Shown one piece after another: positions 1 to 64,000 of a stretch of 64,000 bases of DNA (position 1 is its first letter; every line of letters begins with the position of its first letter). The stretch is from the NCBI RefSeq assembly GCF_900188235.1, contig NZ_FZNT01000001.1:1-64000 (forward strand). The letters run 5' to 3'. Origin of the DNA: Lutibacter agarilyticus. GTDB taxonomy: Bacteria > Bacteroidota > Bacteroidia > Flavobacteriales > Flavobacteriaceae. Below the pieces are notes generated by a model. That model saw only the letters and a program-made list of their open reading frames with translations. It did not search any database and was not told the DNA's origin. Position numbers and translations under genes: made by a program.

Positions 1-52
1 CTATCAGCGCAGATGGTACTGCCACTATGGTGGGAGAGTATGTCACCGCCTT
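1..52 (+). rRNA. rrf: 5S ribosomal RNA, 3' end (partial)
   Basis: The first bases match the conserved 3' part of bacterial 5S rRNA: a GCAGATGGTACTGCC-like helix, then GTGGGAGAGTA and TCACCGCC. The gene begins upstream of the window. A strong intrinsic terminator follows at once, as expected for the end of an rRNA operon. The exact 3' end is uncertain by a few bases. Confidence 0.85.
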
Positions 53-60
53 TCTTTTGA

Positions 61-97
61 AAAACCTTCAACTTAAACGTTGAAGGTTTTTTTTTGT
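61..97 (+). terminator. Intrinsic terminator of the rRNA operon
   Basis: Perfect 10-bp arms AACCTTCAAC / GTTGAAGGTT enclose a short TTAAAC loop and are followed by a long T run. It lies directly after the 5S rRNA and closes that operon. Confidence 0.9.
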
Positions 98-588
98 CAA
101 AAAACTTAAGGTTTATTGCTTTTATTGGGTTATATAAGGGATCAAGATCATAAGTTAGGTGATTACTTAATACTGAATTTCTATTCAAAAAATACCCTGT
201 CATCTTAATTTAAGAGAGGTGTTTTATTTTATAATTCATTCATCTTCTGGTTCAATTTATATATTTAAAGTTAGATATGGAGTGTCTACCTTTGTTGTGA
301 CGATTTTATAGGAGATATAAATCATAATAGAATTTTAAAAATATATCTTAACTTAAATTGTAATTTCTATTTGTACCACAATAAACCTCTAATAGCAAAA
401 TTAACTTCATCAAAATAATAACTTAATATTGTTATATAAACTGTCATTTTTTAGAATGATAAAATTGTATTAAATTTGTAGATGTGTTAAATTCTAGTTA
501 TAAAAATGTATTTTTGTGCTGATAAAATTTGATTCTTTAAAATTGTTATTTTAACTCTCAATTTTAGTTAATTTAAAATTGCTTTAAT
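98..588. other. Gene-free AT-rich spacer between rRNA operon and polysaccharide genes
   Basis: About 490 bases with many stops in every frame and no convincing coding sequence. Its downstream half holds candidate promoter elements for the sugar dehydratase gene, listed separately. No dispersed repeat copies were recognised here. Confidence 0.6.
471..516 (+). promoter_or_regulatory. Candidate Bacteroidota promoter -7 elements upstream of the sugar dehydratase
   Basis: Two perfect matches to TAnnTTTG occur: TAAATTTG at 471-478 and TATTTTTG at 509-516. The first has a T-rich stretch at 447-452, about 18-20 bases upstream, where the -33 TTTG would sit, but not an exact TTTG. Either could drive the gene starting at 589. 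The call rests on consensus matching only. Confidence 0.35.
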
Positions 589-2490
589 GTGCTAAACACA
601 ACTTTAAAAAAAATACTCAAAAGAAACGCGCCGCGTTGGCTTATATTGTTTATTGATACCTATGTGGTGGTCAATACGTTTATTTTAGCCTATTTAATAC
701 GTTTTAATTTTGAGTGGGGATTTGATACTTCTAATTTAATTGTACAACTTGTTCTGGTTTTAGTGTGTGCATTGCTATCGTTTTTAATAACTGGTTCTTA
801 TAAAGGAACCATACGTTATACAAGTTTAAGAGATGCTGCAAATGTTACCATTGCCAATTCTATATTGTTTTTGTTTCTTTTAACTGCTAGATTATTAATT
901 ATAAAAGGGGGTATATTACAAGAATTAAGAATTCCTCTTTCAATTTTAGTGATTCATTTTTTACTAAATGTAATTATATTAATTATTAGTAGATATTTAT
1001 TTAAGGAGTTTTACAATATCTTATTTTCTTCTAGTGGAAAAAATAAAAGAATTCTTATTTATGGAGCAGGCGAGGCAGGTTTATTAACTGCTTCTGTATT
1101 GAAAGAAGATAAAGGTAGTAAGGTTTTTATTGTTGGATTTATTGATGATAATAAGCGGAAATCTACAAAGAAATTATACGGTATTCCTGTTTTTTATTCA
1201 GAAGATATATGTGATAAATTTGTTGAGAAAAAGAAAATTGATGAAGTCATTATATCAATACAAAAAATTGAACCAGCTCGGCTTTTAGAAATTGTAGATA
1301 ACCTAACTAAATATAAAGTAGATGTAAAAATAGTACCTCCAGTAAAAAAATGGATCAATGGTGATTTAAATGCACGACAGATAAGAAGTTTAAATATAGA
1401 GGATTTATTAGGAAGAGCACCTATAGAAGTAAACAACCCTATCCTCAAAGAAGAATTTAATAATAAGGTTGTTTTAATTACAGGAGCAGCAGGTTCTATA
1501 GGAAGTGAAATTTCTAAGCAAATAGCCAATTATAAGTTTAAGCAGTTAATTTTAATTGATCAGGCTGAATCTGATCTGTATGATTTACAACAATATTTTG
1601 TAAATCAAACTATTGAAAATATAGAGGTGAAAGTTGCAGATGTTCGAAATTTAGAAAGAATGGAAACTATTTTTGAAGCCTATAATCCACAACTTATTTT
1701 TCATGCAGCTGCTTACAAACACGTTCCATTAATGGAAAATAATCCATTTGAAGCCGTATGTGTAAATGTGAAGGGAACCAAAAATATGGCTGATTTAGCC
1801 CTAAAGTACCAAGTAGAAAAGTTTGTAATGGTTTCAACAGATAAAGCTGTAAATCCTACCAATGTGATGGGTGCTACCAAACGCATTGCAGAAATGTATA
1901 TCAATGCTCAAAACAAACAACAGGTCACTAAATTTATTACAACCCGGTTTGGAAATGTATTGGGCTCAAATGGTTCGGTAATTCCATTGTTTAAAAAACA
2001 AATAGAACAAGGAGGTCCTTTAACAGTTACTCATAAAGATATTACACGCTTTTTTATGACCATTCCTGAGGCTTGTCAGCTAGTTTTAGAAGCAGGTACT
2101 ATGGGTAAAGGAGGTGAGATATTTGTATTTGATATGGGCTTATCCATTAAAATATTTAAGTTAGCAAAAGATATGATTCATTTATCAGGTTATAAATACC
2201 CAGAGGACATTGATATTAAAATTACAGGTTTACGTCCTGGTGAAAAAATTTATGAAGAATTGTTAGCAAATGGTGAAACTACTACAAACACATACCATGA
2301 AAAAATAATGGTTGCTAAAGTGAAGCCTATTAATTTTGAAGTTGTTAAAAAGAATATTGAAGCACTTTGCACCTTAAATAATGAATTAAACTTCGAAAAA
2401 ACAGTGCGAAAAATGAAAGAAATAGTTCCTGAATTTGTCTCAAATAATTCTATGTATGAAAAATTTGACGTCGTGAAAAATCTAAACTAG
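589..2490 (+). CDS. CapD/PglF-type nucleoside-diphosphate-sugar 4,6-dehydratase (membrane-anchored)
   Basis: Likely converts UDP-GlcNAc or a related NDP-sugar to the 4-keto-6-deoxy sugar that begins exopolysaccharide repeat-unit synthesis. Four hydrophobic segments fill residues 16-135. A first Rossmann-like domain follows, with GAGEAG at 159-164. The catalytic extended-SDR domain has TGAAGSIG at 298-305 and the S/T-D-K triad region at 416-419. Met427 and Lys431 occupy the usual YxxxK position; the Met variant is typical of the PglF/FlaA1 family. Length (633 aa) is normal. The start is GTG; an ATG two bases upstream is out of frame and stops at once. It heads the export cluster wza-wzc. Confidence 0.9.
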   Translation: MLNTTLKKILKRNAPRWLILFIDTYVVVNTFILAYLIRFNFEWGFDTSNLIVQLVLVLVCALLSFLITGSYKGTIRYTSLRDAANVTIANSILFLFLLTARLLIIKGGILQELRIPLSILVIHFLLNVIILIISRYLFKEFYNILFSSSGKNKRILIYGAGEAGLLTASVLKEDKGSKVFIVGFIDDNKRKSTKKLYGIPVFYSEDICDKFVEKKKIDEVIISIQKIEPARLLEIVDNLTKYKVDVKIVPPVKKWINGDLNARQIRSLNIEDLLGRAPIEVNNPILKEEFNNKVVLITGAAGSIGSEISKQIANYKFKQLILIDQAESDLYDLQQYFVNQTIENIEVKVADVRNLERMETIFEAYNPQLIFHAAAYKHVPLMENNPFEAVCVNVKGTKNMADLALKYQVEKFVMVSTDKAVNPTNVMGATKRIAEMYINAQNKQQVTKFITTRFGNVLGSNGSVIPLFKKQIEQGGPLTVTHKDITRFFMTIPEACQLVLEAGTMGKGGEIFVFDMGLSIKIFKLAKDMIHLSGYKYPEDIDIKITGLRPGEKIYEELLANGETTTNTYHEKIMVAKVKPINFEVVKKNIEALCTLNNELNFEKTVRKMKEIVPEFVSNNSMYEKFDVVKNLN

Positions 2491-2499
2491 AACTACTTG

Positions 2500-2529
2500 T
2501 TTGTAAAAAAATAAAAAACAGTATATTCG
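2500..2529 (+). promoter_or_regulatory. Promoter for the wza-like gene
   Basis: TTTG at 2500-2503 and TATATTCG at 2522-2529 (one mismatch to TAnnTTTG) are separated by 18 bases, inside the usual Bacteroidota range. Transcription would start near 2535, between the stop of the dehydratase gene and the ATG at 2583. This makes the upstream TTG at 2544 an unlikely start. Confidence 0.55.
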
Positions 2530-2582
2530 CATCACTAAAAAAATTGAATAAAATAAAATTTCCCATCGGAAGAAATTTCAAT

Positions 2583-3344
2583 ATGAAAAATAAAATATAT
2601 GTAATTGGATTGCTAGTACTATTCTTGTTGACTAGTTGTGCTTCAAAAAAAGGGATTGTTTATTTCCAAGAAGTTGAAGGAGTTCAAGTGAATGATACCT
2701 TGATGAGTTTTGAACCTAGAATTCAGGCTGGAGACTTACTATTAATCAATGTTTCTGCCATAGATGGTGAAGCTGCCATGCCTTTTAATTTATACGAAAC
2801 GCCTATGATAGGAACTGCAGCTGCTAATGTAAAACCATTGACTTATTTGGTAGATGCTGGAGGTCATATTCAATTTCCTGTAATTGGACAATTAAAAGTA
2901 GCAGGAACTACTACTATGGAACTTACTGAAAAATTGAGAACGCTAATAGCGGCTTATATTAAAAATCCAATCATTAATATTAGAATGACCAACTTTAGAG
3001 TTACGGTTTTAGGTCAGGTAAAGGCTCCAGGTACTTATTCAGTACCTAATGAGCGTATTACAATTATAGAAGCGATAGGCTTGGCAGGAGATTTGGAAAT
3101 CCATGGAAAACGAAAAAACGTCATGCTTATTAGAGAACAAAATGGGCAACGTATGTTTGTGAATATTGATTTAACCAATAAAGAACTGTTTAGTTCACCC
3201 TATTTTTTCTTATCTCAAAATGATGTAATTTACGTAGAACCGAACAAAGTACAGGTAAATGCCTCTGCAGTTGGAGCTAATACTGGAGTTATAATTTCAG
3301 TAACCTCTATTTTACTATCACTAATTTCAATATTCTTGCTTTAA
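2583..3344 (+). CDS. Polysaccharide export outer-membrane lipoprotein (Wza family)
   Basis: Forms the outer-membrane export channel for the polysaccharide. The chosen ATG gives a clean lipoprotein signal peptide with lipobox LTSC and lipidated Cys19. A TTG 39 bases upstream would add 13 residues ahead of the signal and is less likely. The Poly_export domain covers roughly residues 50-120 (LTYLVDAGGHIQFPVIGQ). An SLBB domain follows (VTVLGQVKAPGTYSVP). A C-terminal hydrophobic helix spans the last 25 residues. The stop is 10 bases before the Wzc-like gene, so the two are co-transcribed and their products should form one envelope-spanning complex. Confidence 0.9.
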   Translation: MKNKIYVIGLLVLFLLTSCASKKGIVYFQEVEGVQVNDTLMSFEPRIQAGDLLLINVSAIDGEAAMPFNLYETPMIGTAAANVKPLTYLVDAGGHIQFPVIGQLKVAGTTTMELTEKLRTLIAAYIKNPIINIRMTNFRVTVLGQVKAPGTYSVPNERITIIEAIGLAGDLEIHGKRKNVMLIREQNGQRMFVNIDLTNKELFSSPYFFLSQNDVIYVEPNKVQVNASAVGANTGVIISVTSILLSLISIFLL

Positions 3345-3354
3345 TTTTTTTTAT

Positions 3355-5712
3355 ATGCAACACGATAATCAGTTAAATGAAGTCAGTTTTAATGACGACG
3401 CAATCAATTTAAGGGAAGAAATAGAAAAATATGTATATCATTGGAAGTGGTTTGTACTAGGAGTTGTAGTTGCCTTAGTTTCAGCATTTTTATATTTGCG
3501 TTATACATCTAACCAATACCAAGTTTCATCAACAATATTGGTTGAAGGAGATTCAAAAGGAGGTTTACCTTCAGAATTATCAGCTTTTCAAGATTTAGGT
3601 TTAAGTAGTCCAACTTCTTCTTTTGAAAATGAAATTGAATTGTTGAAGTCACGCTCATTAATGGAGCATGTAGTTAAAGATTTAGGTATTAATGTAACTT
3701 ATTACAATAAAGGACGCGTAAAAACATCCGAACTATTTGCTACACAGTTACCTATTAAAATTAATTTCTTTAATAAAGATTCAATATTTTATAATGAAAA
3801 GTCCTCTTTTGTTGTCCTTATAAAATCAGATACTACCTTTGGTTTGCTCAACAGTGAGGGTGAAGAGTTGTCGGTACATGCTTTCGGTGAAAATGTAATG
3901 ACAGATTTTGGTGAACTTACCATTACCCCTATAAATGATAAAGACCTTGTTAAGGGTTCAGAAATTATTGTTAAAATTTCTCCATTAAAGAATGTGGTTG
4001 GGAGTTACTTAAATCGGATTCAAATTTCTGAAGTCAATAAAAAAGCGAGTGTTATTAAATTATCATTAACCGATCCTGTTAAATTGAAAGCAGAAGCTAT
4101 TGTTAATAATTTAGTGAAACAGTACAATTTAGACGCTGTAGATGATAAAAGTTTGATAGGTAAAAACACCAATCTATTTATCAATGAACGCTTAAAAATA
4201 ATCAATGAAGACTTGTTACAAGTAGAAGTTGGTGCTGAAGATTTTAAAAAGAAAAATAACCTTACTGATATTGCATCTGAAGCCACCTTAGTTTTAGGAA
4301 CTAGATCAGAATTAGAAGCCAAAATTATTGAATTAAGTACACAATTAAAATTGGTAGCTTTTGTTCAAGAACATTTAAAAAGTAATGCAGAAGATTTGAT
4401 ACCAGCTAATTTAGGTTTGGCTGATAGTGGTATAGAGGGGAGCACATTAGCTTACAATGAATTATTACTAGAGCGGAATCGAATTTTACAAAGTTCAAGT
4501 ACATTGAATCCTGTAATTATTAATTTGGAAACTCAAATAAGAAACCTAAGAACGAGTATTTTACAAAGTTTAACAAATTTAGTTGCTTCATTAAATATTT
4601 CTTTAGCTGATGTTCAACAACAAGAATATCGCTTAAAAAGTAAGCTTTCAGAAGTACCAAGACAAGAAAGAGAGTATCGTAATATTGAGCGACAACAGCA
4701 AATTATTGAGGCTTTGTATTTGTATTTACTTCAAAAAAGAGAAGAAAATGCCATTACTTTAGCGGTTACTCTACCCAATGCTAAGATTATAGATATGGCT
4801 TATGGTAGTGATTTACCTGTTGCTCCAAAACGTAATATTATTTATTTAGCAGCATTGTTATTGGGTGTTATTGTGCCCTTTGGAGTTATTTATATCATGT
4901 TTTTATTGGATAATAAAATTCATACAAAGAAGGAAATAGAAAAGATAGTAAAAGCACCTATTTTAGGAGATGTTCCAAAAACCAACTCTTTAAAGAAAAT
5001 TGTGGTTTCAGAAAACGATCGGGATAGTATTGCTGAATCTTTCAGGTTGTTACGTACCAATATGAATTTTATGCTGTCGGGTATTCAATCGAAAGCGAAA
5101 ACTATTTTTGTTACTTCTACTGTTAGTGGAGAAGGAAAGACTTTTATTGCTTTGAACATTGCATCGGTTTTGGCTTTAACAGATAAAAAAGTATTGTTGA
5201 TAGGGGCAGATATTCGTAAACCAAAAATTACTGAGTATTTAAATATTAAAAGTGGCAAGGGCTTGACTCATTTTTTAATGGATTCAAAATTAACACCTTC
5301 AGATATTGTTGAACATGTAGCTGAAACAAATTTTGATATGATAGATTCTGGAGTAATAGCTCCCAACCCTTCAGAATTATTAATGAATGGTCGTTTTGAA
5401 GAAGCACTCGCATACGGAAAGCAACATTATGATTACGTAATTGTTGATACAGCACCTGTAAACTTAGTAACTGATACCTTATTATTAGGTCATTTTGCAG
5501 ACTTATTTATTTATGTGATTAGAGCTAATTATTTAGATAAGCGTTTATTGGAAATTCCAAAACAATTATATTTAGAAAAGCGTTTACCTAATATGTCGGT
5601 ATTGGTAAATGATGTAAATTATGAAAAAGGAGGTTACGGCTATGGTTATGGCTATGGCTATGGTTATGGAGAACAAGATCATACTCCGTGGTGGAAACGA
5701 TTGTTTAAGTAA
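3355..5712 (+). CDS. Wzc-like polysaccharide co-polymerase / BY-kinase
   Basis: An inner-membrane chain-length regulator and autophosphorylating tyrosine kinase. The N-terminal Wzz domain has a TM segment near residues 30-50. A long periplasmic coiled-coil region follows, including a QQEYRLKSKLSEVPRQEREY stretch. A second TM lies near 497-517. The cytoplasmic kinase has Walker A SGEGKT around 591-596, Walker A' VLLIGADIRKPK and Walker B VIVDTAP. The C-terminus carries a run of alternating Gly-Tyr, the usual autophosphorylation cluster of this family. The PHP phosphatase encoded just downstream on the other strand is the expected antagonist. Confidence 0.93.
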   Translation: MQHDNQLNEVSFNDDAINLREEIEKYVYHWKWFVLGVVVALVSAFLYLRYTSNQYQVSSTILVEGDSKGGLPSELSAFQDLGLSSPTSSFENEIELLKSRSLMEHVVKDLGINVTYYNKGRVKTSELFATQLPIKINFFNKDSIFYNEKSSFVVLIKSDTTFGLLNSEGEELSVHAFGENVMTDFGELTITPINDKDLVKGSEIIVKISPLKNVVGSYLNRIQISEVNKKASVIKLSLTDPVKLKAEAIVNNLVKQYNLDAVDDKSLIGKNTNLFINERLKIINEDLLQVEVGAEDFKKKNNLTDIASEATLVLGTRSELEAKIIELSTQLKLVAFVQEHLKSNAEDLIPANLGLADSGIEGSTLAYNELLLERNRILQSSSTLNPVIINLETQIRNLRTSILQSLTNLVASLNISLADVQQQEYRLKSKLSEVPRQEREYRNIERQQQIIEALYLYLLQKREENAITLAVTLPNAKIIDMAYGSDLPVAPKRNIIYLAALLLGVIVPFGVIYIMFLLDNKIHTKKEIEKIVKAPILGDVPKTNSLKKIVVSENDRDSIAESFRLLRTNMNFMLSGIQSKAKTIFVTSTVSGEGKTFIALNIASVLALTDKKVLLIGADIRKPKITEYLNIKSGKGLTHFLMDSKLTPSDIVEHVAETNFDMIDSGVIAPNPSELLMNGRFEEALAYGKQHYDYVIVDTAPVNLVTDTLLLGHFADLFIYVIRANYLDKRLLEIPKQLYLEKRLPNMSVLVNDVNYEKGGYGYGYGYGYGYGEQDHTPWWKRLFK
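5632..5670 (+). repeat. Short tandem repeat encoding the Gly-Tyr tail of the Wzc-like kinase
   Basis: Alternating GGC/GGT and TAT/TAC codons form a 6-base repeat of about six units inside the coding sequence. Slippage here would change the number of tail tyrosines in steps of two codons without breaking the frame. Confidence 0.7.
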
Positions 5713-5954
5713 TTTTTTGTGAGAAGTAAGGCGTAGCTTCGCTGGCTTAACAGTAAATACTGAATAGTGCTTGCAAACTGCCAAAAGCTAGCAAACCTTC
5801 ATTCTCACGAATGCGGGAATCTTTTACATTGAAATTGGGAACAATTATAATGAAATGTTAAACCAAGTTCAGCATGACGTTTGATTGCTAACAGAGTATT
5901 GCCTAGAGCAAAAAGCTAATAGCGAAAGACTAACGGCTAACTATTAACAAACAA
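5713..5954. repeat. Convergent intergenic spacer with dispersed repeat copies
   Basis: Between the Wzc-like gene and the convergent phosphatase gene. It holds a variant of the GTCATTC...GCGGGAATCT element (CATTCTCACGAATGCGGGAA near 5799) and a half-palindrome of the CTGAAACAAGTTCAGCATGACG family at 5851-5880. Related copies recur at about 8.7, 20.6, 23.3, 24.3, 34.1 and 59.2 kb. No gene is seen. Confidence 0.6.
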
Positions 5955-6698
5955 TTATCTAGAAAATAAGGTTACATTATTTTCTAACACAGGTTGTATA
6001 AGTCGAAGTATCTTTTTATCATTAATTTTTTCTAGATGATTCAAATGTCGGTGATGATGCGTATCAGTACCCGCTAAATCAATCATATTTTCTTTTAACA
6101 ATTTTAACGCGATGGTGTTTACATGCTTTCCGTAGTAATTTGAAAGAGATAATAAATTCACTTGAAATAAACAGCCAGCATCTTTTAGTTTCTGGTATTC
6201 ATTAAAATTTTGATGATAAAAATTATAACGTTCGGGATGTGCTAAAATAGGAGTGTACCCTGCAATTTGAATATTAAATAAGATTTCATACAAATTAACA
6301 GGTGCATTAAAATACGACATTTCAACAAGTATGTATGAATCTTTCAAGGGTAACAAATTTCCTTGGCTTAATAAGTTATTAAAATTGCCATCGAGCATAT
6401 ATTCAGCAGCTGTACTTAATTGAATATCCATTCCAAGAGAATTCAAATGAGCTCTTAAATCATTTAGTTTATCCATAATAATTTCTGGAGTATTTTCCCA
6501 AACACCTTCCATAATATGTGGTGTCGTAATAAAATTACGAATACCAAAATCATACATTCTTTTTATCAGTGCAACTGAGTCATCTAAATTTTTAGCCCCA
6601 TCATCAATTCCTGGTAATAAGTGAGAATGGATATCTACAAAATTTTCAGGAAGAATAGTTGTTATACTATTTTTTTGTTTCTTCAAAAATGATAACAT
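5955..6698 (-). CDS. CpsB/YwqE-type tyrosine-protein phosphatase (PHP family)
   Basis: A metal-dependent PHP-fold phosphatase expected to dephosphorylate the Wzc-like kinase. Metal ligands are visible in DIHSHLLPGIDDGA (His24, His26), TTPHIMEG, AHPERYNF and GTDTHHHR. The length of 247 aa fits the family. No signal peptide is present, which agrees with a cytoplasmic role. It is convergent with the kinase gene and lies 39 bases downstream of the Wzi-like gene, so it may be co-transcribed with it. Confidence 0.9.
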   Translation of the reverse strand: MLSFLKKQKNSITTILPENFVDIHSHLLPGIDDGAKNLDDSVALIKRMYDFGIRNFITTPHIMEGVWENTPEIIMDKLNDLRAHLNSLGMDIQLSTAAEYMLDGNFNNLLSQGNLLPLKDSYILVEMSYFNAPVNLYEILFNIQIAGYTPILAHPERYNFYHQNFNEYQKLKDAGCLFQVNLLSLSNYYGKHVNTIALKLLKENMIDLAGTDTHHHRHLNHLEKINDKKILRLIQPVLENNVTLFSR

Positions 6699-6737
6699 AT
6701 ATAGACAATTTTAAAATATAAAGTTAAGACTTAAAAA

Positions 6738-8201
6738 TTAAAAAAAACCGTTTTTTGAAAGTGTAATAAAACCTCCAAAATTTACGGGAGCATAGGTGCC
6801 AGTATCAAATGAAACCGAAGCTGAAATATTAAAAGGGACTCTATTGCTTTTTTCGGGAAGGTTTATTTCTAAAAGCCCAGAAAATTGTTTAGGTTTTGAA
6901 TCATACTCATTGTTAAACCAACCAAAATAAGTAACATGACTTAACATAGCTTTGTAAGTAATTGGTTTAAAAGTTCCTTTTATACCCACATTAAAAGCCA
7001 TAAACCGGTTGTCACCTATAATTACTCCCTGTGTAATGCCATTTTCATCAACAGGTTTTGTGGTAAAATATGGAGAGCCAATAGTGTGCCCAAAATAGGT
7101 CCAACCACTAGTATATACACCATTGTTAAAATAATTATCAAGTCCTCTTCCATGTATTTTATTACCATTTTCATCATAACCTTGATCTGGTGGGTTCGCA
7201 CCACTCATATTTTTGGTATAGGTAAATTCAGTTAATATATGACTTATAGGAGCTTCAGGTTGTTTTAAATCGATCATTAAGCCATATAAGCCATCCATCC
7301 AGTTTTGCAGTTCCATACCAGATCCATCTTCAAAAGGATGTGAATAATAAAAGTTGATATGGGTATGATCTCCAGAATAATTCATTTGAAAAAGATAGGC
7401 TCCTAAATGATTTCCTAATGCATTTAATTGGTCACTTTCAGAAGAATTTGAGCCACCTGATTTGCCTAAAACAATGCGGATAAAATCTTTAAAACTATCA
7501 GGTTGTTCTCCTGCGATATCAGATGTGCCTCCCCATTGAGCATAATGATCTATACCCGCTATTAATTCAAATTTAGGATTTAATTTAAACTTAAAAAACA
7601 GACTGGAATGGTGTAAGTTTGCCTTATCTACAGAGCGTTCGTCATTTAACCAATAATTGGCAAAATTTAATTGAAAGCTTAACCAGTTTTTTGCAAAGGG
7701 TAATTTTAGGTACTCTAAGGTTTTAATGTTAAAACCAGGATAGGCTCTAGCATTGATAGATTTTACAATATTTCCATTGGAAGATGATAAGCCCTCCCAT
7801 TTTATTTCACCATTTCTGTTTCCCAGATCTAAGGCCCAATTTTTATATTGAAGTCTAACATATAATTCATTAATGAAAACCGAATTTTTATCAGCAATAT
7901 ATCCAGTTGTTGTATTTTCATTTGCAATAAACCCAGTTGCACTTGCCTTATAAGCAATTCCAAAGTTTTTAGTCGGTTTTTTTAAGTTAGAGAAAATGGA
8001 GGCGTTTAAAGCACCAAAATTACTGTTTGGAACACTTCCGTACCTGTTTGAAACCAACCAAAAAGGCAAGGTTTCATAAGAAGAGATTCCGCTATTAAGT
8101 GAAATGTTATAATTAAAATGTTCTATTTCTTGCCCTTTAGAGTTGAAAGTGAAAAATAGAAGAAATAGTCCAAAAATAATTTTATTAAAAAAGGTCTTCA
8201 T
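6738..8201 (-). CDS. Capsule assembly Wzi-family outer-membrane protein
   Basis: A 487-residue protein with a signal peptide ending around FNSKGQ, then a beta-rich sequence with many aromatic residues, including SYETLPFWLVSNRYGSVPN near the N-terminus, characteristic of the capsule-assembly Wzi/porin-like family of Bacteroidota. It should be an 18-stranded-type beta barrel that helps attach or assemble exported polysaccharide at the surface. It precedes the CpsB-like phosphatase on the same strand. Family assignment is good; the exact role in attachment is inferred. Confidence 0.82.
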   Translation of the reverse strand: MKTFFNKIIFGLFLLFFTFNSKGQEIEHFNYNISLNSGISSYETLPFWLVSNRYGSVPNSNFGALNASIFSNLKKPTKNFGIAYKASATGFIANENTTTGYIADKNSVFINELYVRLQYKNWALDLGNRNGEIKWEGLSSSNGNIVKSINARAYPGFNIKTLEYLKLPFAKNWLSFQLNFANYWLNDERSVDKANLHHSSLFFKFKLNPKFELIAGIDHYAQWGGTSDIAGEQPDSFKDFIRIVLGKSGGSNSSESDQLNALGNHLGAYLFQMNYSGDHTHINFYYSHPFEDGSGMELQNWMDGLYGLMIDLKQPEAPISHILTEFTYTKNMSGANPPDQGYDENGNKIHGRGLDNYFNNGVYTSGWTYFGHTIGSPYFTTKPVDENGITQGVIIGDNRFMAFNVGIKGTFKPITYKAMLSHVTYFGWFNNEYDSKPKQFSGLLEINLPEKSNRVPFNISASVSFDTGTYAPVNFGGFITLSKNGFF

Positions 8202-8837
8202 GCAAATTTACATTTTGGGCAAATATAAGTAATATATATGGTAATAATTTAACCTTAAAAAGTTTGAAGTTGCTTTACGGGCTAGACGGTGAGACGTGAG
8301 AAGTTGCTTCGTGGGCTCAGCAGTTACAAACAAACCGTTTTCTACAACTTGATTGGGAATCTTTTGAATTGGAGTAAAATGTTTACACTTCATTCTTTTT
8401 TACATTGCTCAAAAAAGAATCAAAAAAGTCTAGTTTGATGAACAATTTTTTAAAATACAATCCTTGAAAAAGACATGCGCTGAACTCTCACAGTTCAAAC
8501 AGCACCGCCTGTTTTCTTTTTCTTCGGAAGTATTTTCTACAGAAATATTCATAGGACATCTTCTGTAAATAGTACAAAGAAGATAACAACAGATTACGGT
8601 TAATAAAAAACAACAAAAGAGTGTCATCTCCAACTTGATTAAAGATCTTTTGTTTTGGAATCAGAATCAATTATAGTGAGATGCTGAAACAAGTTCAGCA
8701 TGACGTATTATGCCTGTCATTCCTGCGTAGGCGGGAATCTATTTCATTGAAGTTTTAAATATTGGTGATGAGATGCTGAAACAAGTTCAGCATGACTTTT
8801 AATTACCAACAACCAACAACCAACAATCAACAACGAG
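8202..8837. repeat. Repeat-rich intergenic region
   Basis: About 630 bases with no convincing gene; short reading frames here coincide with repeats. Two direct copies of ATGCTGAAACAAGTTCAGCA-type palindrome lie at 8678-8705 and 8769-8796. Between them, at 8716-8740, is a GTCATTCCTGCGTAGGCGGG element. A degenerate block around 8290-8390 resembles the spacer at 5713-5830. A CAACAAC-rich stretch occupies about 8803-8833. Confidence 0.65.
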
Positions 8838-9911
8838 CTAATTAAACAATTTCTTTTTATGCTCTCTATAAACTCTTTTTCTATCTGTAAGAATATCACT
8901 TCTATAGTCTTTATTAAGAATGAATAGCCTTGAACGGTTGAGTAAAAATTTTGTGTAATCTATGTAAAATAAGAATCCATGACACATATTAAAATACCAT
9001 AGGTGTTTTATTTTAAATTTAAACAATGCTAAGTATAGTTGAGTCTTTAAACTGGTTGGTTTGAAATTGATTTCTTTAAAAAAAAGGGAATGCCTCAAAA
9101 AATACTTGTCAAATATGGGTGTGGAATAATTGGATTGAATGTTTATTGTAGGGTGCTCTCTTAATATCAGACACGTATCATAGGCCATTCTGAAATTTAA
9201 GTAATTATAATAATTTCCTAGGTCATTTATTTGCAGGTTGAGTACATTGTGCTCTAATAAGTGTGTTGAAAGTGGAATAGAAATACCTTGAACAACTCTT
9301 TTGTTTTTTAATATTTCAGAAGGGATTAAATAATTAAAATAAGGTTTTTTTAAAACTTCCTTATGAATTTCAATTGCTGCTAAGGCTGTTTTTTTTACCA
9401 ACCTAGGAAGATGTCTGGACTCAAAAAGAGTTGCTCTAAGACGAATGTCTTCAAGGTTGCCATAATTGATGGTTTTAATTAATTCATAGGCTTCTTGTAC
9501 CTGATTTGAAGCTACTAATACATCTATATCACCAACCATACGTTCTCCAAGATCTTTGTAATAGTTGCCTGCCAATAAAGCCGTTCCTTTTAAAAATACA
9601 TGGTCTATATGATGATTGTTAAATAATTGGCTAATTTCGTTGACTTCGTTTAAAATTTCGAGGTTTCTATTGCGATTGATGGTTGTAATTTCTTCCAAAT
9701 ACTCAAGCAGATCTTCAGGTAAACAATTCAATAATTGTTTTTCTTTAAGCCTGCAGTAAATGGCAGGTAGCACCAAGTGACGACTCCCAATTTTTACAAT
9801 AGCATCCCAATTAAAGTTTTCTTCTTGTAATGTGAATTTTAATAATTGCGTAGCACTTTTAAAACTTAAAATAGCTCCAATAATTTCTAAGGTATTTTGT
9901 TGTGTACTCAT
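8838..9911 (-). CDS. NTP_transf_5-type nucleotidyltransferase family protein
   Basis: 357 aa matching the uncharacterised nucleotidyltransferase family often called NTP_transf_5. The fold signature is LKGTALLAGNYY (Lys108-Gly109) followed by GERMVGDIDVLV, where Asp128 and Asp130 are the likely metal-binding pair. No signal peptide or TM segment is seen. Members of this family recur beside HPr-kinase-like and PqqD-like genes in peptide-modification and exosortase-type loci. Here it is the last gene of a minus-strand island with three leader-type mini-proteins and an HPrK-like kinase, so a role in modifying those peptides is a reasonable inference. Substrate is unknown. Confidence 0.8.
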   Translation of the reverse strand: MSTQQNTLEIIGAILSFKSATQLLKFTLQEENFNWDAIVKIGSRHLVLPAIYCRLKEKQLLNCLPEDLLEYLEEITTINRNRNLEILNEVNEISQLFNNHHIDHVFLKGTALLAGNYYKDLGERMVGDIDVLVASNQVQEAYELIKTINYGNLEDIRLRATLFESRHLPRLVKKTALAAIEIHKEVLKKPYFNYLIPSEILKNKRVVQGISIPLSTHLLEHNVLNLQINDLGNYYNYLNFRMAYDTCLILREHPTINIQSNYSTPIFDKYFLRHSLFFKEINFKPTSLKTQLYLALFKFKIKHLWYFNMCHGFLFYIDYTKFLLNRSRLFILNKDYRSDILTDRKRVYREHKKKLFN

Positions 9912-10012
9912 TACATTTGTTCAAATAGTGAATTTTATTGTTATGAAGGCTAAAATACTTTATCAAAAAAATCAATAAAGTTTACATAAGAAACTTGTAT
10001 TTTTAACTAAAT

Positions 10013-10177
10013 TTAATGTCCGTCTGGATCGTTTCCTGGACCACTAAGAGGAGAATTTGCGTGTGCTTTTTTAGGGTTTAATATTAAAAAAGTTCCTGCA
10101 GCAGTTAATGCTGCATATTTACCCATTTTTTGAAGGGCTTCTTTACGTGTAATTTTGTTGCTATTGGAGTTCTTCAT
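10013..10177 (-). CDS. Leader-type mini-protein, copy 1 (54 aa; variable tail NSPLSGPGNDPDGH)
   Basis: The gene is 54 codons. The N-terminus holds a Tat-like or RiPP-leader-like segment: ITRKEALQKMG, a hydrophobic stretch AALTAAGTFLIL, then NPKKAHA. A 14-residue Asp/Pro/Gly-rich tail follows. Over 32 residues the leader is identical to copy 3 although 13 codons differ, all synonymously, so it is a real protein under selection. AHA before Asn/Gln fits a signal-peptidase AxA site, which would release just the tail. An upstream in-frame extension exists, but the Met used here matches the starts of the other copies. It lies between the kinase remnant and the nucleotidyltransferase gene. No named family is recognised with certainty. 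Confidence 0.8.
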   Translation of the reverse strand: MKNSNSNKITRKEALQKMGKYAALTAAGTFLILNPKKAHANSPLSGPGNDPDGH

Positions 10178-10241
10178 TTCGTGACAAATATAAAAAAATA
10201 GTTGATATTTCATTAAATTGAAACAGTTACTTTTTAAATAA

Positions 10242-10614
10242 CTTAATTACTAAATAATTTGTTAAAAATTTCTACAGCTTTATTATTATCGCTATAGTTT
10301 AATTCATAATACGATAGATTTTCTAGCCAATTTAAAACTGTTTGGCATTTTTGTGCTGAGGAGAAACCCAAGAATCTGGAATTAATGTTTGCAACACTTT
10401 ATCGACACCTGTTTTAATTAAAGTTGTAGGCGTAAGATAGTTATATTTTATAGATACAATTTTTGTGCAGGGTAGGTGTTGGATGGTATTTTCAACATGT
10501 TGCTGTGGAGGAATGTATTTAAGCAGTCCTTTTTTTGTACCACTATCAAAGCTATCAAGTTTATTAAAATGGGGAATATAATTTGTTAGCATTTCAAAAG
10601 CACCTTGTTTTATT
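10242..10614 (-). pseudogene. Truncated, frameshifted HPrK-like kinase remnant
   Basis: Near-identical to the 3' third of the intact kinase gene at 13202-14344, covering its residues from about 258 to the end. The Walker A loop and everything upstream are missing. A single A is lost from an A-run near 10333 (AAAA against AAAAA in the intact copy), shifting the last 30 codons out of frame. Homology stops abruptly at 10614, exactly where a 22-bp perfect inverted repeat begins. An 86-codon open frame from an internal Met remains but lacks all nucleotide-binding residues. It is a recent duplicate that has decayed. Confidence 0.88.
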
Positions 10615-10663
10615 ATAAATCCTACATTGATTATTCGCTTAGAATAATCAATGTAGGATTTAT
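10615..10663. repeat. Perfect 22-bp inverted repeat (hairpin) at the kinase-remnant breakpoint
   Basis: Arms 10615-10636 and 10642-10663 are exact reverse complements with a 5-base GCTTA loop. No T-run follows on either strand, so it is not a canonical terminator. It abuts the truncation point of the kinase remnant, at the place where copy 3's cassette instead has an ordinary terminator and the kinase start. It may mark the deletion junction or a vanished mobile element. Confidence 0.85.
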
Positions 10664-10750
10664 GTAATTGTTGTTGTTTGCCTATCCAATAGGTAATTTT
10701 TTAGCATCTATTGAATCGAGGTTATATACTTTATAATACCAGAAGGTTTA

Positions 10751-10909
10751 CTAGCGAACAGGATCTCCACCTGGATCATTAGGGTTTGATTGCGCGTGGG
10801 CTTTTTTAGGATTTAATATTAAAAAAGTTCCAGCAGCAGTTAAAGCTGCATATTTCCCCATTTTTTTGATGGCTTCTTTACGAGTTATTTGGTCATTGTT
10901 TTTTTTCAT
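10751..10909 (-). CDS. Leader-type mini-protein, copy 2 (52 aa; variable tail QSNPNDPGGDPVR)
   Basis: Begins MKKNNDQITRKEAIKKMG and shares the hydrophobic AALTAAGTFLIL and NPKKAHA leader with copies 1 and 3; only two leader residues differ in the common region (Ile for Leu, Lys for Gln). The 13-residue tail after AHA is unrelated in order but again rich in Asp, Pro and Gly, and keeps Ser at the second position. It starts 43 bases after the stop of the 657-aa T9SS protein and is probably co-transcribed with it. The perfect hairpin and the kinase remnant follow. Confidence 0.8.
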   Translation of the reverse strand: MKKNNDQITRKEAIKKMGKYAALTAAGTFLILNPKKAHAQSNPNDPGGDPVR

Positions 10910-10952
10910 TGCTATAAATTTCAAAAATGAATAGTTAGTTTGTTTTTAATAA

Positions 10953-12926
10953 TTATTGAATAATTACTTTTTTGGTTCTAAAAATACTGTTGCTCTTAAT
11001 TTGCACAATGTAAATACCAGTATTAAAACCAGTAACATCAATTTGTGTATTGTTACTGTTTTGCTCTAATGTTTGTGAATACACCTTTCTACCTTGTATA
11101 TCAAATAAATTAACTGTAGCAATATCAGTTATTTGTCCTTTTACAAAAAGAGCTTTTTCCATAGATGAAGTATAAATTTCTAAACTGTTTAATTTTTCTA
11201 ATTCTTCTTCTACACCTAATACTTTTGAAGATTTAAAACTTACAAAAAAACGACCTGTATCGGTTAAATTTTCGGTTGCAGTAAATTTATAATCAACTTC
11301 ATTCAGTAAAGTTAAATCGCCAGTTACATTGTCTTCTAAATAAACAAAGATCCCGCTTGGTAAAGTCGAAGAAGCAATACTTACGGTAACTTCTTTACCT
11401 GCAGTTGTATTGATGCCCAAAGGCACATTGATATTGTCAACATCAGTTGGATTTAAAGATTGAATTGCGATTGCTTTTCCTGTATTGTCTTCAACCAAAT
11501 GTGAGTACACTGAAAATTCAGGTGTGATAGTTTCATACAAAGCGGCATCATAACCAGAGTCTAAGCCTAAAGTGGCATTATCATTAAAATAGAAAGCTGT
11601 TTTAAAAGTAGTTGAAGCATCACTTATTTGAATTTTAGCATTGGTATTGCTTAACGTACTAGAAGCTTTTACAGCTTTACCAGCAATAAAATCATCAGAA
11701 GAACCCGTTTTTCTCATAGCAGGTGTAAATTGAACTGCACCACCAGCGGAAGCAGATCTTACATAAAACCCCTGTCCTGGAGCAAAAAGTTCAGTTATTG
11801 AAGTGTCATCAATAGTAGCTTGATTCCAAATAGTCCAGCCGCTTCCATTGTATCCATAAATGGCTTGATAAGCACCTGTTTCAAATAAGGTTTTGTTTGT
11901 TGAAAAGAAAGTTGCAAAATCTAAATATGAAGGATATGGATTTCCAATTAAATTCCAAGGGCTTCCAGCTCCTACATTAATAGGAGCAGGTACTGTACCA
12001 GAGTTAACAGTTCCGCTAAAAGTTAATGTACCACCTGTTTCGGTAGCTGACCTAAACCCTTTACCACTCTCAATTATTGTTGTTGCATTTGTGGTAGTTA
12101 GGTAATTTTCATAGGCGTCTGTAGCATTATTAAAAGGAGCAAACGCTCTAATATCTCCAGAAGCTGTTAAATTACTATTAGCCGTTGCAAAATCTCCAAA
12201 ATTTTGTCCTGAAACTGGTGGAGAAACTAAATCGTTTCCACCAGTGGTTCCTGAACCTTTAACATTTGTATAACGTTTGTAATCTACATTACCCGTACAG
12301 GTTCCTTCAACAATTAGACTTGAGTAGCTTGCAGCTGTTGATTCTAAAGTTAATAATCCATCTTGCGTTAAGTTACCTGTTATTGTTAAACTTTGTCCTG
12401 TATTAACAGTTAGGTTACCGGCTGCTGTTACGGTAAGAGTTTTAATTGTTGGATTTGTGTTTACAGTAACATTATTTGCTATCGATACAGCATAATCGCC
12501 AGATGAAGGCAAAACCCCTCTTAACCATATGCTTGTATCTTCCCAGTTTCCATCTGCTTTAGTTGAAGGTACAATAGGAATTTGTGCAGTAATACTACTA
12601 ACTCCCTCATATTGAGAATTAATACTTGCATTGGTGCCGGGCACTAAAACACCAACAAGCGCAGGCCAACTTCCCAAATTAATAGTTTGAGAACCACTGG
12701 CGGTAGTAACACCATTAAAGGTATATCCTGCAACTTGAACTCCATTGGCATCTTTTAATTGGTTAAAAATTTTTTTCCCTGGGATTACATTAGACCAAGT
12801 AACTTCATAAGATAAAAGACCTTTTCCACTAGGGTCAATCTCAACAGGAAGAGAAGTATAAGATATGGTTTGTGAGAATAATATTGATGTTGTGAACATC
12901 AATGCTAAGAGTAGTAATTTTTTCAT
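10953..12926 (-). CDS. T9SS-sorted surface protein (657 aa)
   Basis: Secreted protein with a signal peptide (MKKLLLLALMFTTSILFSQ) and a C-terminal type A sorting domain ending GIYIVQIKSNSIFRTKKVII, which directs export by the type IX system. The middle contains Gly/Thr/Ser-rich beta segments (LTVNTGQSLTITGNL), a WNLIGNPYPSYLDF motif and LFAPGQGFYV. These are shared with the 970-aa paralogue at 14651-17563. The N-terminal 130 residues differ between the two. It is followed directly by leader-peptide copy 2. No catalytic motif is recognised; an adhesin or structural role is likely but unproven. Confidence 0.85.
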   Translation of the reverse strand: MKKLLLLALMFTTSILFSQTISYTSLPVEIDPSGKGLLSYEVTWSNVIPGKKIFNQLKDANGVQVAGYTFNGVTTASGSQTINLGSWPALVGVLVPGTNASINSQYEGVSSITAQIPIVPSTKADGNWEDTSIWLRGVLPSSGDYAVSIANNVTVNTNPTIKTLTVTAAGNLTVNTGQSLTITGNLTQDGLLTLESTAASYSSLIVEGTCTGNVDYKRYTNVKGSGTTGGNDLVSPPVSGQNFGDFATANSNLTASGDIRAFAPFNNATDAYENYLTTTNATTIIESGKGFRSATETGGTLTFSGTVNSGTVPAPINVGAGSPWNLIGNPYPSYLDFATFFSTNKTLFETGAYQAIYGYNGSGWTIWNQATIDDTSITELFAPGQGFYVRSASAGGAVQFTPAMRKTGSSDDFIAGKAVKASSTLSNTNAKIQISDASTTFKTAFYFNDNATLGLDSGYDAALYETITPEFSVYSHLVEDNTGKAIAIQSLNPTDVDNINVPLGINTTAGKEVTVSIASSTLPSGIFVYLEDNVTGDLTLLNEVDYKFTATENLTDTGRFFVSFKSSKVLGVEEELEKLNSLEIYTSSMEKALFVKGQITDIATVNLFDIQGRKVYSQTLEQNSNNTQIDVTGFNTGIYIVQIKSNSIFRTKKVIIQ

Positions 12927-12958
12927 TTCGATAATTTTAGTTTTAAGTTGATAGACGT

Positions 12959-12966
12959 CAAATATA
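12959..12966 (-). promoter_or_regulatory. Candidate -7 promoter element for the 657-aa T9SS protein
   Basis: The minus strand reads TATATTTG, a perfect TAnnTTTG, 32 bases upstream of the ATG. No clear TTTG is found at the -33 position. It would give a short 5' leader and an independent transcript after the kinase terminator. Confidence 0.45.
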
Positions 12967-13141
12967 TAATTTTGAATGATTTAATCGTTAATTGATTGAT
13001 TTTAAATGTGTAACGTATAGTTTAATTAGTAGAACAAATGGTTTTTATTGAGACGATTCAATTATATACAATAGAAAATCACACAAAAGTTTAGCAGCTT
13101 ATTTATGTGTAAACCAACTCAAATTTTTTTTTTATATAAAT

Positions 13142-13173
13142 AAAAAAATCTCACTAAAATTTTTAGTGAGATC
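13142..13173 (-). terminator. Intrinsic terminator after the HPrK-like kinase
   Basis: On the minus strand the sequence ATCTCACTAAAA pairs with TTTTAGTGAGAT and is followed by a T-run (AAAAAAA on the plus strand). It lies 28 bases beyond the kinase stop and separates the two cassettes. Confidence 0.8.
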
Positions 13174-13201
13174 TAACTAGGGTGGCTTCATTTAATGAGT
13201 G

Positions 13202-14344
13202 TTAATTACTGAATAGCTGTTTAAAAAATTCTATAGCTTTATTATTATCGCTATAGTTTAATTCATAATACGATAGATTTTCTAGCCAATTTAAAAACTG
13301 TTTGGCATTTTTGTGCTGAGGAGAAACCCAAGAATCTGGGATTAAAGTTTGTAATACTTTATCGGCACCTGTTTTAATTAAGCTTGTTGATGCAAGGCTA
13401 TCATATTTTACATAAACAATTTTTGTGCAGGGTAGGTGTTGGATGGTATTTTCAAAATGTTGTTGTGGAGGAATGTATTTAAGCAGTCCTTTTTTTGTAC
13501 CACTATCAAAGCTATCAAATTTATTAAAATGGGGAATATAATTTGTTAGCATTTCAAAAGCACCTTGTTTTATTGAAATTGCAGCAGGATAATGATAAAC
13601 TTCTTTATTTTTAGAAAGTATAGGTGTAATATCATCGGCCATTAAATCCAGTCCACTAGCCATTAATAATGAACAAAATGTACTTTTACCATTGCCACTA
13701 TCACCAACCAACATAATGGCTTCTTTACCGTTTGAAACTGTTGAAGCATGGAAAGTTCCCAACCAATCGTGTTCTTTTGTATTATGGAGCACACATAATA
13801 GCTCCATAACAAAACGTCCTTGTAATAAATGGTAATTTGTTGGTTCGTATGAACCTATAAATTTTTCGTTTTTAAAAAGGTGTAAGTTATTATGTTGTTC
13901 ATAAATATCAAAAATGGTGGTTTTCTTATTTTTTGAAATTCCACATAAATGCATTAATTGTGGATGAATGTATTGCTTTATTTTTTCAGAAGAAAAATAG
14001 ATTTCAACTGTGTGCTTATTTATTTGATAACTTTCTTTATAGTTTCTATAGCTGTTATCAAATTCATTTTCTTTAGCCTCATTTAAAGAAAGCGGCTTGT
14101 TTTGTTCTTCTAAAAACAATGAAATGTCGTTATAAATAGCTTCAGCCTCTAAATTTTCATTTTTAAGTTTCTCTGTACTAGCAACTTTAAATATAAAATC
14201 GGATTTATTTTTAGCTGTAAAATAATTTGTTAAATAGTTATTTAATACTTCGTTAATAATGATGTAGCTATTCGATTTTTGAAACCAATGTATAAAGTGT
14301 TGATCTATAATTTGAGAATATGTTGGTGCTAAATTATTTTTCAT
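13202..14344 (-). CDS. HPr-kinase-like (HprK-related) P-loop kinase
   Basis: 380 aa. The C-terminal half resembles HPr serine kinase: FHAS (His199), Walker A GDSGNGKST at 214-222, and LMADDITPI with Asp237-238. The N-terminal half is not recognised. Canonical HprK phosphorylates HPr, but standalone relatives of this type accompany PqqD-like or nucleotidyltransferase proteins, and in some lasso-peptide clusters phosphorylate the precursor peptide. Here it lies 114 bases downstream of leader-peptide copy 3, behind a terminator that should limit read-through. A candidate function is phosphorylation of the peptides, which all have Ser just after AHA[QN]. That is inference. Confidence 0.78.
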   Translation of the reverse strand: MKNNLAPTYSQIIDQHFIHWFQKSNSYIIINEVLNNYLTNYFTAKNKSDFIFKVASTEKLKNENLEAEAIYNDISLFLEEQNKPLSLNEAKENEFDNSYRNYKESYQINKHTVEIYFSSEKIKQYIHPQLMHLCGISKNKKTTIFDIYEQHNNLHLFKNEKFIGSYEPTNYHLLQGRFVMELLCVLHNTKEHDWLGTFHASTVSNGKEAIMLVGDSGNGKSTFCSLLMASGLDLMADDITPILSKNKEVYHYPAAISIKQGAFEMLTNYIPHFNKFDSFDSGTKKGLLKYIPPQQHFENTIQHLPCTKIVYVKYDSLASTSLIKTGADKVLQTLIPDSWVSPQHKNAKQFLNWLENLSYYELNYSDNNKAIEFFKQLFSN

Positions 14345-14400
14345 ATAAGTAAGTGAAATCTATGTAAACTAGTATTGAATTTTAATTATTGGTGTAAAAG

Positions 14401-14436
14401 TACAAAAAAACCTTACTGATACATTCAATAAGGTTT
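14401..14436 (-). terminator. Intrinsic terminator between leader-peptide copy 3 and the kinase
   Basis: On the minus strand AAACCTTA (14436-14429) pairs with TAAGGTTT (14415-14408) across a 13-base loop, followed by T7. It sits 22 bases after the peptide stop and 57 before the kinase start, so it could set a high peptide-to-kinase ratio. Confidence 0.75.
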
Positions 14437-14458
14437 AAGTTGGTTTTGTTTTATAATT

Positions 14459-14623
14459 TTAGAATCCACCACGTGGATCTTCAGGATCATCAGTAGATTG
14501 CGCATGTGCTTTTTTGGGATTTAAAATAAGAAAAGTACCTGCAGCTGTTAAAGCAGCATATTTCCCCATTTTTTGTAATGCTTCTTTACGTGTAATTTTA
14601 TTGTTATTTGTTTGCTTCTTCAT
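14459..14623 (-). CDS. Leader-type mini-protein, copy 3 (54 aa; variable tail QSTDDPEDPRGGF)
   Basis: Starts MKKQTNNNKITRKEALQKMG and continues with the same hydrophobic segment and NPKKAHA as copies 1 and 2. The tail after AHA is 13 residues, acidic, with Pro and Gly. It starts 27 bases after the T9SS 970-aa gene stop, the same order as in the copy-2 cassette. The TRKEALQK basic/hydrophobic arrangement resembles a relaxed (Arg-Lys) Tat signal or a RiPP leader. Neither reading can be settled by sequence alone. Confidence 0.82.
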   Translation of the reverse strand: MKKQTNNNKITRKEALQKMGKYAALTAAGTFLILNPKKAHAQSTDDPEDPRGGF

Positions 14624-14650
14624 TGGTCGCTATATTTCAGAAAGTAAAAA

Positions 14651-17563
14651 TTATCTAATAATTACTTTTTTTGTTTTGTTAACTAAATTGTTTATCACCT
14701 GTATTATATAAATTCCGCTGTTAAATTGAGAAAGGTCAATTTGGGTTGAAATGTTATTTGCTTGAATTTGGCGTGTCGTAACCTTTCTACCTTGCATGTC
14801 AAAAAGATAGATTGAGGTAGTTTCATTTAATTTTCCGTTAACAAACAGTATATTGTTAGGTGTTGTGTATAACTGTAAACCGGTTTCTGTTTGTAATTCA
14901 TCTTCAACAGTAAGTACTTTAGACGTTTTAAAACTTAGGTGAAAACGCCCAGTGCTAGTTAAATTTTCATTAGCTATAAATGTATAATCATCTTCATTTA
15001 ATAAAGTCATTTTATTGGTTACATTGTCTTCTAAGTAAATAAAGATATTTTCAGGTAAGTTTGAGTTTGTAATACGTACCGTAAGTTCTTCCCCGGCTTT
15101 GGTATTTATACCAAGAGGAACAACAGCGTTTGTACTACTTTTAGTGCTTAAAGATTGAATGGCCATATCTCTACCTGTATTTTCCTCGATTAAATGTGAA
15201 TAAATAGAGAACTCAGGGGCTGAACTTCCAAAAACAGCAGCATCATAACCAGGATCTAAACCTACCGAAGAATTGTTGTTAAAATAGAAATCGGTACTAA
15301 AACTTTTTGTGCTGTTGGTAATTTGAAGTTTTAAATTTAAGTTTTCACTGGCGCTTTTCCCTTGAATAAAATCATCAGAACTACCAATACTTCTCATTGA
15401 AGGTGAAAATGTGATATCAGCAGGTGTGGTACTTGTAGCAGCAACATAAAACCCTTGACCAGGAGTAATTAATGGATTGGTACCTATAGTATTTAAATTA
15501 TAAATGGTCCAAATTCCTGAAGCGCCTGAATCTGTTTCATTGTTAAACCCGTAAAGCGCTACTGTAGTAGGATCCATTACAGCTGTGTTGGTGTTTATAA
15601 AATCTTCGACTTTTAGATAAGAAGGATATGGGTTTCCAATTAAATTCCATCGACTAGGAAATGCTCCAATTTTTATAGGAGTCGTTACAGTTTCATTGTT
15701 TACAGTACCTGTAAATGTGAAAGTGCCATTATCTGTAGAACCTGCTCTGTAACCAATACCAGGAGTTAATATAATTGCTGCTTCCGCAGGAATAGCAGTA
15801 TCGTACGTAAAATATAAATTCGTATCGTTATCAAAAGCACCAAAAAGTTTTTCAGTGTTATTTGCTGGGTTTGGAAAAAGAGTAGGATTGTCTGTAGAAA
15901 AATCACCAAAAGTTTGTCCTGTTACTGGTGCAGAAATTAAGTCGTTAGCTGTAGCTATATTTACATGACGCTTGTAATTTACAGCGCCCGTAGCTGTTCC
16001 ATTTGCAATTAAACTAGCATAGGTTGTACTTGTTGATTCTAAAGTTAATAACCCAACTTGATTTAAGTTACCAGTTATTGTTAAATCTTGACCAGCATTT
16101 ACGGTTAAGGAAGCACCACTTTCAACAGTAAGGTTGTAACAACGATTGCCAGAAGTACTTATAATAGGATTGTTTGACATTCCAGAGGGAATGGTTATAA
16201 TATCAGAAGCTCCCGGAACAACATTTAAGTCCCAATTGCTAGCAGTATTCCAGTTACTATCTGTATTACCCTCCCAAGTAAACTTAGGAGAACTAGTTAA
16301 ATAAAACCCAATAGCATTTACATTAAAAGTAGTGAGTGTGTTTCCTGGATTTGGTGAGATTTTATGTTCAAAAGAAATATCGTAAGAACTACCAGTATTT
16401 AAACCACTTACAATACCAATTAAACCACCACTTCCTATTTTTCCATCAGGTACATAGCGTTGTATTTCAAAATTAGTAAAGCTTGCATTGCTATCAAATT
16501 GATAGGTAGCATATGCGATATCTCCTCCTGTAGCAGTCATATTAAACGAAGTACGCAAAAATAATTGATTGCTAGCATTTGAAGGAGGTGTAATAGTTTC
16601 AGCGAATATTGGTTTATAAGTACTTGTAGAATTATCATCTGAATTGAACAAAGCGGCAACAGATGCAAAAACATCACCTCCTGTAGCCTCAGTTCCTTTT
16701 AATGCAATAGCAGATATTGTAGCTCCTGAGGTAATTATATTACTACCCGAATTTACTTTATAAGCTAACTCAAAATTATAAGTACCTGCAGGTCTATTAA
16801 TCAAGGTAACAATAGTAGCCGCCCCTATTGAAGTAGCATCTAAAATTGTCCTAGTAATTTGTGTATCATCAATAGTAGTATAAGTAGTCCCTCCGTTTGT
16901 AGATTCTCTTAAAACCCATTCTCCAGTTGCTTCAGCATTAGAGGATGTACTTGTTGAAAATGTTGAAACAATATAAATAGTTGCTTGTTTTTCCAAAACA
17001 ATAGCGTTTGTTGCAGTAACTTGGGAAAAAGTGATATCACTAGCTGAAAGTGATGTTAAAGACCCTTGCCCGTTTGGTAATGCGACAGCAGTGCTTTCTA
17101 TCTCAATAGCAGTAATAATAGCTTTAGATGAAAATGCATCCTTTTGATTACCCGTTTGGTTTTTTGATTGCTGCAAAGTAAAAGTTTTAGAACCTGTAGT
17201 ACTTGCATAATTAAAAATAAATGAAATAGCGACTAGCCCTTTATCATTGTAAGATTTTTGTTCAACCAATCGTGAAATAATTTCACTTTCACTTGTACCA
17301 TCAGTCAATCTAAATTGAGCTTCTATGTCTTTTTTATCTCCAGCAACATCAACTTCAATTGTAGCCTCTACCAACACTTTTGTGCCAGCTGTTAAAGTTA
17401 GAAGTGTTGAAGTAACATCAGTCCAAATATTATTATTTATTCCAGAACTAACAGCTGTAGTAGTTTGATTTGTAGAGGAAACCAGTGTTTTTGTTTGGGC
17501 ATTTATAAAAGATGTATTTAATATCAAAAATAACAACGATGTGATGAGAGTAAATTTTTTCAT
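14651..17563 (-). CDS. T9SS-sorted surface protein (970 aa)
   Basis: Has a signal peptide (cleavage likely after INAQ) and a type A T9SS sorting domain ending GIYIIQVINNLVNKTKKVII. The N-terminal half is Ser/Thr-rich beta sequence unlike the 657-aa paralogue. From about residue 430, beginning KFTWEGNTDSNWNTASNWDL, the two align through shared LTVNAGQDLTITGNL, GNPYPSYL, TPGQGFYV and SSDDFI motifs. It is the first gene of the copy-3 cassette and is divergent from the histidine kinase gene. No enzyme motif is visible; a cell-surface structural or adhesive protein is the best description. Confidence 0.85.
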   Translation of the reverse strand: MKKFTLITSLLFLILNTSFINAQTKTLVSSTNQTTTAVSSGINNNIWTDVTSTLLTLTAGTKVLVEATIEVDVAGDKKDIEAQFRLTDGTSESEIISRLVEQKSYNDKGLVAISFIFNYASTTGSKTFTLQQSKNQTGNQKDAFSSKAIITAIEIESTAVALPNGQGSLTSLSASDITFSQVTATNAIVLEKQATIYIVSTFSTSTSSNAEATGEWVLRESTNGGTTYTTIDDTQITRTILDATSIGAATIVTLINRPAGTYNFELAYKVNSGSNIITSGATISAIALKGTEATGGDVFASVAALFNSDDNSTSTYKPIFAETITPPSNASNQLFLRTSFNMTATGGDIAYATYQFDSNASFTNFEIQRYVPDGKIGSGGLIGIVSGLNTGSSYDISFEHKISPNPGNTLTTFNVNAIGFYLTSSPKFTWEGNTDSNWNTASNWDLNVVPGASDIITIPSGMSNNPIISTSGNRCYNLTVESGASLTVNAGQDLTITGNLNQVGLLTLESTSTTYASLIANGTATGAVNYKRHVNIATANDLISAPVTGQTFGDFSTDNPTLFPNPANNTEKLFGAFDNDTNLYFTYDTAIPAEAAIILTPGIGYRAGSTDNGTFTFTGTVNNETVTTPIKIGAFPSRWNLIGNPYPSYLKVEDFINTNTAVMDPTTVALYGFNNETDSGASGIWTIYNLNTIGTNPLITPGQGFYVAATSTTPADITFSPSMRSIGSSDDFIQGKSASENLNLKLQITNSTKSFSTDFYFNNNSSVGLDPGYDAAVFGSSAPEFSIYSHLIEENTGRDMAIQSLSTKSSTNAVVPLGINTKAGEELTVRITNSNLPENIFIYLEDNVTNKMTLLNEDDYTFIANENLTSTGRFHLSFKTSKVLTVEDELQTETGLQLYTTPNNILFVNGKLNETTSIYLFDMQGRKVTTRQIQANNISTQIDLSQFNSGIYIIQVINNLVNKTKKVIIR

Positions 17564-17905
17564 ATAATTCTTAATTATAAATATTAAATTTTAATTCACT
17601 GAAAAGAGTGATGAAAATCAATGTTTAACAAGCTATTAATCAGTACAAAATAAGTGTTTTTTTTAAAAAAAGTCAGCTATCCTTAGCACTTTTTTTAAAT
17701 AATTCAAAATATTTTCTTTTTGTACACTGAGTTAACATCTAAAATATAGTTACACTTTTAGTTTAATGGTTACAGATTGAAGTTATTTTGTTTTTTTGCG
17801 GTACAATAGCTTACTTAATTCATACAAAATAAAGAGGTTATTTAAAATGAGTTTGAATTATAAAAAAATGCCTTCTAATTTTAACAATTGTTTTAATTTA
17901 GAGCG
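17564..17905. other. Divergent intergenic region between the peptide/T9SS island and the histidine kinase
   Basis: About 340 AT-rich bases that must hold the promoters of both the 970-aa surface protein (minus) and the sensor kinase (plus). No clear TAnnTTTG with a paired TTTG was found in either direction, and no operator-like repeat stands out. Confidence 0.4.
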
Positions 17906-19597
17906 ATGAAAAAAATGAACATATCACTCCTCTATATTCTTTTTTGTAGTTTCATTTCAACAACTATTTTTTCCAAAGAAATAGTTGTTTCTGATACGCT
18001 TAAAGTTAAACAAGCCGGAGAAGCTTTTTTGAAAGGATATTATTTAGATGTAGCTCATAAAAAGGATAGTGCATATTTTTATTATAAAACCGCAAATGAA
18101 ATTTATAGAAGTTTGAATGATAGTTTGATGATTGGGCAAACGTTGACTTATTTAGCCATTTTAGAGTCGGATTTAGGAGATTATACCAGTAGTGATATTA
18201 CGGCAATTGAAGCGTTGAAATTTCTGCCTAAAGATAAAACAGAATACTTAACTTCAGTTTACAATTGTTTAGCTATTTCATCTAGAAAACAAGAAGATTT
18301 TAAAGAAGCCTTGTATTGGTATGATAAGGCGATTGCTATTTCAACAAACAAGAGTAACACCATTAAATACCTACAGAATAAGGCAAATGCATACAGAGAT
18401 TTAAATGCGTATGAAAATGCTATTAATTTACTTGATAGCTTAAACACTCTTGAAATTAAAAGTAGAAAAACAAAAGCCAGAATACTTGATAACTTGGCTT
18501 ATACAAAATGGCTAAATGGTGAAGCATCAATTATTAACGATTTAGAGGCTGCTTTAAAAATGAGGCAAACTGAGCAAGATACTTGGGGGTTAATTGCTAG
18601 TTACGCGCATCTTTCAGAAGTGTATAAAAAGGAAAATCCAACAAAGGCACTTGGTTATGCAAAGCAAATGTATGGTTTGGCTATCAAATCTAACAGTCCG
18701 CAAGACCAGTTGGAGGCATTAAATAAAATTATTGCACTTGATAATTCAAAAAAACTAAAAGATTTTTATGCGCGTTATTTAAGAATTAATGATAGTTTGA
18801 ATAAAGCTGAAAATAAAGCTAAAAATAAATATGCCAAGCTAAAATTTGATTCGGAAAAAAACCGTGAAGATAATTTACAGTTAAAAATTACCAATGCAAA
18901 AAAAGAACTGGCATTGCAAAAAGAAAAAACAATCAATATTGCTGGGTCAGTTGCTAGTGGTTTTACCTTGCTATTATTTTTAGGCTTTATGTACTACAGA
19001 AAACAGCAGTACAAGCAAGAGAAAAGGGCAGAAGTGTATCAAACAGAAACCAGCATTGCAAAGAAAATACATGATGAAGTTGCAAATAATGTGGTGAATA
19101 TTATGAACAGAGTACAATATATTGAAGAGCCTAAAGAAAACCTGTTAGATGATCTTGAAAAAGTGTACTTGTTGACTAGGAATATTTCTCACCAAAACAA
19201 AGCCATTGAAACGGGTGAAAATTATACAATAGCCTTAAAAAGCCTACTAAATAATTTTAATTCAAGCACAACAACTATTATTTTAAAAAACATAAGTAAT
19301 GTTGGTTTAGAAAATTTATCGGAGACCAAACAAATTGAAATTTATAGAGTTTTGCAGGAATTACTAGTAAATATGCAAAAGCACAGTAAAGCTAAATTAG
19401 TTGCTTTATCTTTTGAAAAAGAGAAAGGAAATATAAGTATTATGTACTCTGATAATGGAGTAGGAGTAGCTTTAAATAGTCTAGAATTAAAAAATGGTTT
19501 GGTAAATATGGAAACCCGTATAAAATCCATAAATGGTATTATTACTTTTACATCAACCTTAAATAAAGGGTTTAAAGCAATCATTAGTTTTAAATAA
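17906..19597 (+). CDS. TPR-containing sensor histidine kinase
   Basis: A signal-peptide-like N-terminus is followed by TPR-like helical repeats (about residues 40-280), a coiled coil (300-340), one TM segment (344-363), a HisKA_3-like dimerisation helix with AKKIHDEVANNVVN (His389), and a HATPase domain with QELLVNMQKHSKA and SDNGVGV. This is the usual Bacteroidota NarL/DesK-type sensor that reads a periplasmic signal through TPRs. Its stop is 6 bases before the response-regulator gene. It is divergent from the T9SS/leader-peptide island, whose regulation it might govern. Confidence 0.88.
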   Translation: MKKMNISLLYILFCSFISTTIFSKEIVVSDTLKVKQAGEAFLKGYYLDVAHKKDSAYFYYKTANEIYRSLNDSLMIGQTLTYLAILESDLGDYTSSDITAIEALKFLPKDKTEYLTSVYNCLAISSRKQEDFKEALYWYDKAIAISTNKSNTIKYLQNKANAYRDLNAYENAINLLDSLNTLEIKSRKTKARILDNLAYTKWLNGEASIINDLEAALKMRQTEQDTWGLIASYAHLSEVYKKENPTKALGYAKQMYGLAIKSNSPQDQLEALNKIIALDNSKKLKDFYARYLRINDSLNKAENKAKNKYAKLKFDSEKNREDNLQLKITNAKKELALQKEKTINIAGSVASGFTLLLFLGFMYYRKQQYKQEKRAEVYQTETSIAKKIHDEVANNVVNIMNRVQYIEEPKENLLDDLEKVYLLTRNISHQNKAIETGENYTIALKSLLNNFNSSTTTIILKNISNVGLENLSETKQIEIYRVLQELLVNMQKHSKAKLVALSFEKEKGNISIMYSDNGVGVALNSLELKNGLVNMETRIKSINGIITFTSTLNKGFKAIISFK

Positions 19598-19603
19598 CAA
19601 ATT

Positions 19604-20272
19604 ATGTTCAAGAAAGTATTAATAGCCGAAGATATGGACTTTATTAATTTTGGAGTTCGGTCTGAGTTGGAAAAGTTAGGAGTGAAAGAAATTGATTATG
19701 TTCAGTATTGTGATGAAGCACTATTGAAATTAAAAAGCGCTCATTTAAATAATGCACCTTTTGATTTGTTAATTAGCGACCTATCATTTGAGCAAGATCA
19801 CAATAATCAAAAAATTACCTCAGGAGAACAACTTATAAAAAATGTAAGAAACGATTTTCCTAAACTAAAAATAGCGGTTTTTTCTGTAGAAGACAAAGCG
19901 TATACCATTCAAACCCTTTTTAAAGAACATCATATCAATGCCTATGTTTGGAAAAGCAGGGATGGTTTAAGGGAGCTAAATAGGGCTTTAAATATGATAG
20001 AAACTTCTGAAAGTATTTACATATCTCCAGAATTAGCAAGTGTATTAGCTTGCAATAATTCGGTTGAAATTACAGAATACGATATTTTTTTAATTGATTG
20101 TTTGTCTCAAGGCTTACTTCAAGGACAAATAAGTGAAAAGCTGAAAGAGTTAAATTTAAACCCTTCTAGTGTAAGTGCGGTTGAAAAAAGGTTGAAATTT
20201 TTGAAAGAACATTTTAACGCAAACAATCCAGCTCACTTGGTTGCTATGTCAAAAGACTTAGGACTTATTTAG
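19604..20272 (+). CDS. Response regulator with receiver and C-terminal HTH domain
   Basis: Receiver domain with acidic pocket EDMD (residues 9-12) and phosphoacceptor Asp59 in LLISDLSF. A C-terminal region (about 145-220) has a helix-turn-helix-like pattern, ITEYDIFLIDCLSQGLLQGQ, resembling the LuxR/NarL class but divergent. It forms a two-gene operon with the sensor kinase. Targets are unknown; the adjacent divergent island is the obvious candidate. Confidence 0.86.
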   Translation: MFKKVLIAEDMDFINFGVRSELEKLGVKEIDYVQYCDEALLKLKSAHLNNAPFDLLISDLSFEQDHNNQKITSGEQLIKNVRNDFPKLKIAVFSVEDKAYTIQTLFKEHHINAYVWKSRDGLRELNRALNMIETSESIYISPELASVLACNNSVEITEYDIFLIDCLSQGLLQGQISEKLKELNLNPSSVSAVEKRLKFLKEHFNANNPAHLVAMSKDLGLI

Positions 20273-20418
20273 AATTATTAAAAATTACGTAATTTATGGA
20301 AACCCGTAAACTTTAGAAATCATAACAAAGTACATTTATACCATAGTTTAAACTCAAAATAATTGATGAGATTAAGTTAGTGTTAAAGGGAAATTGTAAT
20401 CTTGAAAAAAGAGTTCAT

Positions 20419-20449
20419 AAGCCTCACAGGTAACTGTAAGGCTTTTTTT
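20419..20449 (+). terminator. Intrinsic terminator downstream of the two-component operon
   Basis: AAGCCTCACAG pairs with CTGTAAGGCTT (one mismatch), followed by a run of seven or more T. It lies about 150 bases after the response-regulator stop. Confidence 0.78.
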
Positions 20450-20624
20450 GTTATGTGTGATTTTATGTAATAAATCGAGTTTGATGTTATTTTTCTATAA
20501 AATCATCAAATCCTTTTGACCATCGCGCCCTTACCATTGTATTATTTGTACGCTGCTTCACCCAACGCTAAATAATTTGATATTGTAAATCTAAAGGCAA
20601 TGGCGAAAACCAACAATAACACCC

Positions 20625-20649
20625 GTCATTCCCTTGTAGGCGGGAATCT
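20625..20649. repeat. Dispersed GTCATTC...GCGGGAATCT element
   Basis: GTCATTCCCTTGTAGGCGGG plus AATCT, matching copies at 8716-8740 and 23318-23342 and a variant near 5799. All copies are intergenic. Confidence 0.7.
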
Positions 20650-20890
20650 TTCATTTTGTCAAAGCATTGTTTTAATATGCTACACCTATAAAATAAGAGG
20701 ATATTTTATCATTAAATTTTATTTCCTGACAATTTTCATGCGATTAAAATAAATAAAACTTAAATTTATACTATTGTAAGTTCCCGAAAATTAATTGCTA
20801 AAAAATAATTACATATTATATTTAATATCAAGCTATTATGCAATTGTTTGTTGTTTAGATAGTATATGTTAACTCAAATTTAAAGAAACA

Positions 20891-22603
20891 ATGAATAATA
20901 GCATACAACCCAAATACACAATCAAAATTTTATTGTTGGTTTTTAATCTTTCAGTAATAATTTGTCTGGGGCAAAGTCGCACAAATATGATCTTTACTCA
21001 GACTTTTGAAGACATTAATACTATCAAAAATACTATTATAGCAGGAGCAAAGGTGGTAGGAGAACATAATAAAGCAGTATTTTTTGATGGTGTAGACGAT
21101 TTTATATCATTTGATATTCCGTACCTTAATAGCAATAATGACTTTTCAATTAGTATTTGGGTAGCACCTACAAGATACAAGATAGCGGCAACATGGGTTT
21201 CAAAGCCCAATCTAAATAAATCCAAATCACAATTTAGATACGGATTTGGATGGCCTGCAAACCGTAACTTAAACTTTACCTTTTACGATAATTTTTGGCA
21301 GGATACATCTGTACAATACACACTTCCTCTCAATGAGTGGACACATTTAGTATATACCCTTTCTCCTAAAAACAAAAAAGGCCAACTTTATATAAATGGA
21401 GATCTTAAACACGAATACGAGTTAAATGGATATATGCCATCTAAAGACCCCGTATTTTTAGGCTTACAATGGGATGATTATATTTTTTACAGCGGATATA
21501 TTGATGAGTTTTCTGTCTTTAGCGAAGTAATTTCTGCTGAAGAAATAAAAAAACTGTATAATGTATTTACAAAAACGGACAAAATAGATGTGAAGCCAAA
21601 ATTATCAAAAAAGATAAATAATTACACTTATACCATTCCTCAAAAACACAACGATCAAATTAAAACAGGTGACATTCGTAAAATTGCATGTGACTATGAT
21701 TCAATATTCAACATTGTAAAAAAACAATTAAATGATAGTACGGCAAACTTAGAAAGCCTTTTAATTTACAAAGAAAACAAATTGGTTTTAGAAGAGTATT
21801 TTCACGGATATACAGCCAATACTTTACATGGAGTAAGTTCAATCACTAAAAGTTTTACATCAACACTTTTGGGCATTGCTATAGACAATGGGTTTATTAA
21901 AAATGAAGAAGCATCCCTTTCATTTTATTATCCTAATAAAAATGGTATTCCTTGTTTAGATAGTATAACTCTTAAACACGTTTTAAATCATAAATCAGGA
22001 ATTGAACCTTTAGAAATTGCTCGTAGTTTAAGAACTAAAAAAGACTGGGTTCAGCAATTGTTAGCTAATCAAAATGAATGTAAGATTGGCGAATTTAAAT
22101 ATCATGAATTGAGTCCTGAAATTGTAATGCATACCATATTTAAAAACTCGCCTATGCAAGACTTAAATTACGTCTATAACTACTTGTTTGAACCTCTTGG
22201 TATTAAACAATATTATTGGCTCAAAGATCAGACAGGTACAATAGATGGAGGTACAGGCTTGGTTATTCGTCCTCGTGATATGTTAAAGTTTGGGATATTA
22301 TACAAAGACAAAGGTGTGTTTAATGGCAAAAGAATTTTAAGTGAAGAATGGGTGAGAAGGGCTACCAGTGAAGAAATCACCGATTTTAAATACAATTATT
22401 TTTGGTGGAGGTTTTACAAAACAGTTGAAGGTAAAAATATATATTATTATTCAGCTACAGGATTTGGAGGTCAAAATATAACAATTGTACCTGAGCTTGA
22501 TTTGGTAATTGTAGCTACAAATAGTGCTTCAGGAGCCGGATTAAGCCCCAAAAATATAATTAAGAATTTTATTATTCCTTCATTTGTTTATGTAGAACGT
22601 TAA
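20891..22603 (+). CDS. Secreted LamG-like domain fused to a beta-lactamase-fold serine hydrolase
   Basis: A signal peptide (to about residue 28) is followed by a concanavalin/LamG-like module (about 35-220: FFDGVDDFISF, FSISIWVAPT, GYIDEFSVFSEVIS). A class C beta-lactamase/esterase-like domain follows (about 265-570), with the nucleophile motif S317-I-T-K320 and HKSGIEP. The second-motif region reads KYHELSPEIV where YxN is expected, so the Asn is absent. YSATGFGGQNI fills the third-motif region. The substrate is unknown; a carbohydrate-ester or peptidoglycan-related target is possible. The gene stands alone. Confidence 0.8.
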   Translation: MNNSIQPKYTIKILLLVFNLSVIICLGQSRTNMIFTQTFEDINTIKNTIIAGAKVVGEHNKAVFFDGVDDFISFDIPYLNSNNDFSISIWVAPTRYKIAATWVSKPNLNKSKSQFRYGFGWPANRNLNFTFYDNFWQDTSVQYTLPLNEWTHLVYTLSPKNKKGQLYINGDLKHEYELNGYMPSKDPVFLGLQWDDYIFYSGYIDEFSVFSEVISAEEIKKLYNVFTKTDKIDVKPKLSKKINNYTYTIPQKHNDQIKTGDIRKIACDYDSIFNIVKKQLNDSTANLESLLIYKENKLVLEEYFHGYTANTLHGVSSITKSFTSTLLGIAIDNGFIKNEEASLSFYYPNKNGIPCLDSITLKHVLNHKSGIEPLEIARSLRTKKDWVQQLLANQNECKIGEFKYHELSPEIVMHTIFKNSPMQDLNYVYNYLFEPLGIKQYYWLKDQTGTIDGGTGLVIRPRDMLKFGILYKDKGVFNGKRILSEEWVRRATSEEITDFKYNYFWWRFYKTVEGKNIYYYSATGFGGQNITIVPELDLVIVATNSASGAGLSPKNIIKNFIIPSFVYVER

Positions 22604-22700
22604 ATAAATTAGGTTGTAAGAAAGGTTAAAATAAAACTTAATAAAATGAAAATATAAAATGTAGTATAAATTAAAGTGAAGATTTTAATCTATTAAAACC

Positions 22701-22823
22701 CGATAGCGCGGAAATGTTTCCGTGCCCGTAACAATAAGTTAGGAATAACCCGATGGCGCGGATATGTCACACGTAACGATAGCGTGGAAATGTTTTCCGT
22801 GCCCGTAACAATAAGTTAGGAAT
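22701..22823. repeat. Tandem palindromic repeat, two good copies and one degenerate
   Basis: Copy 1 (22701-22745) and copy 2 (22777-22823) share CGATAGCG[C/T]GGAAATG, TTTCCGTGCCCGTAACAA and TAAGTTAGGAAT. Each has an internal palindrome CGGAAA / TTTCCG or TGGAAA / TTTTCC. A degenerate partial copy (CGATGGCGCGGATATGTCAC) lies between them. Confidence 0.8.
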
Positions 22824-23317
22824 TAAAATAACGTAAAGCATTTGTCACAGATTACAAATCTGCGCCAACGTACACGCAACGATACCCTATTAAACCTTAT
22901 CAATTATGCGCATAAACTTTGACCTGTTACGGTATAAATCTTGTCAAGGTTGCGGGTAAGTTTGGATAGCTAAGTACATAATATGTTTAAATAAAGTACA
23001 ATTTTTTTTGAGTTAATGTACTTTAAATTTCAAAATAATCTACTATATTTATGGAAGTTGTTAAAAACCGCTAGTTATAATGCTTTTAGAAGTAATTATA
23101 AATATACAAAAATAAAGCGTTGTTAAGTTTAATTAACTGTAATTTTTATGAACAATTTTAATTTAAAAATAACAAATAATAATTGATATGGCTAAAAGAT
23201 ATAGAATTACAAAACGTACCAATACCTCTCGATACGCTTCGCACTCGAGGTGACGGTATCGAGAACTATTTTTTATCGTTTGGATATCTACCTATGCAGG
23301 CATAACAGGTGTTTTTT

Positions 23318-23342
23318 GTCATTCCAGCGCAGGCGGGAATCT
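23318..23342. repeat. Dispersed GTCATTC...GCGGGAATCT element
   Basis: GTCATTCCAGCGCAGGCGGG plus AATCT, in an intergenic position, the same family as at 8716 and 20625. Confidence 0.7.
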
Positions 23343-23430
23343 AATGCTTAGGAGCTTCAATGTGAAAGACTCCTAGTCAAGCTGAGGGTTACAATAGTAA
23401 TCTGTATTTTTTAGGAAACAATAACAAATA

Positions 23431-24219
23431 CTAATAAGGAACAATTTCGATTTCAAAAGTATCTATACCATTAGAACTATTAAACAGCTCTTTTGAAAGC
23501 ATTTCACCACCCGTATATGGGTAAGCAGTAATAGGCTCAATACACAACATATTAGTAGCTGGAGTCCACAACATAAAATTATGGAAACCTTTTGTTTTAA
23601 TGTTTAAGTTGAGTCCTGTTTTTTTAATTAATGAAACTTCAGAAGTATTTAAAACCGGATAGGCAGTATCACCACCTTTTTGAATTTCAGGAATGCTAAT
23701 TTCCTGGTTGTGAGTAGTTACAAGTTCGTCTGAATGACCGTTCAACATAAAAGCTGGATGATAACCTAACATAAAAGGCATTCCTTTTTCAGCAATAATT
23801 TCAAAAGTAATTTTTAATGACTCATTGGTTAATTCAATAATTTTTTTGAACGTAAAACTGTACGGCCATGATACTAACCGAATAGGAGATTTGTCAGGGA
23901 ATTTTGAATTTTCAATTGCGGTATATGCGGCATATTTCTTTTTGAAAACACAAGTGTTTTTTGTTTGGTTTTCGATTGAATATTCGAGCTCCCTTAAGAG
24001 TCCGTGTTGATCTTGATTGTAATTTCCTTTAGGTGTTGAAACCAAAAATTTATTAGCATCAGTAGGGCCAATAATAGGAAACATTTCGGTATCCGAATTA
24101 CGCCAACCCGGATTTCCTTTTTGATGAATCAACTCTTCGTTGTTTTTTAAGTAACTTATTAACTCCCCTTTGTCAAGTGTTACAACTGAATTTTTATCTT
24201 CGCTAATTAAAATCATCAT
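23431..24219 (-). CDS. Aldose 1-epimerase family protein
   Basis: 262 aa, GalM/LacX-like. It probably interconverts alpha and beta anomers of a free or phosphorylated aldose. Conserved features are PIIGPTDANKF, His72 in QDQHGLLRE, catalytic-type His154 in LGYHPAFML, and Glu in MLCIEPITAYPYTGGEM. There is no signal peptide, so it is cytoplasmic. It is followed upstream on the same strand by the DPP IV gene, with a dispersed repeat in the 74-base gap, so co-transcription is uncertain. Confidence 0.85.
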   Translation of the reverse strand: MMILISEDKNSVVTLDKGELISYLKNNEELIHQKGNPGWRNSDTEMFPIIGPTDANKFLVSTPKGNYNQDQHGLLRELEYSIENQTKNTCVFKKKYAAYTAIENSKFPDKSPIRLVSWPYSFTFKKIIELTNESLKITFEIIAEKGMPFMLGYHPAFMLNGHSDELVTTHNQEISIPEIQKGGDTAYPVLNTSEVSLIKKTGLNLNIKTKGFHNFMLWTPATNMLCIEPITAYPYTGGEMLSKELFNSSNGIDTFEIEIVPY

Positions 24220-24254
24220 ACTGAATTTATTTATAACTGATCTATTTTAAACCT

Positions 24255-24284
24255 ATGTCATGCTGAACTTGGTTCAGAATGACG
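24255..24284. repeat. Dispersed TCATGCTGAAC...GTTCAGAATGACG palindrome
   Basis: GTCATGCTGAACTTGGTTCA plus GAATGACG, an imperfect palindrome sitting in the short gap between two same-strand genes. It matches half-copies at 5851, 8678 and 8769 and the paired copies at 34036-34117. Confidence 0.7.
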
Positions 24285-24293
24285 CAGTATCTA

Positions 24294-26420
24294 CTACTTA
24301 TTATTTTCAATAATATAATCTAACATTTTTTTAACTAAATGTGCTCTGTCTACTCCACGAACATTGTGTTCGTGCATTGGGTAGGTAAAAAAGTCGATTT
24401 GAACTTTTTGTTTTACAGCTTCTTGCAATAAAGTCATACTGTGTTGAGGTACTACAACAGGATCAACACTTCCGTGAATGATCAACATTTTACCATCTAA
24501 ATTTTTAATATAGTTGGCTACTTTTGTTTTTTCATATCCTTCAGGGTTTTCCTGTGGAGTATCCATATAACGTTCGCCATACATTACTTCATAATATTTC
24601 CAATCAATTACTGGTCCACCGGCAACAGCAGTCGTAAAAACACCCGGATTACGAAGCATTAAACTAGTTGTCATAAAACCTCCATAGCTCCATCCGTTTA
24701 CGGCAATTCTGTTTGCATCCACATAATTTAGAGATTTTAAATAATCTACTCCAGTTAATTGGTCTTCAATTTCTAAATCTCCTAAATTTCTATGAATAGC
24801 ACTTTCAAAGGCAAAACCTCTATTGGCAGAACCCCTGTTGTCTAATGTAAATACAATATAATTTTCTTTTGAAGCAAAAGCAGGCATCCATAAACTTGAA
24901 CCACCTAACCACGAATTGGTAACCAATTGTGCGTGCGGACCTCCATATACATAAACTAACACAGGATATTTTTTTGAAGCATCAAAATTAGCTGGTTTTG
25001 TAATTTTTGCATACAAATCTGTACCATCAGCCGCTTTCAAAGTTAAAAACTCGGTAGTTCCTAAAGCAAAATCTTTTAAAGGATTTTCAGCTTTGTGAAT
25101 TGAAGTTGATTTTAATTTTTTAGTAGCAACAACTTCTATATTTTTTGGAATGGATAAACTACTATAACCATCAATTAGGTAGTTTCCTTCAGAACTTAAT
25201 AAGGTATTATGTGTTCCACTAGTTGTTGTTAGTTGCGTAAATTTTCCGCTTTTTAAATTTACTTTAAACGTATGAGATTCACGAGCATCTGTTCCTGTAC
25301 CAGTAATAAAAACTTCTTTTCCATTTGCCGAAAAACCTAAAATTCCGGTAACAACCCATTTAAAGTTGGTTAGTTGTTTTACCAATTCACCTTCAGTAGT
25401 GTATTCATATATATTCATAAAACCATCACGTTCACTTAACCATAAAAAGTTACTGTTACTTTTTGGTAAAAATACCGCAGCAAATTCTGGCTCTGTCCAC
25501 TTTTCATTGGTTTCTTCAAATAAGGTATTTAAAAATTCGCCATTTTTTGCATTGTATCTATTGTACCAAACATGATTTTGACCTCTATTTACTTCTGCAA
25601 CCAACACGTATTTTTCATCAGGTGTCCAAGATAAATTGGTTAAATAATGCTCATCTGAAGTATCAATAGTTAGGTAAACTGTTTTATTTTTCTTTACATT
25701 ATAAATTCCAATCTTCGCTTTTTCACTTCCTTGTCCGGCCATTGGGTATTTAATATTCTTTAGCGTAGCAGGGTAGGTGTTAATGTCAACCAAAGGATAA
25801 TCGGTAACATTGCTTTCATCTTTTTGATAAAAGGCTAGATAATTACCTTCCGGACTCCAAAAAGTACCTTTTACAATTCCAAATTCACTACGGTGAATTG
25901 CTTGTCCGGAAACTATGTTTTTGTCTTTATGTTTGGTAACCTCAATTCTTGGATTTGTTGAAGTTCCAATATATAAGTTATTGTCTAGCGTATAAGCTAT
26001 TGCTTTCGCTTGGTTATTGTATTCAGTGTTTTTTGCATGTTGATCAAATGAAACCAAACGTACCTTTTCATTGGTTTTGTAATTGTAAGTTTCAATTTGA
26101 TTGCCAGTTCTAAAAACCAATGTTTCACTTGAAATTTCCATAATTCGAGGAAATCTTTTCAATGTTGAATAAGTATTTTTAAGTTGGTCTAAAGTTAATT
26201 TAGAAGTAACTTTATTGGTTTTTGCATCTGTAAAAATAAGTTCATTATCTTTTTGATGCACATAGGTATTTGTGTTTTTCACCCAATGTAAATTAGTTAA
26301 AGATGAAGGATATAAACCTTTGTAATAGCCTAAAACAGCATCTTCAATACTTAATTCTTTTTGTTGAGCATATCCTAAAAAGAACGTACAAATAAATAGG
26401 AGTGATATTATTTTTTTCAT
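24294..26420 (-). CDS. S9 family prolyl oligopeptidase / dipeptidyl peptidase IV
   Basis: Exported serine peptidase (signal peptide MKKIISLLFICTFFLGYAQ) that removes X-Pro or X-Ala dipeptides. An N-terminal eight-bladed propeller (DPPIV_N, residues about 60-430) is followed by the alpha/beta-hydrolase domain. Ser578 lies in GWSYGGFMT, Asp653 in HGSVDPVV, and the likely catalytic His685 in MHEHNVRG. The length of 708 aa is normal for the family. It probably serves periplasmic peptide use. Confidence 0.92.
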   Translation of the reverse strand: MKKIISLLFICTFFLGYAQQKELSIEDAVLGYYKGLYPSSLTNLHWVKNTNTYVHQKDNELIFTDAKTNKVTSKLTLDQLKNTYSTLKRFPRIMEISSETLVFRTGNQIETYNYKTNEKVRLVSFDQHAKNTEYNNQAKAIAYTLDNNLYIGTSTNPRIEVTKHKDKNIVSGQAIHRSEFGIVKGTFWSPEGNYLAFYQKDESNVTDYPLVDINTYPATLKNIKYPMAGQGSEKAKIGIYNVKKNKTVYLTIDTSDEHYLTNLSWTPDEKYVLVAEVNRGQNHVWYNRYNAKNGEFLNTLFEETNEKWTEPEFAAVFLPKSNSNFLWLSERDGFMNIYEYTTEGELVKQLTNFKWVVTGILGFSANGKEVFITGTGTDARESHTFKVNLKSGKFTQLTTTSGTHNTLLSSEGNYLIDGYSSLSIPKNIEVVATKKLKSTSIHKAENPLKDFALGTTEFLTLKAADGTDLYAKITKPANFDASKKYPVLVYVYGGPHAQLVTNSWLGGSSLWMPAFASKENYIVFTLDNRGSANRGFAFESAIHRNLGDLEIEDQLTGVDYLKSLNYVDANRIAVNGWSYGGFMTTSLMLRNPGVFTTAVAGGPVIDWKYYEVMYGERYMDTPQENPEGYEKTKVANYIKNLDGKMLIIHGSVDPVVVPQHSMTLLQEAVKQKVQIDFFTYPMHEHNVRGVDRAHLVKKMLDYIIENNK

Positions 26421-26474
26421 GTGTTGAATAGTTTTTTTTAAAATGAAATATTGTTATGTAAAATAATTTTTTAG

Positions 26475-27485
26475 TTAAAATTGAAGTCGTGCCATAATTG
26501 GAAAATGATCCGAATATTTTACATTGTATGTTTTAAAATTGTTAATCTGAATGGCTTCATCAGGTAAAATAAAATCGATTCGAAAAGGGAAAGGAAAATC
26601 GAAGGTATTTCCAAAACCTTCACCGGCCTCTTCAAAAGCATCTTTTTTACCATTTTTTAGCTTTTTATAAGCCCAAGAAAAAGCGGTATTGTTAAAATCG
26701 CCACAAATAATAGATTTGTGCTTTAAATCTTCTTGACTCTTAACAATTAATGCTATTTGTTTTTCTTGAGTTGTAAAAGCTTTTTCTATTCTGATTTTTA
26801 AATTTTCAGAATTTTCTTTTGAAATTTCTTCCTGTTTTGGAATTATCCTTAAAGTTTCTAAATGTACATTGTACACTCTCAACGTATCTTTACCCTTCAA
26901 AACATCAATAAAAATGGCATTGTTAAATGTGTTTTCAAAATCTAAAGAACCATTTTTTATAATTTTATATTTAGAGAAAATAGCTTGTCCAAAATGATTT
27001 TCGTCTTTAGCGGTTTTCACATACTTATAAGGAAATTTGAAGCCTAATTTTTTAGAAGAATGAAATTCTTGAATGCATAAAACATCAGGATCCTTAGCAT
27101 TTATAAAGTCAAATATATTTTCATCAATATTTTTAGCATCAATCCAATTGTATAAGTTAAACATTCGAACATTATAACTCATTACTTTTACATCATTGGC
27201 TAACAATACTTTTTTTTCGTTTAGGCTGTAGAAGGATGAAACGTACTGAAAACCAATTAATAATGTTAGGATTGAAAGTGCTACTTGTTTTTTAAGACGA
27301 ATGATCCAGTAGATTATAAAAGTTAAATTGAGTAATATGAAAACAGGAATTAATAAGCTTAGAAACGAGATAAATGGAATTGATTTTGGAGCAATATAAT
27401 AGCTTGAAAATGATATAAGCGTAATAGCTGCCAATAGAGAATTGACAATAAATACGAATTTATCAAAAAGTGATAAGTTTTTCAT
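26475..27485 (-). CDS. Endonuclease/exonuclease/phosphatase family membrane protein
   Basis: Three hydrophobic segments in residues 8-85 are followed by an EEP domain: VMSYNVRMFNLYNW, LCIQEFHSS (metal Glu), ICGDFNNTAF (Asp/Asn pair) and a terminal YSDHFPIMARL (catalytic Asp-His). The 336-aa form with an N-terminal membrane anchor is common in Flavobacteriaceae next to rhomboid genes. The stop of the rhomboid gene upstream is 3 bases from this start, so they form an operon. The phosphodiester substrate is unknown. Confidence 0.85.
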   Translation of the reverse strand: MKNLSLFDKFVFIVNSLLAAITLISFSSYYIAPKSIPFISFLSLLIPVFILLNLTFIIYWIIRLKKQVALSILTLLIGFQYVSSFYSLNEKKVLLANDVKVMSYNVRMFNLYNWIDAKNIDENIFDFINAKDPDVLCIQEFHSSKKLGFKFPYKYVKTAKDENHFGQAIFSKYKIIKNGSLDFENTFNNAIFIDVLKGKDTLRVYNVHLETLRIIPKQEEISKENSENLKIRIEKAFTTQEKQIALIVKSQEDLKHKSIICGDFNNTAFSWAYKKLKNGKKDAFEEAGEGFGNTFDFPFPFRIDFILPDEAIQINNFKTYNVKYSDHFPIMARLQF

Positions 27486-27488
27486 AGC

Positions 27489-28322
27489 TTACTTTTTTCC
27501 AACTCTAAATAAAAAATCTTTTTCTTCTTGTGTTAAACTTTCGTAGCCCGATTTACTAATTTTATCTAAAATGTCGTCAATTTTACGTTGTTTAGACTTT
27601 TCTACATTGGTTTTGGAAGTGCTACTTTTTGATTTATACACCGTTTTTAAATGTGATTTTTTACTGGGCTTAAACAGGTTTGCAAAATAATCAACAATGG
27701 CTTCAAACCATTTCCCAATATCGTTGCCTTTCTCTAATTGTTTGGCATACACAAAACCAAAAATAGCTCCGCCTAAATGCGCAATAGCTCCGCCTTTATC
27801 AGGAGCAGCCAATTGTAAAATACTTAGTACTACCCAAATGGCAGCCAATACCCATAATTCAACACTGCCAATAAAGCGTAACTGTAAATTATACCTTGGT
27901 ATTTTAGTTGCAATGGCTACAAAAATTGTAGTAACTGCTGCAGATGCTCCAATTAATGGTGCTCCGTACGAATTTGTTACATAGTAATAACTTAAAAACA
28001 CCAAACCTCCAAAAAGTCCGCCTAAAAAGTAAAAATTTAAAAACTGTTTTTTGGTGTAAAAGTCTAAAAATAAATTCCCTACATAATACAAAACTAGTAG
28101 GTTAGATAAAATATGAAATAACCTTTGATGTAAGAAAAAATAAGAAAGTAGTGTCCAAGGTTTGTATATAAATGCTTCAAAAGTTGCAGGTAATGCAAAC
28201 CATTTCACGATAAATATACGAAACAATACCGTAATTAAAAATAACAATACGTTTACGTAAATTATTTTTTCAACTACGTTTGCTTTGTAGTACGCCTGTT
28301 TTATGTCGTTTAAAATAGCCAA
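27489..28322 (-). CDS. Rhomboid family intramembrane serine protease (with C-terminal tail)
   Basis: 277 aa with six predicted membrane helices. The catalytic dyad is Ser127 in LIGASAAVTTIF and His182 in AHLGGAIFGFVY. A cytosolic tail of about 80 residues rich in Lys and Ser ends the protein. It directly abuts a second rhomboid gene (stop and start adjacent), and both are co-transcribed with mutL. Tandem rhomboids of this type are frequent in flavobacteria; substrates are unknown. Confidence 0.88.
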   Translation of the reverse strand: MAILNDIKQAYYKANVVEKIIYVNVLLFLITVLFRIFIVKWFALPATFEAFIYKPWTLLSYFFLHQRLFHILSNLLVLYYVGNLFLDFYTKKQFLNFYFLGGLFGGLVFLSYYYVTNSYGAPLIGASAAVTTIFVAIATKIPRYNLQLRFIGSVELWVLAAIWVVLSILQLAAPDKGGAIAHLGGAIFGFVYAKQLEKGNDIGKWFEAIVDYFANLFKPSKKSHLKTVYKSKSSTSKTNVEKSKQRKIDDILDKISKSGYESLTQEEKDFLFRVGKK

Positions 28323-29057
28323 TTAATTCCAACGTTTAAATTGATTCCTTTTCCAATACCAGGCAATAATAAACCCGATTAAAGCACCTCCAATATGCGC
28401 AAAATGCGCTACATTTCCTATAGAATAACTTGTCATTCCAAAGAATAAATCTCCTAAAATAATGACCGGAATAAAATACTTTGCAGCAATAGGAACCGGG
28501 AAAAATATCAATGCTAATTTTGCGTTTGGATAGGTCATTCCAAAAGCTACTAAAACCCCATAAATAGCACCAGAAGCACCAACTGCAGGAGTGTGATAGG
28601 TTGCAAAGAATTCGCTTAAATCTGATTCAGAAATACTTGTTAGTATCCCAGAGTTATAGCTGCCTGTATCTAAAATATTTTGAATTTCGGTTGGAGACAA
28701 TCCAATACTCACAAGTTGTTCGTAAACCGAGTTAAACTGAAAATAATTTACCAAGGTGTAAATAGCGCCAGCACCTAAACCTGCTGAAAAATAGAAAAAC
28801 AAAAACTTGTTTCTACCCCAAATACGCTCTAAAGGCGTTCCAAAAGCCCAAAGTCCATACATATTAAATAAAATATGGCTAAAACCACCGTGCATAAACA
28901 TATGCGTTAAAAATTGCCAAAAACCAAAGTTTGGATTTTCAGGAAAATACAAGGCAAACATACTTTGCAATCCTAAGTTTGGCATTAATTGAGGTGCTAT
29001 AAAAAATAGTACATTTATAATAATTAAATGTTTTACAGCTTCAGTCATTTGTCCCAT
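28323..29057 (-). CDS. Rhomboid family intramembrane serine protease
   Basis: 244 aa. It has HMFMHGGFSHILFNMYGLW in the L1/TM2 region, catalytic Ser162 in VGASGAIYG and His221 in AHIGGALIGF. It is the better-conserved member of the tandem pair. It lies 21 bases downstream of mutL on the same strand. Confidence 0.92.
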   Translation of the reverse strand: MGQMTEAVKHLIIINVLFFIAPQLMPNLGLQSMFALYFPENPNFGFWQFLTHMFMHGGFSHILFNMYGLWAFGTPLERIWGRNKFLFFYFSAGLGAGAIYTLVNYFQFNSVYEQLVSIGLSPTEIQNILDTGSYNSGILTSISESDLSEFFATYHTPAVGASGAIYGVLVAFGMTYPNAKLALIFFPVPIAAKYFIPVIILGDLFFGMTSYSIGNVAHFAHIGGALIGFIIAWYWKRNQFKRWN

Positions 29058-29078
29058 AATTATATGTTGTTCAAACTA

Positions 29079-30893
29079 TTAATTATTAAATTTTTTATCA
29101 ATTTCTTCAATAGAAACTGTTACAAACGTTGTTTTTCCAAAAGGAGATAAATCGGGTTGTTTACAAATAAACAACTTATTTACAATTTCTTCCTGTTCTT
29201 TTAAATCTAATTTTGTGCCCGTTTTTATCGCTAAACTCTTTGCTAAACTCTTCGCCATTACATCTAATTGACTAAAACTAGCGTCTGGAATATCGTTTTT
29301 AATGTCTTCTAATAGCTGTTCAATAATAATGGTTATTTGGCTTTCAGTAATGGTTACTGGAATTCCCTTCACCACAATTATATCTTCAGCAATTTTATCA
29401 AATAAGAAGCCAACACTTTCAAGGTCTTCTTTAATTTCTTTTATCAAATGAATATCCGATTTATTGAAAGAAATTTCTAAAGGAAACAATAATTGTTGAC
29501 TCATTGCATCTTTAACGGTAATATTCTCTAAAAATTCTTCATATAAAATACGTTGATGCGCTAAATATTGATTGATATAAACAATTCCAGATTTTATAGA
29601 ACTAACAATGTATTTATTGTGAACCTGATAGGTTTTACTTTTTGATTTCTCTTCTGAAAAAAGCGATGAGTGTACCGTTTCAGATTCTACTTCAATTTGC
29701 TGAACATCAATTCCGGTGTATAAACTTTCCCACTGTTGCTGAGGTTCTTTTTTAAAAGGAGCACTCATTGAGTTTTGTGGTTCGTTTTTAAACGGATTAA
29801 AATCAGGATTTACCTGAACTTTTGGTGTTTGTGTAGTTTTTTCCTTAAAATTATAAGGCGTATCAAAAGAAGCACTTCTTTCAAAATCTAACACAGGTGC
29901 CACATTGTATTGTCCTAAACTGTGTTTTACGGTTGAACGTAAAATGGCATACAATGTTTTTTCATCGTCAAACTTTATTTCAGTTTTTGTTGGATGGATA
30001 TTGATATCAATACTTTTTGAAGGAACCGTTAAATACAAAAAATAAGTAGGGTAGTAGCCGCCTGAAAGTAAACTTTCAAAAGCACTTGTTACCGCATGAT
30101 TTAAATAAGCGTTTTTTATAAAACGGTCATTTACAAAAAAGAACTGCTCGCCACGTTTTTTCTTGGCAAATTCAGGTTTTGCAACAAAACCATTGATAAC
30201 AACTACATCAGTTTCTTCTTGAATAGGAACTAATTTTTCGTTGGTTTTTTTTCCGAAGATTGCAACAATACGCTGACGTAAATTACCTGACAGCAAATTA
30301 TAGATTTCATTTTCATTGTGATAAAATGAAAAAGCGATGGATGGATGCGCCAATGCAACACGTTGAAATTCGTTGACAATATGGCGTGTTTCAATACTAT
30401 TCGATTTTAAGAAATTTCTTCTTGCAGGAATGTTATAAAACAAGTTTTTTACTGAAACAGAAGTTCCTTTAGGTGTTGAAACCTTTTCTTGAGAAATGAG
30501 GGCGCTACCTTCAATTTTAATAAAAGTACCAAGTTCATCAGTTTCCTGTTTGGTTTTTAAATCTACGTGAGCAATTGCCGCGATAGATGCCAATGCTTCA
30601 CCTCTAAAACCTTTGGTATTTAAATTAAATAAATCTTCAGCTTTTGTTATTTTTGAAGTTGCATGACGTTCAAAACTAAGTCGCGCATCAGTTTGGCTCA
30701 TTCCAATACCGTTGTCAATTACTTGTACCAATGCTTTTCCAGCATCTTTAACAATCAATTTAATATTGGTGGCTTGTGAATCTATGGCATTTTCAAGTAG
30801 TTCTTTTACTACCGATGCAGGTCGCTGAACAACTTCACCTGCTGCAATTTGATTCGCAACGTGATCAGGAAGTAACTGAATTATATCAGACAT
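29079..30893 (-). CDS. mutL: DNA mismatch repair protein MutL
   Basis: The GHKL ATPase domain is complete: ELLENAIDSQATNI, DNGIGM and GFRGEALASIA. A transducer domain, a low-complexity linker (about 340-415) and a C-terminal dimerisation domain follow. The region equivalent to the endonuclease DQHA(x)2E(x)4E motif reads INQYLAHQRILYEEF, so the usual Asp, His and Glu are not all present, and nicking activity is doubtful. The 604-aa length is normal. Its start overlaps the stop of the small upstream gene by one base. Confidence 0.95.
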   Translation of the reverse strand: MSDIIQLLPDHVANQIAAGEVVQRPASVVKELLENAIDSQATNIKLIVKDAGKALVQVIDNGIGMSQTDARLSFERHATSKITKAEDLFNLNTKGFRGEALASIAAIAHVDLKTKQETDELGTFIKIEGSALISQEKVSTPKGTSVSVKNLFYNIPARRNFLKSNSIETRHIVNEFQRVALAHPSIAFSFYHNENEIYNLLSGNLRQRIVAIFGKKTNEKLVPIQEETDVVVINGFVAKPEFAKKKRGEQFFFVNDRFIKNAYLNHAVTSAFESLLSGGYYPTYFLYLTVPSKSIDINIHPTKTEIKFDDEKTLYAILRSTVKHSLGQYNVAPVLDFERSASFDTPYNFKEKTTQTPKVQVNPDFNPFKNEPQNSMSAPFKKEPQQQWESLYTGIDVQQIEVESETVHSSLFSEEKSKSKTYQVHNKYIVSSIKSGIVYINQYLAHQRILYEEFLENITVKDAMSQQLLFPLEISFNKSDIHLIKEIKEDLESVGFLFDKIAEDIIVVKGIPVTITESQITIIIEQLLEDIKNDIPDASFSQLDVMAKSLAKSLAIKTGTKLDLKEQEEIVNKLFICKQPDLSPFGKTTFVTVSIEEIDKKFNN

Positions 30894-31180
30894 TAGAATA
30901 AGGTATGTATTTCTAAAATGTATGCAACTATACCCACTAAAATAGCAATAATTATTGCCAGTCTTAATGTGGTTGATCTGTCCGCAGCACTTCGTTTATT
31001 TTTAACCCAATCGTTTTTTAAATTATTCTTGGTAAGTCGTATGGTTGGTGTGTTTTCATCAGCTTCATCAGCCTGATGTTCTCGCTTTAATTTTTGCAAA
31101 CGTTCTTTACGCTCGTCATAATAACGAGGTTTGTAATCAAAAACGTAATGCGAACGCGGTTTAAATAATTTACCAAACAT
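30893..31180 (-). CDS. Small conserved membrane protein between ribH and mutL
   Basis: 95 aa from the Met in MFGKLFKPRSHYVFDYKPRY; a start nine codons upstream is possible but lacks support. A basic N-terminal half (KERLQKLKREH) is followed by one C-terminal TM helix (LRLAIIIAILVGIVAYILEI). It is a conserved flavobacterial gene in this position, sometimes mislabelled riboflavin synthase because of its neighbour. Function is unknown. It overlaps the mutL start by one base, implying translational coupling. Confidence 0.75.
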   Translation of the reverse strand: MFGKLFKPRSHYVFDYKPRYYDERKERLQKLKREHQADEADENTPTIRLTKNNLKNDWVKNKRSAADRSTTLRLAIIIAILVGIVAYILEIHTLF

Positions 31181-31256
31181 AAATTTATAGTATACTGTAA
31201 AACCCAAAAATACAGAATAATTGAGTTGTGGTCAAGTTTTAAAGAAAAGAAGCGTG

Positions 31257-31736
31257 TTAAAACTCTCTTAAAGCTGCCATTTTTATGGCTGCAATGGCAC
31301 ACTCAACACCTTTATTTCCGTGAGTTCCACCAGAGCGATCTAAAGATTGTTGCTTTGTATTATCAGTTAATACGCAAAAAATAACAGGCACATCGTATTT
31401 AATATTTAAATCTTTAATGCCTTGTGTAACACCGTCGCAAACAAAATCAAAATGTTTTGTTTCTCCTTGAATTACGTTTCCAACCGCTATAATAGCATCA
31501 AGTTGTTGCGTTTCAATCATTTTTTTACAGCCGTAAATTAATTCAAAGCTGCCAGGAACATCCCAACGAATAATATGTTCTTTTAGAGCGCCATTTTCTA
31601 AAAATGCTTGTTCTGCTCCTAAGTATAAATTTTCTGTAATTTCAGGATTCCATTCTGAAACAACAATCCCAAACCGATATTTCTTCGCGTTTGGGATTGT
31701 TGCTTTATCGTAATAAGATAAATCTGTTGTAGCCAT
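31257..31736 (-). CDS. ribH: 6,7-dimethyl-8-ribityllumazine synthase
   Basis: Catalyses the penultimate step of riboflavin synthesis by condensing 5-amino-6-ribitylaminouracil with 3,4-dihydroxy-2-butanone 4-phosphate. Signatures: VSEWNPEIT (Trp-Asn substrate contact), VPGSFEL at 60-66, and GNVIQGETKHFDFVC with catalytic His95. The length of 159 aa is standard for the subunit of the icosahedral or pentameric enzyme. It starts 9 bases after the TPR gene stop. Confidence 0.96.
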   Translation of the reverse strand: MATTDLSYYDKATIPNAKKYRFGIVVSEWNPEITENLYLGAEQAFLENGALKEHIIRWDVPGSFELIYGCKKMIETQQLDAIIAVGNVIQGETKHFDFVCDGVTQGIKDLNIKYDVPVIFCVLTDNTKQQSLDRSGGTHGNKGVECAIAAIKMAALREF

Positions 31737-31745
31737 TATTGCTTT

Positions 31746-32510
31746 TTATTTTGAAGCAAATTTTGCTTTGTTGATGTAAATATCTATGTTTTTAGCTTCG
31801 TTAGAAGTTGGATAATTAGTTTTGATTTTAGTGAAAGCATCTAAAGCTGTAGCATACTTTTCTAAAGTCATAGCTATATTTCCTGCTTTAAACAAATACA
31901 AAGGGCTAGAGAAATTATTATCTCTTAATGAAGCTGCTTTTAAGTAAAAGTCTAAAGCATCATCTAATTGGTTAATATCTGCAAAAGCATCACCAATAGC
32001 TCCTTTAGCAACAGGACCTAATAATTCGTCTTCCGAAGAGAAACTTTCTAAATATTCAATAGCTTCTTGGTAATTTTTTAATTTTAAGTAAGAAATACCC
32101 GCATAATAATTTGCTAAGTTTCCAGCTTTAGTTCCGCTGTAGTTTGAAGCAATATCAATAAAACCATATTTTCCGTCAGCACCTTCTAAAGCAAGTGTGT
32201 ATAATGAATCAGCAGCTACAGAGTTTGTTGAAGCGTCTTCAAAGTAAGCTTTTGGAAAAGCCAATTCATCAGCAGCTTCTTTTTCATTTGGTGCTTGAAC
32301 GTATTTTTGATAAGCTAAATACCCTAAAATTACAATAACAATTGCCGCTAATAATCCAAAAATAGGTTTTTGGTTCTTAATGATAAATTGCTCAGATTTT
32401 GAAGCAGTTTCATCTAAAGTGTTAAACACTTCAGCAGTTGTTGATTCTTCTTCAATTTTTGAAGTTTGATTTTTTTTAGGTTTGCTACCTGTCTTTTTAT
32501 ATGTTGCCAT
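31746..32510 (-). CDS. Membrane-anchored tetratricopeptide repeat protein
   Basis: 254 aa with a basic N-terminal cytoplasmic segment, one TM helix (about 47-66, FGLLAAIVIVILGYLAYQKY) and TPR-like repeats to the end (GNLANYYAGISYLKLKNYQE, ALDFYLKAASLR). The layout is similar to YfgM/BamD-type scaffold proteins. It is the first gene of the ribH-mutL operon. A perfect -7 element TATTTTTG lies on the minus strand at 32532-32539, upstream of its start. Partners are unknown. Confidence 0.8.
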   Translation of the reverse strand: MATYKKTGSKPKKNQTSKIEEESTTAEVFNTLDETASKSEQFIIKNQKPIFGLLAAIVIVILGYLAYQKYVQAPNEKEAADELAFPKAYFEDASTNSVAADSLYTLALEGADGKYGFIDIASNYSGTKAGNLANYYAGISYLKLKNYQEAIEYLESFSSEDELLGPVAKGAIGDAFADINQLDDALDFYLKAASLRDNNFSSPLYLFKAGNIAMTLEKYATALDAFTKIKTNYPTSNEAKNIDIYINKAKFASK

Positions 32511-32622
32511 TGATTGTTAAATTTGTAGGCGCAAAAATAGAATTTTTAATTGGAAAGTAAAAATGCAATTGTGCCTAAATTTTCATTTATTTTGAATAAT
32601 TTTACTCTTTGAAAAAACACAC

Positions 32623-33702
32623 ATGAATTTAAGGAAAATAACATTAGTGAATTTTAAAAACTTCGAAAGTCAAACGTTTGATTTTGAGGGTAAAATAAAT
32701 TGTTTTGTAGGTGATAATGGTGTGGGGAAAACAAATGTTTTAGACGCAATTTATTATCTTTCTTTTGCAAAAAGTTATTTTAATCCGGTTGCAACACAGA
32801 ATATTCGTCATTCAGAAGATTTTTTTATGATTGAAGGGGAATATCAAATGGAAGATAAAGTTGATTTGGTGGTGTGTAGTTTAAAAAGAGGAAGTAAAAA
32901 AGTAGTAAAGCGTAATGGAAAGGCGTACGAAAAGTTTTCAGACCATATTGGGCATTTGCCTTTGGTAATTATTTCTCCAGCCGATCGCGATTTAATTATT
33001 GAAGGAAGTGATACACGTAGAAAGTTTATAGACAATGTAATTTCACAATCTGATAAAGGCTATTTACAAACGCTTATTAATTATAATAAGGTATTGGCAC
33101 AACGAAATTCTTTATTAAAATATTTTGCGGCCAACAGAACGTTTGATGCTTTAAATTTAAAGGTGTATAATGAACAGTTAAATACCTATAGTAGTTTAAT
33201 TTTTGATAAAAGAAGAGCCTTTTTAGAAGCATTTATACCTATCTTTAAAAAACGCTACAAAGCAATTTCAAATAGTAAAGAAACCGTAAATTTAGTATAT
33301 AAAACACAACTGAAAGACGGTAATTTGTTAGATTTATTTGAGCAGAATTTAGAAAAAGACAGAGTTTTACAATATACAAGTGTAGGTATTCATAAAGATG
33401 ATTTATCTTTTGAAATTGATGGATACCCTGTGAAGAAATTTGGTTCGCAAGGACAGCAAAAATCATATTTAGTGGCTTTAAAATTAGCGCAGTTTGACTT
33501 TATGAAACAACAATCACACGTAAAACCAATATTGTTGTTAGATGATATTTTTGACAAGCTAGATGATTCTAGAGTTGAACAAATAATTGCCTTGGTAAAT
33601 AGCAATGAATTTGGTCAGTTATTTATAAGTGATACACACAAGGATAGAACTGAAGAAGTCGTACAAAAAACAAAACAACCTTTTAAAATATTTGAATTAT
33701 AA
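32623..33702 (+). CDS. recF: DNA replication and repair protein RecF
   Basis: An SMC-like ATPase that loads RecA at gaps with RecO and RecR. Walker A GDNGVGKT is at 30-37, the ABC signature region is GSQGQQKS, and Walker B/D-loop [14 protein letters not shown] is near the C-terminus. The length of 359 aa is typical. The stop overlaps the start of the DUF721 gene by one base. Confidence 0.95.
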
Positions 33703-33998
33703 TGGCTAAACGCTTAAAAGAATTTCATTCCATTGAAGAGTTAATGAAGGATGTAATTAAAGAAAATAAATTAACTAAAGGAATGCACCAACTTTCGGTA
33801 AAAGATGCGTGGTCTAAATTAATGGGAAATGGTGTGGTGTCTTACACACAAAATATTGAATTAAACGGAAAAACGTTAATTGTAAAATTAAAATCATCTG
33901 TGCTACGCGAAGAATTGAGCTATGGGAAAGAGAAAATAGTAAAAATGATGAATGAAGAATTGGGCGAAAACTTAATTTCAAAAATAATTTTAAGTTAA
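33702..33998 (+). CDS. DUF721 (DciA-like) domain protein
   Basis: 98 aa, a small basic protein of the DUF721 family, whose DciA members load the replicative helicase in bacteria lacking DnaC. The KH-like core is visible in VSYTQNIELNGKTLIVKLKS and LREELSYGKEKIVKMMNEE. It is translationally coupled to recF, a common arrangement. The helicase-loader role is from the family, not from this sequence. Confidence 0.82.
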   Translation: MAKRLKEFHSIEELMKDVIKENKLTKGMHQLSVKDAWSKLMGNGVVSYTQNIELNGKTLIVKLKSSVLREELSYGKEKIVKMMNEELGENLISKIILS

Positions 33999-34008
33999 AA
34001 AAATAAAG

Positions 34009-34143
34009 AAAGGCTGTTTGGAAAGTGTTTAAACTTCGTCATTCTGAATTTATTTCAGAATCTTCTCATAATTGGTATTCCACCATTATGAGAACCTGAA
34101 TCAAGTTCAGGTTGACGAAAACTTACGTTTCCAAACAGCCTTT
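34009..34143. terminator. Bidirectional terminator stem containing two inverted dispersed repeats
   Basis: Outer arms 34009-34024 (AAAGGCTGTTTGGAAA) and 34128-34143 are exact reverse complements. Nested inside, 34036-34070 and 34085-34117 are inverted copies of the CGTCATTCTGAA...TCTCATAAT element, so the whole region can fold into one long nested hairpin. It lies between convergent genes (DUF721 and ndk). Confidence 0.75.
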
Positions 34144-34166
34144 GTTTTAAGTATGTAAATTTATTT

Positions 34167-34601
34167 TTAAAAGAATTTACCTGAAAAAACTTCTCTTCCT
34201 GAGAAATGAAAAGCACTTTCTATAGCTGCATTTTCATCACTATCTGAACCATGTATGGCATTGTTTCCAATAGATTCAGCATATAATTTACGAATAGTAC
34301 CTTCGGCAGCATCTGCAGGGTTCGTAGCTCCAATTAAAACACGAAAATCTTCTACAGCATTCTCTTTTTCTAATATGGCAGCAACAATTGGTCCGCAAGT
34401 CATATATTTTACGAGGTCTCCAAAAAATGGTTGGTCTTTATGAATTTTATAAAATTCTTCAGCACCCGCTGTTGTTAATCGCGTCATTTTCATTGCTACA
34501 ATTTTAAATCCTGCAGCATTAATTTTTTCTAAAATAGGCCCAATGTATCCTTTTTCAACCGCATCAGGTTTAAGCATTGTGAATGTTCTGTTTGTTGCCA
34601 T
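34167..34601 (-). CDS. ndk: Nucleoside diphosphate kinase
   Basis: Transfers the gamma-phosphate from ATP to NDPs through phosphohistidine His117 in [19 protein letters not shown] at the N-terminus is the family signature. The length of 144 aa is normal. It is a monocistronic minus-strand gene ending at the bidirectional terminator. Confidence 0.97.
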
Positions 34602-34660
34602 TTGTAGTTTTTTTGTTTTTTAAACGCAGTAAATATAGTATTTTATGCTTAATATCAAAT

Positions 34661-35677
34661 TTACTGAAAATATTTTTGAGTATAACTTTTAAGCAATAAA
34701 TTATCTTCACCCCGAATTTCCATAAGCATTTCTTGTTTTTCGAAGTCTATTTTTAACACTCCAAAACTCTTTTCAGAAACCACATCAACTATTCTGTATT
34801 TGTTTGGTTCGCTCGTAAAATTAGTGTAAGAATGCGTCATTCCGCTCGATGTAAAATCAATTAGCGGATAGTTCAATCCTTCAATATTTTTTTTTGAAAT
34901 TTCTGAAATATGTCGATCTCCCGATAAAATAATTGTATTTCTTGCTTGTGTAGTTTTTAAAAGTGTTTCCAATTTTTCTACTTCATTAGGCATATTCCCC
35001 CAACTTTCAAAACCATGTTCAGCCGATAGAAACTGAATACTACTCATAATAATATGATACGCTGCTGTTGAGTTTTTAAGTTCGTTTTCTAACCACTGCC
35101 ACTGGGTAGCTCCAAGCATAGTAGCGTTTATGTCTTTAGTTGGTTGATATCGCTTTTTTGAAATGGTATCAGCAGTAAGCGCAGTTCTAAAGTAGCGCGT
35201 ATCTAACAAAATAATTTTAACAGCTTCATTATTTACCCGATATTCTTTTGAATAGTAGATACCTTCTTGCTTTCTTCGTGCGTCATTTTTGGGAACATCT
35301 AAAAAATCTAAAAATAATTGTTGTGACTCTTTTTTATGAGGGTATTCAATGCCGCCATCATTTAAACCATAATCGTGATCGTCCCAAGTAGCCAATACAT
35401 CAACATTTTTTATGAAATTAGCATAGGTTGAATCTTGCTTTTGACGTTCATAGTTTTTTGCTAAATACGTCATGTTTTCGGTGTCAGAATAAATAATATC
35501 TCCACCCCAAATCCAAACCTTAGGATTGTTTTTTGCTATGGAAGTCCACAACTTATTTTCTAAAACCTGATTGTTACAAGAGCCAAAAGCAATGATAAAA
35601 GGAGATTCGTACTTTTTTTTTGAAGTGCATGCGGTACATACTATAAATAGTAGAAGCAAGCTTTTAAAATAATTCAT
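34661..35677 (-). CDS. PhoD-like alkaline phosphatase family lipoprotein
   Basis: 338 aa with a lipoprotein signal (lipobox CTAC, Cys17). Metallophosphoesterase motifs include FGSCNNQ, WGGDIIYSD, TWDDHDYGLNDGG, LLDTRY and SGDRHISEI. It should hydrolyse phosphate mono- or diesters in the periplasm. The short form lacks the N-terminal PhoD_N domain, as many Bacteroidota members do. Confidence 0.87.
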   Translation of the reverse strand: MNYFKSLLLLFIVCTACTSKKKYESPFIIAFGSCNNQVLENKLWTSIAKNNPKVWIWGGDIIYSDTENMTYLAKNYERQKQDSTYANFIKNVDVLATWDDHDYGLNDGGIEYPHKKESQQLFLDFLDVPKNDARRKQEGIYYSKEYRVNNEAVKIILLDTRYFRTALTADTISKKRYQPTKDINATMLGATQWQWLENELKNSTAAYHIIMSSIQFLSAEHGFESWGNMPNEVEKLETLLKTTQARNTIILSGDRHISEISKKNIEGLNYPLIDFTSSGMTHSYTNFTSEPNKYRIVDVVSEKSFGVLKIDFEKQEMLMEIRGEDNLLLKSYTQKYFQ

Positions 35678-35761
35678 TCTAGGGTACTTTATAAGTGTTT
35701 ATAACAAATATACGTTACTTTATGAAATAAAATAGTGTATTAAATTGTATATTCGCAACCT

Positions 35762-36793
35762 ATGAAGTTAAGTGATGTAAAAGAGATTAAGGAGTTGTTT
35801 TCAACTCCTAAAAATATAGTAATTGTTCCACATAGAAATCCTGATGGTGATGCTATTGGATCAAGTTTGGCAATGTATCATTTTTTAAATAATAAAGGTC
35901 ATAACGCAACGGTAGTTGCACCTAATGATTATCCCAATTTTTTAAAGTGGTTGCCAGGTTCAAAAGAAGCGTTGAAGTTTGATATGCAAAACCGCCAATC
36001 AAAAGCAGCTATTGATGAAGCTTCAATTATTTTTCTGCTAGATTTTAATGCGTTGCATAGGGTTGGTAGCGATATGCAAAACACCTTGGAAGATTTTGAT
36101 GGTACTTTTATTATGATAGACCATCATCAACAGCCAGATGCTATTGCAAAGTATTTATTTTCAGATACTTCAATTTGCTCTACGTGTCAAATGGTATATC
36201 ATTTTTTAGAAAAATTAGAAGAAGTCGATGCTATAAATGCTGAAATTGCTACCAGTTTGTATACGGGTATTATGACCGATACGGGCTCTTTTCGTTTTCC
36301 TTCAACAACAAGTACTACCCATAGAATTATAGCCGATTTAATTGATAAAGGTGCCGATAATGCTAAAATTCATAATAATGTGTACGACACCAATTCTTAT
36401 GGGAAACTACAATTATTAGGTCGTTGTTTAAGTAATATGGTGGTGGTTGAAAAATTGAAGACGGCTTATATTTATTTATCACAACAAGATTTAGATGAAT
36501 TTAACTATGTAAAAGGAGATACTGAAGGTGTTGTAAATTACGCATTGTCTTTAGATGGAATTATTTTTGCAGCTATTTTTATTGAAGATGTTGAGCAAAA
36601 AATTATTAAAATTTCATTAAGGTCTAAAGGGAAGTTTTCAGTTAATAAATTTGCGCGTGAACATTTTGATGGAGGCGGACACGACAATGCCGCTGGTGGA
36701 AGATCGGAAGAATCATTAGATGCTACCATTTCAAATTTTTTAAAAATTCTTCCAACGTATAAAAACGATTTATTGCATTCTTATGAAGACTAA
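35762..36793 (+). CDS. DHH/DHHA1 oligoribonuclease / pAp phosphatase (NrnA-like)
   Basis: Degrades nano-RNA and dephosphorylates 3'-phosphoadenosine 5'-phosphate. It has the DHH motifs PHRNPDGDAIGSS, IIFLLDFN and IMIDHHQQPD, and the DHHA1 motif GGGHDNAAGG. The 343-aa length fits. A TATATTCG -7 element at 35748-35755 lies only 6 bases before the ATG, suggesting a leaderless or near-leaderless message, though no clear -33 is seen. Its end overlaps the gldI start by 11 bases. Confidence 0.9.
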   Translation: MKLSDVKEIKELFSTPKNIVIVPHRNPDGDAIGSSLAMYHFLNNKGHNATVVAPNDYPNFLKWLPGSKEALKFDMQNRQSKAAIDEASIIFLLDFNALHRVGSDMQNTLEDFDGTFIMIDHHQQPDAIAKYLFSDTSICSTCQMVYHFLEKLEEVDAINAEIATSLYTGIMTDTGSFRFPSTTSTTHRIIADLIDKGADNAKIHNNVYDTNSYGKLQLLGRCLSNMVVVEKLKTAYIYLSQQDLDEFNYVKGDTEGVVNYALSLDGIIFAAIFIEDVEQKIIKISLRSKGKFSVNKFAREHFDGGGHDNAAGGRSEESLDATISNFLKILPTYKNDLLHSYED

Positions 36794-37328
36794 AATTGCC
36801 AGTTTGTTTTTAGTAGGGTTTTTAATTTCCTGCGTGCAACCTATTCCACGAAAACCGGTAACAATAAAATCATCTTCTTTTATGGAAACATCTGTTTCGT
36901 TGAATAAAAAAATGAACGAAAAAGAAGAGAATCTTCTGAAAAATATCATTAAAAATGATTCGTTAACTACTTACATCGCTTCACCTAGCGGATTTTGGTA
37001 CACTTATAATCTTAAAAGTAAAAACACGTATACACCTCAATTTGGAGACCAAGTATTGTATGCTTGTGAAATTTATAATTTAAACAACGAAGTTATTTAT
37101 AGCGCACAAGAATTAGGTTTGCAAAACTATACCATAAACAAACAAGAATTAGTTGAAGGTTTACGAAACGGACTTCAATTAATGAATGAAGGAGATGTTG
37201 TAACTTTTTTGTTCCCATCTCATAAAGTTTTTGGATATTTGGGCGATGAAAATAAAATAGGAATTAATCAACCATTAATATATAAAGTTCAATTAAATAA
37301 AATCAATAAGAAAAATGAAAGTAATTAA
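36783..37328 (+). CDS. gldI: Gliding motility-associated peptidyl-prolyl isomerase GldI
   Basis: 181-aa lipoprotein (lipobox LISC, Cys17) with a C-terminal FKBP-type domain (LVEGLRNGLQLMNEGDVVTF, HKVFGYLGDE). It matches GldI, a folding factor for the gliding/T9SS machinery of flavobacteria. Its start overlaps nrnA and its end overlaps the next FKBP gene by 14 bases, so the operon is translationally coupled. This agrees with the T9SS-sorted proteins elsewhere in the window. Confidence 0.88.
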   Translation: MKTKIASLFLVGFLISCVQPIPRKPVTIKSSSFMETSVSLNKKMNEKEENLLKNIIKNDSLTTYIASPSGFWYTYNLKSKNTYTPQFGDQVLYACEIYNLNNEVIYSAQELGLQNYTINKQELVEGLRNGLQLMNEGDVVTFLFPSHKVFGYLGDENKIGINQPLIYKVQLNKINKKNESN

Positions 37329-38046
37329 ATTTGTTTTAGTATTCACAGTAATTTCAACCTTAATATCTTGTAATAATTCAGGTATTACAAAAAAATCTTT
37401 AGAAACAGATATCGATTCAGCAAGTTATGCTTTAGGATTAGATATTGCAGTTAAATTAAAAGGAAATTTTGATGAAGTAGATCAAGATCTTTTTATTCAA
37501 GGTGTTTCTAGCGGATTAGACTCTACTAATATTTTAATCGACTTTGAAAAAGTAGACGTTATTTTAAGAGAGTTTTTTCAAAAAAGACAAGTAGCACAAC
37601 AAGCAAAACAACAAGAAGAAGCTTTGGAAAAAGCAGCAGAAGAGTTTGGTGATGTAAAATTAGAAGGTGAAAAGTTTTTAGAAAAAAATAAAGACGAAGC
37701 TAATGTTGTAACTACTGAAAGTGGTTTACAGTACATTGTTTTAAAAGAAGGTTCAGGTGACAAGCCGTTAGCTACTTCAAAAGTAAAAGTGCATTATACA
37801 GGAACTTTATTAGATGGAACTGTTTTTGATAGTTCAGTTGAAAGAGGAACTCCTTCAGAATTTATGGTAAATAGAGTAATTAAAGGATGGACTGAAGGTT
37901 TACAATTAATGCCAGTTGGTTCAAAATATAAATTCTTTATACCTCAAGATATTGCTTACGGAGCATTTCCTCGTCAAGGTGGAAAAATTCGTCCTTTTGA
38001 TGCGTTAATTTTTGAAGTAGAATTAATAGAGATCACTAAAAAATAG
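37315..38046 (+). CDS. FKBP-type peptidyl-prolyl isomerase lipoprotein
   Basis: 243 aa with lipoprotein signal (Cys19), an N-terminal helical dimerisation region of FkpA/Mip type (about 25-115, QQAKQQEEALEKAAEEFGD) and a full FKBP domain (KVHYTGTLLDGTVFDSS, GWTEGLQLMPVGSKYKFFIP). It acts as a periplasmic folding catalyst. It lies in the gldI operon and has a 6-base gap to the cyclophilin-FKBP gene. Confidence 0.92.
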   Translation: MKVIKFVLVFTVISTLISCNNSGITKKSLETDIDSASYALGLDIAVKLKGNFDEVDQDLFIQGVSSGLDSTNILIDFEKVDVILREFFQKRQVAQQAKQQEEALEKAAEEFGDVKLEGEKFLEKNKDEANVVTTESGLQYIVLKEGSGDKPLATSKVKVHYTGTLLDGTVFDSSVERGTPSEFMVNRVIKGWTEGLQLMPVGSKYKFFIPQDIAYGAFPRQGGKIRPFDALIFEVELIEITKK

Positions 38047-38052
38047 TTTTAA

Positions 38053-39150
38053 ATGAAGGTTTTTAAACTAAGTTTTTTAATTGTAGCTTTATTAGTGCTT
38101 TCTTGTAAACCAGCTAAATATGCTGATTTAGAAGATGGTATGTATGCTGATTTAGTAACAAATAAAGGTGATATTTTATTGAAATTAGAGTTTGAAAAAA
38201 CACCAATAACAGTTGCCAATTTTGTTTCTTTAGCAAATGGAACCAATAGTTTTGTAGCCGATTCATTGAAAGGAAAGCCTTTTTATAACGGAACTGTTTT
38301 TCATAGGGTAATTCCTAATTTTATGATTCAAGGTGGTGACCCTTTAGGAACAGGTTCAGGTGATCCAGGTTATAAATTTTCAGATGAATTTCCAAAAGAT
38401 GAAAAAGGTGCTTTATTGCTAAAACACACTGCTCCAGGTATTTTATCAATGGCAAATTCTGGTCCAGCTACAAACGGAAGTCAGTTTTTTATAACACACA
38501 AGGAAACTCCTTGGTTAGATGGAAAGCACACTGTTTTTGGGAATGTTGAAATAGGTCAATCAGTTGTTGACTCTATTGTTCAAAATGACCAAATTGAAAG
38601 TGTTGAAATCATTAAAATAGGAAAAGCTGCAAAATCATTTAAAGCTGCAGAACAATTCAAAACGTATTTTGAAGAATTAGAATCGGTTAATAAGGCTAAA
38701 GAAGAGCGAATGACAACGTTGTTGGCAAAAACAAAAGCTAAGTTTGATTTATATGCTTCAAGTGTTAAAGAATTACCTTCAGGTTTAAAATACGTAATTA
38801 CTGAAACTAAAAATGGTATTCAACCAAAAACAGGTACAAACGTAAAAGTTAATTGTGCAGGATATTTTACAGATGGTAAATTATTTTGGACTACTTGGAA
38901 AGCACTTGCTGAAACTTATGAAATGTATGATCACCGTCAGGAGTCTGCTGGAGGTTATGCACCAATTTCGACTGTTTACAGTGATGAGGCACCTTTAATA
39001 CCCGGTTTTAGAGAAGGTTTACAAAAAATGAAGCTTGGAGATAAAGCGTTACTTTATATTCCTTCACATTTAGGATATGGAGCAGCAGGAGCAGGTGGTG
39101 TTATACCGCCAAATGCAGATTTAGTTTTTGAATTAGAACTCGTAGAATAA
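38053..39150 (+). CDS. Cyclophilin-FKBP fusion peptidyl-prolyl isomerase lipoprotein
   Basis: 365 aa with two isomerase domains. After a lipobox (VLSC, Cys18), a cyclophilin domain spans about 30-200 (FYNGTVFHRVIPNFMIQGGD, ANSGPATNGSQFFITHK). A linker is followed by an FKBP-like domain (about 255-365, GFREGLQKMKLGDKALLYIP). Both act on proline peptide bonds of envelope proteins. It is the third consecutive isomerase of the operon. Confidence 0.92.
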   Translation: MKVFKLSFLIVALLVLSCKPAKYADLEDGMYADLVTNKGDILLKLEFEKTPITVANFVSLANGTNSFVADSLKGKPFYNGTVFHRVIPNFMIQGGDPLGTGSGDPGYKFSDEFPKDEKGALLLKHTAPGILSMANSGPATNGSQFFITHKETPWLDGKHTVFGNVEIGQSVVDSIVQNDQIESVEIIKIGKAAKSFKAAEQFKTYFEELESVNKAKEERMTTLLAKTKAKFDLYASSVKELPSGLKYVITETKNGIQPKTGTNVKVNCAGYFTDGKLFWTTWKALAETYEMYDHRQESAGGYAPISTVYSDEAPLIPGFREGLQKMKLGDKALLYIPSHLGYGAAGAGGVIPPNADLVFELELVE

Positions 39151-39169
39151 TACATACAATTGGTATTCA

Positions 39170-39742
39170 ATGATTGATAGTCTTATAAATTACGATATTG
39201 AATTACTATTATTCCTAAACAATTTAGGAACAACAACTTGGGATGGTTTCTGGTTATTTATGACAAATAAATACAGTGCCATCCCTTTATATGTAGTACT
39301 CCTTTTTTTATGCTATACATATTACGGTTTAAAGAAAACCCTCATAATTATTGTTTCTATAGCCTTATTAATTGCGGTTTCAGATCAAACCAGTAATTTG
39401 TTTAAATATGGTTTTAAACGGTTACGACCTTGCCACGATGAAAGTATTTCTCATTTAGTTCGCTTGGTAAAGGCTAGTTGTGGTGGTAAATATTCCTATT
39501 TTTCTGCGCATGCAGCAAATTCAATGGCCATTGCTATGTACTTCGGAATGTTATTTAAAAAGCAGTTAAAATACTTTTTAGCAGGCTTAGTTTTATGGGC
39601 ATTAATAGTTGGTTATAGCCGCATTTATATTGGTGTGCATTTTCCGTTAGATGTACTAACAGGAATGTTTTTTGGGACTGTTTACGGATTTACGTTCTAT
39701 AAACTCACCACTTTTATTTCTAAAAAATATATTAAGAATTAG
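39170..39742 (+). CDS. PAP2 family phosphatase
   Basis: 190-aa membrane phosphatase for isoprenyl or phosphatidate pyrophosphates. It has the three PAP2 motifs: KRLRPCHD, a variant second motif YFSAHAANSMA in place of PSGH, and SRIYIGVHFPLDVLTG. About five TM helices are present. It lies 19 bases after the cyclophilin gene and overlaps the convergent gene end by 11 bases. A role in recycling lipid carrier is plausible. Confidence 0.88.
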   Translation: MIDSLINYDIELLLFLNNLGTTTWDGFWLFMTNKYSAIPLYVVLLFLCYTYYGLKKTLIIIVSIALLIAVSDQTSNLFKYGFKRLRPCHDESISHLVRLVKASCGGKYSYFSAHAANSMAIAMYFGMLFKKQLKYFLAGLVLWALIVGYSRIYIGVHFPLDVLTGMFFGTVYGFTFYKLTTFISKKYIKN

Positions 39743-40403
39743 CCGAGTAAATTTGTTTGTTAAACGGATTTAAAAATATTAAAAAGAAAATAACCCCGAA
39801 CGCTAATTCATACAATTCCCATTTTCGGTCTGAAGTCATAAACATAATTAATGCTGTACAGGATAAAAAAGCAATGGTATGTTGCCAATTTACCACAGGA
39901 ATCGCAAACATGTCAGCTAAATTTTTAATAAAATCGTACTTTCGATATAAGATGGGTGTAAAAATTAAATAGATGATTAATACAACTGTTAGCAACTGAC
40001 TAAAAATAATTTTATTTACTTTTTTACCATTTACAACCATATTGTGTAAGTTGGTTTCACCTTGTGCATTGTTTTCTAAAAAATATTCAGAAGATTCAAC
40101 ATTAAATATACGTTGACCCCAAGAAATTTCTTCTCCAGCTCCAAATAAAAACACCAATGCAATCATTATAATTCCAAACTTCCATAAGGGGTTTTTAAAT
40201 TTTTGCAGTTTAAAAAAACGATAGAGTAGTAGTAAGCAAGAGAAAAATAAAAATACAGCAGTACCATATTCAACATAACCATCTTCCTTTGCGTAAACGG
40301 TATCAAAATAAGTTAAATCTGTATTCGAAAAATAGATTCCAAATCCAAATACAAAGATTAAAAATGAAAAGGCAATTTTCTCTGTTTGTGTAAGTGTTTT
40401 CAT
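39732..40403 (-). CDS. Conserved multi-pass membrane protein of unknown function
   Basis: 223 aa with about six hydrophobic segments and a conserved loop FLFGAGEEISWGQRIF, which is typical of an uncharacterised family. It is the last gene of the glycosyltransferase operon; its start is 12 bases after the GT39 stop. No enzyme fold is recognised; the acidic EEISWGQR loop may be functional. Confidence 0.7.
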   Translation of the reverse strand: MKTLTQTEKIAFSFLIFVFGFGIYFSNTDLTYFDTVYAKEDGYVEYGTAVFLFFSCLLLLYRFFKLQKFKNPLWKFGIIMIALVFLFGAGEEISWGQRIFNVESSEYFLENNAQGETNLHNMVVNGKKVNKIIFSQLLTVVLIIYLIFTPILYRKYDFIKNLADMFAIPVVNWQHTIAFLSCTALIMFMTSDRKWELYELAFGVIFFLIFLNPFNKQIYSANS

Positions 40404-40415
40404 AGGGTAAAAGTA

Positions 40416-42041
40416 CTACTTTTTTGATACTAAATAAAATTGACGGACAAGTCTGTTTTTTTGTTTAGCTCCAACGTTTAAATTATATGTTTTAATAAAT
40501 TCTAATTTGTAATTAGAATTCAATTCAGTGTTGATTTTCTCGAAACTGTCGTTTGTTATTAGCAATCCAAACTTTTTTTCAGAAGGAAATTCTAAACGAT
40601 TGTTCTTGTGAATATTTTTTAGTTTTCCGTTATAATCCCATATCATTTCAGGGGTAACATCACCAACTGAATATGTTTTTATGCCCTTTTCTTTTTCATA
40701 TAGGTGAAGCGAATTAATGGATGTAAACGCATCATTTTTGTTGAATACTTTCGAAATAGGAATTCCAAAAACAAAGATTGAAAGCATAAAAAAGATGCTT
40801 AAATAAAAAGTTACTTTTATATTTTTCTGAATCAAACTTCTAATCATAAAAATACCAATTGTAAGTAAAGCTAAGGAGGTTGATATATAATTGATGAAAT
40901 ATAGCTCAAATGAGTCATTTAAAACAAAATACAATACTACAGGAAAACATATTCCAACGGTTGCAATTAAACCAAAGTTAAAATACACAGGTATTGTTTC
41001 TTTTTTGCTTGTTAAGGTTGAAAATTCCTTGATTAAAAACTGGATATAAAACCCTGTATTTAATGCTAGTGGTATCAAAACGGGCATTAAATAACGCGCT
41101 TTCTTTTCTGGAATTGTTGAAAGTAGTACCACTGCAATTAATGTCCACCAAAACGTAAATTTATATGCTTTTTTGTTTTCAACGCGTTTAATTAGATAAG
41201 GGTATAACAATGCGATAAAAGCAGGAATGGTCCACAAGCCAGATTGTACAAAGAAACTCCAGTAATAATAAAAAGGTTTTACGTTATAACTACTCCAATT
41301 GCCCGTTTCTCTACTTGCAATGGCTAAAAACGCTTCTGGATCAGCATAGCGTACATAAACAAACCACCAAGAACCTAGGATTATAAATAAAATGATAAAG
41401 CTTAAAAATGGCACTAATTTTTGTTTGAAGTTTTTAAATTTAAACACAATTCCGTAAGAAATTATAAATGGTAAAAATACTGCAAATAAAGAAACGGGAC
41501 CTTTACTTAACATAGACAATCCAAAAAATACGGCTGCTAAAAATGCTTTTTTCCAATTAGACGTATGTTCTTCAAAAAGAGTGAATAAATAATAGATTCC
41601 AGCAAATATAAATCCGTGAGCAAAAATATCCCAAGGAGCTTCATTTAAAATTCCAACCACATAAAATGAAGTGACTAATATTAAACTGTTTCTAAAACTA
41701 TGATTTTTTGATAAACTTAATTTCAATGAAAAATAATAACAAACGAATCCAGAAAATAAGACCATTAACGCTGCCGGAAGTCTTAAGGCAAATAAGCTGT
41801 TTGCTCCAAATAAAAGTCCCGAAACAGCCGTTAACCAGGTAGGTAAAGGAGGTTTTTGATAGCGAGGCTCACCATTCATAGTGGTTAATATCCAATTATT
41901 ATCCTGAATCATTTCTCTGCTGCTAATAAAATTACGTGCCTCCATAATGGTAATATTTGGCACGTCTAAATGTATTAGAAGCATTAGCGAAACAATGATT
42001 GTTAAACTAAGTAGCGGATATTTTTCTAGCGTTTTAATCAT
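40416..42041 (-). CDS. GT39-family membrane glycosyltransferase (ArnT-like), copy 1
   Basis: 541 aa, about 12 TM helices. The N-terminal periplasmic loop contains ITIMEARNF and EPRYQKPPLPTWL, characteristic of the PMT/ArnT family that transfers sugar from a polyprenyl phosphate donor to lipid A or another envelope acceptor. It is the second of two adjacent GT39 genes (6-base gap). The GT2 encoded upstream should make the lipid-linked donor. Confidence 0.85.
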   Translation of the reverse strand: MIKTLEKYPLLSLTIIVSLMLLIHLDVPNITIMEARNFISSREMIQDNNWILTTMNGEPRYQKPPLPTWLTAVSGLLFGANSLFALRLPAALMVLFSGFVCYYFSLKLSLSKNHSFRNSLILVTSFYVVGILNEAPWDIFAHGFIFAGIYYLFTLFEEHTSNWKKAFLAAVFFGLSMLSKGPVSLFAVFLPFIISYGIVFKFKNFKQKLVPFLSFIILFIILGSWWFVYVRYADPEAFLAIASRETGNWSSYNVKPFYYYWSFFVQSGLWTIPAFIALLYPYLIKRVENKKAYKFTFWWTLIAVVLLSTIPEKKARYLMPVLIPLALNTGFYIQFLIKEFSTLTSKKETIPVYFNFGLIATVGICFPVVLYFVLNDSFELYFINYISTSLALLTIGIFMIRSLIQKNIKVTFYLSIFFMLSIFVFGIPISKVFNKNDAFTSINSLHLYEKEKGIKTYSVGDVTPEMIWDYNGKLKNIHKNNRLEFPSEKKFGLLITNDSFEKINTELNSNYKLEFIKTYNLNVGAKQKNRLVRQFYLVSKK

Positions 42042-42047
42042 GTTGAT

Positions 42048-43676
42048 TTAATAATATACAATTAGTTTTTCAAAATCTTTTTTGTTCTTAAATTTAGCTA
42101 TAAATAGTTGAAAAGTATCGGGAATTGTATCTCTTTTACGTACAACTAAATACGTTGGTTTGTCTAAATTCATGTTCGAAATTCTTGCCTTGCCTTCATC
42201 TGTAAAGTAATCTATTAAATTTTCTTTCCATTGATTACTCGTTTCAAACTGTGTTTCTCTTTGCGTAGTTGGTGTGTGGTGTTTTATGGTAATGGTTTCT
42301 TGATTTAAATAAAAAGGTAAGGCAGGAATAATTGAGTTGTATACAATTATTTTAGGTTTAGTATTAGCATGTTGTTGAATAAACTCAGCAACAGGTTTTG
42401 CAGAATTTATTTTAAGTTCATTGTCTTTAAAAAGATAATTTGCAGACATAATTACCGAAATAATAAAAAGGACACCTAAATAAGCGGGTTTGGTATAATT
42501 GGTGTTTTCAATTCTTTTGTTGAAATACAAGACTAAACTTCCAAAAATTAGAAGCACGAGTACAGCAAAATAGTGGTTTACAATTATGAATTCAAAATTG
42601 AAAAAGGATAAAATAAATATGGTGAATGTAATTAAAAAGGTTAGTATTAGATAAACGGTAGTGTATGTTTTAATGTTTTTTTCAGTGCTATTACTCAAAT
42701 GTTTTGCTGAAAAGATTGCCAAAATAAAAAATAAAGGCAATACATATAAAATTAATTTTGAAGTAGAAAAAGACAATATTAGAAACATCACTAAAAAAGT
42801 AACGATTAAAATAAAATCGGTTTTCTTTTCTTTAAAAATAGTTTTAAGGTTTTTTTTGAAATATGAAAAGAGATAAAAAACCCAAGGAACTCCTATTAGA
42901 GGAACAACCAATATATAATAATAAAAAGGTTTTCCTCTATCAAACTTGTTTTTAGTAATACGTTCAACCAGCTGATTGTTAAAGAAATAGTCAAACAATC
43001 CTTCGTTGTTTTTGATGGCTGCTATATACCAGCTTGCAGCAACAACTAAAAATAGTAAAAAACCTAAAAATTGATGAATTGTTATTTCAATTTTGTCTTT
43101 ATAAACTAGTTTATAGGTCGCTATAAAAGAGATTGGAATAATAAAGCCGACAGGTCCTTTTGTTTCAAAAATGAGCCCTAAAAATAGGTAAAACAGGTAC
43201 AATAAATAATATTTCTGATCCTCTTTATAGTTCAACCAAAAATAAATGGAAGCCAAAATAAAAGTAGTTAAATAAGCATCAGTTGTTAGCGTTCTTACAG
43301 CAATTATAGTAATTGGAAATGAAAAATAAATAAGCATTGCGGTGAATGCAATTTTTTCATTTTTATATAGTAGTAAGGTAATTTTAAAAACGAATAATAA
43401 TTGAAATACCAATGCTATTTGCATAAAAAAACGGGCACCAAACTCATTCACACCAAATAGTTGATAACCTAAAGCAGTTACATAATAAGTTAATGGAGGT
43501 TTGTGTAAATGTTTAATTCCTAGTAATGTAGGGTTTACATAGTCTTTATTAATAAACAACTCTTTACCAATTTCAGCATACCTAGCTTCACTACTATCTG
43601 TCAAGCCCCAACTTCCTAAAAATATAGTAAGTGAAATAAAAGCAATTGCTAAAAATAGGTATAGTTTATTTTTCAT
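42048..43676 (-). CDS. GT39-family membrane glycosyltransferase (ArnT-like), copy 2
   Basis: 542 aa with about 12 TM helices. Its first loop has DSSEARYAEIGKELF, the acidic catalytic-loop type motif, and KHLHKPPLTYY. A C-terminal soluble domain runs from about residue 420. The sequence differs strongly from copy 1, so the two probably transfer to different acceptors or sugars rather than being a recent duplication. Confidence 0.86.
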   Translation of the reverse strand: MKNKLYLFLAIAFISLTIFLGSWGLTDSSEARYAEIGKELFINKDYVNPTLLGIKHLHKPPLTYYVTALGYQLFGVNEFGARFFMQIALVFQLLFVFKITLLLYKNEKIAFTAMLIYFSFPITIIAVRTLTTDAYLTTFILASIYFWLNYKEDQKYYLLYLFYLFLGLIFETKGPVGFIIPISFIATYKLVYKDKIEITIHQFLGFLLFLVVAASWYIAAIKNNEGLFDYFFNNQLVERITKNKFDRGKPFYYYILVVPLIGVPWVFYLFSYFKKNLKTIFKEKKTDFILIVTFLVMFLILSFSTSKLILYVLPLFFILAIFSAKHLSNSTEKNIKTYTTVYLILTFLITFTIFILSFFNFEFIIVNHYFAVLVLLIFGSLVLYFNKRIENTNYTKPAYLGVLFIISVIMSANYLFKDNELKINSAKPVAEFIQQHANTKPKIIVYNSIIPALPFYLNQETITIKHHTPTTQRETQFETSNQWKENLIDYFTDEGKARISNMNLDKPTYLVVRKRDTIPDTFQLFIAKFKNKKDFEKLIVYY

Positions 43677-43688
43677 TTGAGCAAATAG

Positions 43689-44309
43689 TTATTCTTGTTT
43701 TTTGAGAATTATAATATTTCGTGCATAAATTACAGCTCCCATAATATGTCCAACCAATAAAACAGGATCTTTTCTTAAAACAGCGTAAACAAGAATCATT
43801 GTAGATCCAACTAAACTTAATAACCAAAAACCAAAAGGCAACGATGATTCTTTGTTTTTTTCAGAATAAATCCATTGATATACAAAACGAAGTGTAAAAA
43901 TTATTTGAGCAATACTACCCCAAGCCAATAACCAAAAAGGAATAGCTTCATTTCTAAATAATTTATCAATATCGTACGTATTGTTATTGTAGGAATAAAT
44001 AACTAATAACACAGGGAATATCCACAAAAACAAGCGTAAAAATTTAGGTGCTTTTTGCCATTCGCCTTGTAATTGTAAATTTCGAATGTATATAAAATAG
44101 GTAAGTGCTTGCCCTAGCATAATCGCAAAATCATCTCTCAAATAGCCATATACAAAAAGAAGAAACGAAGCTAATAAGCTCAGTTTCCAAAAGAGAGAAG
44201 GAGTTAATACTTTTTTACTTTTTTCTGATAAAACCCATTGTAAAACAAGTCTGCCAGAGAATAACAGCTGCGCAAAAAAGCCAACACTATATACAATCCA
44301 ATTACTCAT
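43689..44309 (-). CDS. Lipid-A-disaccharide synthase N-terminal-like (LAB_N) membrane protein
   Basis: 206 aa with two repeats of a small PQ-loop/EMR-like helical hairpin: FSGRLVLQWVLSEKSKK near the N-terminus and FTLRFVYQWIYSEKNKE in the second half. This duplicated domain is annotated LAB_N and is found fused to or beside GT2 genes. It may act in flipping the lipid-linked sugar. The stop of the GT2 gene overlaps its start by one base, so production is coupled. Confidence 0.83.
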   Translation of the reverse strand: MSNWIVYSVGFFAQLLFSGRLVLQWVLSEKSKKVLTPSLFWKLSLLASFLLFVYGYLRDDFAIMLGQALTYFIYIRNLQLQGEWQKAPKFLRLFLWIFPVLLVIYSYNNNTYDIDKLFRNEAIPFWLLAWGSIAQIIFTLRFVYQWIYSEKNKESSLPFGFWLLSLVGSTMILVYAVLRKDPVLLVGHIMGAVIYARNIIILKKQE

Positions 44310-45022
44310 TAACCCTTTTTGTTAATTTCATAATTGATATATTTCTTTTTCATCCATAAATAGGCAAAACAATCAATTAGCGGACCTAATAAACGATTCC
44401 AAAGCCCAAATTTAGCTTCACCTGCAATACGTGGAAAATGTTGTACAGGAATTTGTTTTATGTTTCCATGTTGCAACAAAATCATAGCAGGTAAAAAACG
44501 GTGCAATCCTTTAAACATTGGGATTTTTTTTGCGTAATCAGTTTTTATCACTTTTAACGGGCAACCAGTATCATCCATTCCATCATGCGTAAAAGAACGT
44601 CTAATTCCGTTTGCAATGGTTGAAGACATATTCTTCACAAAAGAATCTTTTCTGTTTGCCCTAACACCGGTTACTAAATCATTTTCTTCAATGTGTTCTA
44701 ATAACAAGTTAAAATCTTCAGGAGCTGTTTGTAAATCAGAATCTATATACCCAACAAGTTCAGTGTCACAATTATTAAATCCTGCTGAAATAGCTGCGCT
44801 TAGTCCACAATTTTCTTTAAAATCAATAAAAGTAAAATCAGTATTTCTAGCGCAAATTTCTTCAATTAATTGTTGACTTTTGTCTTTACTACCATCGTTT
44901 ACAAAAAGAATTTTTGTTTTCTTAGTAGCAATTTTAATGTATTTAGAGAGTTCTTTTTCAACCCGATCTAGGTTATCTTCTTCGTTGTAAACAGGAACAA
45001 CAATTGTGAATTGATATTTCAT
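44309..45022 (-). CDS. GT2 family glycosyltransferase (polyprenyl-phosphate sugar synthase type)
   Basis: 237 aa, GT-A fold: VVPVYNEEDNLDRV at the N-terminus, YIDSDLQTAPED (DXD-type), and DDTGCPLKVIK. It resembles dolichol-phosphate mannose synthase/ArnC and likely makes a polyprenyl-phosphate sugar. It is the first gene of the operon with LAB_N and two GT39 transferases, which together form a complete donor-flip-transfer module for envelope glycolipid modification. Confidence 0.88.
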   Translation of the reverse strand: MKYQFTIVVPVYNEEDNLDRVEKELSKYIKIATKKTKILFVNDGSKDKSQQLIEEICARNTDFTFIDFKENCGLSAAISAGFNNCDTELVGYIDSDLQTAPEDFNLLLEHIEENDLVTGVRANRKDSFVKNMSSTIANGIRRSFTHDGMDDTGCPLKVIKTDYAKKIPMFKGLHRFLPAMILLQHGNIKQIPVQHFPRIAGEAKFGLWNRLLGPLIDCFAYLWMKKKYINYEINKKG

Positions 45023-45343
45023 TAATTCTATTTAATAAATTAAAAAACGTTAAATACTATAAATAAGTACAAAAGTAATATGCAAAACTATTCTAATTAT
45101 TCCTAAATCTAAAATAATTAGTTTGATAATATGTAATACGCTGAATATGATTTAAATTAAAGAAATCAAAATTTAAATAAAAATAGAGAATATGAACTTA
45201 TTCAACAGTTGTTTTTAACTTGTATAAATTGAATGATACATTGTTTTTTAGCCTTTTAAATTGCTGACAAATCCTGTGTAGTATTAATTTTTCCATTACA
45301 TATTTGTTATTATCTTTACAAATTCAAAAACAAGCATACATAA
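45023..45343. other. Divergent promoter region of the glycosylation operon and cysS
   Basis: About 320 AT-rich bases without a gene. TATCTTTA at 45311-45318, one mismatch to TAnnTTTG, with a T-run about 18 bases upstream, is a weak candidate promoter for cysS. No repeat copy was recognised. Confidence 0.4.
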
Positions 45344-46822
45344 ATGGAATTATACAAAACAAATCAGTTAAAAATTTACAACTCTTTAAGTAAATCTAAA
45401 GAAATTTTCACACCTGTAATTGAAGGGAAAGTTGGAATGTATGTTTGTGGACCAACAGTGTATAGCAATGTGCATTTAGGAAATGTAAGAACTTTTATGT
45501 CGTTTGATATGGTGTTTAGATATTTAAAACACTTAGGTTACAAAGTGCGTTATGTACGTAATATAACAGATGCTGGCCATTTAGAAAATGATGCAGATGC
45601 TGGTGAAGACCGAATAGCTAAAAAAGCACGTTTAGAAGAAATTGAACCAATGGAAGTAGTGCAACGCTACACGGTTGATTTTCATGAAACCTTACAAACC
45701 ATTAATAATTTACCTCCAAGCATTGAACCTACAGCAACTGGTCATATTGTAGAGCAAATTGAAATTATCAAAGATATTTTAGAAAAAGGGTTGGCATATG
45801 AAGTGAATGGTTCTGTTTATTTTGATGTGTTAAAATACAACGAAAATGAACATTACGGAATTCTTTCAGGAAGAAATATTGAAGATTCTATTCATAATAC
45901 AAGAACATTAGACGGACAAAGTGAAAAGAAAAATCCACAAGATTTTGCACTTTGGAAAAAAGCCGATGAACGTCATATTATGCGTTGGCCTTCGCCTTGG
46001 AGCGATGGTTTTCCTGGGTGGCATTTAGAATGTTCAGCAATGAGTACAAAATATTTAGGAGAAACTTTTGATATTCACGGGGGTGGGATGGATTTAAAAT
46101 TTCCACATCACGAATGTGAAATTGCGCAATCTAAAGTTAATAATGGTGTAAATCCTGTAAATTATTGGATGCACGCAAACATGTTGATTTTAAATGGTCA
46201 GAAAATGGCAAAATCAACAGGGAATTATATTTTACCAAATGAAATATTTTCAGGAGAGAATGACATTTTAAGCAAAGCATTTTCACCAAGTGCTACTCGT
46301 TTTTTTATGTTACAAGCCAATTATCGTAGCATTTTAGATTTTACAAGTGCAGGTTTAGAAGCTTCAGAAAAGGGGTATATTAAATTAATGGAGGCTGTGA
46401 GTAGTCTAGATAATATAGAGGTGAGTAAAACTTCTTCTATTGATATTCAGGCTTGGAAACAGCAATGTTACGCCACAATGAATGATGATTTTAACACGCC
46501 AATGTTAATTGCTAATTTGTTTGAAGCTGTAAAATTTGTAAACCTATTAATTACTAAAAAAGAAACCATTTCTGCGGAAGATTTAACAGCGTTTAAAGAA
46601 ACAATCAACGCGTTTGTTTTTGATGTTTTAGGACTTAAAAATGAATTTCAAGAAGATAGTTCAGATAAATTATCAGGAGTTGTAGAAATGTTGATAGGAA
46701 TGCGTAAAGATGCACGTGATAATAAAGATTGGGCATTGTCTGATAAAATTAGAGATGAATTAGCAGCTTTAGGAATTCAATTAAAAGATGGAAAAGACGG
46801 GACCTCTTTTTCTGTAAACTAA
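45344..46822 (+). CDS. cysS: Cysteinyl-tRNA synthetase
   Basis: 492-aa class I synthetase. It has the zinc-site start [15 protein letters not shown] (HIGH-type signature), WHLECSAMS and HHECEIAQS zinc ligands, and the KMAKS variant of KMSKS. The C-terminal DALR-like domain has [15 protein letters not shown]. Length is normal. yidD begins one base after its stop. Confidence 0.97.
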
Positions 46823-46823
46823 A

Positions 46824-47075
46824 TTGAAAAGCATCACTAAAATATTGGCAATTCCATTTATTTGGTTGGTGCGTTTTTATCAAGCGGCCATTTCACCTTA
46901 CACACCTTCAAGTTGCAGGTATTCGCCTACTTGTTCGCATTATACGTTAGAAGCTTTGCAAAAGCACGGTGTTTTTAAAGGTGGTTGGTTGGCAATAAAA
47001 AGAATTGGAAGTTGCCATCCTTGGGGTGGAAGCGGTTATGATCCAGTTCCTGAAAAGGATGAGTTAAAAAAGTAA
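46824..47075 (+). CDS. yidD: Membrane protein insertion efficiency factor YidD
   Basis: 83 aa with the family core [19 protein letters not shown] and [15 protein letters not shown]. It assists YidC-dependent membrane insertion. The start is TTG one base after cysS, implying coupling; no better ATG precedes the conserved region. Confidence 0.93.
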
Positions 47076-47131
47076 TTCTTAAACTTTTTCCTGCATAAAT
47101 AAATTATATTTACAGTACTAAAATAAAATAA

Positions 47132-47944
47132 ATGACTTTACTTCAAATAGATTGGAATCCAGCACCAGAAATTTTTAAAATTGGTTCGTTTGCCATTCGA
47201 TACTACAGTTTAATGTTTGTAATCGCATTTATGCTAGGATTGCATTTAATGAAAAAAATATTTATTGAAGATAAAATTCCTTTAGAGAAAGTAGATTCAT
47301 TATTTATTTATGTTGTTGTTGGAACGTTGTTAGGAGCGCGGTTAGGACATTTTATTTTTTATGATCCTCAATTTTTGTTTGAAAAACCACTAGAAGTTAT
47401 TTTACCATTTCGTTTTTCTCCAAAATTTGAATTTACAGGTTTTGCAGGTTTGGCTAGCCACGGAGCCGCCATTGGAATCATTATTTCGTTATATATTTTT
47501 AGTAGAAAAATTCTTAAAAAGCCGTTATTATATATTTTAGATAGAGTAGTTGTAGTTTCTTCAATAGGTGGTGCCTTTGTACGTTTAGGAAACTTAATGA
47601 ATTCTGAAATTATTGGAAAACCAACAAACTCAGATTACGGTTTTATATTTAGAAGATTAGGAGAAGATTTTCCGCGTCACCCAGCACAATTGTATGAAGC
47701 ATTTAGTTACGTTGTTATATTTGCTATATTATGGTTTGTGTATTGGAAGACTGACAAAAAAGAAAAGTATGGCTACATATTCGGCTTGTATTTTGTATTA
47801 ATGTGGTCTGCACGATTTGTTGTAGAGTTCTTTAAAGAAGCACAAGTTGATGAGCGTGCCGGTTGGGCTTTAAATACAGGGCAGTGGTTAAGTATCCCTT
47901 TGATACTAGTTGGTTTTTATCTAATGTTTAGAAAGAGTAAGTAA
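47132..47944 (+). CDS. lgt: Prolipoprotein diacylglyceryl transferase
   Basis: 270-aa membrane enzyme that adds diacylglycerol to the lipobox Cys of lipoproteins. It has IRYYSLMFV, GARLGHFIFYDP, the Lgt signature GGAFVRLGNLMNSEIIGKPT, and RHPAQLYEAF. It acts on the many lipoproteins encoded nearby (GldI, FKBPs, PhoD-like). It follows yidD by 56 bases. Confidence 0.96.
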   Translation: MTLLQIDWNPAPEIFKIGSFAIRYYSLMFVIAFMLGLHLMKKIFIEDKIPLEKVDSLFIYVVVGTLLGARLGHFIFYDPQFLFEKPLEVILPFRFSPKFEFTGFAGLASHGAAIGIIISLYIFSRKILKKPLLYILDRVVVVSSIGGAFVRLGNLMNSEIIGKPTNSDYGFIFRRLGEDFPRHPAQLYEAFSYVVIFAILWFVYWKTDKKEKYGYIFGLYFVLMWSARFVVEFFKEAQVDERAGWALNTGQWLSIPLILVGFYLMFRKSK

Positions 47945-48206
47945 CTTTATACTAAAAAAGTAATGTCATTCACATAAAGGCAGAAATCTATAATATTGAG
48001 GTTTCAATTAAAGATGATGAGATTCTTTAAAAACTTTCATTCGTTTAGAAAAACATTTGATTGTTGAAAGCTAAGACTAATACGGTTAGAATTCAGAACA
48101 GAGAAGTTGCTTTTTAAGCTAGTGGTTAAACGTGAACCACCTACCAACAAGAATTTAAATGACAGGTAAAAAAGGGGATATTTAAAATAATGGCTCCGAC
48201 AAAACG

Positions 48207-48277
48207 TATGATAAATAAAGTTAAATATGTTATCATATTAAAAAGTTATGATAAGAAAATTGAGTTATCTTATCATA
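48207..48277 (+). promoter_or_regulatory. Array of two identically spaced inverted repeats (operator candidate)
   Basis: TATGATAA at 48207-48214 and 48247-48254 alternate with TTATCATA at 48230-48237 and 48270-48277. Each inverted pair has a 15-base spacer, and the pairs are exactly 40 bases apart. The second pair flanks the candidate -33 element. A dimeric DNA-binding protein, perhaps the Fic protein's own winged helix, is the natural reader. Confidence 0.65.
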
Positions 48278-48291
48278 ATGAATTAAATTTG
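48259..48291 (+). promoter_or_regulatory. Promoter of the Fic gene
   Basis: ATTG at 48259-48262 and TAAATTTG (perfect TAnnTTTG) at 48284-48291 are separated by 21 bases. The -33 lies between the half-sites of the second inverted repeat, so binding there should exclude RNA polymerase. Confidence 0.6.
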
Positions 48292-48318
48292 TAAAGAAAA
48301 TTAATATTTCTATACATA

Positions 48319-49392
48319 ATGGAATCTGAAAAATTAAAAAAGTTACCTCTAAAGCAAGATGTTGAAACTAAAAAAGTTCTTAAGAAATTAGCTTCAGCTC
48401 ACAGAGCCTTAGCAGAGTTAAAAGGAATTGTATCAAGCATTCCAAATTCAACTATTTTAATAAATACTTTAGGACTTCAAGAGGCTAAAGATAGTTCTGC
48501 TATTGAAAATATTATAACAACTCACGATGACATATTTAAAGCAGAATTAAATCTTGATAGTTTTAAGTCTTTAAATGCAAAAGAAGTTCAAAACTATATT
48601 TCTGCATTAAAGAAAGGATTTGAGTTAATTAAAAAAAATAAAATATTAACGAATAATGATATCATTGAAATCCAATCTGAGTTAGAGAAAAATAATGCTG
48701 GATTCAGAAAAGTACCAGGAACTGCTTTGAAAAATGCAACAACTGGAGAAATAGTATATACGCCTCCACAAGAATATGATACTATTTTAGATTTAATGAG
48801 AAATCTAGAACAATACATCAACGATGAAAATATATCCGAATTTGATACATTGGTCAAAATGGCTATAATTCATTTCCAATTTGAAAGTATTCATCCTTTC
48901 TATGATGGAAATGGAAGAACTGGACGAATTATCAATGTTTTGTATTTAGTAATGAACAATTTATTGAACTTACCTGTTTTGTATTTAAGTCGATACATAA
49001 TTGAACACAAAGCTGATTATTATAAACTTTTACAAGAAGTTAGAGAAACTGACAATTGGGAAAATTGGATTTTATATATGTTAGATAGCATAGAGCAAAT
49101 TTCAAAAGAAACGATTGTACTTATTAGAAAAATAAGAGATTTGATATTTGAGTATAAAAATTTATTGCGAAATAATTACAAATTTTATAGTCAAGACTTA
49201 TTGAATAATTTATTTAAACATCCATATACAAAAATTGAGTTTATTGAGAACGATTTAGGAGTTTCAAGAATTACAGCTTCTAAATATTTAAATCAATTGG
49301 CAAAAGACAAAGTTCTTAAAAAAGAAAAATTAGGAACAGGAAATTATTATGTAAATGAGAAGTTGATTAAAATTCTAATTCTAAAAGATTAA
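48319..49392 (+). CDS. Fic family protein with C-terminal winged helix-turn-helix
   Basis: 357 aa. The Fic core HPFYDGNGRTGR (192-203) is intact, so AMP transfer to a protein target is possible. The N-terminal inhibitory helix motif S59-S-A-I-E63-N64 fits (S/T)xxxE(G/N), which places it in the class with built-in autoinhibition. A C-terminal winged helix (IEFIENDLGVSRITASKYLN) suggests DNA binding. A regular inverted-repeat array lies directly upstream. It may be an autoregulated stand-alone adenylyltransferase or act as a defence or stress switch. No antitoxin gene adjoins it. Confidence 0.88.
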   Translation: MESEKLKKLPLKQDVETKKVLKKLASAHRALAELKGIVSSIPNSTILINTLGLQEAKDSSAIENIITTHDDIFKAELNLDSFKSLNAKEVQNYISALKKGFELIKKNKILTNNDIIEIQSELEKNNAGFRKVPGTALKNATTGEIVYTPPQEYDTILDLMRNLEQYINDENISEFDTLVKMAIIHFQFESIHPFYDGNGRTGRIINVLYLVMNNLLNLPVLYLSRYIIEHKADYYKLLQEVRETDNWENWILYMLDSIEQISKETIVLIRKIRDLIFEYKNLLRNNYKFYSQDLLNNLFKHPYTKIEFIENDLGVSRITASKYLNQLAKDKVLKKEKLGTGNYYVNEKLIKILILKD

Positions 49393-49662
49393 ATATTTTG
49401 GATAGCATTTTTTAAGTGGTCTTACAAAAAAATAAATTAGACTAGACTTTTGGTTAGCTCACACATTTATTATTTTATGAAGAGTTCGTGACGCTCCTAA
49501 TGTCGATTTCATTTCATTAATGGAATTGTAAGATACACTAAGATTTCAAATAAAAAAGAAGAAAAGGAAAGAGTAAAAGAATAGGCAATCTCACATTTTT
49601 TATGTAGTTCAATAGTTGAGTAACAATAGTTAACAACAAACAACCAAAATACAGTCTTTTTT

Positions 49663-50433
49663 TTATACTATTTTTTTAATAACACGTAGTTTGTGTGTGT
49701 GTCTTTGTGTATCTACATTAAAAATTCCGCTGTGATCAATTCGATCAATTCTTACTTTTCCATGTGCGTGAATAATGTAATTGTCGTTCATAATAATTCC
49801 AACGTGGGTTATATTACCTTCATTATTGTCAAAAAAGGCTAAATCTCCAGGTTCACTTTCTTCAATAAAACTAAGTACTTCACCTTGTGTAGCTTGTTGA
49901 GATGCATCACGTAATAATTTGTATCCGCATAGTTTATACACCATTTGGGTAAAGCCTGAACAGTCTATTCCAAAAGGAGTTTTTCCACCCCATAAATAAG
50001 GAGTGTTTAAGAATTTATACGCAATTTCAATAAGGGAATCTTTAGGTTTTTTTCCGTTGTAAACTTCACCTTCATAATTGAAGTTTTTAGTGTTTACAAC
50101 AAGTTGTTGGTTCTTGTAAAATGGCAAACTACTTCCAATAGGAATGGTTAAAAAGTTTTGTTGTTCATCGGTTGTAAAATCAATTAATTCGGCGGCTAAA
50201 AAAGAGCTCGAAGTTTTAAGTTCAAAGTAGGTTTCCTCATCAATTTCTTCAAATTGCTTATTATCTATCCAACCTTCATAATTGTCGAATGCTAAACGAA
50301 TTTTACTCCATTTTTTACGCATTTCTAATACTTTAAAATGTTCACCAAAAAGCACTTGTGAAACCATTTCACTAATATCATTTGGTTCAATTCTAAGAGG
50401 AATAATACTTAAATTACAAATTCCGTAATTCAT
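49663..50433 (-). CDS. C40 family NlpC/P60 cell-wall peptidase with SH3 domains
   Basis: 256 aa. An N-terminal SH3-like region (about 1-120) precedes an NlpC/P60 domain with Cys158 in FGIDCSGFTQMVY, His210 in ITHVGIIM and His222 in IIHAHGKVR. The family cleaves D-Glu-diaminopimelate bonds in peptidoglycan stem peptides. No clear signal peptide is present, which is usual for this flavobacterial group. It follows the thiolase gene by 9 bases on the same strand. Confidence 0.88.
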   Translation of the reverse strand: MNYGICNLSIIPLRIEPNDISEMVSQVLFGEHFKVLEMRKKWSKIRLAFDNYEGWIDNKQFEEIDEETYFELKTSSSFLAAELIDFTTDEQQNFLTIPIGSSLPFYKNQQLVVNTKNFNYEGEVYNGKKPKDSLIEIAYKFLNTPYLWGGKTPFGIDCSGFTQMVYKLCGYKLLRDASQQATQGEVLSFIEESEPGDLAFFDNNEGNITHVGIIMNDNYIIHAHGKVRIDRIDHSGIFNVDTQRHTHKLRVIKKIV

Positions 50434-50442
50434 ATAATTTTT

Positions 50443-51618
50443 TTATACACGTTCAATTACAATTGCACTTGCGCCACCACCGCCATTACAAATTCCGGCA
50501 GCACCATATTTGGCATTTTGTTGTTCTAAAATAGAAGTAAGGGCAATTACAATTCTAGCACCCGACATTCCTAACGGATGTCCCAAAGAAACTGCACCTC
50601 CATTAATATTTACTTTAGAAGCATCCAATCCTAATAATTTTATATTTGCCAATCCAACTACAGAAAAAGCTTCATTTAACTCAAAATAATCAACATCACT
50701 TTGTTTAATTCCAGCTTTGTCTAATGCTTTAGGTAAAGCTTTAGCAGGTGCAGTTGTAAACCATTTAGGTTCGTGAGCAGCATCGGCATATCCGCTAATT
50801 TTTGCAATAGGTTTTAAATTTAATGCTGAAGCTTTTTCAGCACTCATCAATACCAAAGCAGCAGCACCATCATTTAATGTTGAAGCATTTGCAGCAGTAA
50901 CAGTTCCATCTTTACTAAAAACAGGTCGTAACGTAGCAATTTTTTCCATTTGTACGTTTTTATACTCTTCATCTTCTGAAAAAATAATTGGCTCACCTTT
51001 GCGTTGAGGTATTTCAACAGGAACTACTTCATTTTTAAAATGACCTTTTTTCCAAGCTTCCGCAGAACGTTGGTAAGAGGTATTAGCAAAGTTATCTTGA
51101 TCTTCTCTTGAAAAACCATATTCAGTAGCGCACAAATCACCACAAGTACCCATATGTTGCCCATCATAAACATCCGTTAAACCATCAACTAACAACCCGT
51201 CAGTAATATTTATGTTTCCAAGTTTTGTAGCTTTTCTTCCAGGCATGTAATGAGGAATGCTACTCATATTTTCCATTCCGCCAGCAATTACAATTTCAGC
51301 ATCTCCACATTTAATGGCTTGCGCCGCTAACATAATCGATTTCATTCCTGAAGCGCAAACTTTATTGATAGTTGTACAAGGCACAGTGTTTGGAATTCCA
51401 GCAAAAATTGCCGCTTGTTTGGCAGGTGCCTGTCCTAAGCCTGCTGAAATTACATTCCCCATATAAACTTCATTTACCAAGTTTGGGTTTAAGTTTATTT
51501 TAGCCAAAGCACCTTTAATTGCAATAGCACCCAATTTTGGAGCAGGAACTGTAGATAAACTACCTAAAAAACTCCCAATAGGAGTTCTTGCGACGGAAAC
51601 TATAACAACTTCTTTCAT
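50443..51618 (-). CDS. Acetyl-CoA C-acyltransferase (thiolase)
   Basis: 391 aa from the ATG used here; a TTG seven codons upstream gives a longer frame but the family begins MKEVVIVSVARTPIG. Catalytic residues are nucleophile Cys88 in INKVCASGMKS, His347 in SLGHPLGMSGAR and Cys377 in GICNGGGGAS. It makes or cleaves acetoacetyl-CoA in fatty-acid or ketone-body metabolism. Co-transcription with the NlpC/P60 gene is likely from the 9-base gap. Confidence 0.93.
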   Translation of the reverse strand: MKEVVIVSVARTPIGSFLGSLSTVPAPKLGAIAIKGALAKINLNPNLVNEVYMGNVISAGLGQAPAKQAAIFAGIPNTVPCTTINKVCASGMKSIMLAAQAIKCGDAEIVIAGGMENMSSIPHYMPGRKATKLGNINITDGLLVDGLTDVYDGQHMGTCGDLCATEYGFSREDQDNFANTSYQRSAEAWKKGHFKNEVVPVEIPQRKGEPIIFSEDEEYKNVQMEKIATLRPVFSKDGTVTAANASTLNDGAAALVLMSAEKASALNLKPIAKISGYADAAHEPKWFTTAPAKALPKALDKAGIKQSDVDYFELNEAFSVVGLANIKLLGLDASKVNINGGAVSLGHPLGMSGARIVIALTSILEQQNAKYGAAGICNGGGGASAIVIERV

Positions 51619-51766
51619 AAAATTTAGATCAAATTTCAATTGCGAATTTAGGCATTTTTAGTTAATTTTTTAGGTTTTAAAATACACTTTGTACAGTGTG
51701 ATAATTATTACATCAAAAAACCAGTAATTATATTAATTTCAGTAACTAATTAAAAAGGAATTTATT

Positions 51767-53134
51767 ATGTCTGAAAATGAAACGTTTAAAAAACATTATG
51801 TGGCAGTTATTGGAGGTTCAATTGCTGGTTCTGAAGCAGCTAATTTATTAGCCGAAAGTGGATTTAAAGTGGTGGTTTTTGAAATGAATAAATTACCGTA
51901 TGGTAAAATTGAAGACGGACTTCCAAATTGGCATGTAAATTTAAGAGATCGTCAAATTAAAGAAATTGATAGAAAGCTAGCGCATCCAAATATTACTTTT
52001 GTGCCAAATACAAAAATAGGAAAGGACATTCAGTTTTTGGATTTGCTAAATAATTGGGGGTTTTCGGCTATAATAATTGCAAATGGTGCTTGGTGTGATA
52101 GGCGTTTAACGATTCCTGCTATTGAACAGTTTTTAGATAAAGAATTGGTATATCAAAACCCGTTTATTTATTGGTTTAACCATAAACACGAACACGATTA
52201 TAACGGGCATAATTATTTTTTAAGAGATAATACGGTTGTTATTGGCGGTGGTTTGGCTTCACTAGACGTGGTTAAAATTGTAATGATTGAGTTGGTGAAA
52301 AAACAGTTGTATTTAGATAAAGGAATTGATGTAGATTTATTTACGTTAGAAAAAGAAGGAATTCCGAAGGTTTTAGCTGCACACGGAATAACTTTTGAAG
52401 AATTAAATATTGGAAAAGCAAAGTTGGTTTACAGAAGAACAGCTAAGTATATGCCGTTGAAATCGCCTAAAGATCATACAAAGGAAAGTATTGAAGCAGC
52501 GCAAAAAGTTTCAGAAAAATTATTGAATAAATATTTAGAAAAATATGCCTTCGAATTTATTCCTTTGGCAATCCCGGTTGGTTTTAAAGAAGAAAACGGG
52601 AAATTAGTAGCTGTTGTTTTTCAAAATGTAAGTCTTGAGAGCGGTCGTATTATTCCTGTAGAAAATAGTTTTTTTGAACTAGAAACAGCGATGTTGATAG
52701 CTTCCATAGGAAGCGTTCCTGAGCAAATTTCGGGACTAAATTATGAATGGGGTACATTAAAAATGAAAGAACCAGAAGGATACCGTGTTGCAGGGTTTAA
52801 CAATGTTTTTGCAGTGGGAAATGCAGTTACAGGAAGAGGGAATATTCAAGAGTCTAAAAAACACGGTAAGCAAATGACAGAAAAAATAATTGATGAACAC
52901 TTAACAAATGATGCTTTAGAAAACTGGCTTACAAATTTCAATTCTCAAATTATAAATGATGTAGATGATCAAGTATTAACTATTTCAAAGCAAATTTCAA
53001 AGCAACAAATTCAGCCAATAGCTAGTATTGAATCTATGTTGCAAAAAGTTGCTGAAATTCATAAAAATAACAATTATACTACCTATCAAAATTGGGTTGA
53101 AAAAAATATACCAATTAGACTGGAACAACTCTAA
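51767..53134 (+). CDS. FAD/NAD(P)-dependent oxidoreductase (GltD / ferredoxin-NADP reductase-like)
   Basis: 455 aa with two dinucleotide-binding motifs: VAVIGGSIAGSEAA (FAD, residues 13-25) and VVIGGGLASLDVVK (NAD(P), about 158-171), and a C-terminal FNNVFAVGNAVTGRGN FAD contact. It resembles the reductase subunit of glutamate synthase and related electron-bifurcating enzymes but lacks an N-terminal iron-sulfur domain. Partner and electron donor are unknown. It is monocistronic. Confidence 0.8.
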   Translation: MSENETFKKHYVAVIGGSIAGSEAANLLAESGFKVVVFEMNKLPYGKIEDGLPNWHVNLRDRQIKEIDRKLAHPNITFVPNTKIGKDIQFLDLLNNWGFSAIIIANGAWCDRRLTIPAIEQFLDKELVYQNPFIYWFNHKHEHDYNGHNYFLRDNTVVIGGGLASLDVVKIVMIELVKKQLYLDKGIDVDLFTLEKEGIPKVLAAHGITFEELNIGKAKLVYRRTAKYMPLKSPKDHTKESIEAAQKVSEKLLNKYLEKYAFEFIPLAIPVGFKEENGKLVAVVFQNVSLESGRIIPVENSFFELETAMLIASIGSVPEQISGLNYEWGTLKMKEPEGYRVAGFNNVFAVGNAVTGRGNIQESKKHGKQMTEKIIDEHLTNDALENWLTNFNSQIINDVDDQVLTISKQISKQQIQPIASIESMLQKVAEIHKNNNYTTYQNWVEKNIPIRLEQL

Positions 53135-53206
53135 TTAAAATAAAAATGTGTTTGGAAATGAACATACCATAATTATTGTTATTTTTGGAAGGCAAACGTA
53201 TACTTC

Positions 53207-55258
53207 GTGAAAAAAATAATAAATAAAATCCTTGTCAACCACTCATTAATTTATAAGTTGTTTTTATATATAGGAACCATTTTTTTAGTGGTGTATCTAT
53301 TTCCGAAAGGAGGGCAATTTAAGTACGAATTTCAAAAAGGGAAACCTTGGCAGTATGAAAATTACTATGCGCCTTTTGATTTTGCTATTCAGAAATCTGC
53401 AAGTGAGATTGAAACTGAAACTCAAAAGATTAAAGAGAATTCTGAGCAATTTTTTAAATACAATGAAGAAATTGCAAGAAATGTTAAAATAACAGTTTCA
53501 GAAAAAGTGGTTCCTATTTTAGCAAGTTCAGAGTTGTCTGACCAATTTAAAATTGATGTAGAAGCAAAAGTTAATTCCATTTTAAATACCATTTATAAAT
53601 ACGGATATATAACCCCCGAAAGCGAACAACAAATTAAAAATCTACAAATAACGTTAAGGAGTGGCAATACCATTCAGAAAATTTCGCCAATAAAATTATT
53701 TAAATCCTCACAAATATTAGCATTCATCAATTCACAATTGGGAGTTCAACCTATGACTCAAGAAGAGCATGCGATTTTAAATATTTTGTATGAAGAAATA
53801 AAGCCAAATGTTAGTTTTGATGAAAGTTTTACAGAGAAAGCTCTGCAAGAAAATTTGGAAAAAATATCCTATACCAAAGGTTTAATTTCAGAAAAAGAAC
53901 GCATAATTTTAAAAGGAGATATTGTTGAAGGGGAGAAGTTAGTTATTTTAAATTCTATCAAAAATGAATTTGAGTCACAGGTTTGGAGCAAATCAAATTA
54001 CAATTGGATCGTTGCAGGTTATACCATTTTGGTAGCCTTAGCTTTTTCAATGCTATTTTTATTCTTAAGAAAATACCGTATTGAAATTTTTGAAAATAAC
54101 ACCAAAGTAACGTTTATATTTTTCAATATTATTTTAGTTGTGCTATTGCTAACAGTACTTGTGAAGTACGATGCAAAGTATATTTATGCAGCTCCAATTG
54201 TAACTTTACCTTTGGTGTTAAAAGCGTTTTTTGACGCACGCTTAGGGTTGTTTACTTATGTGTTAACAGTAATGCTTTTAGGGTTTATTGTACCCAACAG
54301 TTTTGAATTTATATTTTTACAAATTATAGCAGGTATTGTAACCATACTTACTGTTTCAGAATTATATAAAAGAGCCAATTTATTTATTACGGTGCTACAA
54401 ATTACCTTGGTTTATTTTGTTGCTTATTTTGCTTTTTCAATTATACAAGAAGGGAATGCGCAGAATTTAAATTACGAAAAATTTTTATACTTTGTAATTA
54501 ACGGGGCGGCTACATTATTTGTATTGCCTTTAATTTATATTTTTGAAAAACTATTTAAATTGGTGTCAGATGAATCGCTGAAAGAGCTATCGAATACCAA
54601 TTCAAAGCTTTTAAGAGCTTTAGCAGAAAATGCACCAGGAACATTTCAACATTCGTTACAAGTAGCCAATTTGGCTGAAGCAGCTGCTAATGAAATCAAT
54701 GCAAATTCAATGTTGGTAAGAACAGGAGCATTGTATCATGACATTGGTAAAATGTTAAATCCAATGTATTTTACTGAAAATCAATCTACCAATGTAAATC
54801 CGCATAACGAATTAACACCAAAGGATAGTGCTAGTATTATTGTAGATCATATTTTAAAAGGGATTGAACTTGCTAAAAAAAATAGGATACCTGATAGAAT
54901 TATAGATTTTATTAGAACACACCACGGAACAACATTGGTTTATTATTTTTATAAAACTGAAGAAAAATTAAGTGGAAGCGCAGACCCTAAAGATTTTCAA
55001 TATCCTGGGCCAATTCCTTTTTCAAAAGAAACAGCTATTTTAATGATGTGTGACTCTGTAGAAGCCGCATCAAAGAGTATAAAAGAACCAACAGCACAAG
55101 CTTTTGATAATTTGGTTGAAAAGATTGTAAATAAGCAAATGGAGGACGGACAGTTTATGAATGCTGATATTACTTTTAAGGAGCTACAAACCATTAAAAA
55201 GGTGTTAAAGAAGAAGTTAAAGAACATTTACCACGTTAGAATTGAATACCCAGAATAA
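53207..55258 (+). CDS. 7TM-HD family phosphohydrolase (PgpH/YqfF-like)
   Basis: 683 aa. An N-terminal TM and extracellular 7TMR-HD region (about 45-260) are followed by seven TM helices (about 265-450) and a cytoplasmic HD domain (HSLQVANLAEAAANEI, YHDIGKM, RTHHGTTLVYYFY). In Gram-positives the homologue PgpH hydrolyses cyclic-di-AMP; the same activity is likely but not shown here. The start is GTG. It is followed by the tRNA operon. Confidence 0.9.
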   Translation: MKKIINKILVNHSLIYKLFLYIGTIFLVVYLFPKGGQFKYEFQKGKPWQYENYYAPFDFAIQKSASEIETETQKIKENSEQFFKYNEEIARNVKITVSEKVVPILASSELSDQFKIDVEAKVNSILNTIYKYGYITPESEQQIKNLQITLRSGNTIQKISPIKLFKSSQILAFINSQLGVQPMTQEEHAILNILYEEIKPNVSFDESFTEKALQENLEKISYTKGLISEKERIILKGDIVEGEKLVILNSIKNEFESQVWSKSNYNWIVAGYTILVALAFSMLFLFLRKYRIEIFENNTKVTFIFFNIILVVLLLTVLVKYDAKYIYAAPIVTLPLVLKAFFDARLGLFTYVLTVMLLGFIVPNSFEFIFLQIIAGIVTILTVSELYKRANLFITVLQITLVYFVAYFAFSIIQEGNAQNLNYEKFLYFVINGAATLFVLPLIYIFEKLFKLVSDESLKELSNTNSKLLRALAENAPGTFQHSLQVANLAEAAANEINANSMLVRTGALYHDIGKMLNPMYFTENQSTNVNPHNELTPKDSASIIVDHILKGIELAKKNRIPDRIIDFIRTHHGTTLVYYFYKTEEKLSGSADPKDFQYPGPIPFSKETAILMMCDSVEAASKSIKEPTAQAFDNLVEKIVNKQMEDGQFMNADITFKELQTIKKVLKKKLKNIYHVRIEYPE

Positions 55259-55294
55259 AAAAGTTGTTTTTTATTAAAAAAATAGTGAAAAAAA

Positions 55295-55326
55295 GTTGTG
55301 TAAATGTAATTCGAACCTTACATTTG
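55295..55326 (+). promoter_or_regulatory. Promoter of the tRNA operon
   Basis: GTTG at 55295-55298 and TACATTTG (perfect TAnnTTTG) at 55319-55326 are separated by 20 bases. Transcription would start near 55332, 30 bases before the first tRNA. Confidence 0.7.
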
Positions 55327-55361
55327 CACTCGCAAAAATAAGTTCATATAACATATTTTTA

Positions 55362-55445
55362 GGAGAGGTGCCAGAGTGGTAATGGAGCAGATTGCTAATC
55401 TGTCGACGGGTAACTGTCGCCAGGGTTCGAGTCCCTGTCTCTCCG
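55362..55445 (+). tRNA. tRNA-Ser (anticodon GCU)
   Basis: Type II tRNA of 84 bases with a long variable arm. Acceptor GGAGAGG pairs with TCTCTCC. The anticodon loop reads TTGCTAA between GA and TC pairs, giving GCT. The T arm has GGTTCGAGTCC. CCA is not encoded. Confidence 0.95.
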
Positions 55446-55465
55446 CAAATTAAAAGATAATCATT

Positions 55466-55540
55466 CGGGGTGTAGCGTAGCCCGGTTATCGCGCCACGTT
55501 TGGGACGTGGAGGCCGCAGGTTCGAATCCTGCCACCCCGA
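55466..55540 (+). tRNA. tRNA-Pro (anticodon UGG)
   Basis: 75-base cloverleaf. Acceptor CGGGGTG pairs with CACCCCG. The anticodon arm CCACG TTTGGGA CGTGG gives TGG. The T arm has GGTTCGAATCC. CCA is not encoded. It is spaced 20 bases from tRNA-Ser. Confidence 0.96.
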
Positions 55541-55573
55541 CAAAGGTTAATTATTACCTTCAAAAAAAATAAT

Positions 55574-55647
<74 letters not shown>

Positions 55648-55671
55648 CTTTTACAGTGTTCAAAGCACTTC

Positions 55672-55709
55672 AAAACCTTGTAAACCTTATGTTTTACAAG
55701 GTTTTTTGT
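55672..55709 (+). terminator. Intrinsic terminator of the tRNA operon
   Basis: AAAACCTTGTAAA pairs perfectly with TTTACAAGGTTTT across an 8-base loop, then more T residues. It lies 24 bases after tRNA-Arg. Confidence 0.9.
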
Positions 55710-56217
55710 TTTTTAGACCATCATATTATTTAATATTATTTCATATATTGTGGTAGCTAAAAGGTAAACAGATTTAAAAATTGAATTTTGTTTACCAATT
55801 TAGCAGCTCAGCCCTTTAAAATTAAGGGTTTCTAGTATGTTTAAAATACTGCAATTAGCAAGTGAAAATAACGTTAATACCTGCTTACAAAGAGTATTGG
55901 ATTGTCGAGTTTTATAATGACAGGAAATAAAACACAACCATTTTTTTTGATCAAAATAAGTGCAACAAACAAATACCTGACTAAAATTAGATAGGTGTTT
56001 TAGTTATATTCGAACAATCATTCAATTCCAGCCAAAATGACATAAATCATAGTTTAAAAAATCTATATGATATAAATTAGTAATTCAAACAATTGAAGGC
56101 AATAAAATCATTTATGTTAAAGTAAAATATTCTTTTATCAGATTTAGATAAACGATGAGCCCTATTTTTTCATTGGTCATTATAAATGAGTAATGAGTTT
56201 GATAGAAAACAGTTAAA
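55710..56217. other. Gene-free spacer after the tRNA operon
   Basis: About 510 AT-rich bases with frequent stops in all frames. No gene, no recognised repeat and no integrase or attachment-site duplication was seen after the tRNA genes. Confidence 0.5.
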
Positions 56218-56967
56218 ATGAAAAAGTATTATTTCATATTTTTAATTTTGATATCTATAAGTTGTCAAAATCAAGAAAAAATCATTGAGAAAGAACCTTG
56301 GATTAAAAAAACAACATCTCAATGGCCTAATTTTGCATTAACAAATACAATTAAGTTTACAGATACAATTTATCAAAACATTGCAAATTCATTTTTAGTT
56401 GATACTGGTTTTGATACAATTGCAGTTACTTGTAAACACATTTTTTTGGTTTTTAAGAGTAATGATTTAAGTACAATTGATTTGGGGAGTAGTTTTGTAA
56501 ATTGGAGAATGTATCCTAAAGGTCAGAATGAAAAGGATGTTCAAATAAGTCAATTGATAAATAAGAATTCCAATGAACTAGTAGGAGAATTCAATACTTT
56601 GAAAAATAGAGATTGGATTATTTTCAAAGTAAAGCAAACGAATAGTGGTATTTATCCTTTAAAAATAAGAACAACTCCTCTTAAAAAAGGAGAATTTGTG
56701 TACTCTGTTGGTTGGGGGCACCAACAAAATTCAAAATTACCATTATTGATAAAAATGAAAATGTATAAAAATTTAGGAAATTACTATTATATCCTAACTG
56801 AAACTAAAAATATAAACCCTGTAGGTAGAAGTGGTTCTCCTGTAATAGATTCAAATGGATATTTAGTTGGAATTGTTTCTGGAGCAGAAGGTAATTTGGG
56901 CGTAATTGGTTCTGTAAAATACCTCACAGAACAATTTGATAAGCACAATATAAAATACGTAAAATAG
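56218..56967 (+). CDS. Trypsin-fold serine peptidase-like lipoprotein
   Basis: 249 aa with lipoprotein signal (SISC, Cys16). A chymotrypsin-like triad can be placed: His74 in AVTCKHIFLV, Asp132 in LKNRDWIIFKV, and Ser205 in PVGRSGSPVIDSNGYLVGIVSG. Spacing fits the family, although the usual TAAH and GDSGGP are relaxed. It probably cleaves or binds a periplasmic or surface protein. The gene stands alone between the tRNA operon and the kinase/phosphatase pair. Confidence 0.75.
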   Translation: MKKYYFIFLILISISCQNQEKIIEKEPWIKKTTSQWPNFALTNTIKFTDTIYQNIANSFLVDTGFDTIAVTCKHIFLVFKSNDLSTIDLGSSFVNWRMYPKGQNEKDVQISQLINKNSNELVGEFNTLKNRDWIIFKVKQTNSGIYPLKIRTTPLKKGEFVYSVGWGHQQNSKLPLLIKMKMYKNLGNYYYILTETKNINPVGRSGSPVIDSNGYLVGIVSGAEGNLGVIGSVKYLTEQFDKHNIKYVK

Positions 56968-57291
56968 CCATCAGCAACATCTCATAAAATGAATGCTTAG
57001 ATTTTAACGAACATAAATATCAAGTAATGTCTAGCTAAAATTGGCAGGTATTTTACTTACTTCGAAACAAGCTTTTCAAAGTAAAATAAATGAAAAAAAC
57101 TAACAAACTAATGCACCATTAATAGTCAAAACAATAGTGTACGTGGGTAATGCTCAATAGGTCAAATTTCATTAGAATTCATGTTAATTTAATAAATGAA
57201 AAACAATAGTTATTCATACCAACCTGTAATTATATCAGTAGTATATTACAAACTTTACACCCAATAAATACTTTGTTATATTTGATGTCTT
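56968..57291. other. Spacer with promoter of the kinase/phosphatase pair
   Basis: About 320 bases with no gene. The last 40 bases carry a strong promoter match, listed separately. Confidence 0.5.
57254..57284 (+). promoter_or_regulatory. Promoter giving a nearly leaderless kinase transcript
   Basis: TTTA at 57254-57257 and TATATTTG (perfect TAnnTTTG) at 57277-57284 are 19 bases apart. The ATG at 57292 begins only 7 bases after the -7 element, so the message is expected to start at or within about 3 bases of the start codon. Confidence 0.65.
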
Positions 57292-58239
57292 ATGAATGAA
57301 TATTTTAAATCAATCATTCTGCAGAGAACTGGAGCATCTTCTTTATTTGAAAAAGAGGTGATCCAAGAATTGTGGAGTGGGTACGGAAAAATTATACGAG
57401 TTGGATTAGAGAATACTTCTGTAGAAAGTGTTATTGTAAAACACGTTCAGTTGCCCATAGATAAAAATCACCCCCGAGGATGGAACACTGATATCGGTCA
57501 TCAACGAAAAGTGAAGTCTTACAAAGTAGAGACTACATGGTATGACACATATAGTAAAAATAGCGCTGCGCGTTTACCACAATGCCTTGCCCTTGAGAAG
57601 CAAAATGATGAAGTGCTAATAGTGCTAGAGGATTTGGATGAAGCTGGTTACCCCTTGCGTAAGAACACTATTATATGGGAAGAAATAGTTGAGTGTTTAG
57701 CATGGTTGGCTAAATTTCACGCAAGTTACCTTGGAAAAGTTCCAAATGGTCTTTGGGAATCAGGAACCTATTGGCATTTGGGAACCAGACCTCAGGAATT
57801 AGCAGTATTAGAAGACCAAAGTTTGAGAGCCGCTGCTGCTGCCATTGATGAAAAACTGAATACATGTGAATACAAAACTTTTGTTCACGGGGATGCCAAA
57901 CTGGCAAACTTTTGTTGTGCTAAAGACGGACAGGTTGCTGGCGTAGATTTTCAGTATGTAGGTGGAGGTTGTGGAATGAAAGATGTAGCGTATTTTATAG
58001 GAAGTTGTCTAAACGAAAAAGAGTGTGAGCGTTTGGAAGCTCAAATCCTAGATACCTATTTCGAGCATTTACAAAATGAAATGAAGGAAAGAAATGAAGC
58101 ACTAGAAAGGGAATGGAGATCTTTATATCGAGTAGCTTGGGCAGACTTTCATAGATTTCTAAAAGGATGGAGTCCAGGGCACTGGAAGATAAATAGTTAT
58201 AGTGAACGTATCACTTCAGAAGTAATCAATAATCTTTAA
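57292..58239 (+). CDS. Small-molecule kinase of the aminoglycoside-phosphotransferase / EcKinase-like fold
   Basis: 315 aa with a protein-kinase-like fold. Catalytic loop [11 protein letters not shown] (His199, Asp201, Asn206) and [10 protein letters not shown], where Asp219 is the metal ligand and Gln replaces the usual Glu of the DxE/DFG-like motif, as in ecdysteroid-kinase-like proteins. An ATP-site Lys (VIVKHVQL, Lys50) and [11 protein letters not shown] complete the site. The substrate is probably a hydroxylated small molecule. It lies 2 bases from an IMPase-family phosphatase gene, so the pair may phosphorylate and dephosphorylate related compounds. Confidence 0.8.
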
Positions 58240-58241
58240 AA

Positions 58242-59069
58242 ATGGATCTAATACAACTTAGCAATATAGCAATCAAGGCTGCACTTTCAGCAGGGAAAGT
58301 CATTCAGAAGTATATGAATAATGATGTTTTAGTGGAAAAAAAGAAAGGTGGATCAAGCTATGCCTCACAAGTCGTAACCGCTGTAGATATAGCATGTGAA
58401 ACAGCAATTCTTTCTCACTTACGTCCTATTTGTGACCAGTTTGATTTAGCACTTTTATCAGAAGAAACCGAAGATGATGGTAGCCGATTTGAAAAGAACT
58501 TTTTTTGGTGTATGGACCCTATGGACGGAACGCTTGCTTTTATCAATAAACATCCAGGATATGCTGTATCAATTGCTTTAGTATCAAAAGACGGCACACC
58601 ATATATTGGAGTGGTATTTGATCCTAGCACGAATTCATTGTATCATGCAATTAAAGGAAATGGGGTGTTTAAGAATGGTAGCACTTGGAAAATTAAGCAT
58701 ACAAATGACTATTTAACGTATGTAACAGATAGAAAGTTGAAGGATACACCTCGTTCAACCGAAATAGAAAGGTTGCTAAATGAAAACGTAGCGGAATTGA
58801 GTTTGAATGGAGTAAAAGAAATTGCTGGGGCAGGATCAGTATTAAATGCTATTCATGTACTAGAAAAGGGCCCTGCATGTATGTTAAAGTTTCCGAAAAA
58901 AGAAAGCGGCGGTGGTAGTATATGGGATTTTGCTGCTACAGCTTGTATTTACAAGGAATTAGGACTATCCGCAACAAATTTTGAAGGAGGAAGATTGGAC
59001 TTGAATAGAAAAGATGGGACTTTTATGAATCAAGAAGGCGTCTTTTATACTAATTTAATTTGTAAATAG
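58242..59069 (+). CDS. Inositol-monophosphatase family phosphatase (CysQ-like)
   Basis: 275 aa. Lithium-sensitive phosphatase motifs: LLSEETEDD (Glu74, Glu75), MDPMDGTLAF (Asp92, Asp95), and GGSIWDFAATA (Asp229). The family includes 3'(2'),5'-bisphosphate nucleotidase and inositol or sugar phosphatases; specificity cannot be read here. It is translated from the same message as the kinase (2-base gap). Confidence 0.86.
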   Translation: MDLIQLSNIAIKAALSAGKVIQKYMNNDVLVEKKKGGSSYASQVVTAVDIACETAILSHLRPICDQFDLALLSEETEDDGSRFEKNFFWCMDPMDGTLAFINKHPGYAVSIALVSKDGTPYIGVVFDPSTNSLYHAIKGNGVFKNGSTWKIKHTNDYLTYVTDRKLKDTPRSTEIERLLNENVAELSLNGVKEIAGAGSVLNAIHVLEKGPACMLKFPKKESGGGSIWDFAATACIYKELGLSATNFEGGRLDLNRKDGTFMNQEGVFYTNLICK

Positions 59070-59555
59070 AACCGATGTATAGAATACTGAATTATAATTT
59101 TTTTTAAAAATTAATGATAGATCACACCGAGCTTGACGAAGTATTGATTCATAATTTTATCATTCACTGAGGATTTTTCCAAGTAGGTCGTCATCCTGAA
59201 CTTGTTTCAGGATCTCATCAAACAAAACTAACAACCAGCAACCAATTGGTTACTGAGCGGAGCCGAAGCATAACCCAAATCACTACCAACCTAAACACTA
59301 GAGAAATTGAAAAAAGATATGGCACCAGAATTCGGAGTAGATTACGTGAGATGTTTAACTTTTTGAGTTTTGAAAAAAAATCAATAGATAAGAGACAATA
59401 ATTTTTTCAATTGAGCTTATGATTATTTCAGTAGTATGTTAAATGCTAGAGTAAGCCAAAAGCATTATTCCATATAGTAATTGAGCTCTAATTTTTTAAA
59501 TTAATTTACAAATAAAAGAGGGTTAAGTTGATGGTAAACAAAAATGAATTTTAAA
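59070..59555. repeat. Intergenic region with dispersed repeat
   Basis: About 490 bases without a gene. CGTCATCCTGAACTTGTTTC plus AGGATCTCATCA at 59189-59220 is a clear copy of the palindromic repeat family. A GGTTACTGAGCGGAGCCGAA element follows at about 59248. Confidence 0.65.
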
Positions 59556-61145
59556 TTAAGAATTATCAAGTTCAATTAAATATTCAACTAGGTTTTGCTC
59601 TCTTTCTAATTTTAATTTTTTTCTCAATCTATACCTAGCAAGTTCAACACCACGAGAAGTAATATTCAGCATTTTTGAAATTTCCTTAGAGCTCATATTC
59701 ATTCTTAAAAATGCAGCAAGTTTAATTTCTCTGGGTGAAAGTTTTATGTTATTCTCTGAAAGTTTTTTTAAATAATTTCCGTGAACTTGATCAAAATGAT
59801 ACGCAAATTGATCCCAAGAATCGTTGTTTGAGAGTTCCTTATCAATGGTTTTAATTATTCTCTTCAACTCTTTTTTTGAATCAACCTGATTTAGAGATGA
59901 AACAATATTATTTTGAATATCTTTAATAAAATCATTGTTTTTAACCAAGTGCATTGTGATAGTTGTCAACTGATCGTTTTTACTATCAAGCTCTGTTTTT
60001 AGTTTTTCATGTTCTAATTTAGTTATTTCTTCATCTTTAATTTTAAGAGCTAATTCTTTTTTTTCGTAAATGATTAATTTTTCTTTTCTGTGTTTTTTTC
60101 GTTGGATTAGCGGAAGTAAGGTTAAAGAAATTAGGATTAAAATTAGATAACTTATTTTAGCCAAGTTTGTAACATACCAAGGTGTTAAAACTTCAAATGA
60201 GAAGTTTGATACATCACTCTCCAAATCGTAAATATTCTGAGCTTTAATTTCAAGTGTATATTTTCCAAAAGGTAAATGTGTAAATTCTTTTTCGCCTGAA
60301 TTTGTCCATTTAGACCAATGTTCATCAAGAGGTAAAAGCCTGTAGCTGAATTTTAAATCTTCAAACCCGTCAAAATAAGGTGCAGCATAGTGAAACTTAA
60401 TTGAGTGGGTTTCTGTTATTTTAATTTCATCAACATATGAAGGATTATAAGTTGTTAAAGAATCTGTAGGAGATTGTGTTTCAACTTTTCTAAGTAACAC
60501 TTTAAAATTATCATTTATGAATAGTTTTTTGTTAGGGTTGTAATCAATAAAACCTTCTTTAGCACCTATAAGTACATTGTTTTTGTCAAGTATTGATATG
60601 TTGGCTAAATCATCACTAATAAATTTGTTGATATGTTTAAAAATATTGGTTTCATTTTCAAAAGTACCAAACCCTTTTTGATATAAATTCCCGAATTTTT
60701 TATGCTGAATATAAAAGATACTATTACTATCATTTGAAGCTATATCACTAATGTACTCTGTTCCTAGCCATTTATTAAAATACAAATTAGGACTAAAAGT
60801 TTTAGAGCTTTCATTAAAATCATAAATACCTTTTTCGGTTGTAATTACTAACTTATTGTTTAGGGAGTAAACATCGATCATTATGTTAGAAGGAAGACCA
60901 TTGTTTTTACCAAAATTTTGAATTTTTTTTTGAATTTTTAAATTCGAATTAAATTCAATTCTAAAAGCACCTTTTGAAATATGTGTCATCCAGAGTGTTG
61001 AATCGTTTTCAAATTCCATAATTCTTGAAGACTCTTCTAGTCCTTCAACCTTTCGAATTGTAGACCAGTTATCTTTATTGTTACTGAAAAGCGAAATTCC
61101 TCTATAGTCACCACTTATTACAAGATTTGGTATTTTAGTATTCAT
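59556..61145 (-). CDS. 5'-truncated hybrid regulator: propeller remnant, Y_Y_Y domain, TM, coiled coil, LuxR-type HTH
   Basis: 529 aa. C-terminal parts are complete: Y_Y_Y domain (SYRLLPLDEHWSKWTNSG), one TM helix (about 330-352), coiled coil, and HTH (KLSPREIKLAAFLRMNMSS, RYRLRKKL). Full-length relatives are about 900 aa, with a signal peptide and two propellers. Here the reading frame continues without stop upstream of this Met to 61535, and the 60 codons just before it still look like propeller sequence (GGYPFKIITGSEGQVYHF), but no signal peptide or start is found. The gene has lost about 350 N-terminal residues and cannot sense a periplasmic ligand normally. Such regulators usually control polysaccharide use. 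Confidence 0.75.
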   Translation of the reverse strand: MNTKIPNLVISGDYRGISLFSNNKDNWSTIRKVEGLEESSRIMEFENDSTLWMTHISKGAFRIEFNSNLKIQKKIQNFGKNNGLPSNIMIDVYSLNNKLVITTEKGIYDFNESSKTFSPNLYFNKWLGTEYISDIASNDSNSIFYIQHKKFGNLYQKGFGTFENETNIFKHINKFISDDLANISILDKNNVLIGAKEGFIDYNPNKKLFINDNFKVLLRKVETQSPTDSLTTYNPSYVDEIKITETHSIKFHYAAPYFDGFEDLKFSYRLLPLDEHWSKWTNSGEKEFTHLPFGKYTLEIKAQNIYDLESDVSNFSFEVLTPWYVTNLAKISYLILILISLTLLPLIQRKKHRKEKLIIYEKKELALKIKDEEITKLEHEKLKTELDSKNDQLTTITMHLVKNNDFIKDIQNNIVSSLNQVDSKKELKRIIKTIDKELSNNDSWDQFAYHFDQVHGNYLKKLSENNIKLSPREIKLAAFLRMNMSSKEISKMLNITSRGVELARYRLRKKLKLEREQNLVEYLIELDNS

Positions 61146-61567
61146 AAATTCCCAACTTCCAACATCTTGAATTTGAGTTAAATTTTCACCCTTTAATTCA
61201 AAAGCTCCACGGTCGTGGTTTAAAATCAGTTTATTTCCAGCTTCAGAAAAGTGGTAAACTTGTCCTTCACTTCCTGTAATTATTTTAAAAGGATAGCCTC
61301 CTGATATATTGTTTTCATTCTGTTGAATAATTAGTTTTCTACACTTAAAAAACAGAAGGCATATTGATGTTTTTAGTTGATAAGAATTGAAGTGTTTTAT
61401 GAGTAGATTGTTGTTAAGGTATTGGTTGTTAGTTGTGTAATTGTTTGATTGGGAGGTTTTGATGTGTTCTGTCTTAAGCTTTGATGAGTTTTTGAAGTGA
61501 TGTAATCTAAGTATTGAGTTAATGTAGGTTGTTACTTAGTGCTATATTAATTCAAACTTAATTTAAC
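61146..61567. other. Truncation junction upstream of the regulator remnant
   Basis: The first 160 bases encode residual propeller sequence of the regulator on the minus strand. Protein-like sequence stops near 61310-61340, which is the probable deletion or insertion breakpoint. The remainder is AT-rich DNA leading to the broken T9SS gene on the plus strand. No transposase or inverted repeat was seen at the junction. Confidence 0.5.
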
Positions 61568-62848
61568 ATGAAAAAAATTACTTTATTTTTAACAATGCTT
61601 TGTATAGCATTTATGTATCAAGTTCAAGGGCAAACAACACATGTCGATTTCGACAGCAATAATCCCGATATTAATTTTTCTAGTTGGAATGGCTCATCAA
61701 CTTTTGAAAAAGTTCTCAAATCATCTGCAGATGGTTCTAGTGACGCTACTTTTGTTGGGAAATTTATTTCTGGTAATGATAACGGTATTGGAGTTGGGGT
61801 AGATAATGCTACAACTGTATTTCCAACATCTTTTAATTTAGCAGCGCTAGCTACTTTTAAAATGAAAGTATGGACAGATCACGAAGTGGATGTAACATTG
61901 CATTTAGAAAACCAACCAGATTGGGGTAATAATATGGAATCTACAGTTTCTGTAACATCCAATCAGCTTAATCAGTGGGTAGAACTTACTTTTGATTTTA
62001 GCAGCAACGCCTCTAATGTATTTATGAACAATATTGTGATCAAAGTTGGTGGCGCAAATACAACAACAGGCTCGGTAATTTACTTTGATGATATTATTGG
62101 CCCTGCATTGTATTTACCACAAGTACCATTAACAGCTTTTAATTATGATTTTACAACAGCAACTCCTTTTACAACGTATAATTGCGATTTTAATGATGAT
62201 GCTACAAATACGGTAACAAATGGAATCAATAAAAGTTCTGAAGTTGGGGAAATATCAGATGTAAATAGAGATTGGTAGTCTCAAATAAAATATGACGTTC
62301 CTGGTGGGGTAGATTTAGCATCAGGTAATAAAGGTTTTTCATTAAAAGTTAAAGGGTCAAGAGCATTGCCAGTTACTATAAAAGTTGAAAGCAGTTTAGA
62401 GCATAGTGTTACTGTTGATTATACCACTCCAGGTGTTTGGCAAGAACTTAAATTCGATTTTTCAAGCTATACATCTACAACGAATAAAAAAATTTCCGTG
62501 TTTTTTGATATTCAAGTAAATGGAGATGTTGTGACAGATCCTAATCTTAATATTTTTCAAATTGATGATTTTATTTTTGGTCAGTTTTCTACCCTAAAAG
62601 TTCAAGAATTTGAAATTGAAGGTTTAAAGGCATATCCAAATCCAACAAATGATCTATGGAAAATTTCAACAAAAGATCAAGAAATTCAAGCAATTAGTGT
62701 ATTTAATGTACTTGGAAAAAGAGTAATTTATTTAAACCCAAATACAATGTCAGTTGATATTGATGCATCAGGTTTTCCTTCAGGAATATATCTTACAACT
62801 ATAACTACACAAAAAGGAACAAGTAGTAGAAAACTAATTAAAAATTAG
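61568..62848 (+). pseudogene. T9SS-sorted carbohydrate-binding-like protein interrupted by an in-frame TAG
   Basis: Reading through one stop, this is a 426-codon gene: signal peptide (QVQGQ), two similar beta-sandwich modules (VDFDSNNPDINFSSW, then FNYDFTTATPFTTYNCDF), and a type A T9SS sorting domain ending GIYLTTITTQKGTSSRKLI. The stop at 62276-62278 falls in NRDW*SQIKYDVPGG, in the same frame on both sides, and fits a TGG-to-TAG change in a WW pair. The downstream half could restart only from an internal Met and would lack a signal. Modules of this type accompany laminarin-type polysaccharide loci. Confidence 0.82.
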
Positions 62849-63290
62849 TAAATAATTTATCTTTTAACAACATTCCAATATTCAAAATAATATTTGAGTA
62901 TTGGGATATTGTAGTTAAAGTTATTTAGTTTACTATGATATGTTTTAATCCCCATCTCCAGCAGTATTTCGTTCAATTGCACTTCACTAAATACTGCTTC
63001 CAATTCCGTGCAGTAAAAACCACCGAAAAAGCTTTTCCTAGGCATAGTCGAAAGGGGGGTATTTACTTTTTGATTTTGTTGTCATTGCAAAATTTTTGAT
63101 AAAAAATTGTGGTAATCTGTTCATATAATAATTCCAATTTCACTCCGTTTCCAAAAGAAACAGCAGAACGAACCACCACAAAGATTCGATAGTTTATAGT
63201 TTAACACTTTAATTAATCATAGTTTTAATATTCCTTTTATTTACTTTTGTAAAACAAGTTAGCTATAATTTGAAATTTAAAATCGAAAAA
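62849..63290. other. Intergenic region with hairpin and a doubtful 62-codon frame
   Basis: CCAATATTCAAA (62875-62886) pairs with TTTGAGTATTGG (62893-62904), one mismatch, without a T run. A minus-strand frame at 62857-63045 contains the protein-like stretch TELEAVFSEVQLNEILLEMG but has no promoter or relatives I can recall with certainty, and its 3' third overlaps the hairpin. It may be a gene fragment. Confidence 0.4.
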
Positions 63291-63827
63291 ATGACTCCAA
63301 AGCAGATTGAAAGAATAAAAACGAAAATTAACAAAATAAAAAAAGCACTTGCTGCAGATAAAAAACATTGGGGTGGTCATTATCACGATGGTCGAGGTCT
63401 CAGATATTTACCTCCTGAGCAATATTTAAAAATTCAAGACTATACAGGAGCTTTGCGTTATTTTAATTGGTTCAGTAAAAATTTCCCTGACGATGCATGT
63501 TACCCTGTTTTTCTTTTAGAATGGACGATAACTCTTTTTATGACTAAAAGAAAAAAACAAGCCGAACAAAAATTGATTCAAACATTTAAGTCAAATACAT
63601 ACATAATAGATAAATTTTTAAACAAGGATTTTAAGCATTTGGATAAAACCGAAACTTCAAATTGGGAATTTGAAAGTTTAGTAGAAGGTTTGCCATATTC
63701 AAATACACAAGAAGAATTATTAGATTTTACAAATTGGCTAGAAAAATTTATAGTATCAGATCAATTTTTAATTCCAACAAACAAGTTTTTAGAATTACAG
63801 ATTTTATTGAAAAAACAAACAGATTAA
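63291..63827 (+). CDS. Conserved hypothetical protein
   Basis: 178 aa from the ATG; a TTG seven codons upstream is possible. The N-terminus is Lys-rich and helical (PKQIERIKTKINKIKKALAA). A conserved block follows, KKHWGGHYHDGRGLRYLPPE with several His residues, then helices typical of a TPR-like fold (YFNWFSKNFPDDACYPVFLL). No signal peptide or TM segment is present. I do not recognise a function; related proteins are seen as hypotheticals in Bacteroidota. Confidence 0.65.
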   Translation: MTPKQIERIKTKINKIKKALAADKKHWGGHYHDGRGLRYLPPEQYLKIQDYTGALRYFNWFSKNFPDDACYPVFLLEWTITLFMTKRKKQAEQKLIQTFKSNTYIIDKFLNKDFKHLDKTETSNWEFESLVEGLPYSNTQEELLDFTNWLEKFIVSDQFLIPTNKFLELQILLKKQTD

Positions 63828-63982
63828 CGATAAAAAACTACAGCTAATATTTGGTGTATTTTATTGTTCAGTTTTAGCATATTTTCGACAAACCTTATAG
63901 ATTTTCTAGAAAAGTAATTATTTTAAATTAGTAGCTTAAACACTCAACAAAACTTACCAAAAAACGTTTGCAGTAATTAAAT

Positions 63983-64000
63983 ATGACAAAAAAAGAACAA
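63983..64000 (+). CDS. Possible start of a further gene (cut by window end)
   Basis: ATGACAAAAAAAGAACAA encodes MTKKEQ and stays open to the last base. It is a typical flavobacterial gene start, but six codons are too few to identify it. Confidence 0.25.

Follow-up and report, generated by a model that had tools for sequence, protein, structure and literature searches.

A conserved gene cassette of predicted precursor peptides, a probable RRE-HprK fusion kinase, a nucleotidyltransferase and T9SS surface proteins in Flavobacteriaceae

The window analysed is a stretch of 64,000 nucleotides (positions 1 to 64,000 of contig NZ_FZNT01000001.1) of Lutibacter agarilyticus. It contains an island (8838-17563) whose genes all lie on the minus strand, at the positions given in the original prediction (Table 1). 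Three small proteins (minis) of 52-54 aa, with a leader ending in AHA and tails of 13-14 aa, had been proposed; minis A, B and C were found with lengths of 54, 52 and 54 aa, of which the last 13, 13 and 14 aa, respectively, follow AHA. The ATG start was chosen for minis B and C, for both of which longer open reading frames also exist. The assignment of a kinase, a nucleotidyltransferase and two T9SS proteins to the same strand was borne out by the Walker A motif GDSGNGKST of the kinase, by a match of the nucleotidyltransferase to PF14907 (E 9e-33) and by the TIGR04183 sorting domain (41.6 bits in T9SS-A and 38.5 bits in T9SS-B, cut-off 23). The unit T9SS - mini - kinase is tandemly duplicated, with one kinase copy broken: the remnant shares 92-93% DNA identity with the intact kinase, and the two T9SS proteins are 51% identical over 535 aa. 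Terminator-like sites were scored by consensus match, and 9 were found in the region against 3.9 expected (sd 2.0). The hairpin between mini A and the kinase would favour a higher level of peptide than of enzyme. The island adjoins Polysacc_synt_2, Poly_export, Wzz/tyrosine-kinase-like, CpsB_CapC and Wzi genes.

Table 1. Features of the island, in positions of the window.
Feature	Position	Strand	Remarks
T9SS-A surface protein	14651..17563	-	970 aa; C-terminal module and type A sorting domain
Mini A, predicted precursor peptide	14459..14623	-	54 aa; tail QSTDDPEDPRGGF
Terminator-like hairpin between mini A and kinase	14408..14436	-	12 pairs, T tail; consensus match only
RRE-HprK fusion kinase	13202..14344	-	380 aa; RRE-like part (residues 1-82), then HprK/PEPCK-fold domain
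RRE-like (RiPP-recognition-element-like, PqqD-like) part of kinase	14081..14344	-	residues 1-88
Terminator-like hairpin 3' of kinase	13146..13174	-	13 pairs, T tail; consensus match only
T9SS-B	10953..12926	-	657 aa; paralogue of T9SS-A
Mini B, predicted precursor peptide	10751..10909	-	52 aa; tail QSNPNDPGGDPVR
Second kinase copy, remnant	10243..10614	-	N-terminal part missing, frameshifted
Mini C, predicted precursor peptide	10013..10177	-	54 aa; tail NSPLSGPGNDPDGH
NTP_transf_5 nucleotidyltransferase	8838..9911	-	357 aa

The leader of the minis is near-invariant (family consensus ITRKEAIKKMGKYAALTAxGTFxILNPxKAQA) and much better conserved than the tail. Since the same species occur twice among the 106 mini loci (e.g. 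L032/L071, L033/L069 and L036/L066), tails were counted as distinct sequences rather than by locus, and the removal of two truncated minis (L048 and L057) from 95 left 93. The tails had been described as unrelated, which did not hold: a Ser occupies one fixed place, two residues beyond the AHA-type site, in all 93, it is encoded by TCN as well as AGY codons, and the commonest tail is S-P-P-D-P-G-G-N-P-F-D. Nor is AHA a cleavage site of the whole family, since Ala or Ser is found at both places in only 74/93 tails and an AxA-type site is missing from 19. The twin Arg of a Tat signal was not found in the leader, where an invariant Arg is followed by Lys in at least 90% of sequences (n = 51); a TatC gene is present in 23/24 genomes, so that use of the Tat route is possible despite the Arg-Lys pair. 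A hydrophobic stretch of about 12 residues was recognized by eye in the leader. The minis may resemble the PID-CTERM small proteins.

The conserved cassette has the order T9SS - mini - kinase - nucleotidyltransferase on one strand, and all four families were found in 81 of the 106 loci fetched around minis, among which some species are represented twice and some loci run into a contig end. A same-strand T9SS gene was located upstream of 100/105 minis, within 700 nt for 96, when 4 of the 109 minis with a leader outside the pattern used were left out. Downstream, the nearest family gene at a distance of up to 800 nt was the kinase for 84/109 minis. Among 249 Flavobacteriaceae genomes the mini was found in 24 (22 of 235 genera), the kinase in 24 and both in 23 (hypergeometric P 3e-30, ignoring shared ancestry). 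The nucleotidyltransferase was found in 22, all of them kinase genomes; the seed alignments for kinase, nucleotidyltransferase and T9SS proteins were built from mini loci and so lean towards members linked to a mini. Thresholds for kinase and nucleotidyltransferase were 1e-15, and a wide gap separated matches from nothing, the weakest match over most of the model having E values of 5e-62 and 5e-79, respectively. These results support the proposal of a single gene set. Homologues scattered without a link to the kinase or nucleotidyltransferase genes, named beforehand as the refuting observation, were searched for, and the link was found instead.

Some minis lie away from the kinase in genomes that encode it elsewhere (G123, G149, G055 and G067). 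The kinase was likewise found elsewhere in 8/8 further genomes whose fetched mini locus showed none, three of which (L110, L124 and L135) were known carriers through L114, L130 and L106. Two genomes, G333 and G547, have six minis and one kinase each, and the minis of G333, similar to one another, adjoin six T9SS genes. In one genome of 84% completeness (G136) a mini was present and no matches to kinase, nucleotidyltransferase or T9SS module were obtained. In a phylum-wide sample of 395 genomes, clear mini matches were confined to Flavobacteriaceae (5/8 genomes that gave any match), the other three being matches in long frames with E values of 0.003-0.009. In a survey of 316 genomes that scored up to six candidates per genome, full-length kinase matches were found in Flavobacteriaceae only (5/20 genomes that gave any match), while the other 15 matched the HprK domain alone. 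The gene set is carried by marine relatives of Flavobacterium.

The kinase domain adopts an HprK fold (Z 11.8; rmsd of 3.0 and 2.8 over 127-128 residues to 3tqf and 1ko7). The HprK-type catalytic residues H199, K220, D237 and D238 are kept in 85/85 aligned kinases, namely the window protein and those 84 of 88 frames that exceed 330 aa. The closest NCBIfam model is TIGR04352 (HprK-related kinase A), matched by 63/63 members; the window kinase reaches 61.7 bits, below the cut-off of 200, and aligns to the C-terminal two thirds of the model only. Kinases of TIGR04352 usually have PqqD and NTP_transf_5 proteins as companions. No PqqD had been recognized in the island; the structural model suggests that it is the kinase's own N-terminal domain, which is RRE-like. 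Residues 1-88 were modelled (pLDDT 91.5) as a beta3-alpha3 winged-helix fold like that of RiPP recognition elements. The best structural matches were lasso B1 proteins with leaders, 6jx3 (Z 8.9, rmsd 2.3 over 78), 5v1u (Z 8.2) and 5v1v (Z 8.1), values close to the Z of 7-8 often reached by models without a clear match. RiPP enzymes accounted for 9 of the 10 best matches, the tenth being a phage lysin (Z 5.3), and Foldseek E values were weak (0.03-0.4). By sequence, 1/63 family members matched the PqqD family PF05402 (E 0.041), and a PDB search with this part of the kinase found no RRE. In the 106 loci, 212 small frames of 40-199 aa lie within 3 kb; no discrete RRE protein was found among them, and only a 149-aa gene and a 190-aa barrel occurred in more than 12 loci.

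The nucleotidyltransferase carries G127-D128-x-D130, E181, H183 and D245, and PF14907 was matched by 43/43 cassette members scanned. What the mini-adjacent T9SS proteins share is confined to a C-terminal module of about 470 residues. In a comparison of 27 hand-picked proteins, nearly all from 48 representatives and all from named loci, the N-terminal parts were alike in 19/325 pairs and the C-terminal parts in 351/351. Module matches above 200 bits were found in 26/249 genomes, including 24/24 kinase genomes, and in 128/249 at E 1e-30; the matches form a gradient, so that the 200-bit line is our choice. A sub-branch of the module tracks with the cassette, a co-occurrence that is partly linkage since module and mini adjoin in most loci. 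Not every module gene is paired with a mini, G157 having at least six modules and one mini, and in G066 and G121 the module is present without mini or kinase. The cassette hosts also have other T9SS proteins, weaker relatives of the module, without a modified-peptide system, and we know of no ordinary T9SS cargo with a dedicated modified-peptide pathway.

Other readings of the locus were tried and rejected. A lasso peptide was dismissed: as had been claimed, no macrolactam synthetase or B2 protease was found among island proteins or recurring neighbours. A defence or phage origin was also discarded, as PADLOC gave no match and PHROG one weak match, to the kinase, for the 5 island proteins scanned. 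LPP clusters often adjoin capsule-type genes; as a conserved feature of the cassette, however, a capsule link was rejected, because relatives of the first four capsule-type genes of the window occur in 2/106 loci each and those of Wzi in 0/106 (phmmer, E 1e-10). Nucleotide-sugar-enzyme-like genes of other kinds, named by eye, recur in 8 and 5 of 31 loci. A small outer-membrane barrel lies behind the nucleotidyltransferase in 70/81 loci and gives matches above 180 bits in 8 genomes, each of which carries the kinase; it was not accepted as a fifth gene, being absent from the window and having common weaker relatives (132/249).

The closest known system is that of the linear polyphosphorylated peptides (LPPs), described in May 2026 from Gram-positive bacteria, with a biological role given as unknown (lpp cluster of Paenibacillus alginolyticus; Popov et al. 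2026, PMC13381572). Both systems combine a linear precursor of conserved leader and variable core, an HprK-like kinase, an RRE and an NTP transferase gene (matched here by gene kind rather than by comparison with LppN), and neither needs a lasso cyclase. In the LPP system, LppK phosphorylates S3 of the core AQSNWK, and S3A abolishes phosphorylation (PMC13381572). The predicted acceptor of the minis is also the third residue after a conserved position, often in AQS or ASS. In contrast to LPPs, which are said to be restricted to Bacillota, the cassette occurs in Bacteroidota, its RRE-like domain is fused to the kinase instead of being a separate protein (LppB), and it has a T9SS partner. The mini leader is export-signal-like, with Arg-Lys in place of twin Arg, and lacks both the LPP motif YxxPxVLxHQxIxFETxxS (PMC13381572) and the [YW]xxP motif of LPP and lasso leaders. 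LPP clusters encode their own SipW-like peptidase (LppS) and MsbA-like exporter (LppD), whereas no such genes were seen, by eye, among recurring neighbours in 31/106 loci (frames of at least 150 aa). The proposal of a new peptide system therefore stands for the gene set and less so for its novelty, as LPPs already show an HprK-like kinase acting on a linear non-lasso peptide.

An HprK-like kinase and a nucleotidyltransferase are also found in the lasso clusters of paeninodin and pseudomycoidin (PadeK/ThcoK, PsmK and PsmN; reviewed in PMC9266682). Their kinases have an essential His-Lys-Asp-Asp set and act on a precursor Ser, and PsmN leads to a hexose on the phosphate in pseudomycoidin (PMC9266682). 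By place around the P-loop, with ThcoK unaligned, H199, K220, D237 and D238 would be that set. These clusters differ from the cassette in having a lasso cyclase and B2 protease, and in a C-terminal Ser, which is near the start of the core in the minis.

Taken together, the cassette is probably an LPP-like RiPP pathway whose predicted phospho-(glyco)-peptide serves a family of T9SS surface proteins. The gene set, its co-inheritance, the RRE-like and kinase folds, the catalytic-type residues, the invariant Ser and a module with unrelated passengers were computed; leader binding, phosphorylation, addition by the NTP_transf_5 enzyme, export and the T9SS role are what we infer. The mini would be a precursor with a leader that doubles as export signal, followed by a short Ser/Pro/Asp/Gly core. 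The N-terminal RRE of the kinase would grip this leader, and the HprK-fold domain would place phosphate, perhaps more than once, on the invariant Ser, which lies three residues after a conserved Q/H. The nucleotidyltransferase may then add a further group to the Ser phosphate, probably a hexose as reported for PsmN. The leader, cleaved or uncleaved, would carry the product to the periplasm via the general export machinery, where the modified peptide may work with the shared C-terminal module. Its most likely role, the weakest step, would be anchoring or assembling module-bearing T9SS proteins at the outer membrane. That the exported, modified mini is joined to or docks with the 470-residue module, fixing diverse passengers to the outer surface, is a tentative suggestion.

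It is unlikely that the mini remains uncleaved and bound to the inner membrane, acting as a Ser phosphoprotein switch for T9SS expression or secretion, the nucleotide added by the nucleotidyltransferase being a second switch. The hydrophobic stretch, the tails lacking an AxA-type site, the far stronger conservation of the leader and the absence, by eye, of a peptidase gene among conserved neighbours of minis would fit such a switch. However, the RRE-like fold is typical of RiPP enzymes, a fixed leader with variable core is a RiPP pattern, the mini is too small for a signalling domain, and the six minis beside six T9SS genes in G333 suit partners better.

Quite improbable is a model in which the true substrate of both enzymes is a sugar or the T9SS cargo, and the mini, bound to the RRE, activates them as an allosteric adaptor. 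Porphyromonas T9SS cargo is reported to be joined to a special polysaccharide via a linking sugar (PMC13086638), and a second nucleotidyltransferase of the same subfamily lies in the window's genome among sugar/polysaccharide-like genes (names by eye). Yet an adaptor has no need of one invariant Ser in a variable tail, and the kinases of the LPP and paeninodin systems have the precursor as their substrate. The patchy spread of the minis and the several differing minis of some genomes would suit a secreted antagonistic or signalling RiPP for which the T9SS protein acts as carrier or confers immunity; this is very improbable, as the core is short, acidic, Pro/Gly-rich and of one consensus across genera, while bioactive cores usually diversify, and the conserved neighbours showed neither an exporter nor an immunity-type gene.

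If the LPP-like pathway is confirmed, LPP-type chemistry would extend to another phylum and to Gram-negative cells, with RRE and kinase in one chain, and the T9SS surface-protein family would be a genetic partner that hints at the role of phosphorylated linear RiPPs. The cassette may also help to explain how T9SS proteins are retained on the surface of such Flavobacteriaceae. Should the anchoring role prove true, we know of no earlier LPP-like peptide with an assigned biological role and of no earlier RiPP in the service of protein display.

A profile built only from the three precursor-like peptides of the window (minis A, B and C; 52-54 aa) was run against 249 Flavobacteriaceae genomes from 235 genera, and minis were found in 24 genomes and 22 genera; the family was assigned through contigs in common with named loci such as Hanstruepera. 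In a scan of named genomes the best 80 of 151 stretches were taken as loci, belonging to Winogradskyella, Psychroserpens, Hanstruepera, Bizionia, Mangrovimonas, Lutibacter, Tenacibaculum, Polaribacter and others. Pooling both sources gave 106 loci. All four families (mini, HprK-like kinase, NTP_transf_5 nucleotidyltransferase or NTase, and T9SS surface protein) were present in 81 of them and only the NTase was absent in 5; 15 held mini and T9SS, and 5 the mini alone. Frequently, two to four T9SS genes stood in tandem ahead of the mini. The frame gap was at most 77 nt from mini to kinase (83 cases) and at most 223 nt from kinase to NTase (79 cases). Two lineages (loci L106 and L043) displayed the variant order mini - NTase - kinase. 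A gene for a small outer-membrane beta-barrel (about 190 aa) was located 3' of the NTase, in the same orientation, in 70/81 loci (among L032-L137), with an OMP_b-brl match in one of three scanned; none was found in the window.

The kinase was detected in 24 of the 249 genomes, 23 being common to mini and kinase. One genome (G136, 84% complete) had a mini without kinase and no T9SS module match either, and another (G048, 82% complete) had a kinase, at a contig end, without mini. The NTase subfamily occurred in 22/249 genomes, every one with the kinase. The probability of the mini/kinase overlap by chance was 3e-30, a value that ignores shared ancestry; the stronger argument for co-inheritance is that the set is kept together even when unlinked. 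Two genomes (G333 and G547) held six minis each, each adjoining a T9SS gene (in G547, one T9SS gene was followed by two minis). No kinase was found beside any of these minis in the 13-19 kb fetched, and a single kinase adjoined a single NTase elsewhere in each genome. The kinase was present in 8/8 genomes selected because no kinase was visible at a mini locus; three of these (loci L110, L124, L135) already had a known kinase at another locus and five were fresh tests, of which two loci (L108, L127) start at a contig end.

The T9SS proteins were evaluated with a profile covering the last 480 residues of the mini-adjacent members. This module scored above 200 bits in 26 of the 249 genomes searched, including all 24 kinase genomes; the other two were G121, with a weaker score of 217 bits, and G066 (80% complete, short contig). 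The module goes together with the peptide pathway. Matches at E 1e-30 or better extended to 128/249 genomes and were mostly generic relatives, from which few residues distinguish the module (8 outgroup stretches). Among 27 mini-adjacent T9SS proteins the modules were alike in 351/351 pairs, whereas the N-terminal parts ahead of them (26 parts >100 aa) were alike in 19/325. The same was observed for the T9SS proteins of G333 and G547 (55/55 pairs versus 4/45). Therefore, widely differing passengers share one module. Some module genes lack a mini of their own, as in genome G157, where at least six modules accompany a single mini. In the window's genome, three generic T9SS module proteins were seen in tandem without a mini (locus L201, G000:C11).

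The mini leaders were almost fixed and the tails variable. A Ser was found seven places past the leader N-P in all 93 distinct untruncated tails, encoded by TCN in 98 and AGY in 9 of 107 minis. No second S, T or Y occurred within 13 residues past it in 56 of the 93 tails; 37 have one. The most frequent tail was (A/S/T)S-PPDPGGNPFD. In 74/93 tails there was an AxA resembling a signal-peptidase site, counting A or S at either position. A fixed leader with an invariant Ser in a variable tail is the pattern to be expected where a recognition leader precedes a modification site. Tat export of the mini is possible, TatC having been found in 23/24 genomes, but the leader signal contains Arg-Lys instead of Arg-Arg.

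The kinase structure model (63 sequences) reached a mean pLDDT of 95. Residues 87-380 resembled PEP carboxykinases (Z 13.4, rmsd 5.2 over 282) and the HPr kinases 3tqf and 1ko7 (Z 11.8). His199, the P-loop Lys220 and Asp237-Asp238 were kept in 85/85 aligned rows, which we take to match the essential His-Lys-Asp-Asp set of lasso kinases reported in PMC9266682, a review that covers PadeK and ThcoK. Residues 1-88, modelled alone (pLDDT 91.5), matched RiPP recognition elements (RREs) best, led by the lasso B1 protein with leader 6jx3 (Z 8.9) and the TbiB1-leader complexes (Z 8.2 and 8.1); next came a sactipeptide enzyme, TigE, TbtB and MccB. Models that lack a clear match can reach Z values close to 8-9, but RiPP enzymes made up nine of the ten best entries, and the matches spanned the whole domain. 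Foldseek gave weak matches for these residues (E 0.03 at best), and sequence methods returned nothing for this RRE-like domain. In 20 kinase frames (among L032-L130) no early ATG was seen and a TTG codon stood directly ahead of the conserved N-terminal start, so kinase translation likely begins at TTG right behind the mini's stop.

PF14907 was matched by 43/43 NTases scanned. Asp128, Asp130, Glu181, His183 and Asp245 were kept in 82/82 rows, and Gly127 in 81. In the pseudomycoidin pathway, addition of one or two hexoses to phospho-Ser requires the PsmN nucleotidyltransferase, as described in the review PMC9266682; for linear polyphosphorylated peptides, PMC13381572 reports no effect of LppN in the authors' host. 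The window's genome carries another member of this NTase subfamily (locus L258, 5915-6991, G000:C16), whose nearby genes resemble, by eye, a sugar transferase, an aminotransferase and a glycosyltransferase; no mini or kinase was found within the 16 kb fetched.

Genes of the island in the window, in island order
Feature	Position	Strand	Place
T9SS-A	17563-14651	minus	first gene of island
mini A	between T9SS-A and kinase	minus	
kinase, intact	14344-13202	minus	
T9SS-B	12926-10953	minus	
mini B	between T9SS-B and kinase remnant	minus	
broken second kinase (remnant)	10614-10243	minus	
mini C	between kinase remnant and NTP_transf_5	minus	
NTP_transf_5	9911-8838	minus	last gene of island

T9SS, mini and kinase were duplicated as one block, since direct repeats stand in register across the three in the island DNA. 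About the last third of the second kinase is left, frameshifted and with 92-93% DNA identity to the intact copy. A perfect 22-bp inverted repeat (window 10615-10663) coincides with the exact 5' border of this broken copy. One terminator-like hairpin separates mini A from the kinase and a second lies 3' of the kinase; they would give more peptide than enzyme. Adjoining the island, a polysaccharide export set was observed at 589-8201 (Polysacc_synt_2, Poly_export, Wzz/AAA_31 tyrosine-kinase-like, CpsB_CapC and Wzi); such a set is rare at other loci. Also adjoining, on the opposite strand (17906-20272), are a TPR histidine-kinase-like gene and a response regulator, the latter with relatives at three further loci (L033, L059, L069).

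A likely path would begin with capture of the leader by the RRE-like domain of the kinase, which would phosphorylate the Ser; a sugar or nucleotide would be transferred onto the phosphate, the leader would direct export, and the modified peptide would act at the outer membrane together with the T9SS module. The first half is backed by protein folds, residues and a near analogue in the literature; for the more tentative second half the evidence is the genetics of gene sets.

The analogue is the linear polyphosphorylated peptides (LPPs) of Bacillota. In the sections of Popov et al. (PMC13381572) drawn on here, their genes comprise a precursor, an HprK-like kinase, a discrete RRE, an NTP transferase, a SipW-like peptidase and an MsbA-like exporter, and LppK phosphorylates S3 of a core beginning AQS. 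The same sections call LPPs Bacillota-restricted and their roles unknown, and mention capsule loci near LPP clusters. By this analogy, the window cassette would work like the LPP pathway. However, the LPP leader motif and a number of the genes that define LPPs were not found in the cassette, and for this reason it was not assigned as a true LPP. Among the matches listed from the open-licence literature, no printed account was found of the HprK-RRE fusion, of a T9SS-RiPP link or of this family in Bacteroidota. The T9SS partner could disclose the purpose of an LPP-like pathway.
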